Source of the DNA: Ailanthus altissimus
Lineage: Eukaryota; Streptophyta; Magnoliopsida; Sapindales; Simaroubaceae
Direction of reading: 5' to 3'
Assembly: GCA_946807835.1 (NCBI GenBank)
Contig: OX327696.1
Coordinates: 3,484,501 to 3,548,500, forward strand
Length of the DNA: 64,000 bases
Every line of letters begins with the position of its first letter. Position 1 is the first letter of the stretch. The position numbers and the translations under genes were made by a program. Shown piece by piece: positions 1-64,000 of this stretch. The notes under the pieces were generated by a model, which made no database searches, was not told the origin of the DNA, and saw only the letters and a list, made by a program, of their open reading frames with translations.

Positions 1-921
1 TTTGATCCCATAATATTTAGATATTTATAGTTTAACCCCTAAAGATTTCTATAATTTTAAATTTATCCTATAGAATTAGGTATTATCATTAAGGCCCTTC
101 ATCTTTTTATATAATAACAATTTAACCTGTGACTTTTAATAATTTTCAAATAGGACCCTTATATTGTTATATATTTTCTTTTAACTCCTTCAGATTTAGA
201 TAATTACAAATTGCCTATAAACTTTTATGATATTTACGAATAGGTTGTAACTCAATACATACTTTGTTTTATATATTTATTTCATGTAGTTTATATCATT
301 ATATTTTACATGTTGATTTTGTATGTATAATTTATCACTTTTATTATGCATACAATTTTAATTTGTGTTCATATTTATAATGATACTATTGTTGCAAACT
401 ATTATATGAATCAATATGTAAATTAAATGTCTAGTGATCTATATAATTTTAAATAATAGGGAGTAGTTACAAGATCCTTAATTATGCAAAATTATATATT
501 AAGTATTTAGGATCACATATAGAAATGACATTAATTATATTTATATGATTTACTATGATGAAATATCAAATTATATTTTCTGATTTACTCAAAGGGATTA
601 GGAAAAGGAACATAATTTGGTAGTTTTATTATAAAGATTAATAGATTTAATTGAATTAAAACTTTAGCCCACGAGCAAGTTTTATGTCACTAGATTTATA
701 AGTTTTGGATCATAATTTATATAGGTAAAACATGATATATGTTTTATCATAAAGTTTTGTATGAATCCACTTGAATTAGAAATTTAGCCCACAGATAATT
801 TCTATGACATTTGATTCATATTTATGCAGTATGATTTACATTGGTAAAGCATGATAATTATTATTAGTCTCAATTTTGTAACATTAGCGTGTATGTTTAA
901 GTTTGTGCAGTTGTACAACCC
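1..921 (+). repeat. Copia leader with diverged short repeats
   Basis: No gene. Positions 1-260 hold several loosely periodic units of about 50-60 bp, each a 'TTTAACCC/CCTA..AGATTT..ATAATTT' type sentence with a shared pyrimidine-rich core. Positions 655-740 and 770-855 are an imperfect direct repeat: both contain 'TAGCCCAC', then 'TTTTATGTCACT/TTCTATGACATT', then 'GGTAAARCATGAT'. The matching leader in copia G (about 43000-43810, minus strand) has the same units. The role is unknown. Confidence 0.55.
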
Positions 922-1590
922 ATGAATTACTTTGATATGAAATGTGATATTCCCGAACTAAAATGTGATAACTATAAGGATTGGAAGGAAAGAATCCTTT
1001 TTCATTTGGGGTACATGGATATTGATTATGCTACACGAAAAGATGAACTGCCAACCATTATTAATACCAACACTTCAATTGATATTGCTTTTTATGAACA
1101 ATGAGAATGATCTAATCACCTCAGTTTGATGTTCATAAACAGCAAGATTTCTGCTGGTTTACATAGTTTAGTCGGTCAACATTATAATGTCCAGACATTA
1201 CTAAAGGCTATTGATGAATAATTTGAAACTTTAGATAAAGCACTTGCTAACACCCTAATTATGAAGTTTTCAACTTTAAGACTTACTAGTGTTAGAGGTA
1301 TAGGTGAGCACATCATACAGATAAGAGACATAGTGGCTTAATTAATTAAAGACACTTGATGTTGGGATGTTTGAGTCTTTCTTTGTGCACTATATATTAA
1401 ACGCCCTTCTATCCTAATATGGACTCTTCAAAATCTCTTACAACACACATAAGGATAAATGATCATTTAATGAACTTATGGCCATGTGTGTTTAAGAAGA
1501 AGAGAGGCTGGTGATGGAATTGGGTAAAAGTGCTTTTATAACAACACAAGGAAAGAACATAAACAAAGCCAGATAAAAGAGAAAAAGAAA
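922..1590 (+). pseudogene. copia gag (UBN2-like) with internal stops
   Basis: The frame opens with an ATG at 922. It reads a gag N-terminus with 'NYKDWKERILFHLGYMDIDY', the typical capsid start of plant copia elements, and then 'HLSLMFINSKI' after stops at 1102 and 1108. The same frame continues with 'LLKAIDE' and 'FETLDKALANTLIMKFSTLRL', interrupted by further stops. Several stops replace residues that are Trp or Gln in relatives. The product would be the virus-like particle protein. It is broken beyond use. Confidence 0.75.
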
Positions 1591-1591
1591 A

Positions 1592-1966
1592 ATGCCTATT
1601 CAATCTTCCCAATATGACATTAAAAAGGAATTCAAGTGCTTCTTCTGTAAAAAGAAGAGACATATGATGAAGGATTGCCCAAAGTTTCAACAATGGCTTG
1701 AGAAGAAAGGTAATCTAATCTCATTTATTTGTTATGAATCTAATATGGTTAATGTTAATAATAACACTTGGTGGGTTGATTTTGGTTCTACAATCCATGT
1801 TTTGAATTCCTTGCAGGGTTTACAAAACCTAAAGAAGCTAGTAGGCAGTGAGCAATGCATCTATTCAGGAAATAAGATGCTTTCATATGTGGAGGCAATT
1901 AAGACATGTTGTTTAACTTTAAGTACTGATTTTGTTTTGTATTTAGATAAGACTTTTTATATTTAA
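1592..1966 (+). pseudogene. copia nucleocapsid zinc knuckle and protease start
   Basis: An open stretch of 124 codons encodes an intact CX2CX4HX4C zinc knuckle at 1637-1678 (C-FF-C-KKKR-H-MMKD-C), which binds RNA during packaging. About 30 residues later comes 'WWVDFGSTIHV', the aspartic protease active-site region. The usual D-S-G triad reads D-F-G, so the Ser/Thr position is lost. The frame stops at 1966 before the protease is complete. Confidence 0.78.
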
Positions 1967-2179
1967 ATTTCTCTAGAAAATTGATTTCTGTTTAAGACTT
2001 GTACTTTTGGGATATTTCTTTAACTTTTTGAATGATTTGTTTAATTTATATTATAAATATAATCTTATTAGGAATGGTACATTATTTGATGGTCTATTCT
2101 GAATTAATTTACAAAATGATACCTTTTATAATGCAATACATGTTCATATTGACATTAAACAATGTGTTATGAATGAGGA

Positions 2180-3100
2180 TTCTTTTATGTTATGGCATTG
2201 AAGATTAAGACATATCTCTATAGAAATAATTAAGAGATTAGTAAATGATAGAGTACTTAGTACTCTAAATTTACTGATTTTGACACTTGTGTGGATTGCA
2301 TTAAGGGAAAGCAGACCAACAAGTCAAAGAAAGGTACCAGGAGGAGTTCATACATATTAGAGATAATACATTTGAATATTTGTAGTCCATACATAAACTC
2401 GTATGGTCAGAGATACTTTATCTTTTTTATTGATAATTACTCAGGATACATGTATCTTTATTTGCTTTATAATAAGAACGAAGTATTAGATTCTTTTAAG
2501 GTATTTAAAGCTGAAGTAGAGAAACAATGCAAGAAGCAAATTAAGAATGTGAAAACCAATAGAGCTGGGGAATACTATAGTAGATACACTGAAAGTGGAC
2601 AAGCACTTGTCTATTTATGAAGTTTCTTCAAGAGTATGGGATAGTTACTCAATACACCATGCTTAGTTTCCCATAAAAAAATGGTGTAGCAGAAAGAAGA
2701 AATCAAACTTTACTGGACATGGTATGGAGTATGCTTAGCAACTCTAATTTTTCTAAATCCCTATGGACTAAAGCTTTTAAAATAGTAGTGTATATATTAA
2801 ATCGAGTTTCAACTAAGGCTGTCCTAAAGACACCATTTGAGTTATGAAAGGTTAGAAATTGAGTTTGTGACATATACGTGTTTGGGGATGCCCATATAAA
2901 GTAAGAGTTTACAACCCACAGGAGAAGAAACTAGATCCTAAGACCATTAGCGGTTATTTAATTGGATATGTCGAGATGTCTAAAGGTTATAGATTTTATT
3001 TTCCATCTCATAGCACTAGGATTATGGAATCAAGAAATATAAAATTTCTTAAAATGACTTGATCAGTAGGAGTGATCAATCCAAAAACTATGTTTTTGAG
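2180..3100 (+). pseudogene. copia integrase with altered catalytic residues
   Basis: A GAG-pre-integrase remnant near 2195-2330 (a degraded 'LWH..RLRHIS', then 'CVDCIKGK') leads into an rve-type core at 2350-2620 with 'GQRYFIFFIDNYSGYMYLY' and 'NRAGEYYSRYTESGQ'. It ends with '[11 protein letters not shown]' (2680) and 'RVWGCPYKVRVYNP' (2880). Two sites that are Asp in active relatives read Asn here: the first core Asp ('LNICSPY') and the 'SDRGG' Asp ('TNRAG'). Frameshifts and stops separate the blocks. Confidence 0.78.
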
Positions 3101-3439
3101 AAAGGTCTTACAGATTCTTAACCTTCCACTTCAAATAGTAGATTGATTGTTATACATAACACCCCTCAAGTTCAAATGGGTGTTGAACAATCAATCACTG
3201 AGATTTGACAAGCTGTTGATGATCATCTGGTAGATTAAGATGTTCAAAAATTACCGGAGATTGTTGAACAACCAATTGACCAACAAGTCTCTCAAGAGGA
3301 TGTTGGCACCCTATTAAGAAAATCTACTAGAGCAAAGAGGTCAGCTATTCCTAGTGATTAGATTGTGTATCTTCAAGAATCTGACTATAACATTGGAGCA
3401 GAAAATGACCCTGAAAGATTTTCACAAGCTATGATTTGT

Positions 3440-4258
3440 AATGAATCAAAATTATAGTATGATACCATGAAAGATGAGATGAATTTTGTGGTGTCTAAAT
3501 GAGTCTGAGATCTTGTTTAGTTGCCTAATGGTATGAAATTCATTGGATGTAAATGGGTATTTAAGACAAAAAAGGATTCATTAGGCAATATTGAGAGATA
3601 TAAGGCAAGACGTATTACTAAAGTATTCACTCAGAAGGAAGGAATTGATTACACAAAGATATTTTTTCTTGTATCTAAAAAGGATTTCCTTCGTGTAATT
3701 TTTGCATTAGTTGCACATTTTATTTTAGAATTATATCAAATAGAGATTTAGAGGATGAGGAGGTTTACATAAAATAACTAGAAAGATTCTCCTCTAGTGA
3801 TGGTGAGCATTTGGTATGTGACCTTAAGAAATTCATATACGAATTAAAACAAGCCTCCTATTAATGGTATTTAAAATTTTATGATGTCATTTCTTCATTT
3901 GATTTTGTAGAGAACACCATGGATCATTGTATATACTAAAAGGTTAGTAAAAGTAGAATCTGTTATCTTATTTTGTATGTGGATGATATTTTTCTTTCAA
4001 CCAATAATAAGGGTTTGGTACATGAGGTGAAACAATTTCTCTATGAAAATTTTGACATGAAGGGTATGGGTAATGCATCTTATGCCATTGACATTAAGAT
4101 CTATAAGAACAGATTTTGTATAAAAAATTATTCACCAAGTGTAGCTCCCATTGTGAAGAGTGATTGATTCAATTTGAACCAGTGCTTGAAAAATTATTTT
4201 GAAAGGGAATAAATGACTAATATTCCATATGCTTTTGCTGTTTGAAGCTTGATGTATG
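3440..4258 (+). pseudogene. copia reverse transcriptase (RVT_2) fragments
   Basis: Block 3521-3751 reads 'KFIGCKWVFKTKKDSLGNIERYKAR', the conserved N-terminus of copia RT. Block 3973-4167 starts with the catalytic YVDD box (Y at 3976) followed by 'FDMKGMGNASY', a copia RT signature. Between them the frame is shifted and has stops. After 4167 a degraded 'IPYA..AV.SLMYA' run marks the start of RNase H, which then ends abruptly near 4260-4304. Confidence 0.82.
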
Positions 4259-4304
4259 CTTAAGTTTATGTTGGCAGTGGATCTAAGGTATATGGGTGTA
4301 TGCA

Positions 4305-6479
4305 TGTGCTATTGTGTCTATTACCTAAATACATATCAAATATATATTTAAGTCTGACGGAAGCGTGAAACTTGCAATAAACACAATAAATAAAATATAT
4401 TAATCGTATTAATATATTTATAGGATAGAGAACTCACCTCAACGTGTAACGTTATACACATATTTTTTCGGAGTTCGTATGAAGACCAACTTGTGGGCAG
4501 TTCTAACACCAATACGGTGGACTCGGTGAGCTAGAATAGCAGCCCTCTACGCAACACTAGATTTAACTCTTAAACTTCAAAATGGTCAGTGTGTGTTTTT
4601 ATCATTTTTTTCCAAAAGAATAAGAAATGAAGAATTTGAAGCCATCTACCACTACTTCAATTAGAAGCATAAAAAAAAATAAAACAATTTTATTTTTTCT
4701 TTTTTTTTTCCCTTCTTCTTCCCCGACTATTTTCTTCTTCTTTCTCTTTTCTCCATTTCCTTCATTTGCTTTCTCTCGGCATGCAAAACACACATTTCAC
4801 CAAATCTAACTTTCTTTCTCTCTTTCTCTTTATATATATATATATAATAAAATAATAAAATAATATATTATATAAATAATATTATATATTAATGGATGCC
4901 AACTATATGGCACCATTAAATAAAATATTAATATATAAAATATTATATAATAAAATATTATTTAATATAATATAATAATATATAATATATAATATAAAAA
5001 ATATTATATAATATAATAAGAGAGATATTTTGATTATTTAACAATATTAAATAATCAAAGTGTGAAATGATCATTTTGCCTCTCATAAATAGTTACCAAG
5101 TTTACCCCCTAGTGGGTCCCATCAAACCCACATTTGGTTAAACTTAACCTAGGGTTCACAATACGCCGCGTGTCATTATACAATTAGTAAATAATAATTA
5201 TTGACTAATTATTGTATTTAATACTTAAATATTAACACGCATGCATTCCCGTGGTAGTACTGAATATTGCTGGATTAAACAATTTAACCTGGCACACTGC
5301 CCCAGTACATAACGAGTACACTCCATATTGTGGGACTCCCTAGGTCCGACGCTTGATTTGTCAAATAGAACTATTCTATGAATCCGTAAGCAATACCCCA
5401 TGCATACGTCACGGATATACAAATTAGCGCGTTGAACCATACAAGCTGAGGTTACAACGCATACGTATAATTCTTCTATCATGATATCCTAAATGTGCAG
5501 GGATATAGATTATCACTGTCAAATCCTCAGTGCTCATCTATGTCCTATCTCCAAACTTGTATCTCACTGAACAATATGCGTAAACTCCTTTGCCATATTG
5601 TTTCACCCTGGTGGAACTCTTTACCGGGATGATTGCTTGTGGCCACAAGACTTTTCGAGATACAGTCTCGAAGCATCTGGATATTTAACTCTATATGAGA
5701 GCTGACGGATCTCATATCTGTACGCACCGGGCTCTATAAGCATCGGATCATACCTAGCGGTCACACCATGAAAGGTTTCTGACATGCATGGAACCAAAAT
5801 ATAGTGGATCACTTACAAGCCCACCGTGGCACTCAGGTCAAAAGACCACGTATACTACTCAACTCGAGAGGACCCTCCGTTGACGGCTTATATAAGGTGT
5901 CTATCGGAGGCCTTCGTTAGTCCGTCCCATATCCAGTCCTAACTGGATACCCATATATCAATACGAGCTCCAAGCTTATAGTCGGCTAGGAATGACCATC
6001 TATACCCTATAAGTACGATATATGCTGATCTATAATAAAGGTATCCACCAACAGACTCGCATCGACAGAAATAGATCAGGGACAATTATTTGAAAATATA
6101 CTTGCGCAACTTGTATTTTCTGGCACCTGATTGCAACTCTTGCAACTATACAGTTACTGGTATATTCCCAGGTTTATGTCTTATTACAGATAAGGCTCAA
6201 ACTCTTGGATCTGCTGAGTATTATAACCAGCTAACACTTAACTGTGCTAACATCTAGTAGTTATATCTCTCAGCGTGGCTGACTATGAGCCCTTATCTAA
6301 ACTCTTTTAGATCTGATCCAAACTCTTTTAGATCTACAATGTCTATAACATTACATGCACAATATACCATATATATAGGAATTAGCAATGGGTATTAGCG
6401 ATTTAATGAGAATGTACACTTATATAAATACATAAGTATATGTACATTTAGGGATGACACGTAAGAACTGACCATAACA
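4305..6479 (-). mobile_element. Copia LTR, about 2.2 kb, 3' LTR of element D
   Basis: Read on the minus strand it begins TGTTATGGTC at 6479. It is preceded by a purine-rich tract (minus-strand CAAGTAGGAGAT at 6480-6491), the polypurine tract that primes plus-strand synthesis next to a copia 3' LTR. The far end is placed at 4305 from a TG/CA boundary and is less certain. It resembles the solo LTR at 48517-50019: both have similar starts (TTACGTGYCATCCC), similar ends ('CTTCCGT'), and a shared 'CCTGATCTAT' block (6070; 48912). No matching target duplication was found, as expected for one LTR of a longer element. Confidence 0.72.
4825..5030. repeat. AT-rich low-complexity block inside the copia LTR
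   Basis: About 200 bp of nearly pure A/T, including (TA)n at 4832-4848 and many ATATTATATAATA permutations. It is flanked by a pyrimidine-rich stretch (4680-4835). The short open frames here are products of low complexity and are not genes. Confidence 0.85.
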
Positions 6480-7002
6480 ATCTCCTACTTGCTCTAGTGC
6501 CATTCTTGATGGCATCTCATACACATCGACTCTACATGTTTCATAAACACTTTAAGAGTCATGGCCTTTAAATAGTGGGTCTGCTAAATTATTTATAGAG
6601 CACTTCTGCAAATGATCATATCTCCTTCAGCCAAGATCCCTCTAGTCATGTGAGACTCCTCTTAATATGATTAGAATATTGGTGTCCTCTTGGCACCTTG
6701 ACCTGTACTATGGCCTTGTTTTATCTCAAACTTATGGGATAAGATCCATCTATGTTAGAACTCTTCCAAGGCCAGCAATAAATCTACGAATCTTCACTGC
6801 CACTTTCATTGCGTACTTATTAATAAGCAGTGAATCCTAGTTTGGTGCAGTTCCAACTTACATAGTCCTAATGAGAATGAACACATTCCTGGATGTATTC
6901 TCTTTATCATTTTAGTCAAACAAAAAGTCTGACTTCATGTATCTTTTCATTTATAAGGTACTTTCTTTATATTTGAGAAACTTATCATTTGTACCCTATA
7001 GG
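6480..7002 (-). pseudogene. copia D RNase H C-terminus and polypurine tract
   Basis: The minus-strand frame just upstream of the LTR reads degraded copia RNase H: 'SHIKRSLT', then an interrupted match to the 'IREIV..GDV' and 'DNLADPLTKAL' region, then a tail matching the usual 'FEKHVESMG.R' end. The polypurine tract is 6480-6491. The sequence continues at 8443 once the solo LTR at 7008-8437 is removed. Confidence 0.6.
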
Positions 7003-7007
7003 TACCC

Positions 7008-8437
7008 TGATAAGGGCAAAGTTGTCATATATTTTCTCATATTTTTATTATTGATATTTTATTATTTTATAAGAATAGATGGCTATTTATGTGCATTATT
7101 GTTATTTATAGGGACTTGAATGAAATTTAAAGAAAGAATGCAAAAGGAGCGAAAACAAGGACTAAAATGTAAAGTTTTCAAAATTTGAGTCTAGCGCCCC
7201 CGCGCCACAAGGATTATAGCCCCAGCGCTGGAATAGTGATCGAAATAAGAAAAAAAACCTGCTTAAGTCGCGTCTAGCGCCCCAGAGCTGAAGAGTCATT
7301 GCACCAGCGACACTCCAGCGCCCCAGCGCTATCATCCCACCGCTCCAGCGGTGATAGCTTTTTCATGCGTCGCCCCAGCGATAACTGCATAGCGCCAGCG
7401 GTAGTGCGAGTCCTAGTCCGACGAGAATTGAGATTTTCAAGCTCATATCAATCCCTATAAAAAGCCATTCGTTCCCAGCCTTTAAGAAGGAATCCAAGAT
7501 GACCCAAGAGCACCAAGAATACAGAGCACGAGTCTTGGAGAGCAATAGGAGCTTAATTGAAGCAACTTTAGAGAGAGATACAAGACGTTCTTCAGCATCA
7601 AGAGTTCTTAGGCAGCGCAATTAAGAGCAATTCGACGTCTACATCGGTTTGCGATTAATTGTATCATATTTTATTTTTATTTTTATTACTGCTGTTCTCT
7701 TGTAGCCATGAGCTAAACTTGTTTTCTAGGGTTAATACTTGAACTCAATATGTGTGCTAAATTGCCACATCTTTAGAATATTTAATAAACTTAGTTCTTT
7801 GATATTCAAATTACTTGATCTTAATGCTTCAATATATCTGGCCAATATATGGTGAATGAGTTGGTAATATTATTGATAAACTCGGAAGAGGAATCATAAT
7901 ATTTAGACCTAGGTAATTTGATGCATGATTGTAGAGTAACATTCAATGTTGCATATGCAAGTTTCAATTTAGGATAGGAATATACCTAATTGGCATGTAT
8001 GATCAATAAGACCTAATCTTAATAAATCTTAATTTATTGTAAGTACCATAGGAATATAGGTATTTGGTAAATTAAGGTATACTTGCATGACCTTGGAAGA
8101 GGCTTGTGAATACATTAGTGTCTTGATCAATAACAAAGACTAAGGGAGTTAAATATTAGAAGATTAATCATTAGAAAGCATATTGAGGGATAATATTAAT
8201 CCTAGGTTTTCTCTACATTGCTATCACCTAAGTTTCTTTGCATTGTGTTTTGCTTTTATATTTCTTACATTCGTTGTTAGATTTTTATTTTTCTGAATAA
8301 TTATTAGGAAGACATAATTTTAGTAATTGGTTAAAAAGAAGAAATTATCCCTGTGGGTTCGACATCCGACTAATTAGTCCCTTTATTACTTGCATACGAT
8401 AGTGCACTTAATTTTATGATATAGAAATATCGCATCA
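7008..8437. mobile_element. Solo LTR, 1430 bp, TSD TACCC
   Basis: The block starts TGATAAGGGC and ends ATCGCATCA, and is flanked by the direct repeat TACCC at 7003-7007 and 8438-8442. Joining the flanks restores a continuous copia RNase H sequence. Near the 3' end 'TGTGGGTTCGACATCC' (8356-8371) parallels 'GTGGGATCGACATC' in the Athila LTRs here, which suggests a Ty3/gypsy Athila/Tat-type origin. A GC-rich patch sits at 7190-7410. There is no internal region, so it is a product of LTR-LTR recombination. Confidence 0.85.
7190..7410. repeat. GC-rich GCGCCCCAGCGCT-type repeat patch
   Basis: This is the only strongly GC-rich stretch in the region. It has repeated 'AGCGCCCCAGCGCT'-like units (7192, 7272, 7316) and a two-step hairpin at about 7329-7355, where GCTATC pairs with GATAGC and ACCGCT pairs with AGCGGT. 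It lies inside the solo LTR, upstream of a segment that looks like the transcribed LTR part. Confidence 0.7.
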
Positions 8438-8442
8438 TACCC

Positions 8443-8735
8443 TAGGATATGTTTGACTACCATCAAATGGTGGTAACCTGAATCAGATTAAAACTCGCTC
8501 GTAACTCTTATAGCCAAACTAATTTCGGGTTTCAAACACACCATAGCATACATCAAGCTTCGAGGAGCTGATGTATCTGGTGTGTTAGACACTCCAACTC
8601 TGTTATCTTTCATCTGAAGAGACACTCTTCTCAAAATATGAACACCATGTCTATTGATATAAAATGATTTGAGAGAGTCCTATCAGCTTCCTAGCTATAT
8701 CTCTATAAAGCTTTATCAGGCTATTCTTGTATTCG
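8443..8735 (-). pseudogene. copia D RT/RNase H segment
   Basis: On the minus strand this reads a degraded 'RKLIGLSQ' (8680), a segment matching the 'PMRHGV' linker, then 'SLMYAMVCLKPEISLAI' at about 8560-8510 (relatives have 'SIMYAMTCTRPDVS.A'), and a 'HHLMVVKHILGYL' match to 'HW.AVK.ILRYL'. It is the upstream continuation of 6480-7002. It ends near 8735 where a plus-strand copia LTR end begins. Confidence 0.68.
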
Positions 8736-9143
8736 TTGTTGAAATCCCTTATGAAGAGATACTAAGAGGTCTTGAGAAAGTCATAATGATCAAAGGTATA
8801 TACTTAGAGGTCTCTATGGGAGATGCTAAATGATTATTTGATGTTATTAATGATGTAGGAAGATACTTAGTAATTTATATTAATAAAAGAAGTTGGATCA
8901 TGGATCCTCTGTGGATATAGGCATTTTTGGGCTGAACCACGTATATCTTGTATTTTGTTAATTGGTTTGTTTTATCTTTATTAATGTTTGATCATATGTA
9001 TTCTTATTTATGGTGTGAGTTATAGTTTTCACTGCACATAGAATCAAAAAGGTATCAATGCCATAGCTTGGTTGATCCTAAGCATGGCTTGATATCCGCA
9101 ATAAATTGGTATGAGAGCATGGGTTATAGTCTAGATTATATAG
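8736..9143 (+). mobile_element. Copia F: 3' part of a 5' LTR and primer-binding site
   Basis: The segment contains the copia LTR signature 'GGCATTTTTGGGCTGAACCACGT' in altered form near 8918-8942. It ends with TGGTATGAGAGC at 9107-9118, one mismatch from the TGGTATCAGAGC tRNA-iMet primer site. The 5' limit of the LTR is not visible; it is cut off near 8736. Element B begins 25 bp after the primer site. Sequence at 32141-32515 and 35237-35480 may be the rest of this leader, but no protein motif confirms it. Confidence 0.6.
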
Positions 9144-10708
9144 TGTTTACGCTTAAAATATAATGCGACTATCACAGTATAGATTGAGATGTCGATCCCA
9201 CGCAAAAGCTTTTGGTAAAATAGGCTAGTGAAGTAAAAACATTAAAGCAGTAGTAAGGAGAAAATTAACTAATTAGTTTAAGTGGATGAGATAGAATTGT
9301 CTTTGAATTAAGAAAAAAGTCTTATGATGATTTAAGTAAAGTTTTGAGAATCACAATTGCGGTTTATAAATCTACTATACACTTTGATTCAATGTTTATA
9401 ACTTAATTAAAAATTTCACATCCCAAACAATTAACAGGAAGATATGTAAAATATAGCACATTTGATAACACATGTATTTGATATAATTAAACTCTTTGCA
9501 AACATTAACACAAACCACGTTCATTTGTACAAGTAATCTAAGATAAAATATATATTATTTTGACAGTATTACAGTAAAAGATTAACTTGAATATAAAATA
9601 ATTATTGTTTTTACATGTTATCCAAGATCGACAATATATCAATTGACAATATTGCAGTAAAAGATTAATATGTAAAACAATATAACCAATAACAATTATA
9701 ATTTAACAAGAATCACATAAAGAAAGCATGACTGAAAATATATAAAACATGAGAATTATAACCTCTGAATTATAGAAAAACACTAGATAAGAGTTTGGGC
9801 ATAAACAAACCTACAAATATTTGTAACTCTTGACAAAGAATTAAAATATAGAAGTAAATTTATTACACATGAAAGTTTATCTCTTAGCCTTGCCAAGAAT
9901 TCTAACTTAGCTTATAATGCATATTAAAGATAAGAAAATATGAGAGAATTGTCTAGTGTTGAAAATGTCCTAAGAGTGTCCTTATATAGGAAATGAATGG
10001 AAATATGTTTAGTGTGACTTCAATCTTCAATAATTTAGGCCAACAACACATTCATCCAATTGTAGTACCTGTTTGATAATGGAAATGATCAATGTAGTCT
10101 TTTTTATCAATATAAAAGTTGTAGTATTTTGTCTCTTCTTTGTATAGCCAATAGGTTTATGCAATTTGGATGAGTATCCAATGAGATATGGGCAAAATAC
10201 CAAAGATATGTCAAATTTCAACGAACAACCCTTTTATCTAATTGCAATATAATTTGGCCTATAATACTAGCTAGTTTGGACTTTACCATCAATATAAGAC
10301 TTGTTGATAATTGAGTCAGCATTTCACAACTTTAAAAATTATAATGATTGGGTACGTATTTTATGAAATACTATCCAAATACGTGAGTTGGGTCAAGCTG
10401 AGCGAAAGTTGTAACCCAATTCTATTGTATCCCCATTTTTGGCCTATAACATGTTGGATTTGGCTTTTTAACTATTTTTCAAGTTTGTGTAAGATTGAGT
10501 CATGTTACTCCATGTCCAAGAATTTCTTCATTTTGATTTCAAAATTGAAACTTACGTCTATTTTACCTAAACATGTGCAAATAACATTCATTAATCATAA
10601 TTTAAGGAGAACACTTTATTTTAAGAAAAAAATATAAAAATGCTAAAATTAGCAACATTAAATGGTGACTGAATCTCTTAATAAATATGTATTTTTATGT
10701 GTTCATCA
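9144..10708 (-). repeat. Element B 3' LTR, 1565 bp
   Basis: Read on the minus strand it starts TGATGAACACA at 10708 and ends GCGTAAACA at 9144, matching the element A LTRs along its length. A CCTATATAAG promoter core lies at 9981-9990 (minus strand). Its length agrees with the A LTRs (1562-1563 bp). Confidence 0.92.
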
Positions 10709-12059
10709 CATCTCCCAACTAGTTTATTATTTGTCTCTAGCAATTCAAGCATAAATAGAATATGCAAAACTACCTGAGTATTTCAAACAAAAAGTCAGTT
10801 CAAGATCACTATTGCTATTATGATTTTTTCAATTATAACTTCAAAAAATTATGTGCATGAACTAAGCCGTAACCATCTTACCACAAATCACAATAGATAT
10901 AGGCTGGTGAATTTCTTCAAGTAAAGGCCTTAACTTCATATCCTCATAAGTGTATGGCTGTTTAAAAGGTTAAGATTTCTCTTATGGAGTTAGAAAATAA
11001 TTAAGCACTAAAAAAAAGTCAATTTTAAGGACAGACATACAAACTAACATTGATCTAAAGATAGAAAAATCAATCTTTTAGAAATCAATCATTCTTAACA
11101 TGCACCAGCTTTACGACTTCAATTATCTTGTGAGAATAATACAAATATAGCTTGGTGAGAAAACTACCTTACAAAATATTTATCTTCTAAAATTGAATGA
11201 AGACTTTATTAAACTGAATTGATTCTTCTTTTATTTGGTATTTTGCTTTCTCTTTTTTTTGAAGAATACAAGGAAGCATTACAAAATAAAAAAATATTTC
11301 TCACAAAAATATATTATACACAAATGCAACCAACGTATTCCTTAATTCAAATAATATCAATCTAAATAAAATTTAATCAATTCAAAGGATCAATGAAGGT
11401 TTGTAAGTTGTTTTCTCAACCTTTCTACTTACTCAAGAAAGATATATGAGATTAGAATATATATTTAAACATATGAATTCTCTTCGTCATATAAATTGAA
11501 TCATCCATCTTACCACAAGACTTAGCATTGTGCTCAAAAATATTTCGGAAGTCATTCTTTAGTAACCTAAATAGAAACAGTGACTCAATCTAAATAATTT
11601 TGAAATCATACCTAGGTAGAAATGTAAATTCCTTTATACAAGAATTACCAAGATTACAAACAATAAATAACAATACATGAAAAATAACAAGAAGTTAGTT
11701 AAAATGCGTTTCAAAAGTTAAAAATAAAAATCCTTACTCTCTCATTCTTAATCTAATTTGACTTAGAATGCGTCTCAAGAGTTCAAAAATGGACTCTTTA
11801 CTCTACCATTTTAATAAATAGGTATGTAGAACCCCATTATTTTTTTTTCTCTTTTTTTTGAATGCAAAATACAACTTATGTCTATTATCCTCCCTCCAAA
11901 CCATATTAAATAGTGTCCTCAATATTTAAATAGAAAGAGATAAAGTATAGGAGACATTACCTGAAACGCTAATTATTCAAAAGAAACAAACTTGAGAGAC
12001 ACTTAAGTAAATAAAAACTAAAATGATGATGCTAATAAATAAATAAAACAAAGAAAAAT
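10709..12059 (-). other. Element B 3' untranslated region and polypurine tract
   Basis: No gene. The minus-strand purine tract AGTTGGGAGATG (10709-10720) abuts the 3' LTR and would prime plus-strand DNA synthesis. The rest aligns with 21067-22442 of element A in reverse, including the conserved 'CATTGAGGACA'-type motif (degraded here near 11910-11925) and the 'GGTAAGATGGATGATTCAA' block near 11495-11515. Confidence 0.7.
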
Positions 12060-12149
12060 TTACAAACGAAGTGTTAGATTCAATTTTCGCTTGTTGTGGC
12101 CCACTGACCAATTCACCCGAGTTATTGTTGGATCAGGTTTGTAGGTAAC
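12060..12149 (-). pseudogene. LOG: Captured LOG of element B, C-terminal part
   Basis: The minus-strand frame continues exactly from 24010 across the element A insertion. It encodes 'YKPDPTITRVNWSVG' and the terminal 'NKRKLNLTLRL', with stop TAA at 12060-12062. The duplicated target GTAAC is inside the codons for Val-Thr. See 24005-24567 for the rest of the gene. Confidence 0.82.
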
Positions 12150-13712
12150 TGATGAACACATGAAAATGCATATTTGTTAAGAGATTCAGTCACCATTTAA
12201 TGTCACTAATTTTAGCATTTTCTGTATTTTTAGCTTGAAATAAAGTATTCTCCTTAAATTGTGATTAATGAATGTTATTTGGACAGGTTTAGCTAAAATA
12301 GACGTAACTCTCAATGTAGAAATTAAAATAAATACATTCTTAAACCTGGTGTAACATGACTCAATCTTACACAAATTTTATGAATAATGGAAAAGCCAAA
12401 TCCAACATTTTATGGGCCAAATATTGAGATACAATGGAATCGGGCTACAACTTCTGCCCAGCTTGAACCAACTCACGTATTTGGACAGTATCCCACAAAA
12501 TACGTACTCAATTGGTATAATTATTGAAGTTGTGAAATACTGACTTAATTATCAACAACTCTTATGTTGATGGTAAAGTTCAAATCAGCAGTTATCATGG
12601 ACCAAATTGCATTGTAAGTGGGTAAAATGGTTGTTGGTTGAAATATGATGTATCTTTGGAATTTTGCTCATATCTCATTGGATACTCATCCAATTTACAT
12701 GAACTCGGTGCCTATGGAAAGAAGAGATAAAATGATACAACTTTTATGTCGACCACAGAGGTTACATCAGTCATTTACATTATAAAAAATGTGCTGTAAG
12801 TGGATGAACGAGTTATTGGCCTAAAATTATTGAAGATTGATGTCATCCATGACATATTTCCATTCATTGCCTTTATAAGGAGACTCTTAGGACGTTTTCA
12901 ACATTAGATAATTCTCTTTTCTTTTCTTCTCATTAACATGTATTGTAATTTAGGCTAGTGTTTTTGGCAATGCTAAGAGATAAACTTTTATGTGTAGTAA
13001 ATCCACTTCGATGTTTTGATTCGTTGTCAAGAGCTATAAATATTGTAAGTTTGGTTTTGAATAAACTCTTATCTAGTTTATTTTCTATAATCCAGAGGTT
13101 ATAATTCTCATGTCTCATATATATTCAGTCATGCTTTTCTTATGTGATTTTTGTTGAATTATAATTGTTATTGGTTACATTGTTTATATGTTAATCTTTT
13201 ATTGCAATATTGTCAAATTGATATATTGTCAATCTTGGATAACATGTAAAGGCAATAAATGTTTGATATTCAAGTTGATCTTTTACTGCAATATTGTCAA
13301 AATGATACATTGTCTATCTTAGATAACTTGTATAAATAAACATGATTTGTGTTAATATTTGCAAAAGAGTTTAGTCATATCCAATGTATGTGTTATCAAA
13401 TGTGCTATATTTTACATATCTTCCGATTGATTGTTTAGATGTAAAACTATCAATTGAGTTATAAACACTGAATCAAAGTGTAGAGTAGATTTATAAAGCA
13501 TAATTGTGATTCTCGAAGCCTTGTTTAAATTATCATAAGACATTTCCTTCAAATCATAGACAATTCTATATCATCCACTTAAATCAATTAATTTTATCCT
13601 TTGCTACCTCTTTAATATTTTACTTTACCAACCTATTTTGCCAAACGCTTCCTCGTGGGATCGACATCTCAATCTATACTGCGATAGCCACGTTATATTT
13701 TTACCGTAAACC
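12150..13712 (+). repeat. Element A 5' LTR
   Basis: Begins TGATGAACACA and ends CCGTAAACC; the 3' LTR ends GCGTAAACA, so the terminal CA has mutated here. A TATA-like TTTATAAG lies at 12872-12879, aligned with TATATAAG at 23164-23171 in the 3' LTR, giving a probable transcription start about 30 bp downstream. A repeated block near 13190-13330 has twice 'TTGTCAA..TGATAYATTGTC'. Confidence 0.95.
12872..12879 (+). promoter_or_regulatory. Probable TATA box of element A 5' LTR
   Basis: TTTATAAG in the 5' LTR corresponds to TATATAAG in the 3' LTR (23164) and to the minus-strand CCTATATAAG in elements B (9981) and C (46034; 60630). Conservation at the same LTR position in every copy supports a core promoter. 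This copy carries an A-to-T change in the box. Confidence 0.6.
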
Positions 13713-13717
13713 AAATT

Positions 13718-13731
13718 TGGCGCCGTTGCCG
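13718..13731 (+). promoter_or_regulatory. Primer-binding site, tRNA-Asp type
   Basis: TGGCGCCGTTGCCG begins five bases after the LTR. It is complementary to the 3' end of plant tRNA-Asp, the usual minus-strand primer of Athila elements. After the 14th base it departs from the expected match (GAAGAGG in place of GGGA). Confidence 0.9.
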
Positions 13732-13846
13732 AAGAGGCACACTAAGCGAAAGTCGGTTGCGATTATAAATACTAAAGTGGTAACTTTGTACATTTTTTTC
13801 TTTGTAAAATATTAGTTTTATTTTCTTGTAATTCATCTTATTGTTT

Positions 13847-14413
13847 ATGGTTGGTTCAACCACCTAATTTATTTTATTTTTTTAGTTAATTTGTTATAAT
13901 TTATTTTGTTTTAATGGCTGGTTTTACTGCCTAAATTTGTTCACTTTCTTTTATTTATTTATTGTATTTTATTTCTTTAGTTAATTTGTTGTATATTTTT
14001 TTGTGGCTGGTTCTACTGCCTAACTTAGTTTATTTATTTATTTTATTGTACTTTTTTTATTTATTGTACTTTATTTTCATTTTATTTTACTTATTTATTG
14101 CACTTTATTTTCTTTAGTTAATATGTTGTATTTTCTTTTTATTTTAATGGCCGGTTCTACCGCCTAACCTTTTATTTATTTACTTATTGTACCTTTTTTT
14201 ATTGCACTTTTTTTTTATTTTTTCTTTGTCTTTTATTTATTTGTTGTACTTTGTATTTTATTTTTCTTTATTTATTGTACTTTCTTTTCTTTTATTTACT
14301 TATTGTATTTCCTTTTTATTATTTATTTATTGTACTTTTTTATCGTTCTTTACAGTTTATTATCTTTTGTTCATTTATTGTATTTATATTTCATGGTTGG
14401 TCTTATCACTTAA
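13847..14413 (+). other. Array of five 7-codon mini-ORFs in the element A leader
   Basis: Five 21-nt units lie at 13847, 13914, 14003, 14147 and 14393. Each reads start, five codons, TAA: M-V-G-S-T-T, M-A-G-F-T-A, (GTG)-A-G-S-T-A, M-A-G-S-T-A and M-V-G-L-I-T. The same five-unit array is in elements B and C. Units sit in T-rich spacers and can each form a short hairpin (GGC..GGT with ACC..GCC). They lie in the leader upstream of gag, so they may act as upstream ORFs controlling gag translation, which is inference. The alternative is an RNA hairpin signal that happens to read as ORFs. Confidence 0.72.
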
Positions 14414-14503
14414 CTCATTTCTATTTCTTGTTGTATTTTATTCAACTTCTTAATTTTTCTTAAGCATTTCCTTCCTTTAAAAAAAAAAAAATTGTTAGGA
14501 TGT

Positions 14504-15630
14504 ATGCATCGACTTAGAGACAAACGAGAAAGATTTGTGAGAGAACTAGAACTAGAACTAGAACTACCCCCACAATTTGTAAGTGATGAGAATTCACCTT
14601 CTAGTTCATCTTGTAATTCTAACACAATGAGCTAACATAAAGAAAACCCCATTAGAACTCTAAAAGATTACTTGCATCCTACTCGCATAGCCACGCCATC
14701 ATGCATTATATTTCCACTTAACACACCATATTCGGATTTTAATCCTGGAATGATACAACTTCTGCCCACTTTTCATGGTCTAGATAGTGAAAACTTTTAT
14801 GTACATGTTAGGAAATTTGAAGAGGTAATTGCCACCTTCCATAGCCAACCTGAAGCCATAGACACTGTTAGGCTTAAATTTTTCACTTTTTCTTTGAAAG
14901 ACAAAGCAAAGAGTTGGCCATACTCTTTGAGGTTGAGGTTTATAGGAACTTGGGCAGAAATGACCCAAGCATTTTTTAATAAATACTTCCCATAGCACAA
15001 AACTAATGGCCTGAAAAGACAAATTTCTTTCTTCTCCCAAAAAGACAGTGAAACCTTATATCAAGCATGGGAAAGGTTTAAAGAGTTGCTAAATCTGTGC
15101 CCTTACCATGGGTATGAAAATTGGCGCTTGGTTAGTTATTTCTATGAGGGACTCACAATTAGAGAGCGCCAATTTGTTGAGATGATGTGTAATGGGGAGT
15201 TCCTTCACAAAGATCCTGAGAAGCCATAGAATTCCTTAATGACTTAGCCAAAAAATGCCATACATGGACTGGACCAAGCATTGCTGAAAGCACAAATAGG
15301 TTATGACCCAATGAAGTTTTTCATCTTAGGGAAGAGAATAACCTCAAAGCCCAATTAGATGTCTTAACTAGGGAGTTAGAGGCATTGAAAACCAAAGATA
15401 GAAAGGTCACCCACACGGTTGCTAGAGTTGAGTCACACGATGTCTGTTTTGTCTGTGGAGGAGCAGAACACTTAGCTCATGATTTCCCCACTTATAGTGA
15501 GATGAGAGGGATATATGAGGAACAATGTAATACCCTAGGAATGTACAAGAAGCCTTATTCACCATACTCTGAAACATATAATCCTAGCTGGAGAAATCAC
15601 CTAAATTTCAGTTGGAAATCTGACCAATAA
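14504..15630 (+). pseudogene. Element A gag (Retrotrans_gag) with broken zinc knuckle
   Basis: ATG at 14504 opens 'MHRLRDKRERFVREL', with an acidic-hydrophobic repeat ELELELEL. A stop at 14633 precedes 'LHPTRIATPSCIIFP' and the capsid region 'QLLPTFHGLDSENFYVHVRKFEEV' (from 14757). A second stop (14993) and a frameshift near 15228 follow. A CCHC zinc knuckle near 15445-15490 reads C-x2-C-x4-H-x4-F, so its last Cys is lost. The protein would form the particle core. Elements B and C carry the same gag with different damage. Confidence 0.85.
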
Positions 15631-15738
15631 ACCAACAGCCAGTGGAAACAAGGACAACAAGCACCCAAGTCTTATGTTGCACCTTAATATAATTCACGAC
15701 CAACTAGGAGTTTTTTAGAGGACACATTACAAGCATTT

Positions 15739-16206
15739 ATGGAGGCACAGAGTAAGACTAATAAAAAATTTGAAACAATTCTTGCACAGGTGGTAGACGA
15801 AAACAAAGAAATCAAGAGTCAAATCACAAAGTTGACCAGTGCCTTAACTGTACAAGAGCGAGGTAAGTTTCCATCTCAACCTCAATCCAATCCGAAAGGA
15901 CAATTCATGGCACAAGCTTCTACTTCTGATGTTCAAAATCTCAAAGAAGTCAATGCCATTACTACTCGAAGTGGTAAGATTGTAAGTGAGCCTACTTCTG
16001 AAATTCACACATCTACGAGTAGTAAAGACACCCCTCTTGAAAAAGAGGCCACAGTGGAAAAAGAACCCGAAAATAAATTTTCAATCCCAGTGCCTTTTCT
16101 TCAAGCTCTTCGACTGGTTGGAAAAAATTCAAAAATTCAAGGTGAGATTTTAGAACATTTGAAACAAGTTAAGATTAATCTTCCCTTGTTGCATTTGATT
16201 AAGTAG
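15739..16206 (+). pseudogene. Element A gag-pol linker
   Basis: 155 codons, hydrophilic, with a predicted coiled-coil start ('FETILAQVVDENKEIKSQI') and 'NAITTRSGK', a motif found just before protease in Athila-type polyproteins. It is in the same frame as 15385-15630 and as protease/RT from 16393, which shows that gag-pol was one reading frame. The frame ends at a TAG where a Gln codon is likely (IK-Q-VPTYAKVMKDL), so this is a damaged segment, not a separate gene. Confidence 0.8.
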
Positions 16207-17901
16207 GTTCCAACTTATGCTAAAGTCATGAAAGATTTATGCACTATCAAAAGAAAACACCATATGAAGAAAACTATATTGGCAGAACAGGTAAGTAAAG
16301 TGATTGAACAAAAGACACCACCCAAGTATAAAGACCCAGGATGTCCCACAATCTCCTGCCAAATTGGGACACATGAGTTTGGTTAAGCTTTATTGGACTT
16401 AGGAGCAAGTGTAAATTTAATGCCTTATTCTATTTACTTGCAATTGGGACTTGGAAAGATTAAACCAACATCTGTAGTCCTACAATTAATTGACCGATCA
16501 ATCAAGAAACTACGGAAAATAGTAGAAGATGTTTTGTTGCAAATTGATAAATCTTACTACCCTGTTGATTTTCTTGTTTTAGATACTCATTCTGTTGTTA
16601 ACATGGAGTCAAAAATTCCTCTTATTTTGGGGAAACCTTTTCTAGCCACTGCTAACGCTCTTATTAATTACAGAAATGGTCTAATAAAATTATCTTTTGG
16701 GAATATGACTCTTGAGGTGAACATTTTCAATATTGGCAAACAACCACGAGAAGAAGATGAGTGCTATCATTTATATATGATAGACACACTTGTAGCAGAG
16801 GAACCTTATAAAAATCATGGCTATGATTCTTTGAAAAACCTTCTCAATTTTGATTTTGAAGAATTGTATTATCCTGATGTAACAAATGATGTGTTTAGTG
16901 TTTTTGACTCACAGGATAAAGGGACTCGATTTTGGCAGCTACGCTTTGAAGAGTTGCCACGAGAGAGGGAGAGACCAAAACCATCAAACCTCAAGACACC
17001 ACAAGTTGAGCTTTCTCCACTGCCCAAAGGTTTGAAACACGCATTCTTGGGACTAGGTGATGCCTTTCCAATCATCATTTCTTCTGAACTTAGTGCTGAA
17101 CAAAAGGAAAAATTGATAAAATTATTAAAAGAACATAAGTCTGCACTAGGTTGGGCCATAGCTAATATTAAGGGTATTTCTCTATTGATATGCTCCCATA
17201 GAATTCATTTAAAGGAAGGTGCTCAACCTCGTAGGGACTCACAAAGAAGACTTAACCCAACAATGAAAGAAATAGTGAAGAAAGAGGTCTTGAAACTATT
17301 AAATGCATGTATAATCTACCCAATTTCTAATAGTCAATGGGTAAGTCCAACTCAAGTAGTTCATAAGAAATCTGGGGTTACTGTTGTTGAAAATGAGAAT
17401 GGGATACCTGTTCTAACTAGGGTAGTAAGTGGTTGGAGAATGTGTATTGATTATAGAAAGTTAAACATAGCCACTAGGAAAGACTATTTTCCATTGCCTT
17501 TTATCCACCAAATTTTAGAACGTGTAGTTGGACATCTTTTTTATTGCTTTCTTGATGGGTATTCAGAATATTACCAGATTGATATAGCTATAGAAGATCA
17601 AGAAAAAACCACTTTTACATGCCCTTTTGGTACTTATGCTTTTCGTAGAATGCCATTTGGATTATGTAATGCACCAGCTACTTTTCAGCGTTGTATGTTG
17701 AGTATTTTCTCTGATATGGTTGAAAAATGCATGGAAGTCTTTATGGATGATTTGACTGTTTTTGGTAATTCTTTTGATTTATGCCTACTTAACTTGAAAT
17801 TTGTTTTGAGTAGGTGTGAAGAAAAAAGGACTTATGTTAAATTGGGAGAAATGTCATTTCATGGTATCTTCAGGAATCGTTTTGGGACACATTGTATCTG
17901 A
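16207..17901 (+). pseudogene. Element A protease and reverse transcriptase
   Basis: After a TAA at 16384-16386 the frame is open to 17901. Aspartic protease: 'LDLGASVNLMPYS' with catalytic Asp at 16396-16398, then 'PVDFLVLDT' and 'IPLILGKPFLATA'. RT: 'WRMCIDYRKLNIATRKDYFPLPF' (from 17431), 'YCFLDGYSEYYQI', 'FRRMPFGLCNAPATFQR', and the catalytic FMDD at 17740-17751. A frameshift near 17820 spoils 'LNWEKCHFMV'. In active relatives this polyprotein matures Gag and copies the RNA. The protease and RT cores are better preserved here than in B or C. Confidence 0.92.
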
Positions 17902-17915
17902 AAGAGGGATAAAGG

Positions 17916-19411
17916 TTGACAAGGAAAAAAAATGAATTAATCTCTAAATTATCTACACCTAAAATGAAATTTGATCTAACCATCAAAGACAAGAAAGGCG
18001 TTGAAAATGTTATTGCTGATCATCTATCCCGCCTTAAGTTCACTGACTCTACTGATTTGCCACCAATTCGAGATGAGTTTCCTGATGAGCATCTTTTTGC
18101 TATAAGCCAAATACCTTGGTATGCACATATAGTAAATTATTTGGTTTGTGGTGAACTTCCATCTGACTGGAGTGAACAAGATAAGCATATGTTCTTGGTT
18201 GAGGTACGTAATTTTTATTGGGATGATCCATATTTTTTCAAATACTGTCCTGACCAAATCATGAGACGTTGCATTCCTGAAAGTGAAGTTTCTAGTGTCT
18301 TAAATTTTTGCCATAGTGTTGCTTGTGGTGGCCAATTTTCTATGAAGAAGACAGCTGTGAAAATTTTACAGTATGGTCTTTACTGGCCTACGTTTTTCAA
18401 AGACACTAATAATTTTTGTCGTTTCTGTGAAAGATGTCGAAAGTTAGGTGCTTTATCTCGAAGAAATATGATGCCTCTTAACCCTATTCTTGTTATCGAG
18501 ATATTTGACTGTTGGGGTATCGATTTTATGGGTTCTTTTTCCTCATCTTTTGATTACCTTTACATCTTTTTAGCTGTTGACTATGTATCAAAATGGGTGA
18601 AGGCTGTAGCTTGTCGTACTAATGATAATACAACTGTGGTAAAATTCTTAAAAGAAAACGTATTATCTAGGTATGGTACGCCACATGTCATCATTAGTGA
18701 CCAAGGAACACATTTTTGTAATCGTTCTTTTGAAGCTTTGATGTGCAGGTATGGTGTTCTTCACAAATTTTTCACTGTATACCATCCACAGACAAATGGA
18801 CAAGCCGAGCTAGCAAATAGAGAGGTTAAACAGATTTTAAAAAAGACGGTTAACTCGAATCGCAAAGATTGGTCTCTACGCCTTTCTAATGCATTATGGG
18901 CATATCGCACTGCATACAAAACCATCTTAGAATGTCTTCATACCGGCTTGTTTATGAGAAAGCTTGTCATTTACCTGTTGAGCTAGAGCATAAAGCTAAT
19001 TGGGCTGTTAAAGCCCTTAACTTTGATTCGAATGCTCCAGGTCTCCAGAGAAAGTTACAATTGTCAGAAATAAAAGAGCTACAAAATGACGCATATGACA
19101 ACTCCAGAATTTACAAAGCTAAAATGAGAGTAGCTTATGATAAACAGATCTCAAGGAAACACTTTGAGCCAAATCAACGGGTCAATCTTTATGATTCTCG
19201 ATTGCATTTATACCCTAGAAAGTTGAGGTCTTGATGGACTGGTCTATTTATAGTAAGGCATGTTTTTCCTAATAGTGCTGTTGAAATAGAGGACCCTATT
19301 AATGGACGAACTTTCAAAGTGAATGGATAGCGGCTAAAAAGCTATGTGGAAAAGGTAAACGACTCTATGTACCTAGGCGAGATCCCTCTTGTGGATCCTA
19401 TCTATCATGCT
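17916..19411 (+). pseudogene. Element A integrase with RNase H deleted
   Basis: Starts with the RT thumb end 'ELISKLSTPK', joined directly to 'FDLTIKDKKGVENVIADHLSRL'. Elements B and C have the RNase H domain between these points, so about 0.5 kb is deleted. Integrase zinc finger: 'CHSVACGGQFSMKKTAVK..YWPTF' with the second His changed to Gln, and 'CRFCERC'. Catalytic core: Asp 18522, Asp 18699, Glu 18807, giving an exact D-D35E spacing. A frameshift near 18930 moves the rest to another frame ('YRLVYEKACHLPVELEHKA'). The end 'IPLVDPIYHA' stops at 19411. Confidence 0.9.
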
Positions 19412-19419
19412 TGATCAGG

Positions 19420-19620
19420 TTCAATCTATTTGTACCATATTTTATATTTTGTCTATATTTTATCTTTTGACTTTTTATTTTTGCTTTTATTTTCTTTCAC
19501 ATTTTATTTTACTTTATTTTCTTCTTTTTATTTTTTCTTCCCGGTCAAGTGGCGGATACGGTACTCCGTGACTATTAAAGTCGGTTTCTCAGTTCTCTAA
19601 AAACTATCCCTCAAACTGTA
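19420..19620 (+). promoter_or_regulatory. Pyrimidine tract and conserved hairpin motif before ORF3
   Basis: A run of about 120 T/C-rich bases (19430-19540) is followed by 'CGGTCAAGTGGCGGATACGG' (from 19542) and 'TACTCCGTGACTATTAAAGTC'. ACGG and CCGT in it can pair around TACT. Both elements B (25310-25480, reverse) and C (50790-50930, reverse) keep it. A pyrimidine tract ending in AG just before an ORF that lacks its own promoter would suit a splice acceptor for a subgenomic mRNA; that is inference. Confidence 0.5.
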
Positions 19621-19646
19621 CATTCATCTCTTTTCTTTCTTTCAAA

Positions 19647-20195
19647 ATGGATCACATTCTTGTCAACCTTAAAAAACATTTTCCGTCATTGTCTCAAAAT
19701 GCTCTACTTAAGATTTACAAAGCACAGTGTGAAAGACTAAGGCTATTAATGTTGGGTAATATCCCTATGGATCTTCGTTGGTTAATTGAAGCCAAGGTTT
19801 GGTTATCTGGTGAGTTTATAAATGATTTTGTTTCTCATATGCCTGGTCTTGGAAGAAGTTCTTATGCCAAAAGGCAACGAGCAAAGAGGTTACAAGTCTG
19901 TCATAAATGTGCTCGATGGAATTATAACTGGAGTTGTCATTCTTTAGGATTTGCCTCTAGAAATCGAGAAGACAAAATTCAGTTCATTAAGGATGGACTG
20001 AGTAAGGAGTCTTTGGATGATATCCTATTGACTCTTGAGACGCATCCCTATGGGCTCGTGCAACATGAACATCTCAATTTATGGAACAAATTCAAAAATG
20101 AACATCAACGGTATAGTCTCAAGAATCTGACTCTAAAAGACCCTGTTTGCCAATTTATAAGAAAATTGGATGAGAAGCTTATCCCCGACCTATAG
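19647..20195 (+). CDS. Element A ORF3, unknown protein of 182 aa
   Basis: Open from ATG 19647, following the polypyrimidine/hairpin region. I do not recognise the family. It is basic and largely hydrophilic, with no signal peptide or membrane segment that I can see, so it does not look like an envelope protein. It has a possible metal site C-x2-C-x8-C-H ('VCHKCARWNYNWSCHS') and a C-terminal half rich in 'SKESLDDILLTL' and 'LWNKFKNEHQRY'. In element C the frame runs on past this stop (TGG there, TAG here) to end in 'EEDVSHNHNYL', and A has the same extension after its stop (to 20264). The ancestral protein was therefore about 208 aa. It occupies the env-like position of Athila. Confidence 0.7.
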   Translation: MDHILVNLKKHFPSLSQNALLKIYKAQCERLRLLMLGNIPMDLRWLIEAKVWLSGEFINDFVSHMPGLGRSSYAKRQRAKRLQVCHKCARWNYNWSCHSLGFASRNREDKIQFIKDGLSKESLDDILLTLETHPYGLVQHEHLNLWNKFKNEHQRYSLKNLTLKDPVCQFIRKLDEKLIPDL

Positions 20196-20264
20196 AGGGC
20201 GTTTAAGCCGTTACTGAACGTAAAATCAGAGGAAGATGTGAGCCACAATCACAATTACTTGTAA

Positions 20265-20510
20265 ATATATATGTTTTAATTTCAAACTCTATTTTATGAA
20301 TAGTAGGGCTACTCATGTAGATGTCTTAAATTCAAATCTTTTTGTTCAATAATGCATGTGGGTCATTACGTTTAAATTTTTGTGTTTTATTTTTAACTCT
20401 CTTTTGACAAACTGTCGAGTTACAATAATCATTGTTATCATTTGGTACTCTATAAATACAACACCTCATTTTTTTTATTTTCATATATTGAGATAAAGGT
20501 GAGTGTAAAT
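20265..20510 (+). other. Spacer between ORF3 and captured LOG
   Basis: AT-rich, no gene. It ends in 'TCATATATTGAGATAAAGGTGAG', just before the LOG coding start. It is present in element C (split there by a solo LTR) and in shortened form in B. I see no promoter that I would defend. Confidence 0.6.
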
Positions 20511-21066
20511 ATAGAGGAAACCCCAGTTCAACAATTTTGAAATATATGTGTATTTTATGAATCTAGTCTTAGGGAGAGTAAAGTGTTTGTAGAAGCAGCA
20601 AATAATCTAGGAAAAGCATTAGCTGCAAGAAAATTTTATTTGATTTATAGAGAGGGTATCCTTGGGTTAATGGGGTGTGTGTCAACACTTGCACATTTAG
20701 GAGGAAGTCAAGTTTTAGGAATTATTTCTACAGCTTTAGCCATGGAAAACCTGATCGGAAAAACAATAAGGGAAGAATTACGAGTCTCATCTATGCATGA
20801 ACGTATAGCTAGAATGCTTTGCAATGCAGACGCTTTTATTGCTTTACCAGGTGGTTTTGGTACCTTGGAAGAAATTTTTCAAATTGTCTCTTGGGCTTAA
20901 CTGAATATCCACCGAAAACCCATAGATCTTGGTTTTTGCTACTGAGGCGGATGAATTGATTAACAAATTACATGCAGTTACCTACGAACCTGACCCAGCA
21001 ATAACTCAGATTGATTGGTCAGTGGGCCTTAACAAGCGAAAATTGCATCTGACACTTCGTTTGTAA
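20511..21066 (+). pseudogene. LOG: Captured LOG (cytokinin riboside 5'-monophosphate phosphoribohydrolase), element A
   Basis: LOG enzymes cleave cytokinin nucleotides to free active cytokinin. Here an open frame of 120 codons (20541-20900) reads 'ICVF' (the LOG N-terminus is ICVFCGS), 'LAARKFYLIYREGILGLMG' (LOG: LVYGGGS.GLMG), 'SMHERIARM' with the conserved catalytic Arg, and 'ADAFIALPGGFGTLEE', the full PGGxGTxxE nucleotide-binding motif. Damage: ATA at the start where element B has ATG, TGA at 20538, TAA at 20898 where C keeps CAA, and a deletion of about 0.1 kb that removes 'GLFNVN...RQILI'. The tail 'DELINKL' to 'NKRKLHLTLRL' ends at 21066. No introns are present. Not functional as it stands. 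Confidence 0.88.
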
Positions 21067-22428
21067 ATTTTTCTTTGTTTTATTTATTTATCAGCATCAT
21101 CATTTTAGTTTATATTTGCTTAAGTGTCTCTCAGGTTTGTTTCTTTCAAATAATTGGTATTTTAGGTAATGTCTCCTATACTTTATCTCTTTCTATTTAA
21201 ACATTGAGGACAATGTTTCATCTGGTTTAGAGGAAGATAGTAGACACAAGTCATACTTTATTTTTTAAAAAATTTTTTTTTTGTGGTTCGATATTTGATT
21301 AAAATGGTAGAGTAAAGAGTTTATTCTTGAACTCTTGAGACGCATTCTAGGTCAAGTTAGAATAGCAGAGTAAGGAGTTTTAGTTCCAACTTTTGAAACG
21401 CATTTTAACTAACTTTTTGTTGTTTTGTTTTATGTTTCATGTATTGTTGCTTATTGCTTGTAGTCTTGGTAATTTTTGTATAAAGGAATTTGCTTTTCTG
21501 CCTAGGTATGATTTCAAAATTGTTTAGGCTGAGTCCTATTTCTATTTAGGTTACTAAAGAATGACTTCCAAAATATTTTTGAGCACAATGCTAAGCTTTG
21601 TGGTAAGATGGATGATTCAATTTATATAGCCAGGAGAATTTCCATGTTTAAGTATATATTTTTCTAATCTCATATATATTTTATAAGTAAGTGAAAAGGT
21701 TGAGAAAATAACTTATGAACCTTCATTGATCCTTTGAATTAGTTAATTTTTGTTTAGATTGATATTATTTGAATTAAGGGATAAGTTGGTTGCATTTGTG
21801 TATAATATAATTTGGTGAGAAACCTTTGTAATGCTTCCTAGTATTCTTCAAAAATACCAAAAAAAAAAAAAAAGAGAAGCAAAATACCAAAAAACAAAAA
21901 TACATAAAAAAAAGAGAGAGAAGAATCAACTCAGTTTAATAAAGTCTTCATCCAATTTTAGAAGACAAATATTTTGTAAAGCAGTTTTCTCACCAAGTTA
22001 TATTTGTATTATTCTCACAAGCCAATTGAAATTCTAAAGCTGGCGTATGATATGAATAATTGATTTTTAAACAAATAATTTTTCTATCTTTGGATCAATG
22101 TTACTTTATATGTCTGTCCTTAAAATTAACTTTTTCTTATGTACTTAACTATTTTCCAACTCCATAAGAGAAGTCCTAACCTTTTAAACAGTCATACACC
22201 TATGAGGATACGGAGTTGAGGCTTTTACTTGGAGAAATTCTCAAGGCTATATCTATTGTGGTTTGTGATCAGATGGTAATGGCTTAGTTAAGACACACAT
22301 AAATTTTGGAAGTTGTAATTGAAAAAACTATGATAGCAACAGTGATCTTGAACTGACGTTTTGTTTGAAATGCTTAGGTAGTTTTGCATATTCTATTTAC
22401 GCTTGAATTGCTAGAGACTAGCAATAAG
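21067..22428 (+). other. Element A 3' untranslated region
   Basis: About 1.36 kb without a gene. It includes 'AAACATTGAGGACAATGTTT' (21198-21217), a motif repeatedly seen in the 3' UTR of Athila-type elements, short A-rich runs (21857-21945), and blocks matched in B and C in reverse. The frame at 21831-22037 is low-complexity Lys-rich and is not a gene. Confidence 0.7.
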
Positions 22429-22442
22429 CTGGTTGGGGGCTA
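22429..22442 (+). promoter_or_regulatory. Polypurine tract of element A
   Basis: GCTGGTTGGGGGCTA directly abuts the 3' LTR start (TGATGAAC at 22443). The G-run is the expected RNase H-resistant primer for plus-strand DNA synthesis. The reverse-strand equivalents in B (10709-10720) and C (46766-46778) are weaker. Confidence 0.75.
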
Positions 22443-24004
22443 TGATGAACACATGAAAATGCATATTTGTTAAGAGATTCAGTCACCATTTAATGTCATT
22501 AATTTTAGTATTTTCTGTATTTTTAGCTTGAAATAAAGTGTTCTCCTTAAATTGTGATTAATGAATGTTATTTGGATAGGTTTAGGTAAAATGGACATAA
22601 CTATCAATGTAGAAATCAAAATAAATAAATTCTTGAACCTAGTGTAACATGACTCAATCTTACACAAATTTAAAAAATAGTGAAAAAGCCAAATCCAACA
22701 TGTTATGGGCCAAAATTTGAGATACAATAGAATCGGGCTACAACTTCTGTCCAGCTTGACCCAACTCACGTATTTGGACGGTATCTCACAAAATACGCAC
22801 TCAATTGGTATAATTCTTGAAGCTGTGAGATACTGACTTAAGTATCAACAACTTTTATGTTGATGGTAAAGTCCAAATCAGCAGTTATCATGGACCAAAT
22901 TGCATTGCAAGTAGGTAAAATGGTTGTTGGCTAAAATCTGATGTATCTTTGGAATTTTGCTCATATCTCATTGGATACTCATCCAATTTACATGAACTCG
23001 GTGCCTATGAAAGAAGAGATAAAATGATACAACTTTTATGTCAACCATAGAGGTTACATCAGTCATTTACATTAAAAAAAATGTGCTGCAAGTGGATGAA
23101 CGAGTTATTGGCCTAAAATTATTGAAGATTGATGTCATCCATGACATATTTCCATTCATTGCCTATATAAGGGGACTCTTATGATGTTTTCAACATTAGA
23201 TAATTCTCTTTTATTTTTTTCTCATTAACATGTATTGTAATTTAGGCTAGAGTTTTTGCCAATGCTAAGAGATGAACTTTTATGTGTAATAAACCCACTT
23301 CGATGCTTGATTCGTTGTCAAGAGCTACAAATATTGTAAGTTTGGTTTTGAATAAACTCTTATCTAGTTTATTTTCTATAATCTAGAGGTTATAATGCTC
23401 ATGTCTCATATATGTTCAATCATGCTTTTCTTATGTGATTCTTGTTGAATTATAATTGTTATTAGTTACATTGTTTTATATGTTAATCTCTTACTGCAAT
23501 ATTGTCAAATTGATATATTGTCGATCTTAGATAACATGTAAGGGCAATAAATGTTTGATATTCAAGTTGATCTTTTACTGTAATATTTTCAAAATGATAC
23601 ATTGTCGATCTTAGATAACTTGTATAAATAAACATGATTGATGTTAATATTTGCAAAAGAGTTTAGTCATATCCAATGTATGTGTTATCAAATGTGCTAT
23701 ATTTTACATATCTTCCGATTGATTGTTTAGATGTAAAACTGTCAATTGAGTTATAAACACTGAATCAAAGTGTAGAGTAGATTTATAAAGCATAATTGTG
23801 ATTCTCGAAGCCTTGTTTGAATTATCATAAGACATTTCCTTCAAATCATAGACAATTCTATCTCATCTACTTAAATCAATTAATTTTATCCTTTTCTACC
23901 TCTTCAATATTTTACTTTACCAACCTATTTTGTCAAGAGCTTCCTCATGGGATCGACATCTCAATCAATACTATGATAGCCTCGTTATATTTTTAGCGTA
24001 AACA
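22443..24004 (+). repeat. Element A 3' LTR, 1562 bp
   Basis: TGATGAACACA to GCGTAAACA, colinear with 12150-13712, and followed at once by the target duplication GTAAC. It has a better TATA box than the 5' copy (TATATAAG, 23164-23171). Confidence 0.95.
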
Positions 24005-24567
24005 GTAACTGCCTATAATTTATCAATCAATTCATCCTCATTGGTAGCAGAAATGAGGATCTGTCGCTCCAAATGTGAAATAAAATTATGTTCCATAACT
24101 TGATCAAGAAAACAGAGTAAGCAATCAAAATAGATATTAACATTAAACAAACCTATGAATTTTTGATGGATATTTAGCTTGGTCCAAGAGGCAATTTAAA
24201 AAATTTCTTCCAAGATACCAAAATTATTTGGTAAAGCAATAAAAGTTTTTACATTGTAAAACATTCTAACTACACGTTCATGCATAGATGCGACTCAAAA
24301 TTCTTCCCCTATTGTTTTCTTAGTCAGGTTTTCCACGGCTAAAGCTATATGAATAATACCTCAAACTTGACTTCCTCCTAAATGTGTAACTGTTAACACA
24401 CACCATATTAAACCAAGGTTACCCTCTCCATAAATCAAATAGATTTTTCTTGCAGTTAATACTTTTTCTAGATTATTTGCTGCCTCTACAAATACTTTAT
24501 TTTTCCCAGGACTAAATCCACAAAATACACATATATTTCAGAATTATCAAACTGAGGTTTCCACCAT
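24005..24567 (-). pseudogene. LOG: Captured LOG of element B, N-terminal and central parts, most complete copy
   Basis: On the minus strand an ATG at 24565-24567 starts 'MVETSV', then three stops, then 'NICVFCGFSPGKNKVFVEAA', 'LIYGEGNLGL', 'SMHERVVRM', 'FIALPNNFGILEE' (PGGxGTxxE damaged to PNNFGILEE), 'KLNIHQKFIGLFNVNIYFD' and 'DQVMEHNFISHLERQILISA'. With 12060-12149 it makes 216 codons including stop, with no net frameshift but seven in-frame stops. That length fits plant LOG proteins of about 215 aa. Plant LOG genes have several introns, yet this copy has none, so it derives from spliced mRNA. Element A interrupts it at the duplicated GTAAC. Confidence 0.9.
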
Positions 24568-24744
24568 ATCTATACTCAACTTTATCTGAATATAAAAGAT
24601 TTAAATTTAAGACATCTATATGAGAAGACATACTATTCATAAAATAAAATAAGTTTGAAATTAAAACACATGTATTTATAGGTAGTTGTGATTGTAGCTC
24701 ACATCTTCCTCTAGTTTTACGTCCAGAAATGGCTTAAACGCAAT

Positions 24745-25253
24745 CTATGGGTTGGGGATAGGCTTCTTATTCAATTTTTTTATAAATTGACAAACATGGT
24801 CTTTTAGTGTCAGAATCCCGAGACGATACTGTTGATGTTCATTTTTGAATTTATTCCATAAATCAAGAGTCAATAAGATATCATCCAAAGACTCCTTACT
24901 CAGTTCATCCTTAATGAACTGAATTTTATCTTCTCGATCTCTAGATCTAAATTCTAAAGAATCATAACTTCGGTTACAATTTCATCGAGCACATTTATGA
25001 CATACTTGTAACCATTTTTCTTCTCGCTTTTTGGCATAAGAGCTTCTTTCAAGAGCAGGTATAAAAAAATAAAATCATTTACAGACTCACCAGATACTTG
25101 AACTTTGGCTTTGATTAACCAACGAATATCTGTAGGGATATTCCTAAATATTAATAGCTTTAGTATTTTACATTGTACTTTATAAATCTTAAGTAGTGCA
25201 TTTTAAGGCAATGGAGGAAAGTATTTTTTAAGATTACCCAGAATGCAATCTAT
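24745..25253 (-). pseudogene. Element B ORF3, broken
   Basis: Homolog of 19647-20195 on the minus strand. The start codon is ATA in place of ATG (25251-25253). 'VCHKCAR' and 'SKESLDDILLTL' are kept; internal stops and short deletions are present. It ends at TAG 24745-24747, the same Trp-to-stop site as in element A, and the downstream 'EEDVS.NHNYL' is also retained. The shared stop suggests A and B share a more recent ancestor than either does with C. Confidence 0.75.
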
Positions 25254-25309
25254 TTTGAAAGAAAGAAAAGAGATGAATGTACGATTTAAGGGATAATTTT
25301 TAGAGAACT

Positions 25310-25480
25310 GAGAAACTGACTTTAATAGTCACGGAGTATCGTATTCGCCACTTGATCAGAAAATAAAATCACAATGAAAAAAAAAGAAAAAAAAGAAAAA
25401 AAAAGAAAGTAAAATACGAAAGAGAATAAAAGATAAAATAAAGAGTTAAAAGATAAAAATAAACATATAAAATATAATAT
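25310..25480 (-). promoter_or_regulatory. Element B pyrimidine tract and hairpin motif
   Basis: Minus-strand counterpart of 19420-19620: a T-rich tract (A-rich on plus, 25370-25470), then the 'CAAGTGGCGAATACGATACT' motif near 25330-25350. Confidence 0.5.
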
Positions 25481-25509
25481 AGATAGATTGAACCTGATTA
25501 AGCATGATA

Positions 25510-26780
25510 GACAAGATCCACAAGAGGGATCTTATCTAGGTACATAGAATGGTCTACCTTTTAGACATACATTTTCAGCCGCTGTCTATTCACTTTAAAA
25601 TTTCGCCCATTAGTGGGCTCTTCAATTTCGATAGCACAATTAGAAAAATCTTGTCTTACCATAAATGGACCAGTCCACCGAGATCTCAACTTTTCAGAGT
25701 GTAAATGCAATCGAGAATCATAAAGATAATCCTATTGATTTGGTTCGAAGTGTTTCTTTGATATCTGTTTGTCATGAGCTACTTTTATTTTAACTTTAGA
25801 AATCCTGGAGTTGTCATATGTATCATTTGTAGCTCTTTTATTTCTGACAATTGTAACTTTCTCTGAAGACCTACATCACTCAAATCAAAGTTAAGGGCTT
25901 TGATAGCCCAATAAGCTTTATGCTCTAGCTCAATAAATAAATGACAAGTTTTCAAAGACAAGCCAGTATGGAGACATTCCTAAGATGGTTTTGTATACAG
26001 TGCCATATGCCCATAATGCATTATAAAAGCGTAGAGACCAATCTTTGCGATTCGGGTTAACCGTCTTTTCTAATATTTGTTTAACCTCTCTATTTACTAG
26101 CTTGGCTTGTCCATTTAATTTGTGGATGGTATGCAGTGGAAACTTTATAAAAAATACCATACCTACGCATCAAAACTTCAAAAGAACGATGTGTTCCTTG
26201 GTCACTAATGATGACACGTGGCGTACCATACCTAGATAACACATTTTTTTTTAAAAGAATTTTACCACAGTTGTGTTATCATTAGTATGATAAGGTACAA
26301 CCTCTACCCATTTTGATACATAGTCAACAGTTAGAAGGATGCAAAAGTAGCCAAAAGATGAGGGAAAATGACCCATAAAATTGATACCCTAACAATCAAA
26401 TATCTCAATAACAATAAGAGGGTTAAAAGGCATCATATGTCTTCGAGATACAGTACCTAACTTTTGACATCTTTCGTAAAATTGACAAAATTATTAGTGT
26501 CTTTGGACAAAGTGAGCCAATAAAGACAACACTATAAAGTTTTCAGACACTAGAAATTTTCTTTTCAGGAATACAACGTCTCATAATTTGGTCAAGACAA
26601 TATTTGAAAAGATATGGATCATCCCAATAAAAATTACGTACCTCTACCAAGAACTTACGCTTATCTTGTGCACTCCAGTTAGATGAAAGTTCACCACAAA
26701 CCAAATAATTTACGATATATGCGTACCAAGGTATTTGGCTTATAGTGAAAAGATATTCATTAGGGAAATCATCTCGAATG
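25510..26780 (-). pseudogene. Element B integrase
   Basis: The minus strand reads 'RNFYWDDPYLFKYCLDQIMRRCIPE', then fragments of the zinc finger and core ('IDFMGHFPSSF'), and 'NGQAKLVNREVKQILEKTV' at about 26100, where the catalytic Glu of the DDE triad is Lys. The C-terminal end near 25510 matches 'IPLVDPIYHA'. Several frames and stops. Confidence 0.82.
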
Positions 26781-26799
26781 TGTAGGACATCAGTGGAGT

Positions 26800-27250
26800 C
26801 AGTGAACTCAAGGTGGGATAAATGACCAGCAATAACATTGTCAACGCCCTTCTTGTCTTTAATGGTTAGATCAAATTTCTGCAAAAGAAAAATCCACCTA
26901 ATTAAACAGGTTTTAGCATCCTTATTAGAAAGAAGGTACTTAAGGGCCGCATGGTCAGTAAAAATAATAATAAGTGAACCAATCGAATAAGAACAAAATT
27001 TGTCTAAGAAAAAAATAACAGCTAGTAGTTCTTTTTCAGTAGTAGTGTAATTCATCTGAGCATCATTCAAAGTCCTACTAGAATAATAAACAACAAAGGG
27101 TTTTCCTCCTTTCGTTGCCCGAGAACTACTCCTACAGCATAATTACTTGCATCACACATAATTTCAAATAGGAGGTTCCAATTCGGTGATTGTATGATAA
27201 GAGCGGTGGTGAGTTTGGCAATGAATGTTCGGAATACCTACTCATACCTT
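26800..27250 (-). pseudogene. Element B RNase H
   Basis: Contains the domain that element A lacks: 'MNYTTTEKELLAVIFFLDKF' (about 27050), 'IIIFTDHAALKYLLSNKDAK' and 'WIFLLQKFDLTIKDKKGV'. The acidic residues of TEKE and TDHA are present. RNase H removes the RNA template during reverse transcription. The upstream part (27080-27250) is frameshifted. Confidence 0.85.
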
Positions 27251-27427
27251 TATGTCCATGTGAATTCATCATCTTTTAGCAGAAGGTTACACAATAGTCT
27301 AGATATAGTAAAAACTTTTTGTATAAACCTCCTATAAAAGTCAGCATGTCCAAGAAAAGATTGAACATCTTTATTGTTTTAGATATAGGTAATTTAGAGA
27401 TTCATTCAATTTTAGTATCGTCAACCT

Positions 27428-28110
27428 CTATCCCCTTTTTAGATACAATATGACCCAAAACGACCCTGAAGATACCATGAAGTAACATTTCTCCCAGTTT
27501 AGCATAAGTTCTTTTTCTTCACACCTAAACAAAACCACTTTTAAGTTAAATAAACATGAATCAAAAGTGTCACCAAAAATAGTCAAATCATCCATAAAAA
27601 CGTTCATGTATTTTTCAACCATATCAGAGAAAATACTTAGCATACAACGTTGAAAAGTAGTCGGTGCATTACATAATTCAAATAGCATTCTACGAAAAGC
27701 ATAAGTACCAAAAGGACATGTAAAATTGGGTTTTTCTTAATCTTCTACAACTATCTCAATCTGGTAATAACTTGAATACCTATCAAGAAAGCAATAAAAA
27801 GGATGTCCAGCTATATGTTCTAAAATTTGTTCGATAAAAGGCAATGAAAAATAGCATTTTCTAGTAGTTGTGTTTAGCTTTTTATAATCAATGCACATTT
27901 GCCAACTGCTCACTGCCCTAGTTGGAACAGGTACCCTATTCTCATTTTCTACAACAATAACCTCAGATTTTTTAGGCACTACTTGAGTTGGAATTACCCA
28001 TTGACTATTAAAAATTGGGTAGATTATACATGCATCTAATATTTTCAAGACTTTTTTCTTCACTATATTTTTCATTGTTAGGTTAAGTCTTTTTTGTGGA
28101 TCCCTACGGG
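27428..28110 (-). pseudogene. Element B reverse transcriptase
   Basis: Minus-strand blocks 27737-28075 ('ACIIYPIFNSQWV', 'WQMCIDYKKLNTTTRKCYF', 'HPFYCFLDRYSSYYQI') and 27428-27688 ('LCNAPTTFQRCMLSIFSD', 'VFMDDLTIFGDTFD'). FMDD is intact; FLDGYS reads FLDRYS. A stop in 'KP.FTCPFGTYAF' and a frame change divide the blocks. Confidence 0.87.
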
Positions 28111-28299
28111 GTTAAACACCTATCTCTAAATGAATTCTATCAGAGCATATCAATGGAGAAAGACCTTTAATATCCGCTATGTCCAACCTAGTGCAGACTT
28201 ATGTTCTTTTAACAATTTTATCAAAATTTTCTCTTGTTCAACACTAGGTTAAAAAGAAATGACAGTAGAAAATGTATCACCTGGTCCTAAGAATGTGTT

Positions 28300-28760
28300 T
28301 CAAACCTTTGGGTAGTGGAGAAAGATCAACTTGTGATGTCTTGAGGTTTGATGGTTTTGGTATCTCCCTCTCTCATGGCAACTCTTTAAAGTGTGGCTGC
28401 TAAAATCGAGTCTTTTTATCCTGCGAGTCAAAAATACTAAACATATCAGTTGTTTCATCAGGATAACATAATTCTTCAAAATCAAAATTAAGAAAGTTTT
28501 CCAAAGAATCACGGCCATGATTTTTATAAGATTCTTTCAATACAAGTATGTCTATCGTATATGAATGATATCATCCGTCTCCCTCCCGTGGTTGCTTGCC
28601 AATAGAGAAGATATTCACCTCAAAAGTTATATTCCCAAAAGATAATTTTATTAGACCATTTCTGCAATTAGTAAGGTGGTGTCTTTTGTTCCTAAGTCCA
28701 ACAAAGCTTGACCAAACTCATGTGTCCCAATTTGGTAGGAGATTGTGGGACATCCTGGGT
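28300..28760 (-). pseudogene. Element B protease remnant, internally deleted
   Basis: 'ALLDLG' near 28700 jumps directly to a 'NYRNGLIKLSFGN'-like segment. The central part of the protease ('VNLMPYS' to 'LGKPFLATA') is missing compared with element A, a deletion of roughly 0.25 kb. The RT-proximal linker with 'YDSLENFLNFDFEELCYPDE' follows. Confidence 0.7.
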
Positions 28761-28982
28761 CTTTATACTTTGGTGGTGTCTTTTGTTTAATCACTTCACT
28801 TACCTATTCTGCCAAAAATGCAATTTTCTTTACATAGTGTTTTCTTTTTATAGTGCATAGATCCTTGATGACTTTAGCATAAGTTGGAACCTACTTAATC
28901 AAAAGCAACAAGGGAAGATTAATCTTAACTTGTTTCAAATGTCCCCTTGAAATTTTGAATTATTTCCAACAAGTCGAAGAGC

Positions 28983-29297
28983 TTAAGAAAAAGGCACTGG
29001 GATTGAAAACTTATTTTCAGGCTCTTTTTTCACTATGTCCTTTTTTTCAAGGGGGGCATCTTTACTACTCGTAGATGTGTTAGTTGAAGAAGTAGGCTCA
29101 TTCATAATCTTACCACTTCGAGTAGTAATGACATTGACTTTTTTGAGATTTTGTTTATCAGAAGTAGAAGCTTGTGTCATGTATTGTTCTTTTAGATTTG
29201 ATTGAGGTTGAGATGAAAACTTACCTCGCTCTTGTACAGTTAAGGCACTGGTCAACTTAGTGATTTGGTTTTTGATTTCTTTATTTTCGTCTACCAC
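28983..29297 (-). pseudogene. Element B gag-pol linker
   Basis: Minus-strand counterpart of 15739-16206, with 'DENKEIKNQITKLTSALTVQ' and 'NVITTRSGK'. It extends to 'NKFSIPVPF'. Same single-frame polyprotein region as in element A. Confidence 0.78.
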
Positions 29298-29589
29298 TTG
29301 TGCAAGAATTGTTTTAAAGTTTTGATTAGTCTTACTTTGTGCCTCTATAAATGCTTGTAGTGTATCCTTTAAAGGACTCCTAGTTGGTTATATATTATAT
29401 TAAGGTCCACCATAAGACTTGGGTGCCTGTTGTTCTTGTTTCCAATGGTTGTTGGCTTGTTGGTCAGATTTCTAACTAAGTTTGGGTGGTTTCTCTAGCT
29501 AGGATTACAGGTTTCAGAGTAGGGTGAATTAGGTTTCTTATACATCCTTAGGGCATTACATTATTCCTCATATATTCTTCTCATCTCAC

Positions 29590-30475
29590 TATAAGTGGGG
29601 CAATCCAGAGTTAAGTGTCCACTCATCTATAGATAAAACAAACATTATGTGACTCAACCTAGCAACCGTATGAGTGATCCTTCTATCTTTGGTTTTTAAG
29701 GCCTCTAATTCTCTAATTAAGACATTTAATTAGGCTTTAAGGCAATCATCTTCTCTAAGATGAAAAATGCCACTAGGTCATGACCTATTTGTACTTTCAG
29801 TAGCGCTAGTTCCAGTTCATATATGGACTTTTTTACCTAAGTCATTAAAGAATTCTATGGTTTTCTCATGATTTTTGTAAAGAAACTCCACATTACACAT
29901 CATCTCAACAAATTAGCACTCTCTAATTATGAGTCCCTCATAAAAATAGCTAACTAAAAGCCAATTTTCATACCCATAATAAGAGCACAAATTTAGCAAC
30001 TCTTTAAACTTTTCCCAAGCCTTATATAAGGTTTCACTATCCTTTTAGAAAAAGGAAGAAATTTGTCTTTTCAGGCCATTGGTTTTATGTTGTGGAAAGT
30101 ACTTATTGAAAAATACTTGAGTTATTTCTTTTCAAGTTCCTCTAGACCTCGGCCTAAATGAGTATAGCATACTCTATACTTTATCTTTCAAAGAAAAAAG
30201 GAAATATTTAAGTCTAACAGTGTCTATGGCTTCAGGATGGCTATGGAAGGTGGCAATTACCTTTTCAAATTTCCTAACATGTACATAAGGATTTTCACTA
30301 TCTAGACCATGAAAAGTGGGCAGAAGTTGTATCATTCCGGGTTTAAAATTCGAATGTAGTGTGTTAAGTAGAAATATAATGCACGATAGTGTGGCTGTAC
30401 GAGTAGGATGCAAGTAATCTTTTAGAGTCCTAACGGGTTTATCCTTCTATTGTCTCATTATGTTAGAATTACAAG
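29590..30475 (-). pseudogene. Element B gag
   Basis: 'LHPTRTATLSCIIFLLNTLH' and 'QLLPTFHGLDSENPYVHVRK' (30174-30413), then degraded capsid sequence to a zinc-knuckle remnant near 29600-29650. Internal stops, including one after 'FSLKDKV'. Confidence 0.78.
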
Positions 30476-30664
30476 ATGAACTAGATGGTGAATTCTCTTC
30501 CCTTACAAATTGTGGTGGTGGTTCTAGTTCTACTTCTCTCTTAAATCTTTTTCGTTTGTCTCTAAGTCGATACATCCATTTTAATAATTTTTTTTTTACT
30601 CTTTTTTAACTGAAGGAAATTCTCAAGGAAAAATTAAGAAATGAACAAAAGAAAAAAAAAAGAA

Positions 30665-31186
30665 TTAGGTGGTAAGACCAATCATGAAATATAAAAATAA
30701 CATATAATAAATGAATAAAAGATAATAAACTCTAAATTACAATAAATAAATAAAATAAAGTATAATAAATGAATAAAAGAAAATAAAGTGCAATAAAAAA
30801 ATAAAAAAATAAAGTGTAAAGTACAATAAATAAATAAAAGAAAATAAACTAAATTAGGTGGTAGAACGAGCCATAAAAATAAAATAAAATACAACAAATT
30901 ACTAAAGAAATAAAGTGCAATAAATAAATAAAAGAAAATAAAGTGCAAGGTAAAATAAATAAATAAACGAAAACGAATTAAGTTAGGTGGTACAATGAAT
31001 CAAATAAAAGAAAATACAATGAATTAAAAAAATAAAATACAATAAGTAAATAAATGAAAATAAAGTGCAAGGTACAATAATTAAATAAAAGAAAATGAAC
31101 TAAATTAGGCGGTAGAATCAGTCATAAAGAAAATACAATAAAATAACTAAATTAAACAAAATAAGTTCGGTGGTAGAACTAACCAT
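30665..31186 (-). other. Element B leader mini-ORF array
   Basis: Five 21-nt units on the minus strand ending at 31186, 31125, 31003, 30874 and 30685. In order they read M-V-S-S-T-T (stop lost to GAA), M-T-D-S-T-A, (TTG)-I-H-C-T-T, M-A-R-S-T-T and M-I-G-L-T-T. Four keep ATG and four keep the stop TAA. Spacers are T-rich, as in element A. Confidence 0.68.
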
Positions 31187-31315
31187 GAACAATGAAATAT
31201 ATTAGAACAAAGGAAATAAATTTAAAAACTAAAATTTTACAAAAAAAAAGTAAATGTACAAAGTTACCGCTTTAGTATTGATAAATGCAAACTACTTTCG
31301 CTTAGTGTGACTCCC

Positions 31316-31329
31316 CAGCAACGGTGCTA
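31316..31329 (-). promoter_or_regulatory. Element B primer-binding site, degraded
   Basis: The minus strand reads TAGCACCGTTGCTG next to the LTR end, against TGGCGCCGTTGCCG in element A. All three differences are G-to-A or C-to-T. Confidence 0.75.
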
Positions 31330-31334
31330 AATTT

Positions 31335-32140
31335 TGTTTATATTCGAAATTGAGGTGTAGATCCCACAAGGAAGCTTTTGGAAAAATAGGCTAGTGAAGT
31401 AAAAATATTAAAGCAGTAGAAAGGAGAAAATTACCTAATTGGTTTAAGTGGATGAGATCGAATTGTCTATAAATTAAGAAAAAAGTCTTATGATGATTTA
31501 AACAAAGGTTCGAGAATCACAATTACGGTTTATAAATCTACTCTACACTTTGATTCAATGTTTATAACTCAATTGAAAGTTTTACATCTCAAACAATCAA
31601 TCGAAAGATATGTAAAATATAGCACATTTGATATAACTAAACTCTTTGCAAACATTAGCACAAACCATGTTCATTTATACAAGTTATCTAAGATCGAAAA
31701 TATATCATTTTGACAATATTGCAGTAAAAGATCAACTTGAATATTAAACATTTATTGCCTTTAGATGTTATCCAAGATCGACAATATATAAATTGACAAT
31801 ATTGCAGTAAAAGATTAACATATAAAACAATATAACCAGTAACTATTATAATTCAACAAGAATCACATAAGAAAAGCATGACTGAACATATATAAGACAT
31901 GAAAATTATAACCTCTGGATTATAGAAAATAAAATAGATAAGAGTCTAATCAAATTTACAAACATTTGTAGCTCTTGACAACGATCAAAGCATAGAAGTA
32001 GATTTGTTACACATAAAGTTCATCTCTTAGCCTTGTCAATAACTCTAGCCTAGATTATAATGCATGTTAATTAGAAGAAAATAAAAGAGAATTATCTAAT
32101 GTTGAAAACGTTATAAGAATAATAATTCATGTGTTCATCA
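31335..32140 (-). repeat. Element B 5' LTR with internal deletion, 806 bp
   Basis: Matches the LTR 3' half from the primer site as far as 'GTTGAAAACGTTATAAGAAT' (32101-32120), then jumps to the LTR 5' terminus 'TGTGTTCATCA' ending at 32140. About 0.76 kb is missing, including the promoter. Confidence 0.85.
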
Positions 32141-32515
32141 GGATCACTCTTGAAGAAGACAATGTCATTTAGATCCTAGTTAGAGGAATAATGCAAATTG
32201 GACACAAAATAAAGGTGGCAAAAGAAGAATAATTAAAATTGAAGGGTAGATCCAAAAGGTCTCTAGGGCACTTGAAGGGATAATCCTAAGAGAAAGACAA
32301 TGACAGAAGAAAGATGGATTTACAAGTCTATTGGATGACTAGGCAAAGACTTTGATAGTATGAGAGCTTTTTAAGGAACAAGTGTTTGATGGATGTAATA
32401 TGTTTTGTATCTAGGGTAGTGTTTTCATATGAGTCATGGAGAAAAGTTAGTTACCAATTGTAGAAATATGGCTTTTGGTAAGTTATAGGGAATCAGTAGA
32501 ATAAAATTAAGATCA
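32141..32515. other. Unassigned sequence between element B and solo LTR
   Basis: No gene. It is continuous with 35237 onward once the solo LTR is removed (joint at GATCA). It may be the leader of copia F, whose LTR end and primer site are at 8736-9118, since element B lies between them. No coding motif supports this. Confidence 0.35.
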
Positions 32516-35231
32516 TGTCACGCCCCAGACCCAAAAGATCTGACACACGACATCACTTACATTCATTCAATAATACTTAAGCATTTATTTTAATTTCTTT
32601 CAGAATTATAGCAATTGAATTATGACTGAGACAATTAGTAAACCGGAGATACGCAGAGTTTTCTCAGAGATTAACACTCTACTACGTCACCAGTAGCAAC
32701 TTTGTTACCGGAAGCCCAGAATATATTCATTGCAAATTCTTACTTAAAATCAATCCATTACTACACTTGGTGAAACTTAAACTAAATTCAACCACACAAT
32801 AAAATAATACATAGGTATTTATTCACTAGGGACAAATCAAATATCTTATCCCACGTGTCCCCAAATAAAACACTTAGCAACCTAACAACTTAGGGAACCC
32901 AAGGAACAGCAGAAGCCTTGCCAAATCCGCTATGCACACATGTACCTTATTTACCTGAAATCACCATAAACTATAATGAGTATAAAACTCAGTAAGCATA
33001 CTAGTTTTTCATATATCAAATACAAATACATATATGTACACGATGCATATGTATGATATGCTGTGATCAATCAAAATCATAATCTTATCAAATCACATAT
33101 CATGTAAGCGCTTACACATTCTTTCAAAACACATAATAGGAATACCATCACTCAACTACTACTTAGTAGGACTTACATATCACATATCACATAATGAGCC
33201 AAATGTCACTCGTAGGTGACATACCGTATGAGAGGAATAGTACAAGTGAGGTCTTGAATAACACACATATATAATGCTTATGCCCGAACGTAAAAGCCAA
33301 ACCCTCACCCTGATCATCGGTGAGTCCTCTCACATGCACCAATACGCCACCACACGAATGTGATGACTCACTCTTCCTTTAGGTACCAATAGGATCCTCC
33401 CTACATACGGAACACATAACATATACCAATCCCAAAGGAAAGGCCACACATAAAGGCTCCACAAATCACATAAAATGCCTACTAAGTTAACAGTGAGTTC
33501 AAGTACCCTCAAAATACAAAATATTTCTCATGGACATATTACACTTCAAAAGCTTTCTTTATTAAACACATATTATTTTGAAAGCTCACTTACAAAAACA
33601 CATGTATGTCCATGCTTAATGTCAATGCTCACATTCATAAACATATATTCACATTTCATATCAAAATATACTTTGACATAACATAAACATATTCTTAACC
33701 CCATTTGCAAAATCATACAAAACAATTACTATGTTTATTGTGATTTCAGTAAAAAGTCTAGTATACTTACCTCTTAACACTTTCAGCTACAAGGCTTAAA
33801 TCTCCTTAACCTATCAATGGAGATTAATCCTTTCATAAGCCTCACAATTCACACAAAATACTTTAAATAGCTTACAAAATTATACACAATGCATTTATCA
33901 CATCAAATTGGTCTAAATATTTGGTTTCTCAAAACCTGTCATTCTGACCATTTACACTTAACAAAAATTTCTAATACATCAAATGATGTCCAATTACTCC
34001 AAAATCAGACTATACCATTTTGGACTCATATATCCTTCTTATATATGAATATTATATCAAATTTCCTACACAATCCATTCCATACACACCATCGAATCCA
34101 AACTACAAACCTGACAGGATTAAGATACTTACTGAACAGTATTCAATCTCCCAATTTTATAAAATCATATACTAACTCAAAAATTATAAAAATACCACAT
34201 AATTACTCTTAACACATATCTAAGTCCATGATAAATATTTTACTTCCAAATCACTGCCAAAAGTATTTTAAAACTATTTTATTCTATAACTTTAAAAATC
34301 TGTTAATCAAATATTGCAATGAGCTGATACACTTTAGAAATTCATAACACTTCAACCACATTGATCTAAATTCTCAATTCCGAGTATATCATATTAGACA
34401 TATAAAATTATCATATTCCACAAATTCATAATTTTTGAAGATCATTCAGTAGGACAAAAATTATTTTTCACTGTACTATACTGTTTACACAGGAAATTTC
34501 CAGAATTTCAGGGTCATTTTGGTAAATTCACTATAAATTTAATTTCCAGAATTTTCAATTGATTCAAAGTCTCAGATGATCCTTAACATGTCTAATTTCA
34601 TATACTCAAAATTCAAAACCAGAATCGAATCACAACAATTTATAGAATTCCTAGATCAAGAGGTTATCCAGCAGAAATTCCACAATTCATCATGATTTAT
34701 CAAACTATCTTATAGATCATCATCAATTCTCATATGATCTTATGAAATACACAACAAATCCTCAATTATACATATTTTCAGAAATCAAAACTTAAAGGAA
34801 TTAACTTAATTAATACCAATAAATTGAGAAATACGTATGATATACCTCTTGAAATTCAAAATTCCAATTTCTTCTTCTTTTTCTTCTTCTTCTCCTCTTT
34901 CTCTCTCCTCTATTTCTCTCTTCTCTCTCTTAAAATGGGTAGCTCGACCTAAAAATGGTAAATTAGGGTTCAAAAGTGTATTTTTATACTAAGAGGCTAA
35001 TTTTTGGTATTTACGAATTTGCCCCCAAAACTTTCAAAGTATAACAATTTGGTCCCTAAAATAATTCCAAAGTCTTGCAAATAAACCCAATACTAATAGT
35101 ATATCCTTAACCTATAAAAACACTACTAATAACAATATATAAATCAAGGATCACCCACATATAAATAAAATACATATATTTATATATATAAATATACATA
35201 TTCTTACCGGTTATGGATACTGGTTACTACA
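32516..35231 (-). mobile_element. Solo LTR, 2716 bp, TSD GATCA
   Basis: On plus it runs from TGTCACGCCCCAGACCC to GGATACTGGTTACTACA, flanked by GATCA at 32511-32515 and 35232-35236. A reverse-complement relative is at 54199-57051 with a different TSD, so the two are independent insertions. The sense strand is minus: a TATA box (TATAAAAA on minus, about 34980-34990) lies downstream of the TGTAGTAACC end, followed by the CT/GA-rich leader-like stretch 34865-34930. The size and the 'ACCGGTTATGGATAC' and 'GGGGCGTGACA' ends suggest a Tekay-type chromovirus, which is inference. Small frames in it are not genes. Confidence 0.92.
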
Positions 35232-35236
35232 GATCA

Positions 35237-35814
35237 GATAGTGAAAAAGACAAAGGAAGGACTAAGTATGAGATTTTATTTCTCATCTTATAAAGACCTA
35301 GTGGACTCAAGACTACTAGATTGAAATATGAAGATTTATGAAAGACAAAAGAAAGAAAAACTAAATGGGAAGCAAATGGATCGAGGAGTGATAAGCACAG
35401 ATGGAGGCTATGTACTAGAAGAAAAGAGCTTGAATAGGTTCAACATAGGGTTATTGATTTAAAACAGACCAACATTTTTGGATAGTCCGAACCGTCATCT
35501 AAAAAATTTGATTGTAAAAATCGTGAGCATCAATCTCGATTGCATTTCTCTCTCATTTTCTGACCAAAACTGTTAATTACTATCAACAGCCCATGGAACC
35601 ATCATGCTTACAACCATGAAATCTTTCAGATGCAAGTGGCATCGATCATTTTTTGGTTACTACTTGTTGTAATCTCGATTTGCTCCTTTAAATTATCTAA
35701 TTACTATTATGCCCTTAAGTTTGTTATAATCACAAATATGACATACATGTTTAGCTAGTTTTTATTTTGTCTCACGAGAAACAAAAATGAGAAAAGGAGA
35801 AAGAGTGGGCAAAG
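35237..35814. other. Unassigned AT-rich sequence
   Basis: No gene, LTR or structural RNA recognised. Its left part continues 32141-32515. From about 35480 the base composition and phrase structure change, so another fragment boundary is possible. Confidence 0.5.
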
Positions 35815-35868
35815 ATTGAGTGATGGTGAGTGGTGGTTTACATGGGAAGTATTTTGTTTTGGTTTAAG

Positions 35869-35904
<36 letters not shown>

Positions 35905-36140
35905 CAACATTTTGTATTTTATTTTTTAAAAGGTGTCAACATAGGTTTTCTTACCCTCTTTTTTAGTATTGAGTATAGAGGGTTGCACTATATTGATCCA
36001 CCATTAATATGGTCCATGGTAAAAAATAGTTATATAAATAAAAGGACATAAATCTTATATTGAAGGGATAATGAGAGACAAAAGTTATGAGCATGACAAT
36101 TAGAGTTTAAATTCTCATGATATTTTTTGCTTTAAACTTA
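35815..36140 (+). repeat. Left arm of a foldback (inverted-repeat) element
   Basis: Inverted partner of 39876-40208. Shared phrases in the same order on opposite strands include 'ATGGTGAGTGGTGGTTTA', 'GTATTTTG/GTATTTGG', 'AGTATTGAGTMTAGAGGGT', 'ATTGATCCA', 'GGGATAATGARAGA' and 'GAGTTTAAA'. It carries a (GA) microsatellite at 35872-35900 that the right arm lacks. No transposase is visible between the arms, so it would be non-autonomous. Confidence 0.72.
35872..35900. repeat. (GA)14 microsatellite
   Basis: Uninterrupted GA dinucleotide run inside the left foldback arm. It is absent from the right arm, so it expanded after the arms diverged, or only one arm had the seed. Confidence 0.9.
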
Positions 36141-36626
36141 AAAGATATTTTTATCTGCTATTAAAAAAATCCTTTAAAAGTTAAAAATATTTCCTTGATG
36201 GTTGATGATATGAATACATTCTAAATTAGTAACATTTCCTTGATAAAGATGATAGTAATACTTTTTAATTTCATATTTGGTTTATTAGAAGAGATATTTA
36301 AAGTTAAAAAATATTCTTCGACAAATATCTAAAAGAATGCTTCCTTCTTATTTATGATAAGAAAATAAAAAAGAAAAGATTTACAAATATCTCTACAACA
36401 AGTTAAGAGTTCAATAAAGTTTCTCTCACCAGCTTGAGGTAGGATGATAAAAATCAGCAAAGATTCTCTAAACTTTCACAAGTTTGGAAAGTATAACCAA
36501 AATCAAAGTTTGCTAACTTATTCACTTAATTTCTTTATTTAAGATGTATCTAATTAATTATGACATGATTTCATTCGTCAATTATCATTTTATATTTCTT
36601 TAGTTATGTCTATTTTGATATATAAA
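36141..36626. other. Foldback element loop, no gene
   Basis: AT-rich sequence between the left arm and the LTR-like block. No coding motif. The word 'AAAATATTTCCTTGATGG' and the variant 'AACATTTCCTTGATAAAG' recur at 36186 and 36230. Confidence 0.5.
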
Positions 36627-36631
36627 TTTAT

Positions 36632-37047
36632 TGTCATGCCCGTGTTTTGCGTCAGGAAGGCCCCACCTCAAGTTTGCACGTGACATGACATAAAACTGCG
36701 TCCCCAATGAATCAAACCTGGTTCACTGGGCTAGCTTAAGTGGTACAAGGATAGATTCGTTAGGCATGATAAGCTCAGTGAGTCGGGTTCGATTCCTTAG
36801 AGGTGCAGTTTAGTGTCAGGTCACGTGCAAACTTGAGGTTACGATGGGACTTTCCCCCAGGTGACGTAAAACATAGGCATGACATTAAAAAGGTGCCTTT
36901 TTAATGTCATGCCCATGTTTTGTATCACCTGGGGGAAGGCCCCAGCGTAACCTCAAGTTTGCACGCGACGGACACCAAACTTCACCCCCAAGGACTCGAA
37001 CCTGGCTCGCTGAGCTTAAATTGCCTAACGAATCCATCCTTGTACCA
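36632..37047. repeat. Cluster of three SINE-like copies forming a large palindrome
   Basis: A tRNA-related unit of about 150-165 bp occurs three times: partial minus copy 36632-36727, plus copy 36728-36893, and minus copy 36896-37047. The plus copy has a Pol III A box (TAGCTTAAGTGG, 36732-36743) and B box (GGTTCGATTCC, 36786-36796), 54 bp apart. The minus copy has the B box GGTTCGAGTCC. The junction of the last two is an exact 17-bp inverted repeat (36877-36893 against 36896-36912) around a 2-bp centre. This fits a tRNA-derived SINE of the kind found in plants. I cannot name the family. Confidence 0.72.
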
Positions 37048-37081
37048 CTTTTATAAGCATTCTCTAGATTATATTTTGTAA

Positions 37082-37400
37082 CTTATACATATGCTTAAAT
37101 AATGTTATGCTTGATGATGAATATAACCTAACACATACACTTAGCAACCAAGTACCTAATTTCATCCTATTTTGATGACTCATTCATCAATAACTTATAT
37201 GTATACTTAGATAATGTTATGCTTAGTGATGAAAATGACCTAACACAAACACTTAGCAAGCAAGTAGCTAATTTATTCCTATCTTGATGACTCATTCATC
37301 AATAACTCTTATATATGCTTAGATAAGGTTATGCTTAGTGATGAAGATGACCTAACACAAACACTTAACAAACAATTACCTAATTAGATGACTCATTTAC
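37082..37400 (+). repeat. Tandem repeat, 112-bp unit, about 2.9 copies
   Basis: Units 37082-37193, 37194-37305 and 37306-37400. Each starts with a variant of 'CTTATA.ATATGCTTA' and contains 'GGTTATGCTTAGTGATGA', 'GACCTAACACAAACACTTA' and 'GATGACTCATT'. Units 1 and 2 are the same length; the third is shortened by a deletion after 'CCTAATTAGATGACTC'. No coding potential. Confidence 0.85.
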
Positions 37401-39875
37401 AAACCTAACATGTCCACCATAAGTAAGTGGATTTATCATCATATATCACTCAAATAGATACTATAAATAAATGGTATCTATGTGAGAAAGAGTGTAGAAA
37501 TTGATTGAAAAGGATAAAAAACTAGAGTGTGTATGTGAGTTGAGAGTGTTAAACTATAGAACAACTAAGTGTTGATTTGAAAAGGAATGAGAAGAAGATA
37601 GTTAAGTGTTAACTAAAATCTTACTCACGGGTATGTTTTTTATTTCTATGCTATAATTTCTTTAGTTATATTTTTCATAATTATGTAAGGTTCATCCTTA
37701 GTTAACATGTTTTTATGATGAATTGAAAATGAAAATTGTTTATTAAAAGGTTATGTAGAATAGAATTGGGAAGAGATTATGTGAAAATTATGTGTTAAGT
37801 TTATAAGTAGTGTATTGCCATAAGTAAATTGACGTTTTAAATAATTATTTTAAATATTATTCTTTCAAATGAATTATACTTCATAATGATTATTTAAAGC
37901 CTTGATTTTTATCAAGAACTCTTTAGTTTTGACTTTGAATATATATATATATATATATATAAATGTATATATGTATATTAAGTAGTAAGTGAGATCCTAG
38001 AAAAATAGAGAATTCAACAACATGTATAATTCTTTGAATAAACTGTATTTATACGCATATATTTTTATACCAATATTTTTATTATTTAAAAGCTAACACA
38101 AAAAGGATTCTGTAGAATTTTGTTTCACTGAAAATCTCTAAGAATTCAATCTTATATAAATTTTTAAAGTAGTTATTGCAATACTAGAAAACAGAAATTT
38201 CATTAGTAAATCCGAATTTAGAAAATAGTTTCACCTATCAAATGATCTTCAAAAGTTCAGAAATTTTACATACTGGCTTTTATATATGTCTAAGTATTTT
38301 AGTTTTAATTTCACAATTTTTAGACAATTATAAAATATTTCATGAACTAATTTATGAACTATGTTCACATACAGAAACTGTTTGATAGATTATGTTAAGC
38401 AGAAATATTAATTTATTTTTAATAGTTTTACTAAACCAAATATTTTAAATAAATTATATGTTGAACCTTTATGTATCTAGTATAGATGAGAATAGATTTT
38501 ATATGAATTCGATATATAAAATATGAGATACGAATTTTGGAGTATTTATTGTTTAATACTGAAATAGATAGAAGGATAGTCATAGGTTGAGAGATATATC
38601 TAGTTAAAAAATGATTATGATAGGTAATTAATTGTTATCTTGATGAATAGGATACTTGTGGTATTCGGATAAGTAGAGATATTCTTTGAGGTATTTGACT
38701 TTTGTTGAGGTAAGTAACTTCATTCATAATATATTCCTTTTGTTTTCAAATGAAAAATGTTGTTATTATGATATTTGAAATATAGAAAATACTTCAAGAA
38801 ACTTATGATTTATTGTTACTTCTGAAATTTATTTATGGTTTTTCAATTAAATAATTTTCTACTGATTTTGGTTAAAAGTATGAATTTTATCTTTTAAGTT
38901 TTTGTATTTTTCGAAGTTTCAAATAAATATTTGTTTATAGTTTTAAACATCTCTTTAAACAAGATTGCAATTATAGGTCTCTATATGATAACTCAAAATT
39001 ATGGGTTCAATTTTGGGTTAATTGGGTAGTATTTATAAAAATGTTGCTAGCTACTGTTATGAAAGAATAGAAGTTATGATGAAATAGTTATTGAAACTGG
39101 GATTTAAAGAAAATATTTTGGCTCATTGTCTATAGTCATATGATATTGAATGATTGACATAATATATGATTCGGACTAGCGGGTATCTTTTCTGAAAGTG
39201 TACACTACAAATGATTATTGGCCGGGTCACCGGGGGTACAGGTAACATTATAAGATTCTAATATTGGCTTGATCACCGGGGGTATAGGTGATACTATATG
39301 ACATGAGCACCCTCTATTTACCTTTATATATGAAAATTTACAAGAATTATTATCGAATTGATTTTCTTATTGACTTATGATATTGAAGAATTTTGCTGTG
39401 ATAAATTTAAAATTAAAATATTTTATTAATATTATTGATGATATTTTAAAAATGCTTGCAGCCTTTCAAACAAGAACCCTAATACATTATGAATGTTTTA
39501 CTTACCGAGTTGACGACTCGCCCTTCACCATTAACATTTTTGTAGATTAAGTTTTAGCCTGGTGAGTTACCTTGGAGTTGGAGTTAAAAAATCAAGAAGC
39601 TATCTATTGCTTAATAAGAGAAAATTATGTCTCTAGTAGTTTAAGTTTTGATTTCCTTAAATTCTAAGAATGTTTCAAAAGCTGGAACGCTATTTTAGAG
39701 ATTTATATTTGTCTTCATGTGACAAGATATTGAGAACTTTTGATTTGATGAATAAAGATTAGATGAATTTTCATAGAAAGTGTGAAATATAGTACTTTGG
39801 TTCTGTAATAGAATTAGTAGTATCCTCAATTTGACTCATATTTTATACATGTAAAATTTGTGGTGTTACATTTAT

Positions 39876-40208
39876 CTTTTGTAAAGATGTATTAATCAAG
39901 AAGTAATAATAAGTTTAAAGCCAGACATATCACAAGAATTTTAAACTCCAATCGTCATGCTTATAACATTTATCTTTCATTATCCCCTTAATATGCTCTA
40001 TTTCCTTTTTTTTTTTGACACATTATATTAATAATGGATCAATATTAGTGTGACCCTCTAGACTCAATACTAGGAAAAAGACTAAGAAAACCTAGTTTGA
40101 CTTTCTTTAGAAAATTACAAAATGCTTTCATTTTTTTTAATTTTGTTTAAGGAAAAACCAAAGCCAAATACTTACCATATAAACCACCACTCACCATGAC
40201 TTAACCCA
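39876..40208 (-). repeat. Right arm of the foldback element
   Basis: Inverted partner of 35815-36140. By eye it is alignable from 'TCACCATGACTTAACCC' (outer) to 'TTTAAAGCCAGACATATC' (inner), with some small gaps. The possible 3.2 kb LTR lies between it and the loop. Removing that leaves a foldback element of about 1.1 kb. Confidence 0.7.
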
Positions 40209-40689
40209 AATATATCTTGCTACTATAGTGGATGATGGCTAGTGGTGGATGGTGATAAGGCATTATTTGGTCAATTTCGTGTTTTTTTTACTCTTGCTAA
40301 TTAACTACTCCTTGGAACTGCCTTTAACGGTGATTTATCATTGACGTGGTTGCTACTCTAAACAAAGTTATTAGACTCTTAAAATTTCTTTTAAATCTTC
40401 TCTATACTATGAAGAAATTAATAATATACAGAAAAATAAGACTTCATGGTTATTGATTTTAGCCTTTAGAACAGTTCAATTTATATAAAAATAATAATAA
40501 ATTTATTAATGGATAGAAATAAAAGAAACTAAAGCATAATTAGGAATATAATTGAGGAGAATTAAATAATATGTGCTTTATATAGCAAATTTTGATCTTT
40601 TTAATCATTTGCTATTTTGCATTTGATTATTGTCAATTTTTGTGTTTTTTTTTCAATAAAGAATAATATGTGGGGAGCTTACCGGTTGT
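40209..40689. other. Unassigned AT-rich sequence
   Basis: No gene or repeat recognised. It ends where the truncated copia G begins; the sequence just before (40670-40690) gives no LTR or target-site signature. Confidence 0.5.
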
Positions 40690-40691
40690 TC

Positions 40692-41042
40692 TTACAAATA
40701 CACAATATAATCACTAGAAATTTTTGATCTTGTTATTCTAGAAGAACTTTTTAATGTTGGGCCAACATTCTTTCGAGGAGCATGTTGTTCACTTAGTTGC
40801 TTAAGAATTTCTAGCAATTTTAGAACAACCAATCTACTGGAGTTATCAATAGCTTGTAAAATGTCAACGATTGGTTGCTCAACACATGTTTGAAATAAAA
40901 GGGTGTTTTGAATGATAATCAATCTTTCACTTGAAGTGAAAGGTTGAATATCAAAATGATATTTCTCATAAACTATGTTTTGAGATTGATCACTCCCACT
41001 GATCAAGTCACTATCAAGAAATTTTGCATTTTTTGATTCCAT
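40692..41042 (-). pseudogene. copia G integrase C-terminal region
   Basis: 116 open codons on the minus strand: 'MESKNAKFLDSDLISGSDQS', a central 'RLIIIQNTLLFQTCVEQPIV' and 'SSRITRSKISSDYIVYL'. It is the linker between integrase core and RT, matching 3023-3375 of copia 1 ('MESRNIKFLK', 'STRAKRSAIPSD'). The element ends here. Confidence 0.72.
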
Positions 41043-41049
41043 AATTTTA

Positions 41050-42360
41050 GTGTTATAAGATTAATTTTCAAATTTGTACCCTTTGGATTTCTCACCATAT
41101 CTTATGAAATATCCACTTATGGTCCTTGGGTCTAGTTTCGTCTTTTACAGATTGTAAACTCTCACCTTAGATGGGCATCCCTAAATGCATATAAGTCAAA
41201 AACTCAATTTTCAACATTTTTATAATTCAAATGGCATCTTTGGAATAGTTTTGGTTGGAACTCAGTACAACATGTACATTGTCATTTTAGGAGCTTATTT
41301 CCACAAGGATGTAGAAAGCTTGAAGCTACTAAGCATACTACATACGATGTCTATTAATGTTTAGTTTCTTTTTTCTACTACACTATTTTGGTCTTAAAAA
41401 CATGGCATAGTGTATTGGTGACTATCCCATGCTCTTAAATGAATGTCACAAATAGATTAGGTGCTTGTCCATCCTCAGTGTATCTATCATAATACTCTCT
41501 AACTCTATTTGTTTTCACGATTTTAATTTTCTCTCCATAATGTTTCTCTACTTCAGCTTTAAATATCTTGAAAGCATTTAATATTTTGCTCTTATCATAA
41601 AGTAAATAGAGATACATGTATCGTAAGTAATCATCTATAAATGTCTAACTATACGAGTCCATATATAGACTACAAATGTCTAAATGTCTAATCTCTAATA
41701 TGCATAAGCTCTATTTGGAACATTTCTTTGTCTTGTTTGTCTACTTTCCTTTTATGCTGTACATGCAAGTGTCAAAATTAGTAAAATCCAAAGTATTAAG
41801 TATTTCATCATTTACTAATATTTTGATTCTTTCTATGGAGATATATCTCAATCTCCAATGCCATAACATAGAGTGATCCTTGTTCATAAAATATCATTTA
41901 ATGCTAGCATAAACATGCATTGCATTATAAATGGTATCATTTTATAAGTTAATGTAGAAAAGATCATCAGACAATATACCATTTCTAATAAAATTAAATT
42001 TATACAATAAATTAAAAGATATATCTGAAAAGTTAAAGGAATAACCAAATGATACAAGTCTTGAAATTGAAATCAAATTTCCAAAGAAAATTAGGATGTA
42101 AAATCTCTTTTCTAAATTAATACATAACCACTACTTAAAATTAAACTACATGTTCCAATTGCCTTCACATGTGAACATACTTTATTTCCTAAATAGATGT
42201 ACTGCTTACTTTCCACTAGCTTCCTTAGGTTTTGCAAACCTTGCCAAGAATTGAAATATGGAAAGTTGAACTAGAATCAATCCACCATGTGTTATGATTA
42301 ACATCAACATATTGGATTCATAATAAACAAATAAGATTGGTCCACCTATCTTTGCAAGCC
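41050..42360 (-). pseudogene. copia G protease and integrase core
   Basis: The minus strand reads a 'TWWIDSSST' protease active-site remnant near 42276-42296, GAG-pre-integrase fragments (41700-41880), and the core 'MYLYLLYDKSKILNAFKIFK' to 'KTNRVREYYDRYTEDGQ' (41435-41617). The position that is Asp in 'SDRGGEYY' of relatives is Asn here too, as in copia 1. Confidence 0.7.
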
Positions 42361-42379
42361 ATTTTTAAAACTTAGAACA

Positions 42380-43010
42380 ATCTTACTCCATATATTCATT
42401 TTTTATTTTTGCAAAAGAAGTACTTGGATTTTTTTTTAGTTTATCTTAGGGAGGTATTTTAACTTTCTTTTTCTTGTTTGGCTTAGTCTTTATTCTCACC
42501 CAATTTTATTATCAACCTCCTTTCTACTTGAACACACATGGTCATAAGTTCATTAATTGACCATTTATTCTTATGTGTGTTATAAGAGATTTTAAAAGGT
42601 CTATATTGTTATGGAAGATTTGTTAGTATGTAGTGCACAAGAAAAATTTCACGCATACCTTTAACACCAGTGACCCTTATAAATGAAAACTTCATTATTG
42701 AAGTGCTGGCAAGTGCCTAACCTAAAGTCTCAAATTGCTTTTAGTAATGGTTAGATATTGTTATGCTGATTGACTGAACCGCGAATACCATCAAAGATTT
42801 TGGTCTTTATGAACATTATATTGAGGCGATTAGATCGCTACCATTGATCATAAAGAGCAATATCACTTAGAGTGCTAGATTCAGTAATAACAGGTGGTTC
42901 ATATTTCCTTTTAGCATAGTCAATATCAATCTATAAATGAAGAATAATTCTCTTCTTCCAAACCTTAAAGTTATCACCTTTAAACTTAAGAATTAAAGTG
43001 CATATTAAAA
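42380..43010 (-). pseudogene. copia G gag, heavily mutated
   Basis: Minus-strand frame near 43000-42940: 'KFKGDNFKVWKKRIILHL', a stop, 'IDIDYAKRKYEPP', aligning with the copia 1 gag start at 949-1050. Downstream the gag is recognisable only in short pieces ('SNRLNIMFIKTKI'). Confidence 0.65.
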
Positions 43011-44206
43011 AATTTCATAGGTTCTATAACTGCAAAAAAATTAAACATAAATGATTATTTTACATAAATTGAGGCTAATAAATAATTATCATATTTTCCT
43101 AATGTAAATCATACTTCAAAATATGAATCAAGTGACATAAAAAATTTCTCGTGGGCCAAAATTTCTAATTCAAGTATATTAATATATAATTTCAAGATAA
43201 AACTATCAAATTATGTTATATTCCCTAATTACTGTGGGTAAATTAAAAGAATTTTTTTTAAATATTTTATCATATTTAACCATACAACCATTATAAAAAT
43301 TCTTGTGGGATAAACTTTATTACATTAAGTACGATTAACCACAATTTATGTGTGATCCAAAAGACATTAACATATAATTTTGTATAATTAAAGATGTTAT
43401 GGCTTATTTATAATGAATTAAAAATATATGGATCAGTTAGATTTTTTATTTATTCACCATGTACATTATTCATACAAATTTTGCATGTATTAGTATATAA
43501 CTAAATAAATGATACAAAAAGAACATAAAATTAATAGAATAAATAAATAAATAAATAGAGTCAAGTGGAGGCCTATTTATAAATTCCACAAAGTTTTCTA
43601 GCCAAACTATAATTATCCAAAATATACATTAAAAAATTAGGACCTATTTTGAAAAGTATAAAAATATTATAGCCAAAACAGAATTAATCAAAACCTGGAG
43701 GGCCTTGGTGAGAAAGATCAATTCTATTGGGCCTATTTGTAAAATTTTGAAAGTATTTTAGCCAAAACATAATTTACTAAAAGTTAGAGGGGCAAATAGA
43801 AAAGGAGATCTGACATGTCTTTTTTTTTTCAAATGTTTACAACAAACCAACATGTCATTTCATAAATAACTTCAACATATCATTTCACAAATAACTTCAT
43901 TGCTGCTAGACAACATGTCATTTGTCCAACGACTGCTGAATGACATGTCATCTAGAGTCATAATGAACCTTTAAAACTCGAATTTCGACTCGGTTGACCC
44001 ATTTTCAGACCTGATGATTTCTAAGCATTGTCAACACCAATTTTAAGTTTCAAATTATAGAATGTTAGAAAATTAATTTCTTAATCATTTCTAACCTTAG
44101 TTTTTACAATAACATGTATAAAAACACACATTAATCAAATAAAAAATTTTGAGTAATGGCCAAGAAATCTCTGAATTACAAATTATTTAAGGTAGAGGTC
44201 AAACCT
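43011..44206 (-). other. copia G leader with repeated units
   Basis: No gene. Three or more units of 'GGCCTATTT(GT)AAAATT..AGTTTTCTAGCCAAA..ATAATT' type recur at 43570-43800, matching the leader repeats at 1-260 on the other strand. 'ACATGTCATTT' also recurs at about 43849, 43911 and 43940. Confidence 0.55.
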
Positions 44207-44921
44207 GCTCTGATACCAACTATTAGGCTAGATATAATCTATTTATGGATTATAACTAAATAGCATACAAGATAAAAAGCAAAAAATAAAAATGGAAATA
44301 TTAAACTCTGACCATTGATGTTTGATAAAGTAGTAGTATTTAAAGTACATGTTGGCTTTTCTAAACCTTGTATGATCTTTAAAATGATAGTTTGTATTGA
44401 TAAAATTTTGAGATCATATGCTTGAGGACCCTTAACACTTTTTCCAATATTTTATGATCACTTTCCCATCATGAATATTCATGGTTACTTACTATTTCCC
44501 ATAGATCTAAAATGGGAACACAAGGCACTAATGGGAAAAACTGCTTGACATTTCTATAATAATAAACCCAAGATCAAACATTTCTATCCACAACACTTGA
44601 GTTTCTAGTGATTAGAATGCATACCTGAGCTAGCCTTGGAGGATTTGTGTTTTCTGCAAAAGAGAAGATTCTAGAGAGGAACAAAAGAGAAAGAAAAGAG
44701 GACTACCCTTTATCATTGGCCAAAAGGTATAGTCTCAATAGGCTAGTCCCAAAACATATAGGATGAGGGCAAGGACCTCCTCTAATAAAAGACATTAATA
44801 CCCATCCCAATATATTAATATCTATTAAATGGTCACATTTGTCCAAAATATACTACTAGATATAGGTGTACCAAAATGACGTATTAACAATATGGTGATC
44901 ACTAACCAAATAAGTCCAACA
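44207..44921 (-). repeat. copia G 5' LTR and primer-binding site
   Basis: Minus-strand TGGTATCAGAGC at 44207-44218 is a perfect tRNA-iMet-type copia primer site. The LTR extends from about 44221 to 44921, where the minus strand begins TGTTGGACTTATTTGG. The expected terminal CA is TA here. Confidence 0.8.
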
Positions 44922-44949
44922 AAAATGCTCCAAATAATTTGACATCAGT

Positions 44950-45108
44950 CACGTAATGATTGTTTAGGATGTGAAACCTTCAATTGAGTTATAAACATTG
45001 AATCAAAGTATAGAATAGATTTATGAAGCATAATTGTGATTCTTGAAACCTTACTTACATCATCATAAGACATTTCCCTTAATTCATATATAATTCTATC
45101 TCATCCAC
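44950..45108 (+). repeat. Athila-family LTR fragment, plus orientation
   Basis: Matches 13427-13580 of element A (blocks 'TCAATTGAGTTATAAACA', 'GAATCAAAGTRTAGA', 'CATAAGACATTTCCYTYAA', 'ATTCTATMTCATCCAC'). An isolated piece of about 160 bp, opposite in orientation to element C next to it. Confidence 0.78.
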
Positions 45109-45257
45109 CAAGAATGGAAATGATTATTCCATCTCCACCAAAAATGGGAATGATTATGCCAGTCCACCAAAATAGGAAAAATAATCGAACAATCTCCTAC
45201 TTGGATGACATAACTCATTCTACTAAACAAAAGTCTATATCAAGATCAGTCCAAATG
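45109..45257 (-). mobile_element. copia E 3' LTR remnant, polypurine tract and 3' UTR start
   Basis: The minus strand reads a purine tract CCAAGTAGGAGAT (45196-45208) and then TGTTCGATTATTTT, a copia LTR start. The LTR remnant has three near-repeats of 'CCACCAAAAATGGGAATGAT' (45106-45180). Joining across element C leads to the RNase H of copia E at 61861, so these are one element. Confidence 0.6.
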
Positions 45258-45262
45258 TGATT

Positions 45263-46765
45263 TGTTTACGCTTAAAATGTAATATGGCTATTGCAGTATA
45301 GACTGAGGTATTGATCCCACGAGGAAGCTTTTGGCAAAATAGGTTAGAATATGAAAATAGTCACAAAGGAGAAAATTAACTAATTGGTTTATGTGGATGA
45401 GATAGAATTATATATGAATTAAGAAAAAAGTCTTATGATAATGTAAGCAAGGCTTCAAGAATCACAATTATGCTTCATAAATCTATTACATACTTTGATT
45501 CAATGTATATAATTTAATTGAAAGTTTCATATCCCAAACAATCAATCAGAAGATATGTAAAATATGGCACATTTGATAATACACGTTATCTAAGATCGAT
45601 AATATATCTTTTTGACAATATTATAGTAAAATATCAATTTGAATATCAAACAATTATTGTTTTTACATATTATCTAAGATTGACAATATATCGATTGATA
45701 ATATTGCATTAAAAGATTAATATGTAAAATAGCGTAACCAATAACAATTATAATTCAACAAGAATCACATAAAAAACGCATGATTGAAAATATATAAAAC
45801 ATGAGAATTATAACCTCTTGATTATAGAAAAATAATAGATAAGAGTTTAGACACAAGTAAACTTAAAAACATTTGTAGCTCTTGACAAAGAATCAAAGTA
45901 TAGAAGTAAATTTATTACACATAAAAGTTCATCTATAACCTTGCCAAAACCTCTACCCTAGCTTACAATGCATGATAAATAGAATTATATGAGAGAATTA
46001 TAAAGTATTCAAAAACTATCCCTTAGCCTCCTAAGAGTGTCTTTATATAGGTAATGAATGGAAACATATTTAGTGTGACTTCAATCTTCCATAATTTAGG
46101 CCAACCACTCGTTCACCTAATTATAACATTATTTTGATAGTGAAAATGATCAATGTAGCCTTTAGCCGACATAAAAGTTGTAGTATTTTGTCTCTTCTTT
46201 TCATAGCCATAAGGTTCATTCAATTTGGATGAGTATCCAATGAGATATGGACAAAATACCAAAAATAAGTTAGATTTCGCCAACAACCCTTTTATCAATT
46301 TATAATACAATTTTATCTATGATAACTGCTGATTTAGACTTTACCATCAACATAAGAGTTGTTAATAATTGAGTCTATATTTCATAGCTTCAAGAATCAT
46401 ACAGATTGGGTACATATTGTGTGAAATACGGTCAAAATACGTAAGGTAGGTCAAGCTGAACGAAAGTTATAATCTAATTCTATTGTATCCATATTTTGGC
46501 TCATAAAGTGTTGGATTTGCCTTTTCAACTGTTCTTTAAGTTTGTGTGAGATTGAATCATGTTAATTCAGGTTTAAGAATTTTTTCATTGTGATTTCTAC
46601 ATTGAGAGTTACGTATATTTTACCTAAACCTGTGCAAATAATATTCATTAATCACAATTTAAAGACAACGCATTTTTTAAAGCCTAAAATACAAAAATGC
46701 TAAAATTACTGACTTTAAATGGTGGCTGAATCTCTTAAAAAATATTTATTTTAATGTGTTTACCA
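45263..46765 (-). repeat. Element C 3' LTR, 1503 bp
   Basis: Colinear with the other family LTRs. The minus strand starts TGGTAAACAC at 46765 and ends GCGTAAACA at 45263. It has a TATA-like box (minus CCTATATAAAG) near 46034-46045. Confidence 0.9.
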
Positions 46766-47970
46766 CAGTCCTTAACTAGTTTATTACTAGTCTCTAACAA
46801 TTCAAGTGTAAATTGAATATGCAAAACTAGCTAAATATTTCAAACAAAAAGTCAATTCAAGATCACTATTGCTATTATGTTTTTTTTAATTATAACTTTC
46901 AAAACTATGTGTTTGTGAACTAAGCCATAACCTTCTTACCACAAACTACAAAAGATATAACTTTGAAAATTTCTCCAAGTAAAAGCCTCAACTTTATATC
47001 CTCACAAGAAATTCAATTGTTTAAAAATCAATCATTTTTAACATGCACTAGCTTTAGGACTTCAATTGTCTTGTGAGAATAACACAAATATAGATTGGTG
47101 AGAAAATTACCTTATAAAATATTTGTCTTCTAAAATTGAATGAAGACTTTATTAAATTGAATTAATTGTTCTTTTTTTTTTCTTTTTTTTTTCATTAATT
47201 TTTTTCAAAGAAAAGAAGCATTACAAAATAAAAAAAAACAATTTATTACCAAAATATTTTATACACAATTTAAAAATTCACTTTAAATTATCTTTCAGCT
47301 ATGCAACCAACTTATTTCTTAATTCGAATAATATGAATCTAAACAAAAATTAACCAATTAAAATGATCAATGAAGATTCGTAAGCTGATTTATCAACTTT
47401 TTCATTTACTCACAAAAGATATGTGAGATTTGAAAAATATATACTTAAATATGAAAATTCTCTTGGCTATATAAATTAAATCATCCATCTTACTACAAGG
47501 CTTAACATTGTGCTAAAAAATAATAATAAACTTAATCTTTTGTAACCTAAATAGAAACATTGACTTAACTCAAACAATTTCGAAATCATACATAGGTAGA
47601 AAAGTAAATTCCTTTATACAAGAATTACTAAGACTACATGCAATAAACAACAATGCATAAAATATAAAACAAAATAACAATAAGTTAGTTAAAATGTGTT
47701 TAAAAAGTTAGAAAAAAAATCCTTACTTGGCCATTTTTAATCTAATTTGACATAGAATGCGTCTCAAGAGTTAAAAATGAACTCTGTACTCTGCCATTTT
47801 AATCAAATAGGTATATCTGACCCCATTTTCTTTTTTTGGATTGCAAAATACAACTTCTGTCTACTATCCTACCTCTAAACTTGATGAAACATTATCCTCA
47901 ATGTTTACATAGAAAAAAATAAACTATAAGGGACATTACCTGAAATGCCAATTATTCAAAAGAAACAAAC
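46766..47970 (-). other. Element C 3' UTR
   Basis: No gene. Starts after LOG, includes the 'AACATTGAGGATAATGTTTCA' motif near 47886-47908 (minus strand) and a degraded polypurine tract at 46766-46778. Confidence 0.65.
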
Positions 47971-48368
47971 CTATGGGTTTTCGGTGGATATTAAGTTGGG
48001 TCCAAGAGGCAATTTGAAATATTTCTTCCAAGGTACCAAAACCACATGGTAAAGCATTAAAAGCGTCTGCATTCCAGCTATATGCTCATGCATAGATGAG
48101 ACTCGTAATTCTTTTCCTATTATTTTCCCAATCAAGTTTTCCAAGGCTAAACCTGTAGGAATAATACCTAAAACTTGACTTTTAAATATGCAGCTGTTAA
48201 CACATACCCCATTAACCCAAAGCCACCCTCTCCATAAATCAAATGAAATTTTCTTGCAGCTAATACTTTTCCTAGATTATTTGTTGCCACTATAAACACT
48301 TTATTTTTCTTAGGATTAGATCTATAAAATACACATATTTTGAAATGTCGAATTGAGGTTTCCTCTAT
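47971..48368 (-). pseudogene. LOG: Captured LOG of element C, N-terminal two-thirds
   Basis: The minus strand is open through 'NIEETSIRHFKICVFYRSNP', the best-kept N-terminus of the three (no stop before ICVF). Then come 'LAARKFHLIYGEGGFGLMG' (LOG: LVYGGG..GLMG), a frameshift near 'YLKVKF', then 'SMHEHIAGM' with the catalytic Arg changed, '[10 protein letters not shown]' and '[12 protein letters not shown]'. It stops at the codons for 'RKPI', where a deletion between two 'AGGTTTGTTT' sequences joins it to the 3' UTR. The C-terminal third is gone. Confidence 0.85.
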
Positions 48369-48516
48369 ATTTACACTTACCTTTCTCTCAATATATGAAA
48401 ATGAAGAAACTAAAGTATTGTATTTATAGAATATCAAATGATAACAATAATTTCGGTAACCCGACAGTTTATCAGAAGAGATTAGAAAATAAAACACAAA
48501 AATTTAAAGATAATGA

Positions 48517-50019
48517 TGTTGGGATTAGTACTTACGTGCCATCCCTTTTGTGTATAAATATTTGCTTTATGTTTATACAATTATGATTTCAATATATCAC
48601 TAATTATTTTATATACAAATATGGTAAGATGCTTGTAACGTTTTAGACATTGTATGATCTGAAAGAGTTCAGATCTGATCTAAAGGAGTTTAGATCAGAA
48701 CTAAGAGTTAGTAATGCTAAAATATATAAATGCTAAAAGATAGCACTGATAAGAGTTATCAGGTTATAAGAGTTAGCAAAATCTAAAGAGTTAGAGCCTT
48801 GTTTGAAATGGGACAAAGACCTAAGAATATATTAGTAATGACGTAGTTGCAATCAGTTACAAATGGTGCTAAGAAATGTTGTTATGCAAATATGTTCTTA
48901 AACTTAATGTTCCTGATCTATCTTCACTAATGCGGGTCTGTTAGTGAAGACCTTAATAAATATAGATTAATGTATGTCTATATCTGGATAGTCCAGATAG
49001 TTAGTCTTAGCAGACCATGAGTTTAGTAGAAACTCGTATAGAGATACAAGTATTCAGTAAGGACTGAATATTGAACAGACTCACAAAGATCTCTAATAGA
49101 CATCCCATAAAGCCGTCAATAGAGGATCTTTCGAGTTGAGTAATATTCGTGGTCCTTAGACCTGAGTGCCACGGTGGACTTGTGAGTGATCCATCATACT
49201 TTGGTTCTACACATGTCAGATACCTTTTATGGTCTGACCATTGGGTGTCGCTGGGTATGGTCGGATGCTCATGAAGTCCGGTGTGTACAAATATAGAATC
49301 CATCAACTCAATTGGGTGAGTAAAATATCCTGAAACTCCAAGGTTGTATTTCAGAAAGTCTTATGGCCATAAGCAGACATATCCAAGAATTAATTTTATT
49401 CTCGAAAAAATAATATCGTAAAAGTGTTTACGGATATTATTTATTGAAATATAATTCTAGGAGAAAGAAAGAGTAAAATTCGTTCTAGGAGAAAGGAGAG
49501 AGAATTGAGAGCTTTTCCTAAGTGTTTTTCTCAAAGTGTTGAGAGAAAATGCAAAGGTTTACCAAGGTACAACATATAGAGTTGTAAAGAACTATAGAAA
49601 ACACCTAATTCTTCCAATCTCTTGGTAGTAATCATTCATAAGGACAAATTGTTTTAAGTGTTAAAACAATCATTTGCTGGAAATTCAAGGCTGCCATTCT
49701 AGCTTCACAATCCCACCGAATTTAGTTGTGAACTAGAATTGTGCAAGAGAACACTTCAAGGTGAGCTCAACAAATTGAAGCTTGGAGTTCTTGAAGAATT
49801 GTAAAGCTACCTTCATAACCGGATAGGTTATTTATTTACAATTCATTTTATATCATGCATGAAAATATATATATGAGATATATATGTGTTTGAATGATCA
49901 TACTTGTAATTACATGCTTGAGTTTGTTATATATTGTATAACATGTATGAATACTTCCGTTGCGTATTTAATTTTTGAAATTATATGCATCTAAACACAT
50001 CACACACTATATCACAACA
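48517..50019 (+). mobile_element. Solo copia LTR, 1503 bp, TSD AATGA
   Basis: TGTTGGGATTAGTAC to ATATCACAACA, flanked by AATGA at 48512-48516 and 50020-50024. Removing it restores the spacer between LOG and ORF3 of element C as seen in A. Related to the 2.2 kb LTR at 4305-6479. 'GAGAAAGGAGAGAGAATTGAGAG' (49490) may be leader sequence. No gene. Confidence 0.92.
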
Positions 50020-50123
50020 AATGACCCATAGGCATTATTTAACCAAAAGATTTGATTTTAAGACATCCATATGAGTAGCTCTACTGTTCATAAAATAAAA
50101 AGTTTGAAATTAAAACACATATA

Positions 50124-50723
50124 TTACAGGTAGTTGTGATTGTGGCTCACATCTTCCTCTAGTTTTACATCTAGTAATGGCTTAATTACCCTCCATCGGT
50201 CGGGGATAGGCTTCTCATCCAATTTTGTTTTATAAATTGGCAAACAGTGTCTTTTAGAGTAAGATTTCGAGACTATATCATTGATGTTCATTTTTGAATT
50301 TATTTCATAAATCGAGAAGTTTGCATTGCACGAGTCCACAAGGATGCGTCTCAAGAGTCAATAGGATATTATCTAAAGACTCATTACTCAATCCATCTTT
50401 AATAAATTGAATTTTATCTTCTCGATTTCTAGATACAAATCCTAAAGAACAACAACTTCGGTTACAATTCTATCGAGTATATTTATGACAAACTTGTAAC
50501 TTTTTTGCTCTTTGCCTTTTGGCATAAGAGATTTTTTCAAGACCAAGTATAAAAAAAACACCAGATAATCAAACCTTAGTTTCTATTAACCAATAAATAT
50601 CTGCAGGGATATTCTGCAATATTGATAGCTTTATTCTTTCACACCGTGCTTTGTAAATTTTAAGTAGAGCATTTGGAGGCAATGAAGGAAATAGTTTTTT
50701 AAGGCTAGCAAGAATGATATCCA
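50124..50723 (-). pseudogene. Element C ORF3, longest form
   Basis: ATG at 50721-50723 (minus), opening 'MDIILASLKKLFPSLPPNAL'. It reads to a TAA at 50124 with C-terminus 'EEDVSHNHNYL', in frame through a TGG that is TAG in A and B. About 200 codons in all, with one or more disruptions in the middle near 50540-50600 ('VWLSGVFF'). It shows that the family protein was longer than in A. Function unknown. Confidence 0.7.
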
Positions 50724-50789
50724 TTTTGAAAGAAAGTGAAAAAAAAGAGATGAATACACAGTTTGAGAGAGGATTTTTAGGGAACTAAG

Positions 50790-50930
50790 AAACTGACTTT
50801 AATAGTCATGGAGTACCGTATCCGCCATTTGACCGGGAAACAAAATCACATTAAAGAAAAAAAAAGAAGAAAATAAAATAAAATAAAATTCAAAAGAAAA
50901 TAAAAGCAAAAATAAAAAGTCAAAAGATAA
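50790..50930 (-). promoter_or_regulatory. Element C pyrimidine tract and hairpin motif
   Basis: The minus strand carries 'CGGTCAAATGGCGGATACGG' (50819-50838), then 'TACTCCATGACTATTAAAG'. It is preceded by a T/C-rich tract (A/G-rich on plus, 50855-50930), as before ORF3 in A and B. Confidence 0.5.
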
Positions 50931-50984
50931 AATATAAATAAAATATAAAATATGGTACAGATAGATTGAACCCGATTAAGCATA

Positions 50985-52300
50985 TTAGACAGGATCTACA
51001 AGAGGGATCTCGTCTAGGTACATAGAGTGGTCTACCTTTTACACATATCTTTTCAGTTGCTGTCCATTCACTTTGAAAATTCGACCATTAGTGGGGTCCT
51101 CGATTTTGATAGTATAATTAAGAAAAACGTGCCTTACCAAAAATATACCAGTCCATCTAGATCTCAACTTTTTAAGGTGTAAATGCAATCGAGAATCATA
51201 AAGATAAACCTATTTATTTGACTCAAAGTGTTTCCTTGGGATCTGTTTGTCATGAGTTACTTTCATCTTGGTTTTGTAAATCTTTGACTCAAAGTGTATC
51301 ATTTTATAGCTCTTCTATTTTTGATAATTATAACTTTCTCTTAAGGCCTGTAGCGCTCAAACCAAAATTAAGGGCTTTGATAGCATAGTAAGCTTTATGC
51401 TTTAGTTCAATAGATAAATGGCAAGCTTTCCCAAATACAAGTCGGTATGGAGACATGCCTAAGATGGTTTTGTATGTAGTGCAATATGTCTATAATGCAT
51501 CAGAAAGGCACAGAGACCAATCTTTGCAATTCGAGTTAACCATTTTTTTCAAAATCTATTTAACCTCTCTATTTACTAGCTCAACTTGTCCATTTGTTCA
51601 CGGATGGTATGCAGTGGAAACTTTGTAATTGACACTATACCTGCGCATCAAAGCTTCAAAAAAATGGTTATAGAAATGTATTCCTTGGTCACTAATGATG
51701 ACATGTGGTGTATCATTCTTTTAAGAACTTTACTATAGTTATATTATCATTAGCACAACAAGCTATAACCTCTAACCATTTTGATACATAGTCAACAGCT
51801 AGAAAAACGTAAGGGTAACCAAAAGATGAGGGAAAAGAACCCATAAAATCAATACCCCAACAATCAAATATCTCGATAACAAGAATAGGGTTAAGAGGCA
51901 TCATATGTCTTTGAGACACAGTGCTTAAATTTTGACATCTTTCACGGGAACGACAAAAATTATTAGTGTCTTTATACACACTGTAAAATTACCAGTAAAG
52001 ACTACACTGTTAAATTTTTGTGGCTGACTTTTTCATAGAAAAATGATCACCACAAGCAGCGCTAAGGTAAAAATTTAAGACACTAGAAACTTCACTTTCA
52101 AGAATACAACGTCTTATAATTTGGTCAGGATAATATTTGAAAAGTATGAATCATCTCAATTAAAATTATGTACCTCAAACAAGAACTTACGCTTATCTTA
52201 TGCACTCTAGTTAAATGGAAGTTCATCACAAACTAAATAATTTATGAGATGTGCGTACCAAGGTATTTGGCTTATAGTAAAAAGATGTTCATAAGGGAAA
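50985..52300 (-). pseudogene. Element C integrase
   Basis: 'YKDTNNFCRSRERC' (second finger Cys changed), 'WGIDFMGSFPSSFGYPYVFLA' with the first catalytic Asp, 'HHVIISDQGIHFY' and 'NGQVELVNREV' around 51590-51700, and a C-terminal end matching 'IPLVDP' near 51000. Several frameshifts. Confidence 0.8.
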
Positions 52301-52319
52301 TCATCTCGAATGAGTGCAA

Positions 52320-52700
52320 TCAGTGAACTCAAGGCGGGATAAATGATCAGTAACAATATGTTTAACGCCTTCCTTGACTTTAATGGTTAGATCAAATTCA
52401 TGCAAAAGAAGAATCCACCTAATTAAACAGGTTTTAGCATCATTCTTAGAAATAAGGTATTTAAAGGCCCAGGGTCAGTGAAAATAATTATAGGTGAATT
52501 AATCAAATAAGAAAGAAATTTATCTAAGGAAAAAACAACAACTAATAGTTCTTTTTAGTAGTAGAGTAATTCATTTGAGCATCATTCAAAGTCTTACTAA
52601 AATAATAAACAATAAAGGATTTTCCTTCCCTTTGTTGCCCAAGAACTGTCCTACAACATAATTACTTGCATCACATATAATCTCAAATGGGAGGTTCTAA
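52320..52700 (-). pseudogene. Element C RNase H
   Basis: Fragments of the domain missing from element A: 'LNDAQMNYSTT.KELL', 'IIIFTDPGPLNTLF' (TDHAALKYL damaged), 'WILLLHEFDLTIKVKEGV'. Short deletions break the frame. Confidence 0.72.
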
Positions 52701-52879
52701 TATAGTGATTATATGATAGGAGTGATGGTGAGTTTGGCGATGAGTGTTCAGAATGCCTACTCATACTCTTATGTCCATGTGAATTCATCATTTTTTAATA
52801 GAAGGTTACACAATAGGCTAGATATAACTGAAATTATTTGTATAAATCTCTTATAAAAGTTAGCATGTCTAAGAAAAGA

Positions 52880-53620
52880 TCAGACATCTTTTATAGTTTT
52901 GGGCGTAGCTAATTTAAAGATTAATTCAATTTTAGCCTTGTCAACCTCTATCCCTTCATCAGATACAATATGCCCTAAAACGATTCCTAAAGATACCATA
53001 AAGTGGCATTTCTCCAAGTTTAGCACAAGTCTTTTTTCTTCACACCTACTCAAAATAGCTTTTAAGTTAAGTAAACATAAATAAAAAGAATCACCAAAAA
53101 CAGTTAAATGATCCATAAAAATTTTCATGCATTTTTCGACTATATCAGAGAAAATAATCAGCATACAACATTGAAAATTAACTGGTGTACTACATAATCC
53201 ACATGGTTTCCTGGTGGCTGTAAAAGTGATTTTTCTTGATCTTTTATAACTATCTCAATCTGATAGTATCATGAATACCCATCAAGAAAGCAATAAAAAA
53301 GGATGTCCAGCTACGCGTTGTAAAATTTGGTTGATAAAAGGCAATGAAAAATAGTCTTTCCTGGTGGCTGTATTTAGCTTTCTATAATCAATGCACATTC
53401 GCCAACCGCTTACTACCCTAATTAGAACAGGTATCCCATTCTCAATTTTCACAATAGTAACCTCATATTTCTTAGTAACTACTTGAGTTATACTTACCCA
53501 TTAACTATTAAAAATTGGGTAGATTATACTTACATTTAATAGTTTCAAGAATTCTTTCTTCATTACTTCTTTTACTGCTAGGTTAAGTCTTTTTTTATGG
53601 GTCCCTATGGGGTTGGGCAC
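52880..53620 (-). pseudogene. Element C reverse transcriptase
   Basis: Minus-strand 'IFSDIVEKCMKIFMDHLTVF' (catalytic FMDD changed to FMDH), 'LNLEKCHFMVSLGIVLGHIV', 'LIFKLATPKTIKDV' and upstream 'WRMCIDYRKLNTATRKDYF'. Stops and a duplicated 'TTTCCTGGTGGCTGT' stretch (53208; 53356) disturb the fingers region. Confidence 0.82.
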
Positions 53621-53759
53621 CTTTCTATAAATGAATTTTATAGGTGCATATCAATGGAGAAATACCTTTAATATTAGCTATGGTCCAACCTAGTGCAGGC
53701 TTATTTTTTTTAAAAAATTTAATCAAAATTTTCTCTTGTTTAGCACTAAGTTAAGAAGA

Positions 53760-54198
53760 AATAATGATAGAAAATATATCACTTAGTCCTAAGAATACCT
53801 GTTTCAAACATTTGGGTAGTAGAGAAAGATCAACTTGTGGTGTCTTGAGATTTGATGGTTTTAGTCTCTCTCTCTCTCATGGCAACTCTTTAAAGCATGG
53901 CTGCCAAAATCGAGTCCCTTTATCATGTGAGACAAAAATACTAAACACATCAGTTGTTTTATCATGATAACACAATTCTTCAAAATCAAAATTAAGGAGG
54001 TTTACTAAAGAATCAGAGTCATGGTTTATATAATCTTCCTTCGCTACAAGTGTGAACATTTGTAGTGGCAAGAAAATGTCTCTCTAAAATAAGAGATATT
54101 TTAGACTCTATGTTAACCACAAAATGAGTATCTAAAACAAAAAAATCAATATGGTAGTACAATTTATCAATTTGTAACAAAACATCTTCTACTATTCC
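53760..54198 (-). pseudogene. Element C protease C-terminal part and linker
   Basis: Reads 'GIVEDVLLQIDKLYYHIDFF' then 'VLDTHFVVNIESKISLILER', continuing the protease after the solo LTR. Then 'YINHDSDSLVNLLNFDFEEL' matches the 'YDSLKNLLNFDFEEL' linker of element A. A deletion removes about 60 codons between the two. Confidence 0.78.
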
Positions 54199-57051
54199 TG
54201 TAGTACCCAATATCCACAACCGGTAAGAATAAGTATTTATATATATATATACGTATTTTATTTATATGTGGGTGATACTTGATTTATATATTGTTATTAT
54301 TAGTGTTTGTATAGATTAAGGACATACCATTAGCATTGGGTTTATTTGCAAGACTTTAGATTTATTTTAGGGACCAAATTATAATACTTTGAAAGTTTTA
54401 GGGGCAAATTTATAAATAACAAAACTTAGCCTCTTAGTATAAAAATACACTTTTGAAACCCTAATTCTCTCATTTTGGTCGAGCTATCCCTTTTAGAGTG
54501 AGAAAAGAGAGAGAAAAAGGGGAGAGAAACAGAAGAAGAAGAAGAAAAAGAAGAAGAAATTGGAATTTTGGATTTTGAATTTAAGAGGTATATCACAACT
54601 ATTTCTCAATTTATTGGTGTTAATTAAGTTAATTCCTTTACTTTTTGATTTCTGAAAATTTGTATAATTGAGTATTTGATGTGTATTTCGTAAGATATTG
54701 TGAGAATTGATGATGATCTATGTAGAGAGCTTGATAAATCATGATGAATTGCAGAATTTCTATTTGATAGTCTCTTGATCCAGAAATTTAATAAATTGTT
54801 GTGATTTGATTCTAGTATTGAATTTTGAGTATATTAAATTATACATGTTTAGGATTATCTGAGACTTTGAATCGATTGAAAATTCAAGAAATTGAATTTA
54901 TAGTGAATTTACCAAAATGACCCTGAAATTCTAGAAATTTTCTATGTAAACAGTATAATACAGTGGCAAACAATTTTTGGCCTACTGAATGATCTTCAAA
55001 AATTACGAATTTATGTAATATGATAATTTTATATGTCTAATAGGATATAATCAAAATTAAGAAGTTAGATCAATGTGCTTAAATTGTTATGATTTTCTAA
55101 AGAGTGTTAGTTTATTGCAGTATTTGATTAACAGATTTTTAAAGCTATGAAATAAAATAGTTTTAAAATACTTTTGGCAGTTATTTGGAAGTGAAATATT
55201 TAGCATGGACTGAGATATGTGTTCAGAGTAATTATGTGGTATTTTTATAATTTTTGAGTTAGTATATGATTTTATAAAATTGGGAGATTTAATACTGTTC
55301 AGTAAGTATAGTGATCCTGTCAGGTTAGTAGTTTGGATTCGATGGTGTGTATGGAATGGATTGTGTAAGAATTTTGATATAATATTCATATATAAGAAGG
55401 ATATATGAGTCAAGAATGATATATTCTGATTTTGGAGTAATTGGACATCATTTGATGTATTAGCAAAATTTTGTTAAGTGTAAGTGTTCAGAATAACAGG
55501 TTTTAAGAAACCAAGTATTTAGACCAATTTGATGTGATAAATGCATTGTGTATAATTTTGTAAGATATTTTAAGTATTTTGTGTGAATTGTGAGGCTTAT
55601 GAAATGATTAATTTCCATTGATAGGTTAAGGAGATTTAAGTCTTGTACCTGAAAGTGCTAAGAGGTAAGTATACTAGACGTTTTACTGAAATCACAATAA
55701 ACACAGTAATTATTTTGTATGATTTTGTAAATGGGGTTAAGAATATGTTTATGTTATGTCAAAATGTATTTGATATGAAATGTGAAAGACATATATTTAT
55801 GAATGTGAGCATTGACATTGAGCATGGACATACATATGTTTTTGAAAGCTCACTTTCAAAATGAAATGTGTTTAACAAAGAAAGCTTTGAAGTGTAATAT
55901 GTCCATGAGAAACATTTTGTATTTTGAGGATGCTTGAACTCACTGTTGACTTAGTAGGTATCTTATGTGATTTGTGAAGCCTTTATGTGTGGCATTTCCT
56001 TCGGGATTGGTATATGTTATGTGTTCCGTAGTAGGGAGGATCCTATTGGTACCTAAAGGAAGATTGAGTCATCACATTCGTGTGGTAGCGTATTGGTACA
56101 TGTGAGAGGACTCACCGATGATCAGGGTGAGGGTTTAGCTCTTACCTTCGGGCTTGAGCATTATATATGTGTAATTTATACCTCACTTGTACTATTCCTC
56201 TCATACGGTATGTAACCTACGAGTGACATTTGGGTTATTATGTGATATGTGATGTGTAAGTCCTACTAAGTAGTAGTTGAGTGATAGTATTCCTGTAATA
56301 TGTTTTGAAAGAATGTGTAAGCGCTTACATGATATGTGATTTGATAAGATTATGATTTTGATTGATCACAGCATATCATACATATGCATTGTGTACATAT
56401 ATGTATTTGTATTTTATATATGAAAAACTAGCATGCTTACTGAGTTTTATACTCATTATAGTTTATGGTGATTTCAGGTAAATAAGGTACATGTGTGCTT
56501 AGCGGATTTGGCAAGGCTTCTGCTGTTTCTTGGGTTCCCTAAGTTGTTAGGTTGCTGAGTGTTTCATTTGGGGACACGTGGGATATGATATTTGATTTGT
56601 CCCTATTGAATAAGTACTTATGTATTATTTTATTGGGGATGGATTGGATTTGGTTTAAGTTTTATAAGTGTGGTTATTGGATGATTTTAAGTAAGAATTT
56701 GCAATGAATATATTCTGGGCTCCCAGTAATAAAGTTGCTACTGGTGACGTAGTAGAGTGTTAATCTTTGAGAAAACTCTGCTATCTTCGGTTTAATAATT
56801 ATCCCAGTCATAATTCAATTGCTATAATTCTGAAAGAAATTGAAATGAATGTTCAAATATGTTCAATAGAAGATTATGTGTACATGTTAGATTATGAGTT
56901 GATTTTTAGTGTTGAACTTACTAGCAACTTACTAAGGATTCCTATGTTGAATTAAAGTTCAAATTTTTGTGTAATATTATTTATGAGTGCACATTTTTGA
57001 ATAAATGTAAGTGATGTCGTGTGTCAGATCTTTTGGGTCTGGGGCGTGACA
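54199..57051 (+). mobile_element. Solo LTR, 2853 bp, TSD ATTCC
   Basis: TGTAGTACCCAATATCC to GGGGCGTGACA, flanked by ATTCC at 54194-54198 and 57052-57056 within the protease codons of element C. Reverse-oriented relative of 32516-35231. TATAAAAA (54438-54445), then 'GAAACCCTAATTCTCTC' and a GA-rich run (54500-54560), look like the promoter and start of transcript. The frames at 55643-55864 and 56767-56955 have no recognisable product. There is no internal retroelement sequence. Confidence 0.93.
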
Positions 57052-57860
57052 ATTCCCTATGGTTTCTTGATTAATTTGTCAGCTAATTATAGGACTAAAG
57101 ATGTAGGTTTAATCTCACTATGTCCCAATTGCAAGTAAATAGAATAAGGCATTAAATTTACACTTGCTCCTAAGTCTAACAAAGCTTGACCAAACTTATG
57201 TGTCCTAATTTAACAGGAGATTGCGGGACATCCTGGGTCTTTATACTTAGGTGCATTCTTTTGTTCAATCACTGCATTTACCTGTTCTGTCAAAAATACA
57301 ATTTTCTTTACATAGTATTCTCTTTTGATAATGCACAAATCCTTGATGACTTTGGCATAAGTTGGTACCTGTTTCAAATGCAACAAGGGAAGATTAATCT
57401 TAACTTGTTTTAAATTTTCTAAAATCTTACATTGAATTTCTTAATTTTTCCTAATAGGTTGAAAAGCTTAGGGAAAAGGTACTGGGATTAAAAACTTACT
57501 TTCGGGCTCCTTTCAACTATTGCCTCTTTTTTATAAGGGGCATCTTTACTACTCGAAAATGTGTTGGTTAGAGAAGTAGGCTCACTCATAATCTTACTAC
57601 TTCGAGTAGTAATGGCATTGACTTCTTTGAGATTTTATGCATCAGAAGTATAAGCTTGTGCTATGAATTGTCCTTTTAGATTGGATTGAGGCTGAGAAGG
57701 AAACTTACCTCTCTCTTGTACAGTTAAGGCATTGATCAGCTTAGTGATTTGACTCTTGATTTCTTTGATTTCGTTTACCACCTGTGCAAGAATTGTTTCA
57801 AATTTTTGATTAGTCTTACTTTGTGCTTTTATAAATGCTTATAATGTATCATCTAAAGAA
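57052..57860 (-). pseudogene. Element C gag-pol linker and protease start
   Basis: The minus strand has 'KINKLISALTVQERGKFPSQ', 'NAITTRSSK' and 'CPAISC' with 'FGQALLDLGASVNLM' (protease Asp near 57170), leading into the solo LTR insertion at ATTCC. Here the Gln before ALLDLG is intact; it is a stop in element A. Confidence 0.78.
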
Positions 57861-57949
57861 CTCCTAATTGGTCATGCATTATATTGAGGTGCACTATAAG
57901 ATTTGGGTGCTTGTTGTTCTGGTTTCCAATGATTGTTGAATTCTTGATC

Positions 57950-59039
57950 AGATTTTCAACTGAAGTTTGGGTGGTTTCTCTAGCTAGGATTATAGGTTTC
58001 AAACTAGGGTGAATAAGGCTTCTTATAAATTTCTAGGACATTACATTATTACTTATATATCCATCTCATCTCACTATGAGTAGGGTAATCCTGAGCTAAG
58101 TGTTCGTTCCTCTACAGATAAAATTGACATCATGTGACTCAACCCTAGTAACGTATAAGTAATCCTTCTATCTTTGGTTTTCAAGATCTCTAATTCTCTA
58201 GTTAAGTCCTCTAACTGGGCTTTAAGGTTATCATTTTCCCTAAAATGAAAAACTCCATAAGGTCGAAGCCTATTTGTGCTTTTAGTAGTGTTAGGTCCAA
58301 TCTATGTATGAGCTTTTTTGGCTAAGTCATTAAGAAATTCTATGGCTTCTTGAGGATCTTTGTGAAGGAACTCCTCATTACACATCATCTCAATAAATTG
58401 GTACTTTTTAATTTTGAGTCCCTTATAAAAATAGCTAACTAAGCCCAATTTTCATACCCATAATGAGGGCATAAATTTAACAATTCTTTAATCTTTTCTC
58501 AGGCTTGATACAAGGTTTCACTATCTTTTCGGGAGAAAGAAGAAATTTGTCTTTTCAGGCCATTAGTTTTATTTTGTGAAAAATATTTATTGAAAAATGC
58601 TTGGGTCATTTTTGCTCAAGTTCTTATAGACCTCGATCTCAAAGAGTATAGCCAACTCTTTACTTTGCCTTTCAAAGAAAAAGGAAAAAATTTAATCTTA
58701 ATAGTGTCTATGGCTTCGGGTTGGCTATAGAAGGTGGCCACTACCTTTTCAAATGTCCTAACATGCACATAAGGATTTTCACTATCTAAACAATAAAATG
58801 TTGGCAGAAATTGTATCATTTCAGGTTTAAAATCTAAATGTGGTTTATTAGGTGGAAATATAATGCATGATGGTGTGGCTGTATGACTAGGATGCAAGTA
58901 ATCTTTTAGGATCCTAATGGGGTTATCCTCGTGTTGGCTGTGTTGGAATTAAAAGATGAACTAGATGGTGAAATTGTGGTAGTGGTTCTAGTTCTACTTC
59001 TCTCACAAATCTTTTTTGTTTGTCTCTAAATCAATGCAT
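57950..59039 (-). pseudogene. Element C gag
   Basis: ATG at 59037-59039 followed at once by a stop. The open segment 58616-58897 reads 'LHPSHTATPSCIIFPPNKPH' (first codon read as Met in a start-based view) and 'QFLPTFYCLDSENPYVHVRT'. Downstream the capsid half and a degraded zinc knuckle near 58110 are recognisable. Confidence 0.78.
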
Positions 59040-59147
59040 ACATCCTAACAATATCTTTTTTTTTTTGACTTATTTTTTAAAATATTTTTTAAATGAAGAA
59101 AATTCTTAAGGAAAAATTAAGAAATGAACAAAAGAAACAAAAATAAG

Positions 59148-59651
59148 TTAAGTGGTAAGACCAACTATAAAATATAAAAATAAAATACAATAAATAAAAA
59201 AAGATAATAAACTCCAAAGTACAATAAATAAATTAAAAAAAATAAACTGTAAGGTACAATAAATAAATAAAAAAAATAAAAAATAATGTACAATAAATAA
59301 ATAAAGAAAAATAAACTATGTTAGGTCATAGAATCAACCATAATATATAAACGAGAAAAATACAATATAACAAATTAATAAAATGAGATAAACTATAAAG
59401 TACTATAAATAAATAAAAGAAAATGAATTGTAAAATACAACAAATACATAAAAGAAAATAAATTGTAAAATACAACAAATAAATAAAAGAAAATAAACAG
59501 AGTTAGGCAGTAAAACCAGCTATAAAAATAAAATAAAACACAACAAATTAACTAAAGAAAATAAATTGAGTTAGATGGTAGAACCGACTATGTAAAATTA
59601 AATAAAAATACAAGAAGATAATAAAATAAGTTAGGTGGTAGAACAACTCAT
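59148..59651 (-). other. Element C leader mini-ORF array
   Basis: Five 21-nt units on the minus strand ending at 59651, 59591, 59523, 59341 and 59168. In order they read M-S-C-S-T-T, (ATA)-V-G-S-T-I, (ATA)-A-G-F-T-A, M-V-D-S-M-T and (ATA)-V-G-L-T-T. All five keep the stop TAA; two keep ATG. Confidence 0.65.
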
Positions 59652-59782
59652 GAACAATAAAATAAATTACAAAAAAGAAAATAAATTTAAAAACTAAAAT
59701 TTTATAAAAAAAAAAAGTAAATGTACAAATTTACTGCTTTAGTATTGATAAACGTAACCAACTTTCCCTTAGTATGCCTCCC

Positions 59783-59796
59783 CGGCAATGGTGCCA
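59783..59796 (-). promoter_or_regulatory. Element C primer-binding site, tRNA-Asp type
   Basis: The minus strand reads TGGCACCATTGCCG followed by GGGAGG. The match to tRNA-Asp extends further than in A, with two transitions within the first 14 bases. Confidence 0.82.
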
Positions 59797-59801
59797 AATT
59801 T

Positions 59802-61356
59802 TGTTTACACTTAAAATGTAATTCAGCGATCGCAGTATATATTGAGATGTTAATCCCACGAGGAAACTTTTGACAAAATAGGTTAGTGAAGTAAAAATAT
59901 TAAAACAATCATAAAAGAGAAAATTAACTCATTGGTTTATGTGAATGAGATAGAATTATATATGAATTAAGGAAAAAGTCTTATGATGATGTAAACAAGG
60001 CTTCAAGAATCACAGTGATGCTTTGTAAATCTATTCTATACTTTGATTCAATGTTTATAACTCAATTGAAAGTTTCACAACAAACAATCAATCGGAAGAT
60101 ATGTAAAATATGACACATTTGAAAATACATGTATTTGATATGTCTAAACTCTTTGCAAACATTAACATAAACCATATTCATTTATACAAGTTATCTAAAA
60201 TAAAAAATATATTATTTTAAAAATATTGTAGTAAAAGATCAACTTGAACATCAAACAATTATTGTCTTTACATGTTATCTAAAATTGATAATATATCGAT
60301 TGACAATATTATAGTAAAAGATTAACATGTAAAATAATATAACTAATAACAATTATAATTCAACAAGAATCACATAAAGAAAGTATGACTGAAAATATAT
60401 GAAGCATGAGAATTATAACCTATAGATTATAGAAAAATAATAAATAAGAGTTTAGACACAAGAAAACTTATAAACATTTGTAACTCTTGACAAAGAACCA
60501 AAGTATAGAAGTAAATTTATTACACATAAAAGTTCATCTCTAACTTGCCAAGAACTCTAGGATAGCTTAATGCATGATAAAGAGAATTATAAAATATTCA
60601 AAAACCATCCCTTAGCCTTCTAAGAGTGTCCTTATATAGGCAATGAATGAAAACATGTTTAGTGTGACTGCAATCTTCAATAATTTAGGCCAACCACTCA
60701 TTCATCTAATTACAACACCTTTCTAATAATGTAAATGATCGATGTAACCTTTTTATTGACATAGAAATTGTAGTAATTTGTCTCATATTTCCAGAGCCAC
60801 AAGGTTCATTCAATTTGGATGAGTATCCAATGAGATATGGACAAAATACCAAAGATATGCCAGATTTCAGCCAATAACCCTTTTACCAAGTTGCAATACA
60901 ATTTGGTCCATGATAACAGCTAATTTGGACTTTACAATCATATAAGAGTTGTTGATAATTAAGTCAGTATTTTATAGCTTTAAGAATCATATAGATTAGG
61001 TACATATTTTGTGAAATACGATCCAAATATGTGAGGTGGGTTAAGCTAAGTAGAAGTTGTAATCCAATTTTGTATTATCCTAATTTTGTCCTATAAAATG
61101 TTGGCTTTGACATTTCAACTGTTCTTTAAGTTTATGTAAGATTGAGTCATATTACTCCAGATTCAAGAATTTCTTCATTTTAATTTCTACATTGAGAGTT
61201 ACGTCTATTTGACCTAAACCTGTGCAAATAATATTCATTAATCATAATTTAAAGATAACATTTTATTTCAAGCCTAAATATATAAAAATGCTAAAATTAG
61301 TGACATTTAATAGTGATTGAATCTCTTAAAAAATATGCATTTTAATGTGTTTACCA
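59802..61356 (-). repeat. Element C 5' LTR, 1555 bp
   Basis: TGGTAAACAC (minus strand, 61356) to GTGTAAACA (59802). Colinear with 45263-46765, with the TATA-type CCTATATAAG at about 60630-60641. Confidence 0.92.
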
Positions 61357-61860
61357 TGACTTCAACAAAAGGATGTCAAATGTGAGCATAACACTCAAGA
61401 TACAATAATGTTCGAAAGGTACTTATAGGCATAAAGTTACATGGGCACCGATAGAATGCTCTACATATAACAAAAACACCTATAAACATGTGGCATGTTA
61501 GTATTATAAAAATGTGATATGAGAATAATATGACAACGTGATCAACATGTCTATTTCCATAAGGTCCTTGCATCTTACCAAAATGAGACAGAACAAAATG
61601 TCTCTAAGAAGCTGTAGCATCTTGCCGTACATAAGGCTAAAACAAAAGGTCTTCAATATATTCTGCTTTCTTATAATCAAAAGTAAGGCTAAGTAAAAAA
61701 AGGAAGCAGACTGAGATGGGTTAAAATGTCTTAGATCACGATATTCTCACAATATATGCCATATTCATAAAAGGCACTCGTACAACATAATGTGTATGCA
61801 CAATCATAAAAGGTGTGAAGTTCACAGAAATCCTTTATATTTGCAACTGATTTATATAAT
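61357..61860 (-). other. copia E 3' untranslated region
   Basis: No gene. It lies between the RNase H stop of copia E and the insertion point of element C, and it continues in 45196-45257. The minus-strand frame at 61376-61573 has no recognisable product. Confidence 0.5.
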
Positions 61861-62480
61861 TCAAAGCTTTCCCACTATCCCAGTACAACAGAAGACTTTA
61901 TTAATCCAATATGTCATATGCTCACTAAAGACTTTAAGAGCTAAGCCTTTAGTTAGTAGGTTTACCAATATAAGCTCTGTGAGAATATGCTTAATGATAA
62001 TAAAAGATTGAGCAACTTTCTCTCTTACAAACAAAAATTTAATACCAATATGCTTAGAGTTTGAGGAATTCCTAGCATTACGAGAGAATTGAACTACTGT
62101 AGAATTATCACAATAGATCCTCAACAGCTTTTAAATGGATAACACAAAATTCAATCCTGAGAAAAAGTTTTACAACAAAATAACATGACATATAGCCTTA
62201 GAACATGCTATATACTCAGTCTTCATGGTTGAAAAAGTTGTTAGTGTTTGCTTGACACTTTTCTAAGAAATAGCTCCCCCAGGCATCATAAAGACATAAC
62301 CAGAAGTGGATTTTCTATCATATGGACATCCTGTATAATTAACATATGAATATCCAACCAAGTTAAGAATGTTGAATTTTTTATATATAGACATAAAATC
62401 TTTGGTGCCCTACAGATATTTGAGCACTTTTCTTTACAAATTTTTAGTGACTGATGCCAAGATTGCTGAAGTATCTTCCA
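61861..62480 (-). pseudogene. copia E RNase H
   Basis: Minus strand: 'GYSYVNYTGCPYDRKSTSGYVFM' pieces near 62340-62270, 'TTFSTMKTEYIACS', 'RIYCDNSTVVQFSRNARNSS' and 'SKHIGIKFLFVREKVAQ', ending 'LVNLLTKGLALKVFSEHM'. A typical copia RNase H order. The first acidic residue of the usual 'YSDADFAG' reads Val-Asn. A stop breaks the frame near 62150. Confidence 0.85.
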
Positions 62481-62489
62481 AGTACACCT

Positions 62490-63340
62490 ATAGTATAATC
62501 TATATCAGGATGTGTATAAACTTAAGCATACATCAAACTATCTATAACTGATACATATAGGACTATTTATGTGTGAGTCATATCACTATCACTCTGTGGA
62601 CACTGAGATCTCAAAGAAATGTCACCTTTCACAGTATGGATTTTTCTTAGAGCATAAGTTACATATTGAACTTGCTCAAAATGCATTCAATATAAATCTT
62701 TTGAGACAATCCAAGAACACCTTCAGATCTGTCATAAATATCTTGATCCCTAAAACATAATAGGCTTCTTCTAGATCCTTCATATCAAATGACAGGACAA
62801 TATATGTTTTGTCTCAAGAAAATGATTAGCATCATTGGTCGTAAGCAATATATCATTAATATAAAGGATTAGAAAAATATAAGTGCTCTCATTGATCTTT
62901 AGATATATACATTGATAAAAAACATTCTCCTAAAAATCATAAGAGGTTACAATCTCATTAAACTTTAAATACTATTGTCAAGATGTTTGTTTAAGCCTAT
63001 AAATAGACTTCAAGCTTTACATAACACATGTTCCTTTCCAAATTCAACAAATTCATTAGGTTTCACCATATACACATCTTTAGACAAACTTCCATTCAAG
63101 AAAGATGTCTTAACGTCTAATTCAAGTAGCTCTAAATCAAAATGTATAACTAATGCCATAATAATTCGAAATGAGTCCTTGGTAGAATGAGTGAGAAGAT
63201 TTCTTTATAATCAATACCTTCTCTCTAACTAAAGCCCTTGGCGACAAGTCTATTCTTATACATTTCTACCTGACTTTTGACATCTCTCTTGGTTTTAAAA
63301 ACTCGTTTGCAATAAATTGGCTTACAACTATTTGATAATT
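62490..63340 (-). pseudogene. copia E reverse transcriptase
   Basis: Minus-strand RT with 'RVFKTKREM' (63300), 'RALVREKVLIIKK' (matching 'RLVAKG..Q.GIDY'), 'LDVKTSFLNGSL' (63100) and 'LYINDILLTTND' (62865), where the catalytic YVDD is changed to YIND. Frameshifts and stops throughout. Confidence 0.8.
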
Positions 63341-63401
63341 CAACCAATTCCTAAACATTATTTTGACACATAGATACCATCTTATAATGCATGGCATGTA
63401 T

Positions 63402-64000
63402 CTAAGATGAAGATTCAAAACTATTGATTACCTTCTCAAATGTAACAGGATCTAAGAACATATCAATATTAAACTCATATTCTTGTAAGTAGACCATATA
63501 GTCATTAGAAATTGTAGGTCTCCTAATCTTGTTAGATCTCCTCAATAACACAACATCAGTATTATTCTTTGCAACCATGTCTTCTAAATCATGATGAGAC
63601 TCTAATTGAGGAGGAACAATATCATGATTAGCATGTGGTGATCCTACTATAAGAGTAGAATATAATGGAATAAACAAAACCACAAGATCTTTTCTCAAGG
63701 TAATGTCATGAGACTCTAAATTCCCATTGTTATAGTTATCCTCTAAATAACGGACAAAAGAACCTAGAACCTCTTGAGCTTTACAATAACTAATAAAATA
63801 ACCACAAACAGTTTTCAAATCAAGTTTCCTTGATTGTAGATCATAAGGTCTCACTTTTGCTCTATAGCTTCATACATGAAAATGATGCAAGTTGAGTTTC
63901 TTGCTTAACTATAATTCATGAGGAGTTTTAGGCACTGATTTACTGGGTACTTGGTTTAAATGTAGGTTGTAGTCCTCAATGCTTTACCCCACAGAAAATT
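63402..64000 (-). pseudogene. copia E integrase C-terminal region, runs off the window
   Basis: 150 open codons (63402-63854): 'MRPYDLQSRKLDLKTVCGYF', 'HDLEDMVAKNNTDVVLLRRS' and 'NKIRRPTISNDYMVYLQEYE'. The start matches the 'RPYNP.EKKLD.KTISGYFIGY' post-core segment of copia integrases. Further upstream (63870-64000) reads 'LWGKALRTTTYI', a typical 'WGEAL.TA.YILN' match. The rest of copia E is outside the window. Confidence 0.83.

Follow-up and report, generated by a model that had tools for sequence, protein, structure and literature searches.

When an LTR retrotransposon carries a captured host gene, the gene is commonly regarded as a passenger. Among plants, the sections of PMC9289625 that were accessible report YgdH (LOG-family) domains in Gypsy LTR-retrotransposon consensus sequences of Citrus sinensis and C. 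clementina and, with a laxer filter, in Gypsy elements of Populus trichocarpa, and they cite Steinbauerova et al. (2011, Genetica 139:1543). The presence of LOG in plant Gypsy elements is already in print, and the case that we describe here from Ailanthus altissimus extends it. The term YgdH does not occur in the accessible parts of PMC7264820 or PMC11963269, nor do cytokinin or lonely occur in those of the 2026 review PMC13317346, and no account of the selection, promoter or function of plant-retroelement LOG cargos was found in the literature covered, which lay largely outside subscription journals.

The window, by which we mean the whole 64-kb stretch of DNA that was analysed (contig OX327696.1, positions 3,484,501 to 3,548,500), holds three decayed Athila-like Ty3/gypsy copies, A, B and C, all of which belong to a family that we call W. 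In each copy a LOG sequence recognised by PF03641 sits between ORF3 and the 3' LTR, which agrees with the original prediction, made from the sequence alone, that three separate insertions carry LOG at the same site. The coordinates proposed there for the LOG of A (20511-21066) and of B (24005-24567 plus 12060-12149) stand, whereas the LOG of C starts at 47964 rather than 47971. The window LOGs were delimited, from start-codon position to stop, by alignment to a full-length genomic copy, L036, and the features are as follows.

12150..24004, forward strand: element A (family W), with LTRs at 12150-13711 and 22443-24004, from self-comparison of the window
14636..15226, forward strand: gag pieces of A (PF03732), one of the two pieces above cut-off
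16387..18983, forward strand: pol of A as two open stretches, one (16387-17898) with RT and a weak protease match, the other (17913-18983) with integrase
19647..20195, forward strand: cysteine-rich ORF3 of A, with a match to PF05515 Viral_NABP
20448..20460, forward strand: TATA box of the LOG cassette of A, CTCTATAAATACA, the same motif as in families W, I and II
20511..21066, forward strand: LOG-like pseudogene of A (PF03641 1.7e-18; alignment to L036)
9141..32118, reverse strand: element B (family W), 3' LTR at 9141-10708 and 5' LTR at about 31349-32118; contains A
24005..24567, reverse strand: LOG-like gene of B, 5' part, with 7 stops; cut by the insertion of A
12060..12149, reverse strand: LOG-like gene of B, 3' part with the stop codon (alignment to L036)
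45263..61357, reverse strand: element C (family W), LTRs at 45263-46765 and 59800-61357; contains a family II solo LTR
47964..48368, reverse strand: LOG-like gene of C, broken, with its 3' end lost
32516..35231, forward strand: family II solo LTR, target duplication GATCA
54199..57051, reverse strand: family II solo LTR within element C, target duplication ATTCC

The LTR pair of A is 94.4% identical, and a perfect 5-bp target duplication, GTAAC, borders the element at 12145-12149 and 24005-24009, which indicates that A jumped into the LOG of B. The LTRs of B are 85% identical over 794 alignable columns, its 5' LTR being the aligned part and shorter than the other LTRs; no target duplication was found at the outer ends of B (TATAG vs GGATC), so these ends are not proven. 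For C, the LTR pair is 81.9% identical and the flanks, TGATT and TGACT, agree at four of five bases. The K2P distances between LTRs are 0.057 for A, 0.130 for B and 0.148 for C. A, B and C are separate insertions and not local duplicates. Relative to L036, the LOG of A has ATA at the start codon, two premature stops and a 90-nt deletion, while that of C has deletions of 1, 2, 4 and 10 nt and lacks the last third.

Other features of the window were also observed. All three elements contain an A/T-rich, loosely repetitive stretch between the 5' LTR and gag (13841-14462, 30635-31249 and 59112-59728). A further inverted repeat pair, about 74% identical, lies at 541-3379 and 40689-43287; its ORF at 1577-1966 gives weak Pol_BBD and zinc-knuckle matches, below cut-off, and the pair is perhaps another retroelement family.

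The assignment of the host element to the Athila type, also proposed originally, was supported, in the sense of an Athila-like element, by the order of RT, one RNase H and integrase with an extra ORF, ORF3, after integrase. Profile searches of two genomic copies (L056 and L057) gave the domain order RVT_1, RT_RNaseH, H2C2, rve, and no second RNase H (aRH) was found in the pieces scanned. The protease profile in the window copy is weak (16.3 bits vs a cut-off of 24.3), and PF03078 was not found in the element pieces scanned. A candidate primer site, TGGCGCCGTTGCC, which would be that of tRNA-Asp, was seen after the 5' LTR in five copies, four of W and one of I. The sequence CATTGAGGACAATGT, presumably the one familiar from other Athila elements, lies 3' of the W and I LOGs and has a weaker counterpart in family II. 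ORF3 itself matches PF05515 Viral_NABP in the window (19647-20195), in L034 (607-1149) and in L002 (436-981) with 29.4, 35.2 and 32.3 bits (cut-off 23), and PF01623 Carla_C4 exceeds its cut-off in the two W copies among these. Both are profiles of carlavirus cysteine-rich nucleic-acid binding proteins, so that ORF3 appears as a plant-virus-like protein within an Athila-like element, and a constrained one (I-W dN/dS about 0.2).

The residues encoded at 20541-20897 in copy A, which the original prediction had assigned to LOG, match PF03641 at 1.7e-18 (67.5 bits; cut-off 27) and the Arabidopsis LOG structure At2g37210 at 1.1e-28, values that rule out a chance match. Four longer copies reach 135-139 bits against the same PF03641 cut-off, three element LOGs reach 172-192 bits with TIGR00730 (cut-off 96), and L036 matches At2g37210 (PDB 2a33) at 2.4e-66 and At5g11950 (1ydh) at 5.8e-59. 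Judged by profile, motif and catalytic residues, the element proteins are members of the LOG family. A LOG query against IMG/VR found no relative; one IMG/VR contig, L001, which matched an ORF3 query over 29 residues, was judged unrelated from its ORFs.

We surveyed active-site residues in 93 element stretches that were found by a PGGxGTxxE search and therefore contain this motif by construction. Residue numbers and roles were transferred by motif from the accessible part of PMC4979012, which gives Met96, His97, Lys100, Glu125 and Trp129 as prenyl-site residues and Arg99 and Glu122 as catalytic, with Lys at 100 and Glu at 125 in the LOGs compared there. The catalytic Arg99 is present in 92 of the 93 stretches, the remaining one having a stop, and Trp129 in 91, while Glu121, Glu122, Met96 and His97 are found in nearly all. 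Two of the five prenyl-site residues differ from the cytokinin-specific LOG set: residue 100 is Ile in 60 stretches, Met in 33 and Lys in none, while at residue 125 there is Gln in 89 stretches, a stop in three and Glu in one. A canonical host LOG of the same genome, L060, keeps both Lys100 and Glu125. With the NCBIfam cytokinin equivalog NF058542, element LOGs score 118, 124.8 and 128.5 bits, below its cut-off of 300, a threshold that known plant LOGs may or may not reach.

A search of the genome with PF03641 gave stop-free matches above cut-off at 150 of 150 scored places (the best 150 of 4943 candidates), and an At2g37210-stretch query gave stop-free matches at 147 of 150 (150 of 4767 candidates scored); among the matches listed, frames are mostly 238, 250 or 253 codons long, with some shorter. 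Every locus read belongs to an element except the host gene L060 and the fragment L061. With stop-free matches at all 150 places scored with PF03641, element copies may make LOG genes look more numerous in genomes of this kind than they are. The element loci fall into three groups that carry an intronless, full-length LOG frame: W and I, both Athila-like, and II, a seemingly non-autonomous LTR family. Family W, that of the window, has a LOG of 648 nt with ORF3 upstream, and ten W copies (L074-L083) are 96.4-98.0% identical to L036 over about 3.2 kb. Family I is its sister, alike in layout and about 70-77% identical to W at the nucleotide level. In family II, the LTRs measure about 2.7 kb and the internal part about 3.7 kb; the family carries the same LOG cassette and, upstream of LOG, a further ORF (YYPTVKDYLTFTLSLKG...; L004 81-743, L007 1-744, L010 5434-6039) for which no Pfam match was found. 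We call family II non-autonomous because two upstream pieces of about 6 kb (L010 and L011) contain no ORF longer than 206 codons and the four ORFs tested gave no Pfam match.

Because a search by LOG similarity puts the best-preserved LOGs at the top of its list, we sampled copies through neighbouring DNA. A 501-bp piece of the W 3' region yielded 21 copies (ranks 2-22 of 40 listed, with rank 1, the query's own copy L036, left out), all of which carry LOG, 13 of them full and intact and 8 broken. A 471-bp piece upstream of the II cassette yielded 24 copies (ranks 1-24 of 40 listed, rank 2 being the query's own), all with LOG, 13 intact and 11 broken; without the query's own copy, the figures are 23 of 23 with LOG and 12 intact. 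Both samples favour young copies, and both query pieces were taken from LOG-bearing copies. Local duplication as the source of the shared LOG was ruled out by these samples. The genome scan thus did not turn up W members lacking the segment among those picked by 3' UTR, and the idea of an ancestral capture whose cargo moved with the element gains support from the shared site in separate insertions and from the copies found genome-wide.

Several arrangements were noted among these copies. Family II copies can lie head to tail at about 6.5 kb, as at C4:32284190, 32290655 and 32297120 (6,465 bp twice), C5:4492104/4498654 and C27:1871214/1877794, a spacing that equals the combined length of an LTR and an internal part and would fit arrays with shared LTRs. 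Pairs of W copies lie at about 10.85 kb (e.g., C1:28385028/28395881). Two W copies, L096 and L099, lack the same LOG stretch, positions 417-553, which suggests that a deleted LOG variant may itself have transposed.

LTR comparison shows that some copies in the genome are recent. Eight LTR pairs were compared, and two (one W and one I) that did not align were dropped. Among copies with a full LOG frame, LTR identity is 97.86, 99.87 and 99.93% in W, 99.65% in I, and 99.79% and, from a separate comparison, 100% (over 953 bp) in II; a W copy on C21 has LTRs 99.32% identical, yet its LOG is broken (frame of 189 codons). Commonly used plant rates are 0.65-1.3e-8 per site per year. At these rates, the two youngest W copies are 0.03-0.1 million years old and window copy A is 2.2-4.4 million years old. 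The LOGs of the window are old relics, and the surprise lies outside it, where several recent, abundant families appear to keep LOG working.

The LOG frame is preceded by a conserved TATA box. In the 60 copies in which the LOG start was reached, TATAAATA lies 60 nt before the start codon in W (23 of 23 copies), 73 nt before it in I (20 of 21) and 67-70 nt before it in II (15 of 16), and the 13-mer is exact in 22 W, 18 I and 14 II copies; in element A, the motif likewise begins 60 nt upstream of the LOG start position. Families I and II align from -76/-71 to -7 upstream of LOG and again 3' of the stop (46-170 and 9-131 nt after it, respectively), which suggests that LOG probably passed between element families. 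The LOGs of I and II are closer to each other than either is to that of W, although it is with W that I has its entire layout in common, so that an I-like element is the probable source of the family II cassette. Apart from the TATA box, BLAST did not align W with I between ORF3 and LOG. When the upstream 320 nt of these two families are compared, the top match falls near ORF3 and not at the TATA box. At the TATA box, W against II gives a score of 32, and 100 shuffles reached up to 33. AATAAA occurs 93 nt (I) and 55 nt (II) 3' of the stop in the copies read, and none was found within 300 nt of the stop in W. Just before the LOG ATG, the splice-donor-like GGTGAG is present in nearly all aligned W, I and II copies (20499-20504 in the window), one aligned W copy having TGTGAG instead; after the stop, W and I have CTCAGGTTTG / TTGCAGGTTT, and CAGGT occurs there in both families.

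Three introns, placed by eye, interrupt the host LOG gene L060, at HVLG|IIPK, KE|VMGETV and ALPG|GFGT. The element LOGs have no introns at these sites, which indicates that a spliced RNA was the source of the captured copy. The TATA box of a gene is normally absent from its mRNA, so the box would have been gained later or come from an upstream start site. Queries with At2g37210 stretches yielded L060 as the one canonical intron-bearing LOG, an exon-like fragment with a stop (L061) and otherwise only elements among the loci read (12 + 12); no host parent gene of the element LOGs was found among them. An N-terminal stretch of another plant LOG clade matched at least 150 places at 82-85% identity, and all ten loci read from that query are family W.

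We also compared substitutions among the element LOGs. Between natural full-frame copies, Nei-Gojobori dN/dS is 0.11-0.12 for I-W, with synonymous sites near saturation, 0.30-0.31 for I-II and 0.21-0.25 for II-W. Neutral simulations, which covered the I-W and I-II divergences (200 each) with mutation parameters that we chose, gave dN/dS of 0.46-1.35 and 0.47-1.65 and gained 8.3 and 5.4 stops on average, respectively; full LOG frames of I, II and W persist after dS of 0.5-2. For I-W, pN is 0.19 in LOG, 0.150 in RT, 0.165 in RH-INT and about 0.155 in ORF3 (dN/dS about 0.2), and pS is 0.695, 0.741, 0.786 and 0.50, respectively. These substitution patterns indicate that LOG is under purifying selection between families and is about as constrained as pol. 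The pS of LOG exceeds that of ORF3, though not that of pol, so LOG need not share the history of ORF3.

Within families, the signal comes from II. In the II sample obtained by neighbouring DNA, variants present in at least two copies comprise 15 synonymous and 13 non-synonymous changes (p 0.0005 vs neutral), and singletons 12 and 49 (p 0.65); II copies fetched by LOG score gave 20/4 shared and 16/48 singletons. The corresponding excess of synonymous changes among shared variants over singletons is not significant in W (p 0.49) or in I (p 0.3); W copies drawn through neighbouring DNA gave 4/7 shared and 18/37 singletons. On their own, the three window copies show no sign of constraint, whether in LOG, in pol or in ORF3. 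Their LOG differences by codon position are 21/21/11 for A-B, 16/17/9 for A-C and 24/25/10 for B-C, fewer at the third position (p 0.15, 0.26 and 0.03), a direction that runs counter to constraint. Post-insertion decay dominates these copies, so the codon test on them probably has low power.

Taken together, the account that we consider probable is that LOG was captured, was kept functional by selection within the elements and later moved as a cassette into family II. An Athila-like lineage would have taken up a spliced plant LOG between ORF3 and the 3' LTR before W and I split; the site is the same and the neighbours are homologous in both families, and from this we infer a single capture. 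The cassette resembles a small gene, with a TATA box that precedes the ATG by 60-73 nt, a frame of 215-217 codons and, in I and II, AATAAA downstream, signals that are present as sequence and from which transcription would proceed. Selection would have kept the protein working while the elements multiplied, to judge from dN/dS between families and from shared variants within II, and the cassette with its flanks would later have moved from an I-like element to II, as the flanks that the two have in common and the greater similarity of their LOGs suggest. In a cell that transcribes the element, the product is most likely a LOG-type nucleotide phosphoribohydrolase. If this enzyme released cytokinin base or cleared a related nucleotide, the cell would be pushed towards division or meristem identity, which would in turn favour inheritance of new copies, and copies such as A, B and C would decay after insertion. 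More tentatively, and as a possibility that we would not call probable, LOG would be transcribed from a promoter of its own within the element, distinct from the LTR, would change the cell state so that new copies are inherited, and would be useful enough for a non-autonomous family to acquire it by cassette swap; the change of state may consist in division or meristem identity driven by cytokinin, or in the loss of a nucleotide signal that the enzyme removes.

We weighed this account against other readings of the same data. That a LOG cDNA was caught once and simply rides along, with intactness reflecting only the youth of the copies, would fit the three broken LOGs of the window, the neutral look of the singletons and the absence of significant within-family constraint in W and I. 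We disfavour this reading as distinctly unlikely, since dN/dS between families is 0.11-0.31, with the I-W and I-II values outside all 200 neutral simulations for each, since full frames survive divergences over which simulated frames collect several stops, and since shared variants in the II sample drawn by neighbouring DNA are enriched for synonymous changes. The low values between families might instead mostly record host evolution if W, I and II had each taken a host LOG, as the greater synonymous divergence of LOG than of the neighbouring ORF3 between I and W, and the lack of a host parent gene among the loci read, would allow. Such independent captures are unlikely, given that in W and I LOG lies at the same site, with a homologous ORF3 and a homologous 3' region beside it, that I and II share flanks on both sides of it, and that the block common to I and II includes a TATA box normally absent from host mRNA; in addition, I-W divergence is even larger in pol than in LOG, and the signal within family II cannot be host evolution.

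Two further readings concern what the cassette does. The enzyme may cleave another nucleotide and no longer make cytokinin, acting as a counter-defence or pool-shaping protein; its substrate might, for instance, be a nucleotide that signals in plant immunity or a metabolite of the nucleotide pool. In W, I and II alike, residues 100 and 125 of the base/prenyl pocket have changed although Arg99, Glu122 and PGGxGTxxE have not, and the host LOG L060 retains Lys100 and Glu125, all of which would suit an altered substrate; the changes may, however, be inherited from a plant LOG subclade, and we regard this reading as possible but rather doubtful. Very improbable, in our judgement, is a splicing or regulatory role in which GGTGAG and CAG|GT make the LOG block a facultative intron whose sequence, and not protein, matters: the donor-like motif does precede the ATG in nearly all aligned copies of three families, and the acceptor-like sequence follows the stop in W and I, but the aligned II copies lack an acceptor and selection acts on codons. 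In the account that we prefer, of capture, selective maintenance and cassette transfer, the internal controls (pol, ORF3, singletons and simulations) indicate that selection kept a hormone-pathway-type enzyme inside the elements. LOG has been kept in two autonomous-looking families and in one in which no pol was detected; many copies are intact, a few of them very young, and this makes testable the question of whether plant retrotransposons manipulate cytokinin or nucleotide signals of the host cell to aid their transmission.

Comparison with known systems places these elements among several relatives. Families W and I share with the Athila clade of Ty3/gypsy, as described in the accessible part of PMC6317226, the RT-RH-INT order, an ORF after INT and the lack of a second RNase H among the pieces scanned; unlike that clade as described there, they carry LOG and an ORF3 that matches Viral_NABP. 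With the plant LOGs At2g37210 and At5g11950, the element LOGs have in common PGGxGTxxE and the catalytic Arg and Glu, but they are intronless, lie inside LTR elements and have Lys100 and Glu125 replaced. The giant Gypsy elements of Phalaenopsis that carry AlkB, an m6A demethylase (PMC9289625, accessible part), likewise hold a host-type enzyme as an extra ORF; AlkB is a different enzyme whose activity was demonstrated in vitro, whereas the Ailanthus LOG is known from sequence. Closest are the YgdH-bearing Gypsy elements of Citrus and Populus, which, as far as the accessible part of PMC9289625 describes them, share with those of Ailanthus a LOG-type domain in a plant Ty3/gypsy element, and Citrus and Ailanthus both belong to the Sapindales. 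The section on the Citrus and Populus elements, in that accessible part, names domain and species in two sentences, to which the Ailanthus elements add the position of LOG, its frames and TATA box, evidence of selection, dating, three families (one without detected pol), a probable cassette transfer and a comparison of the active site.
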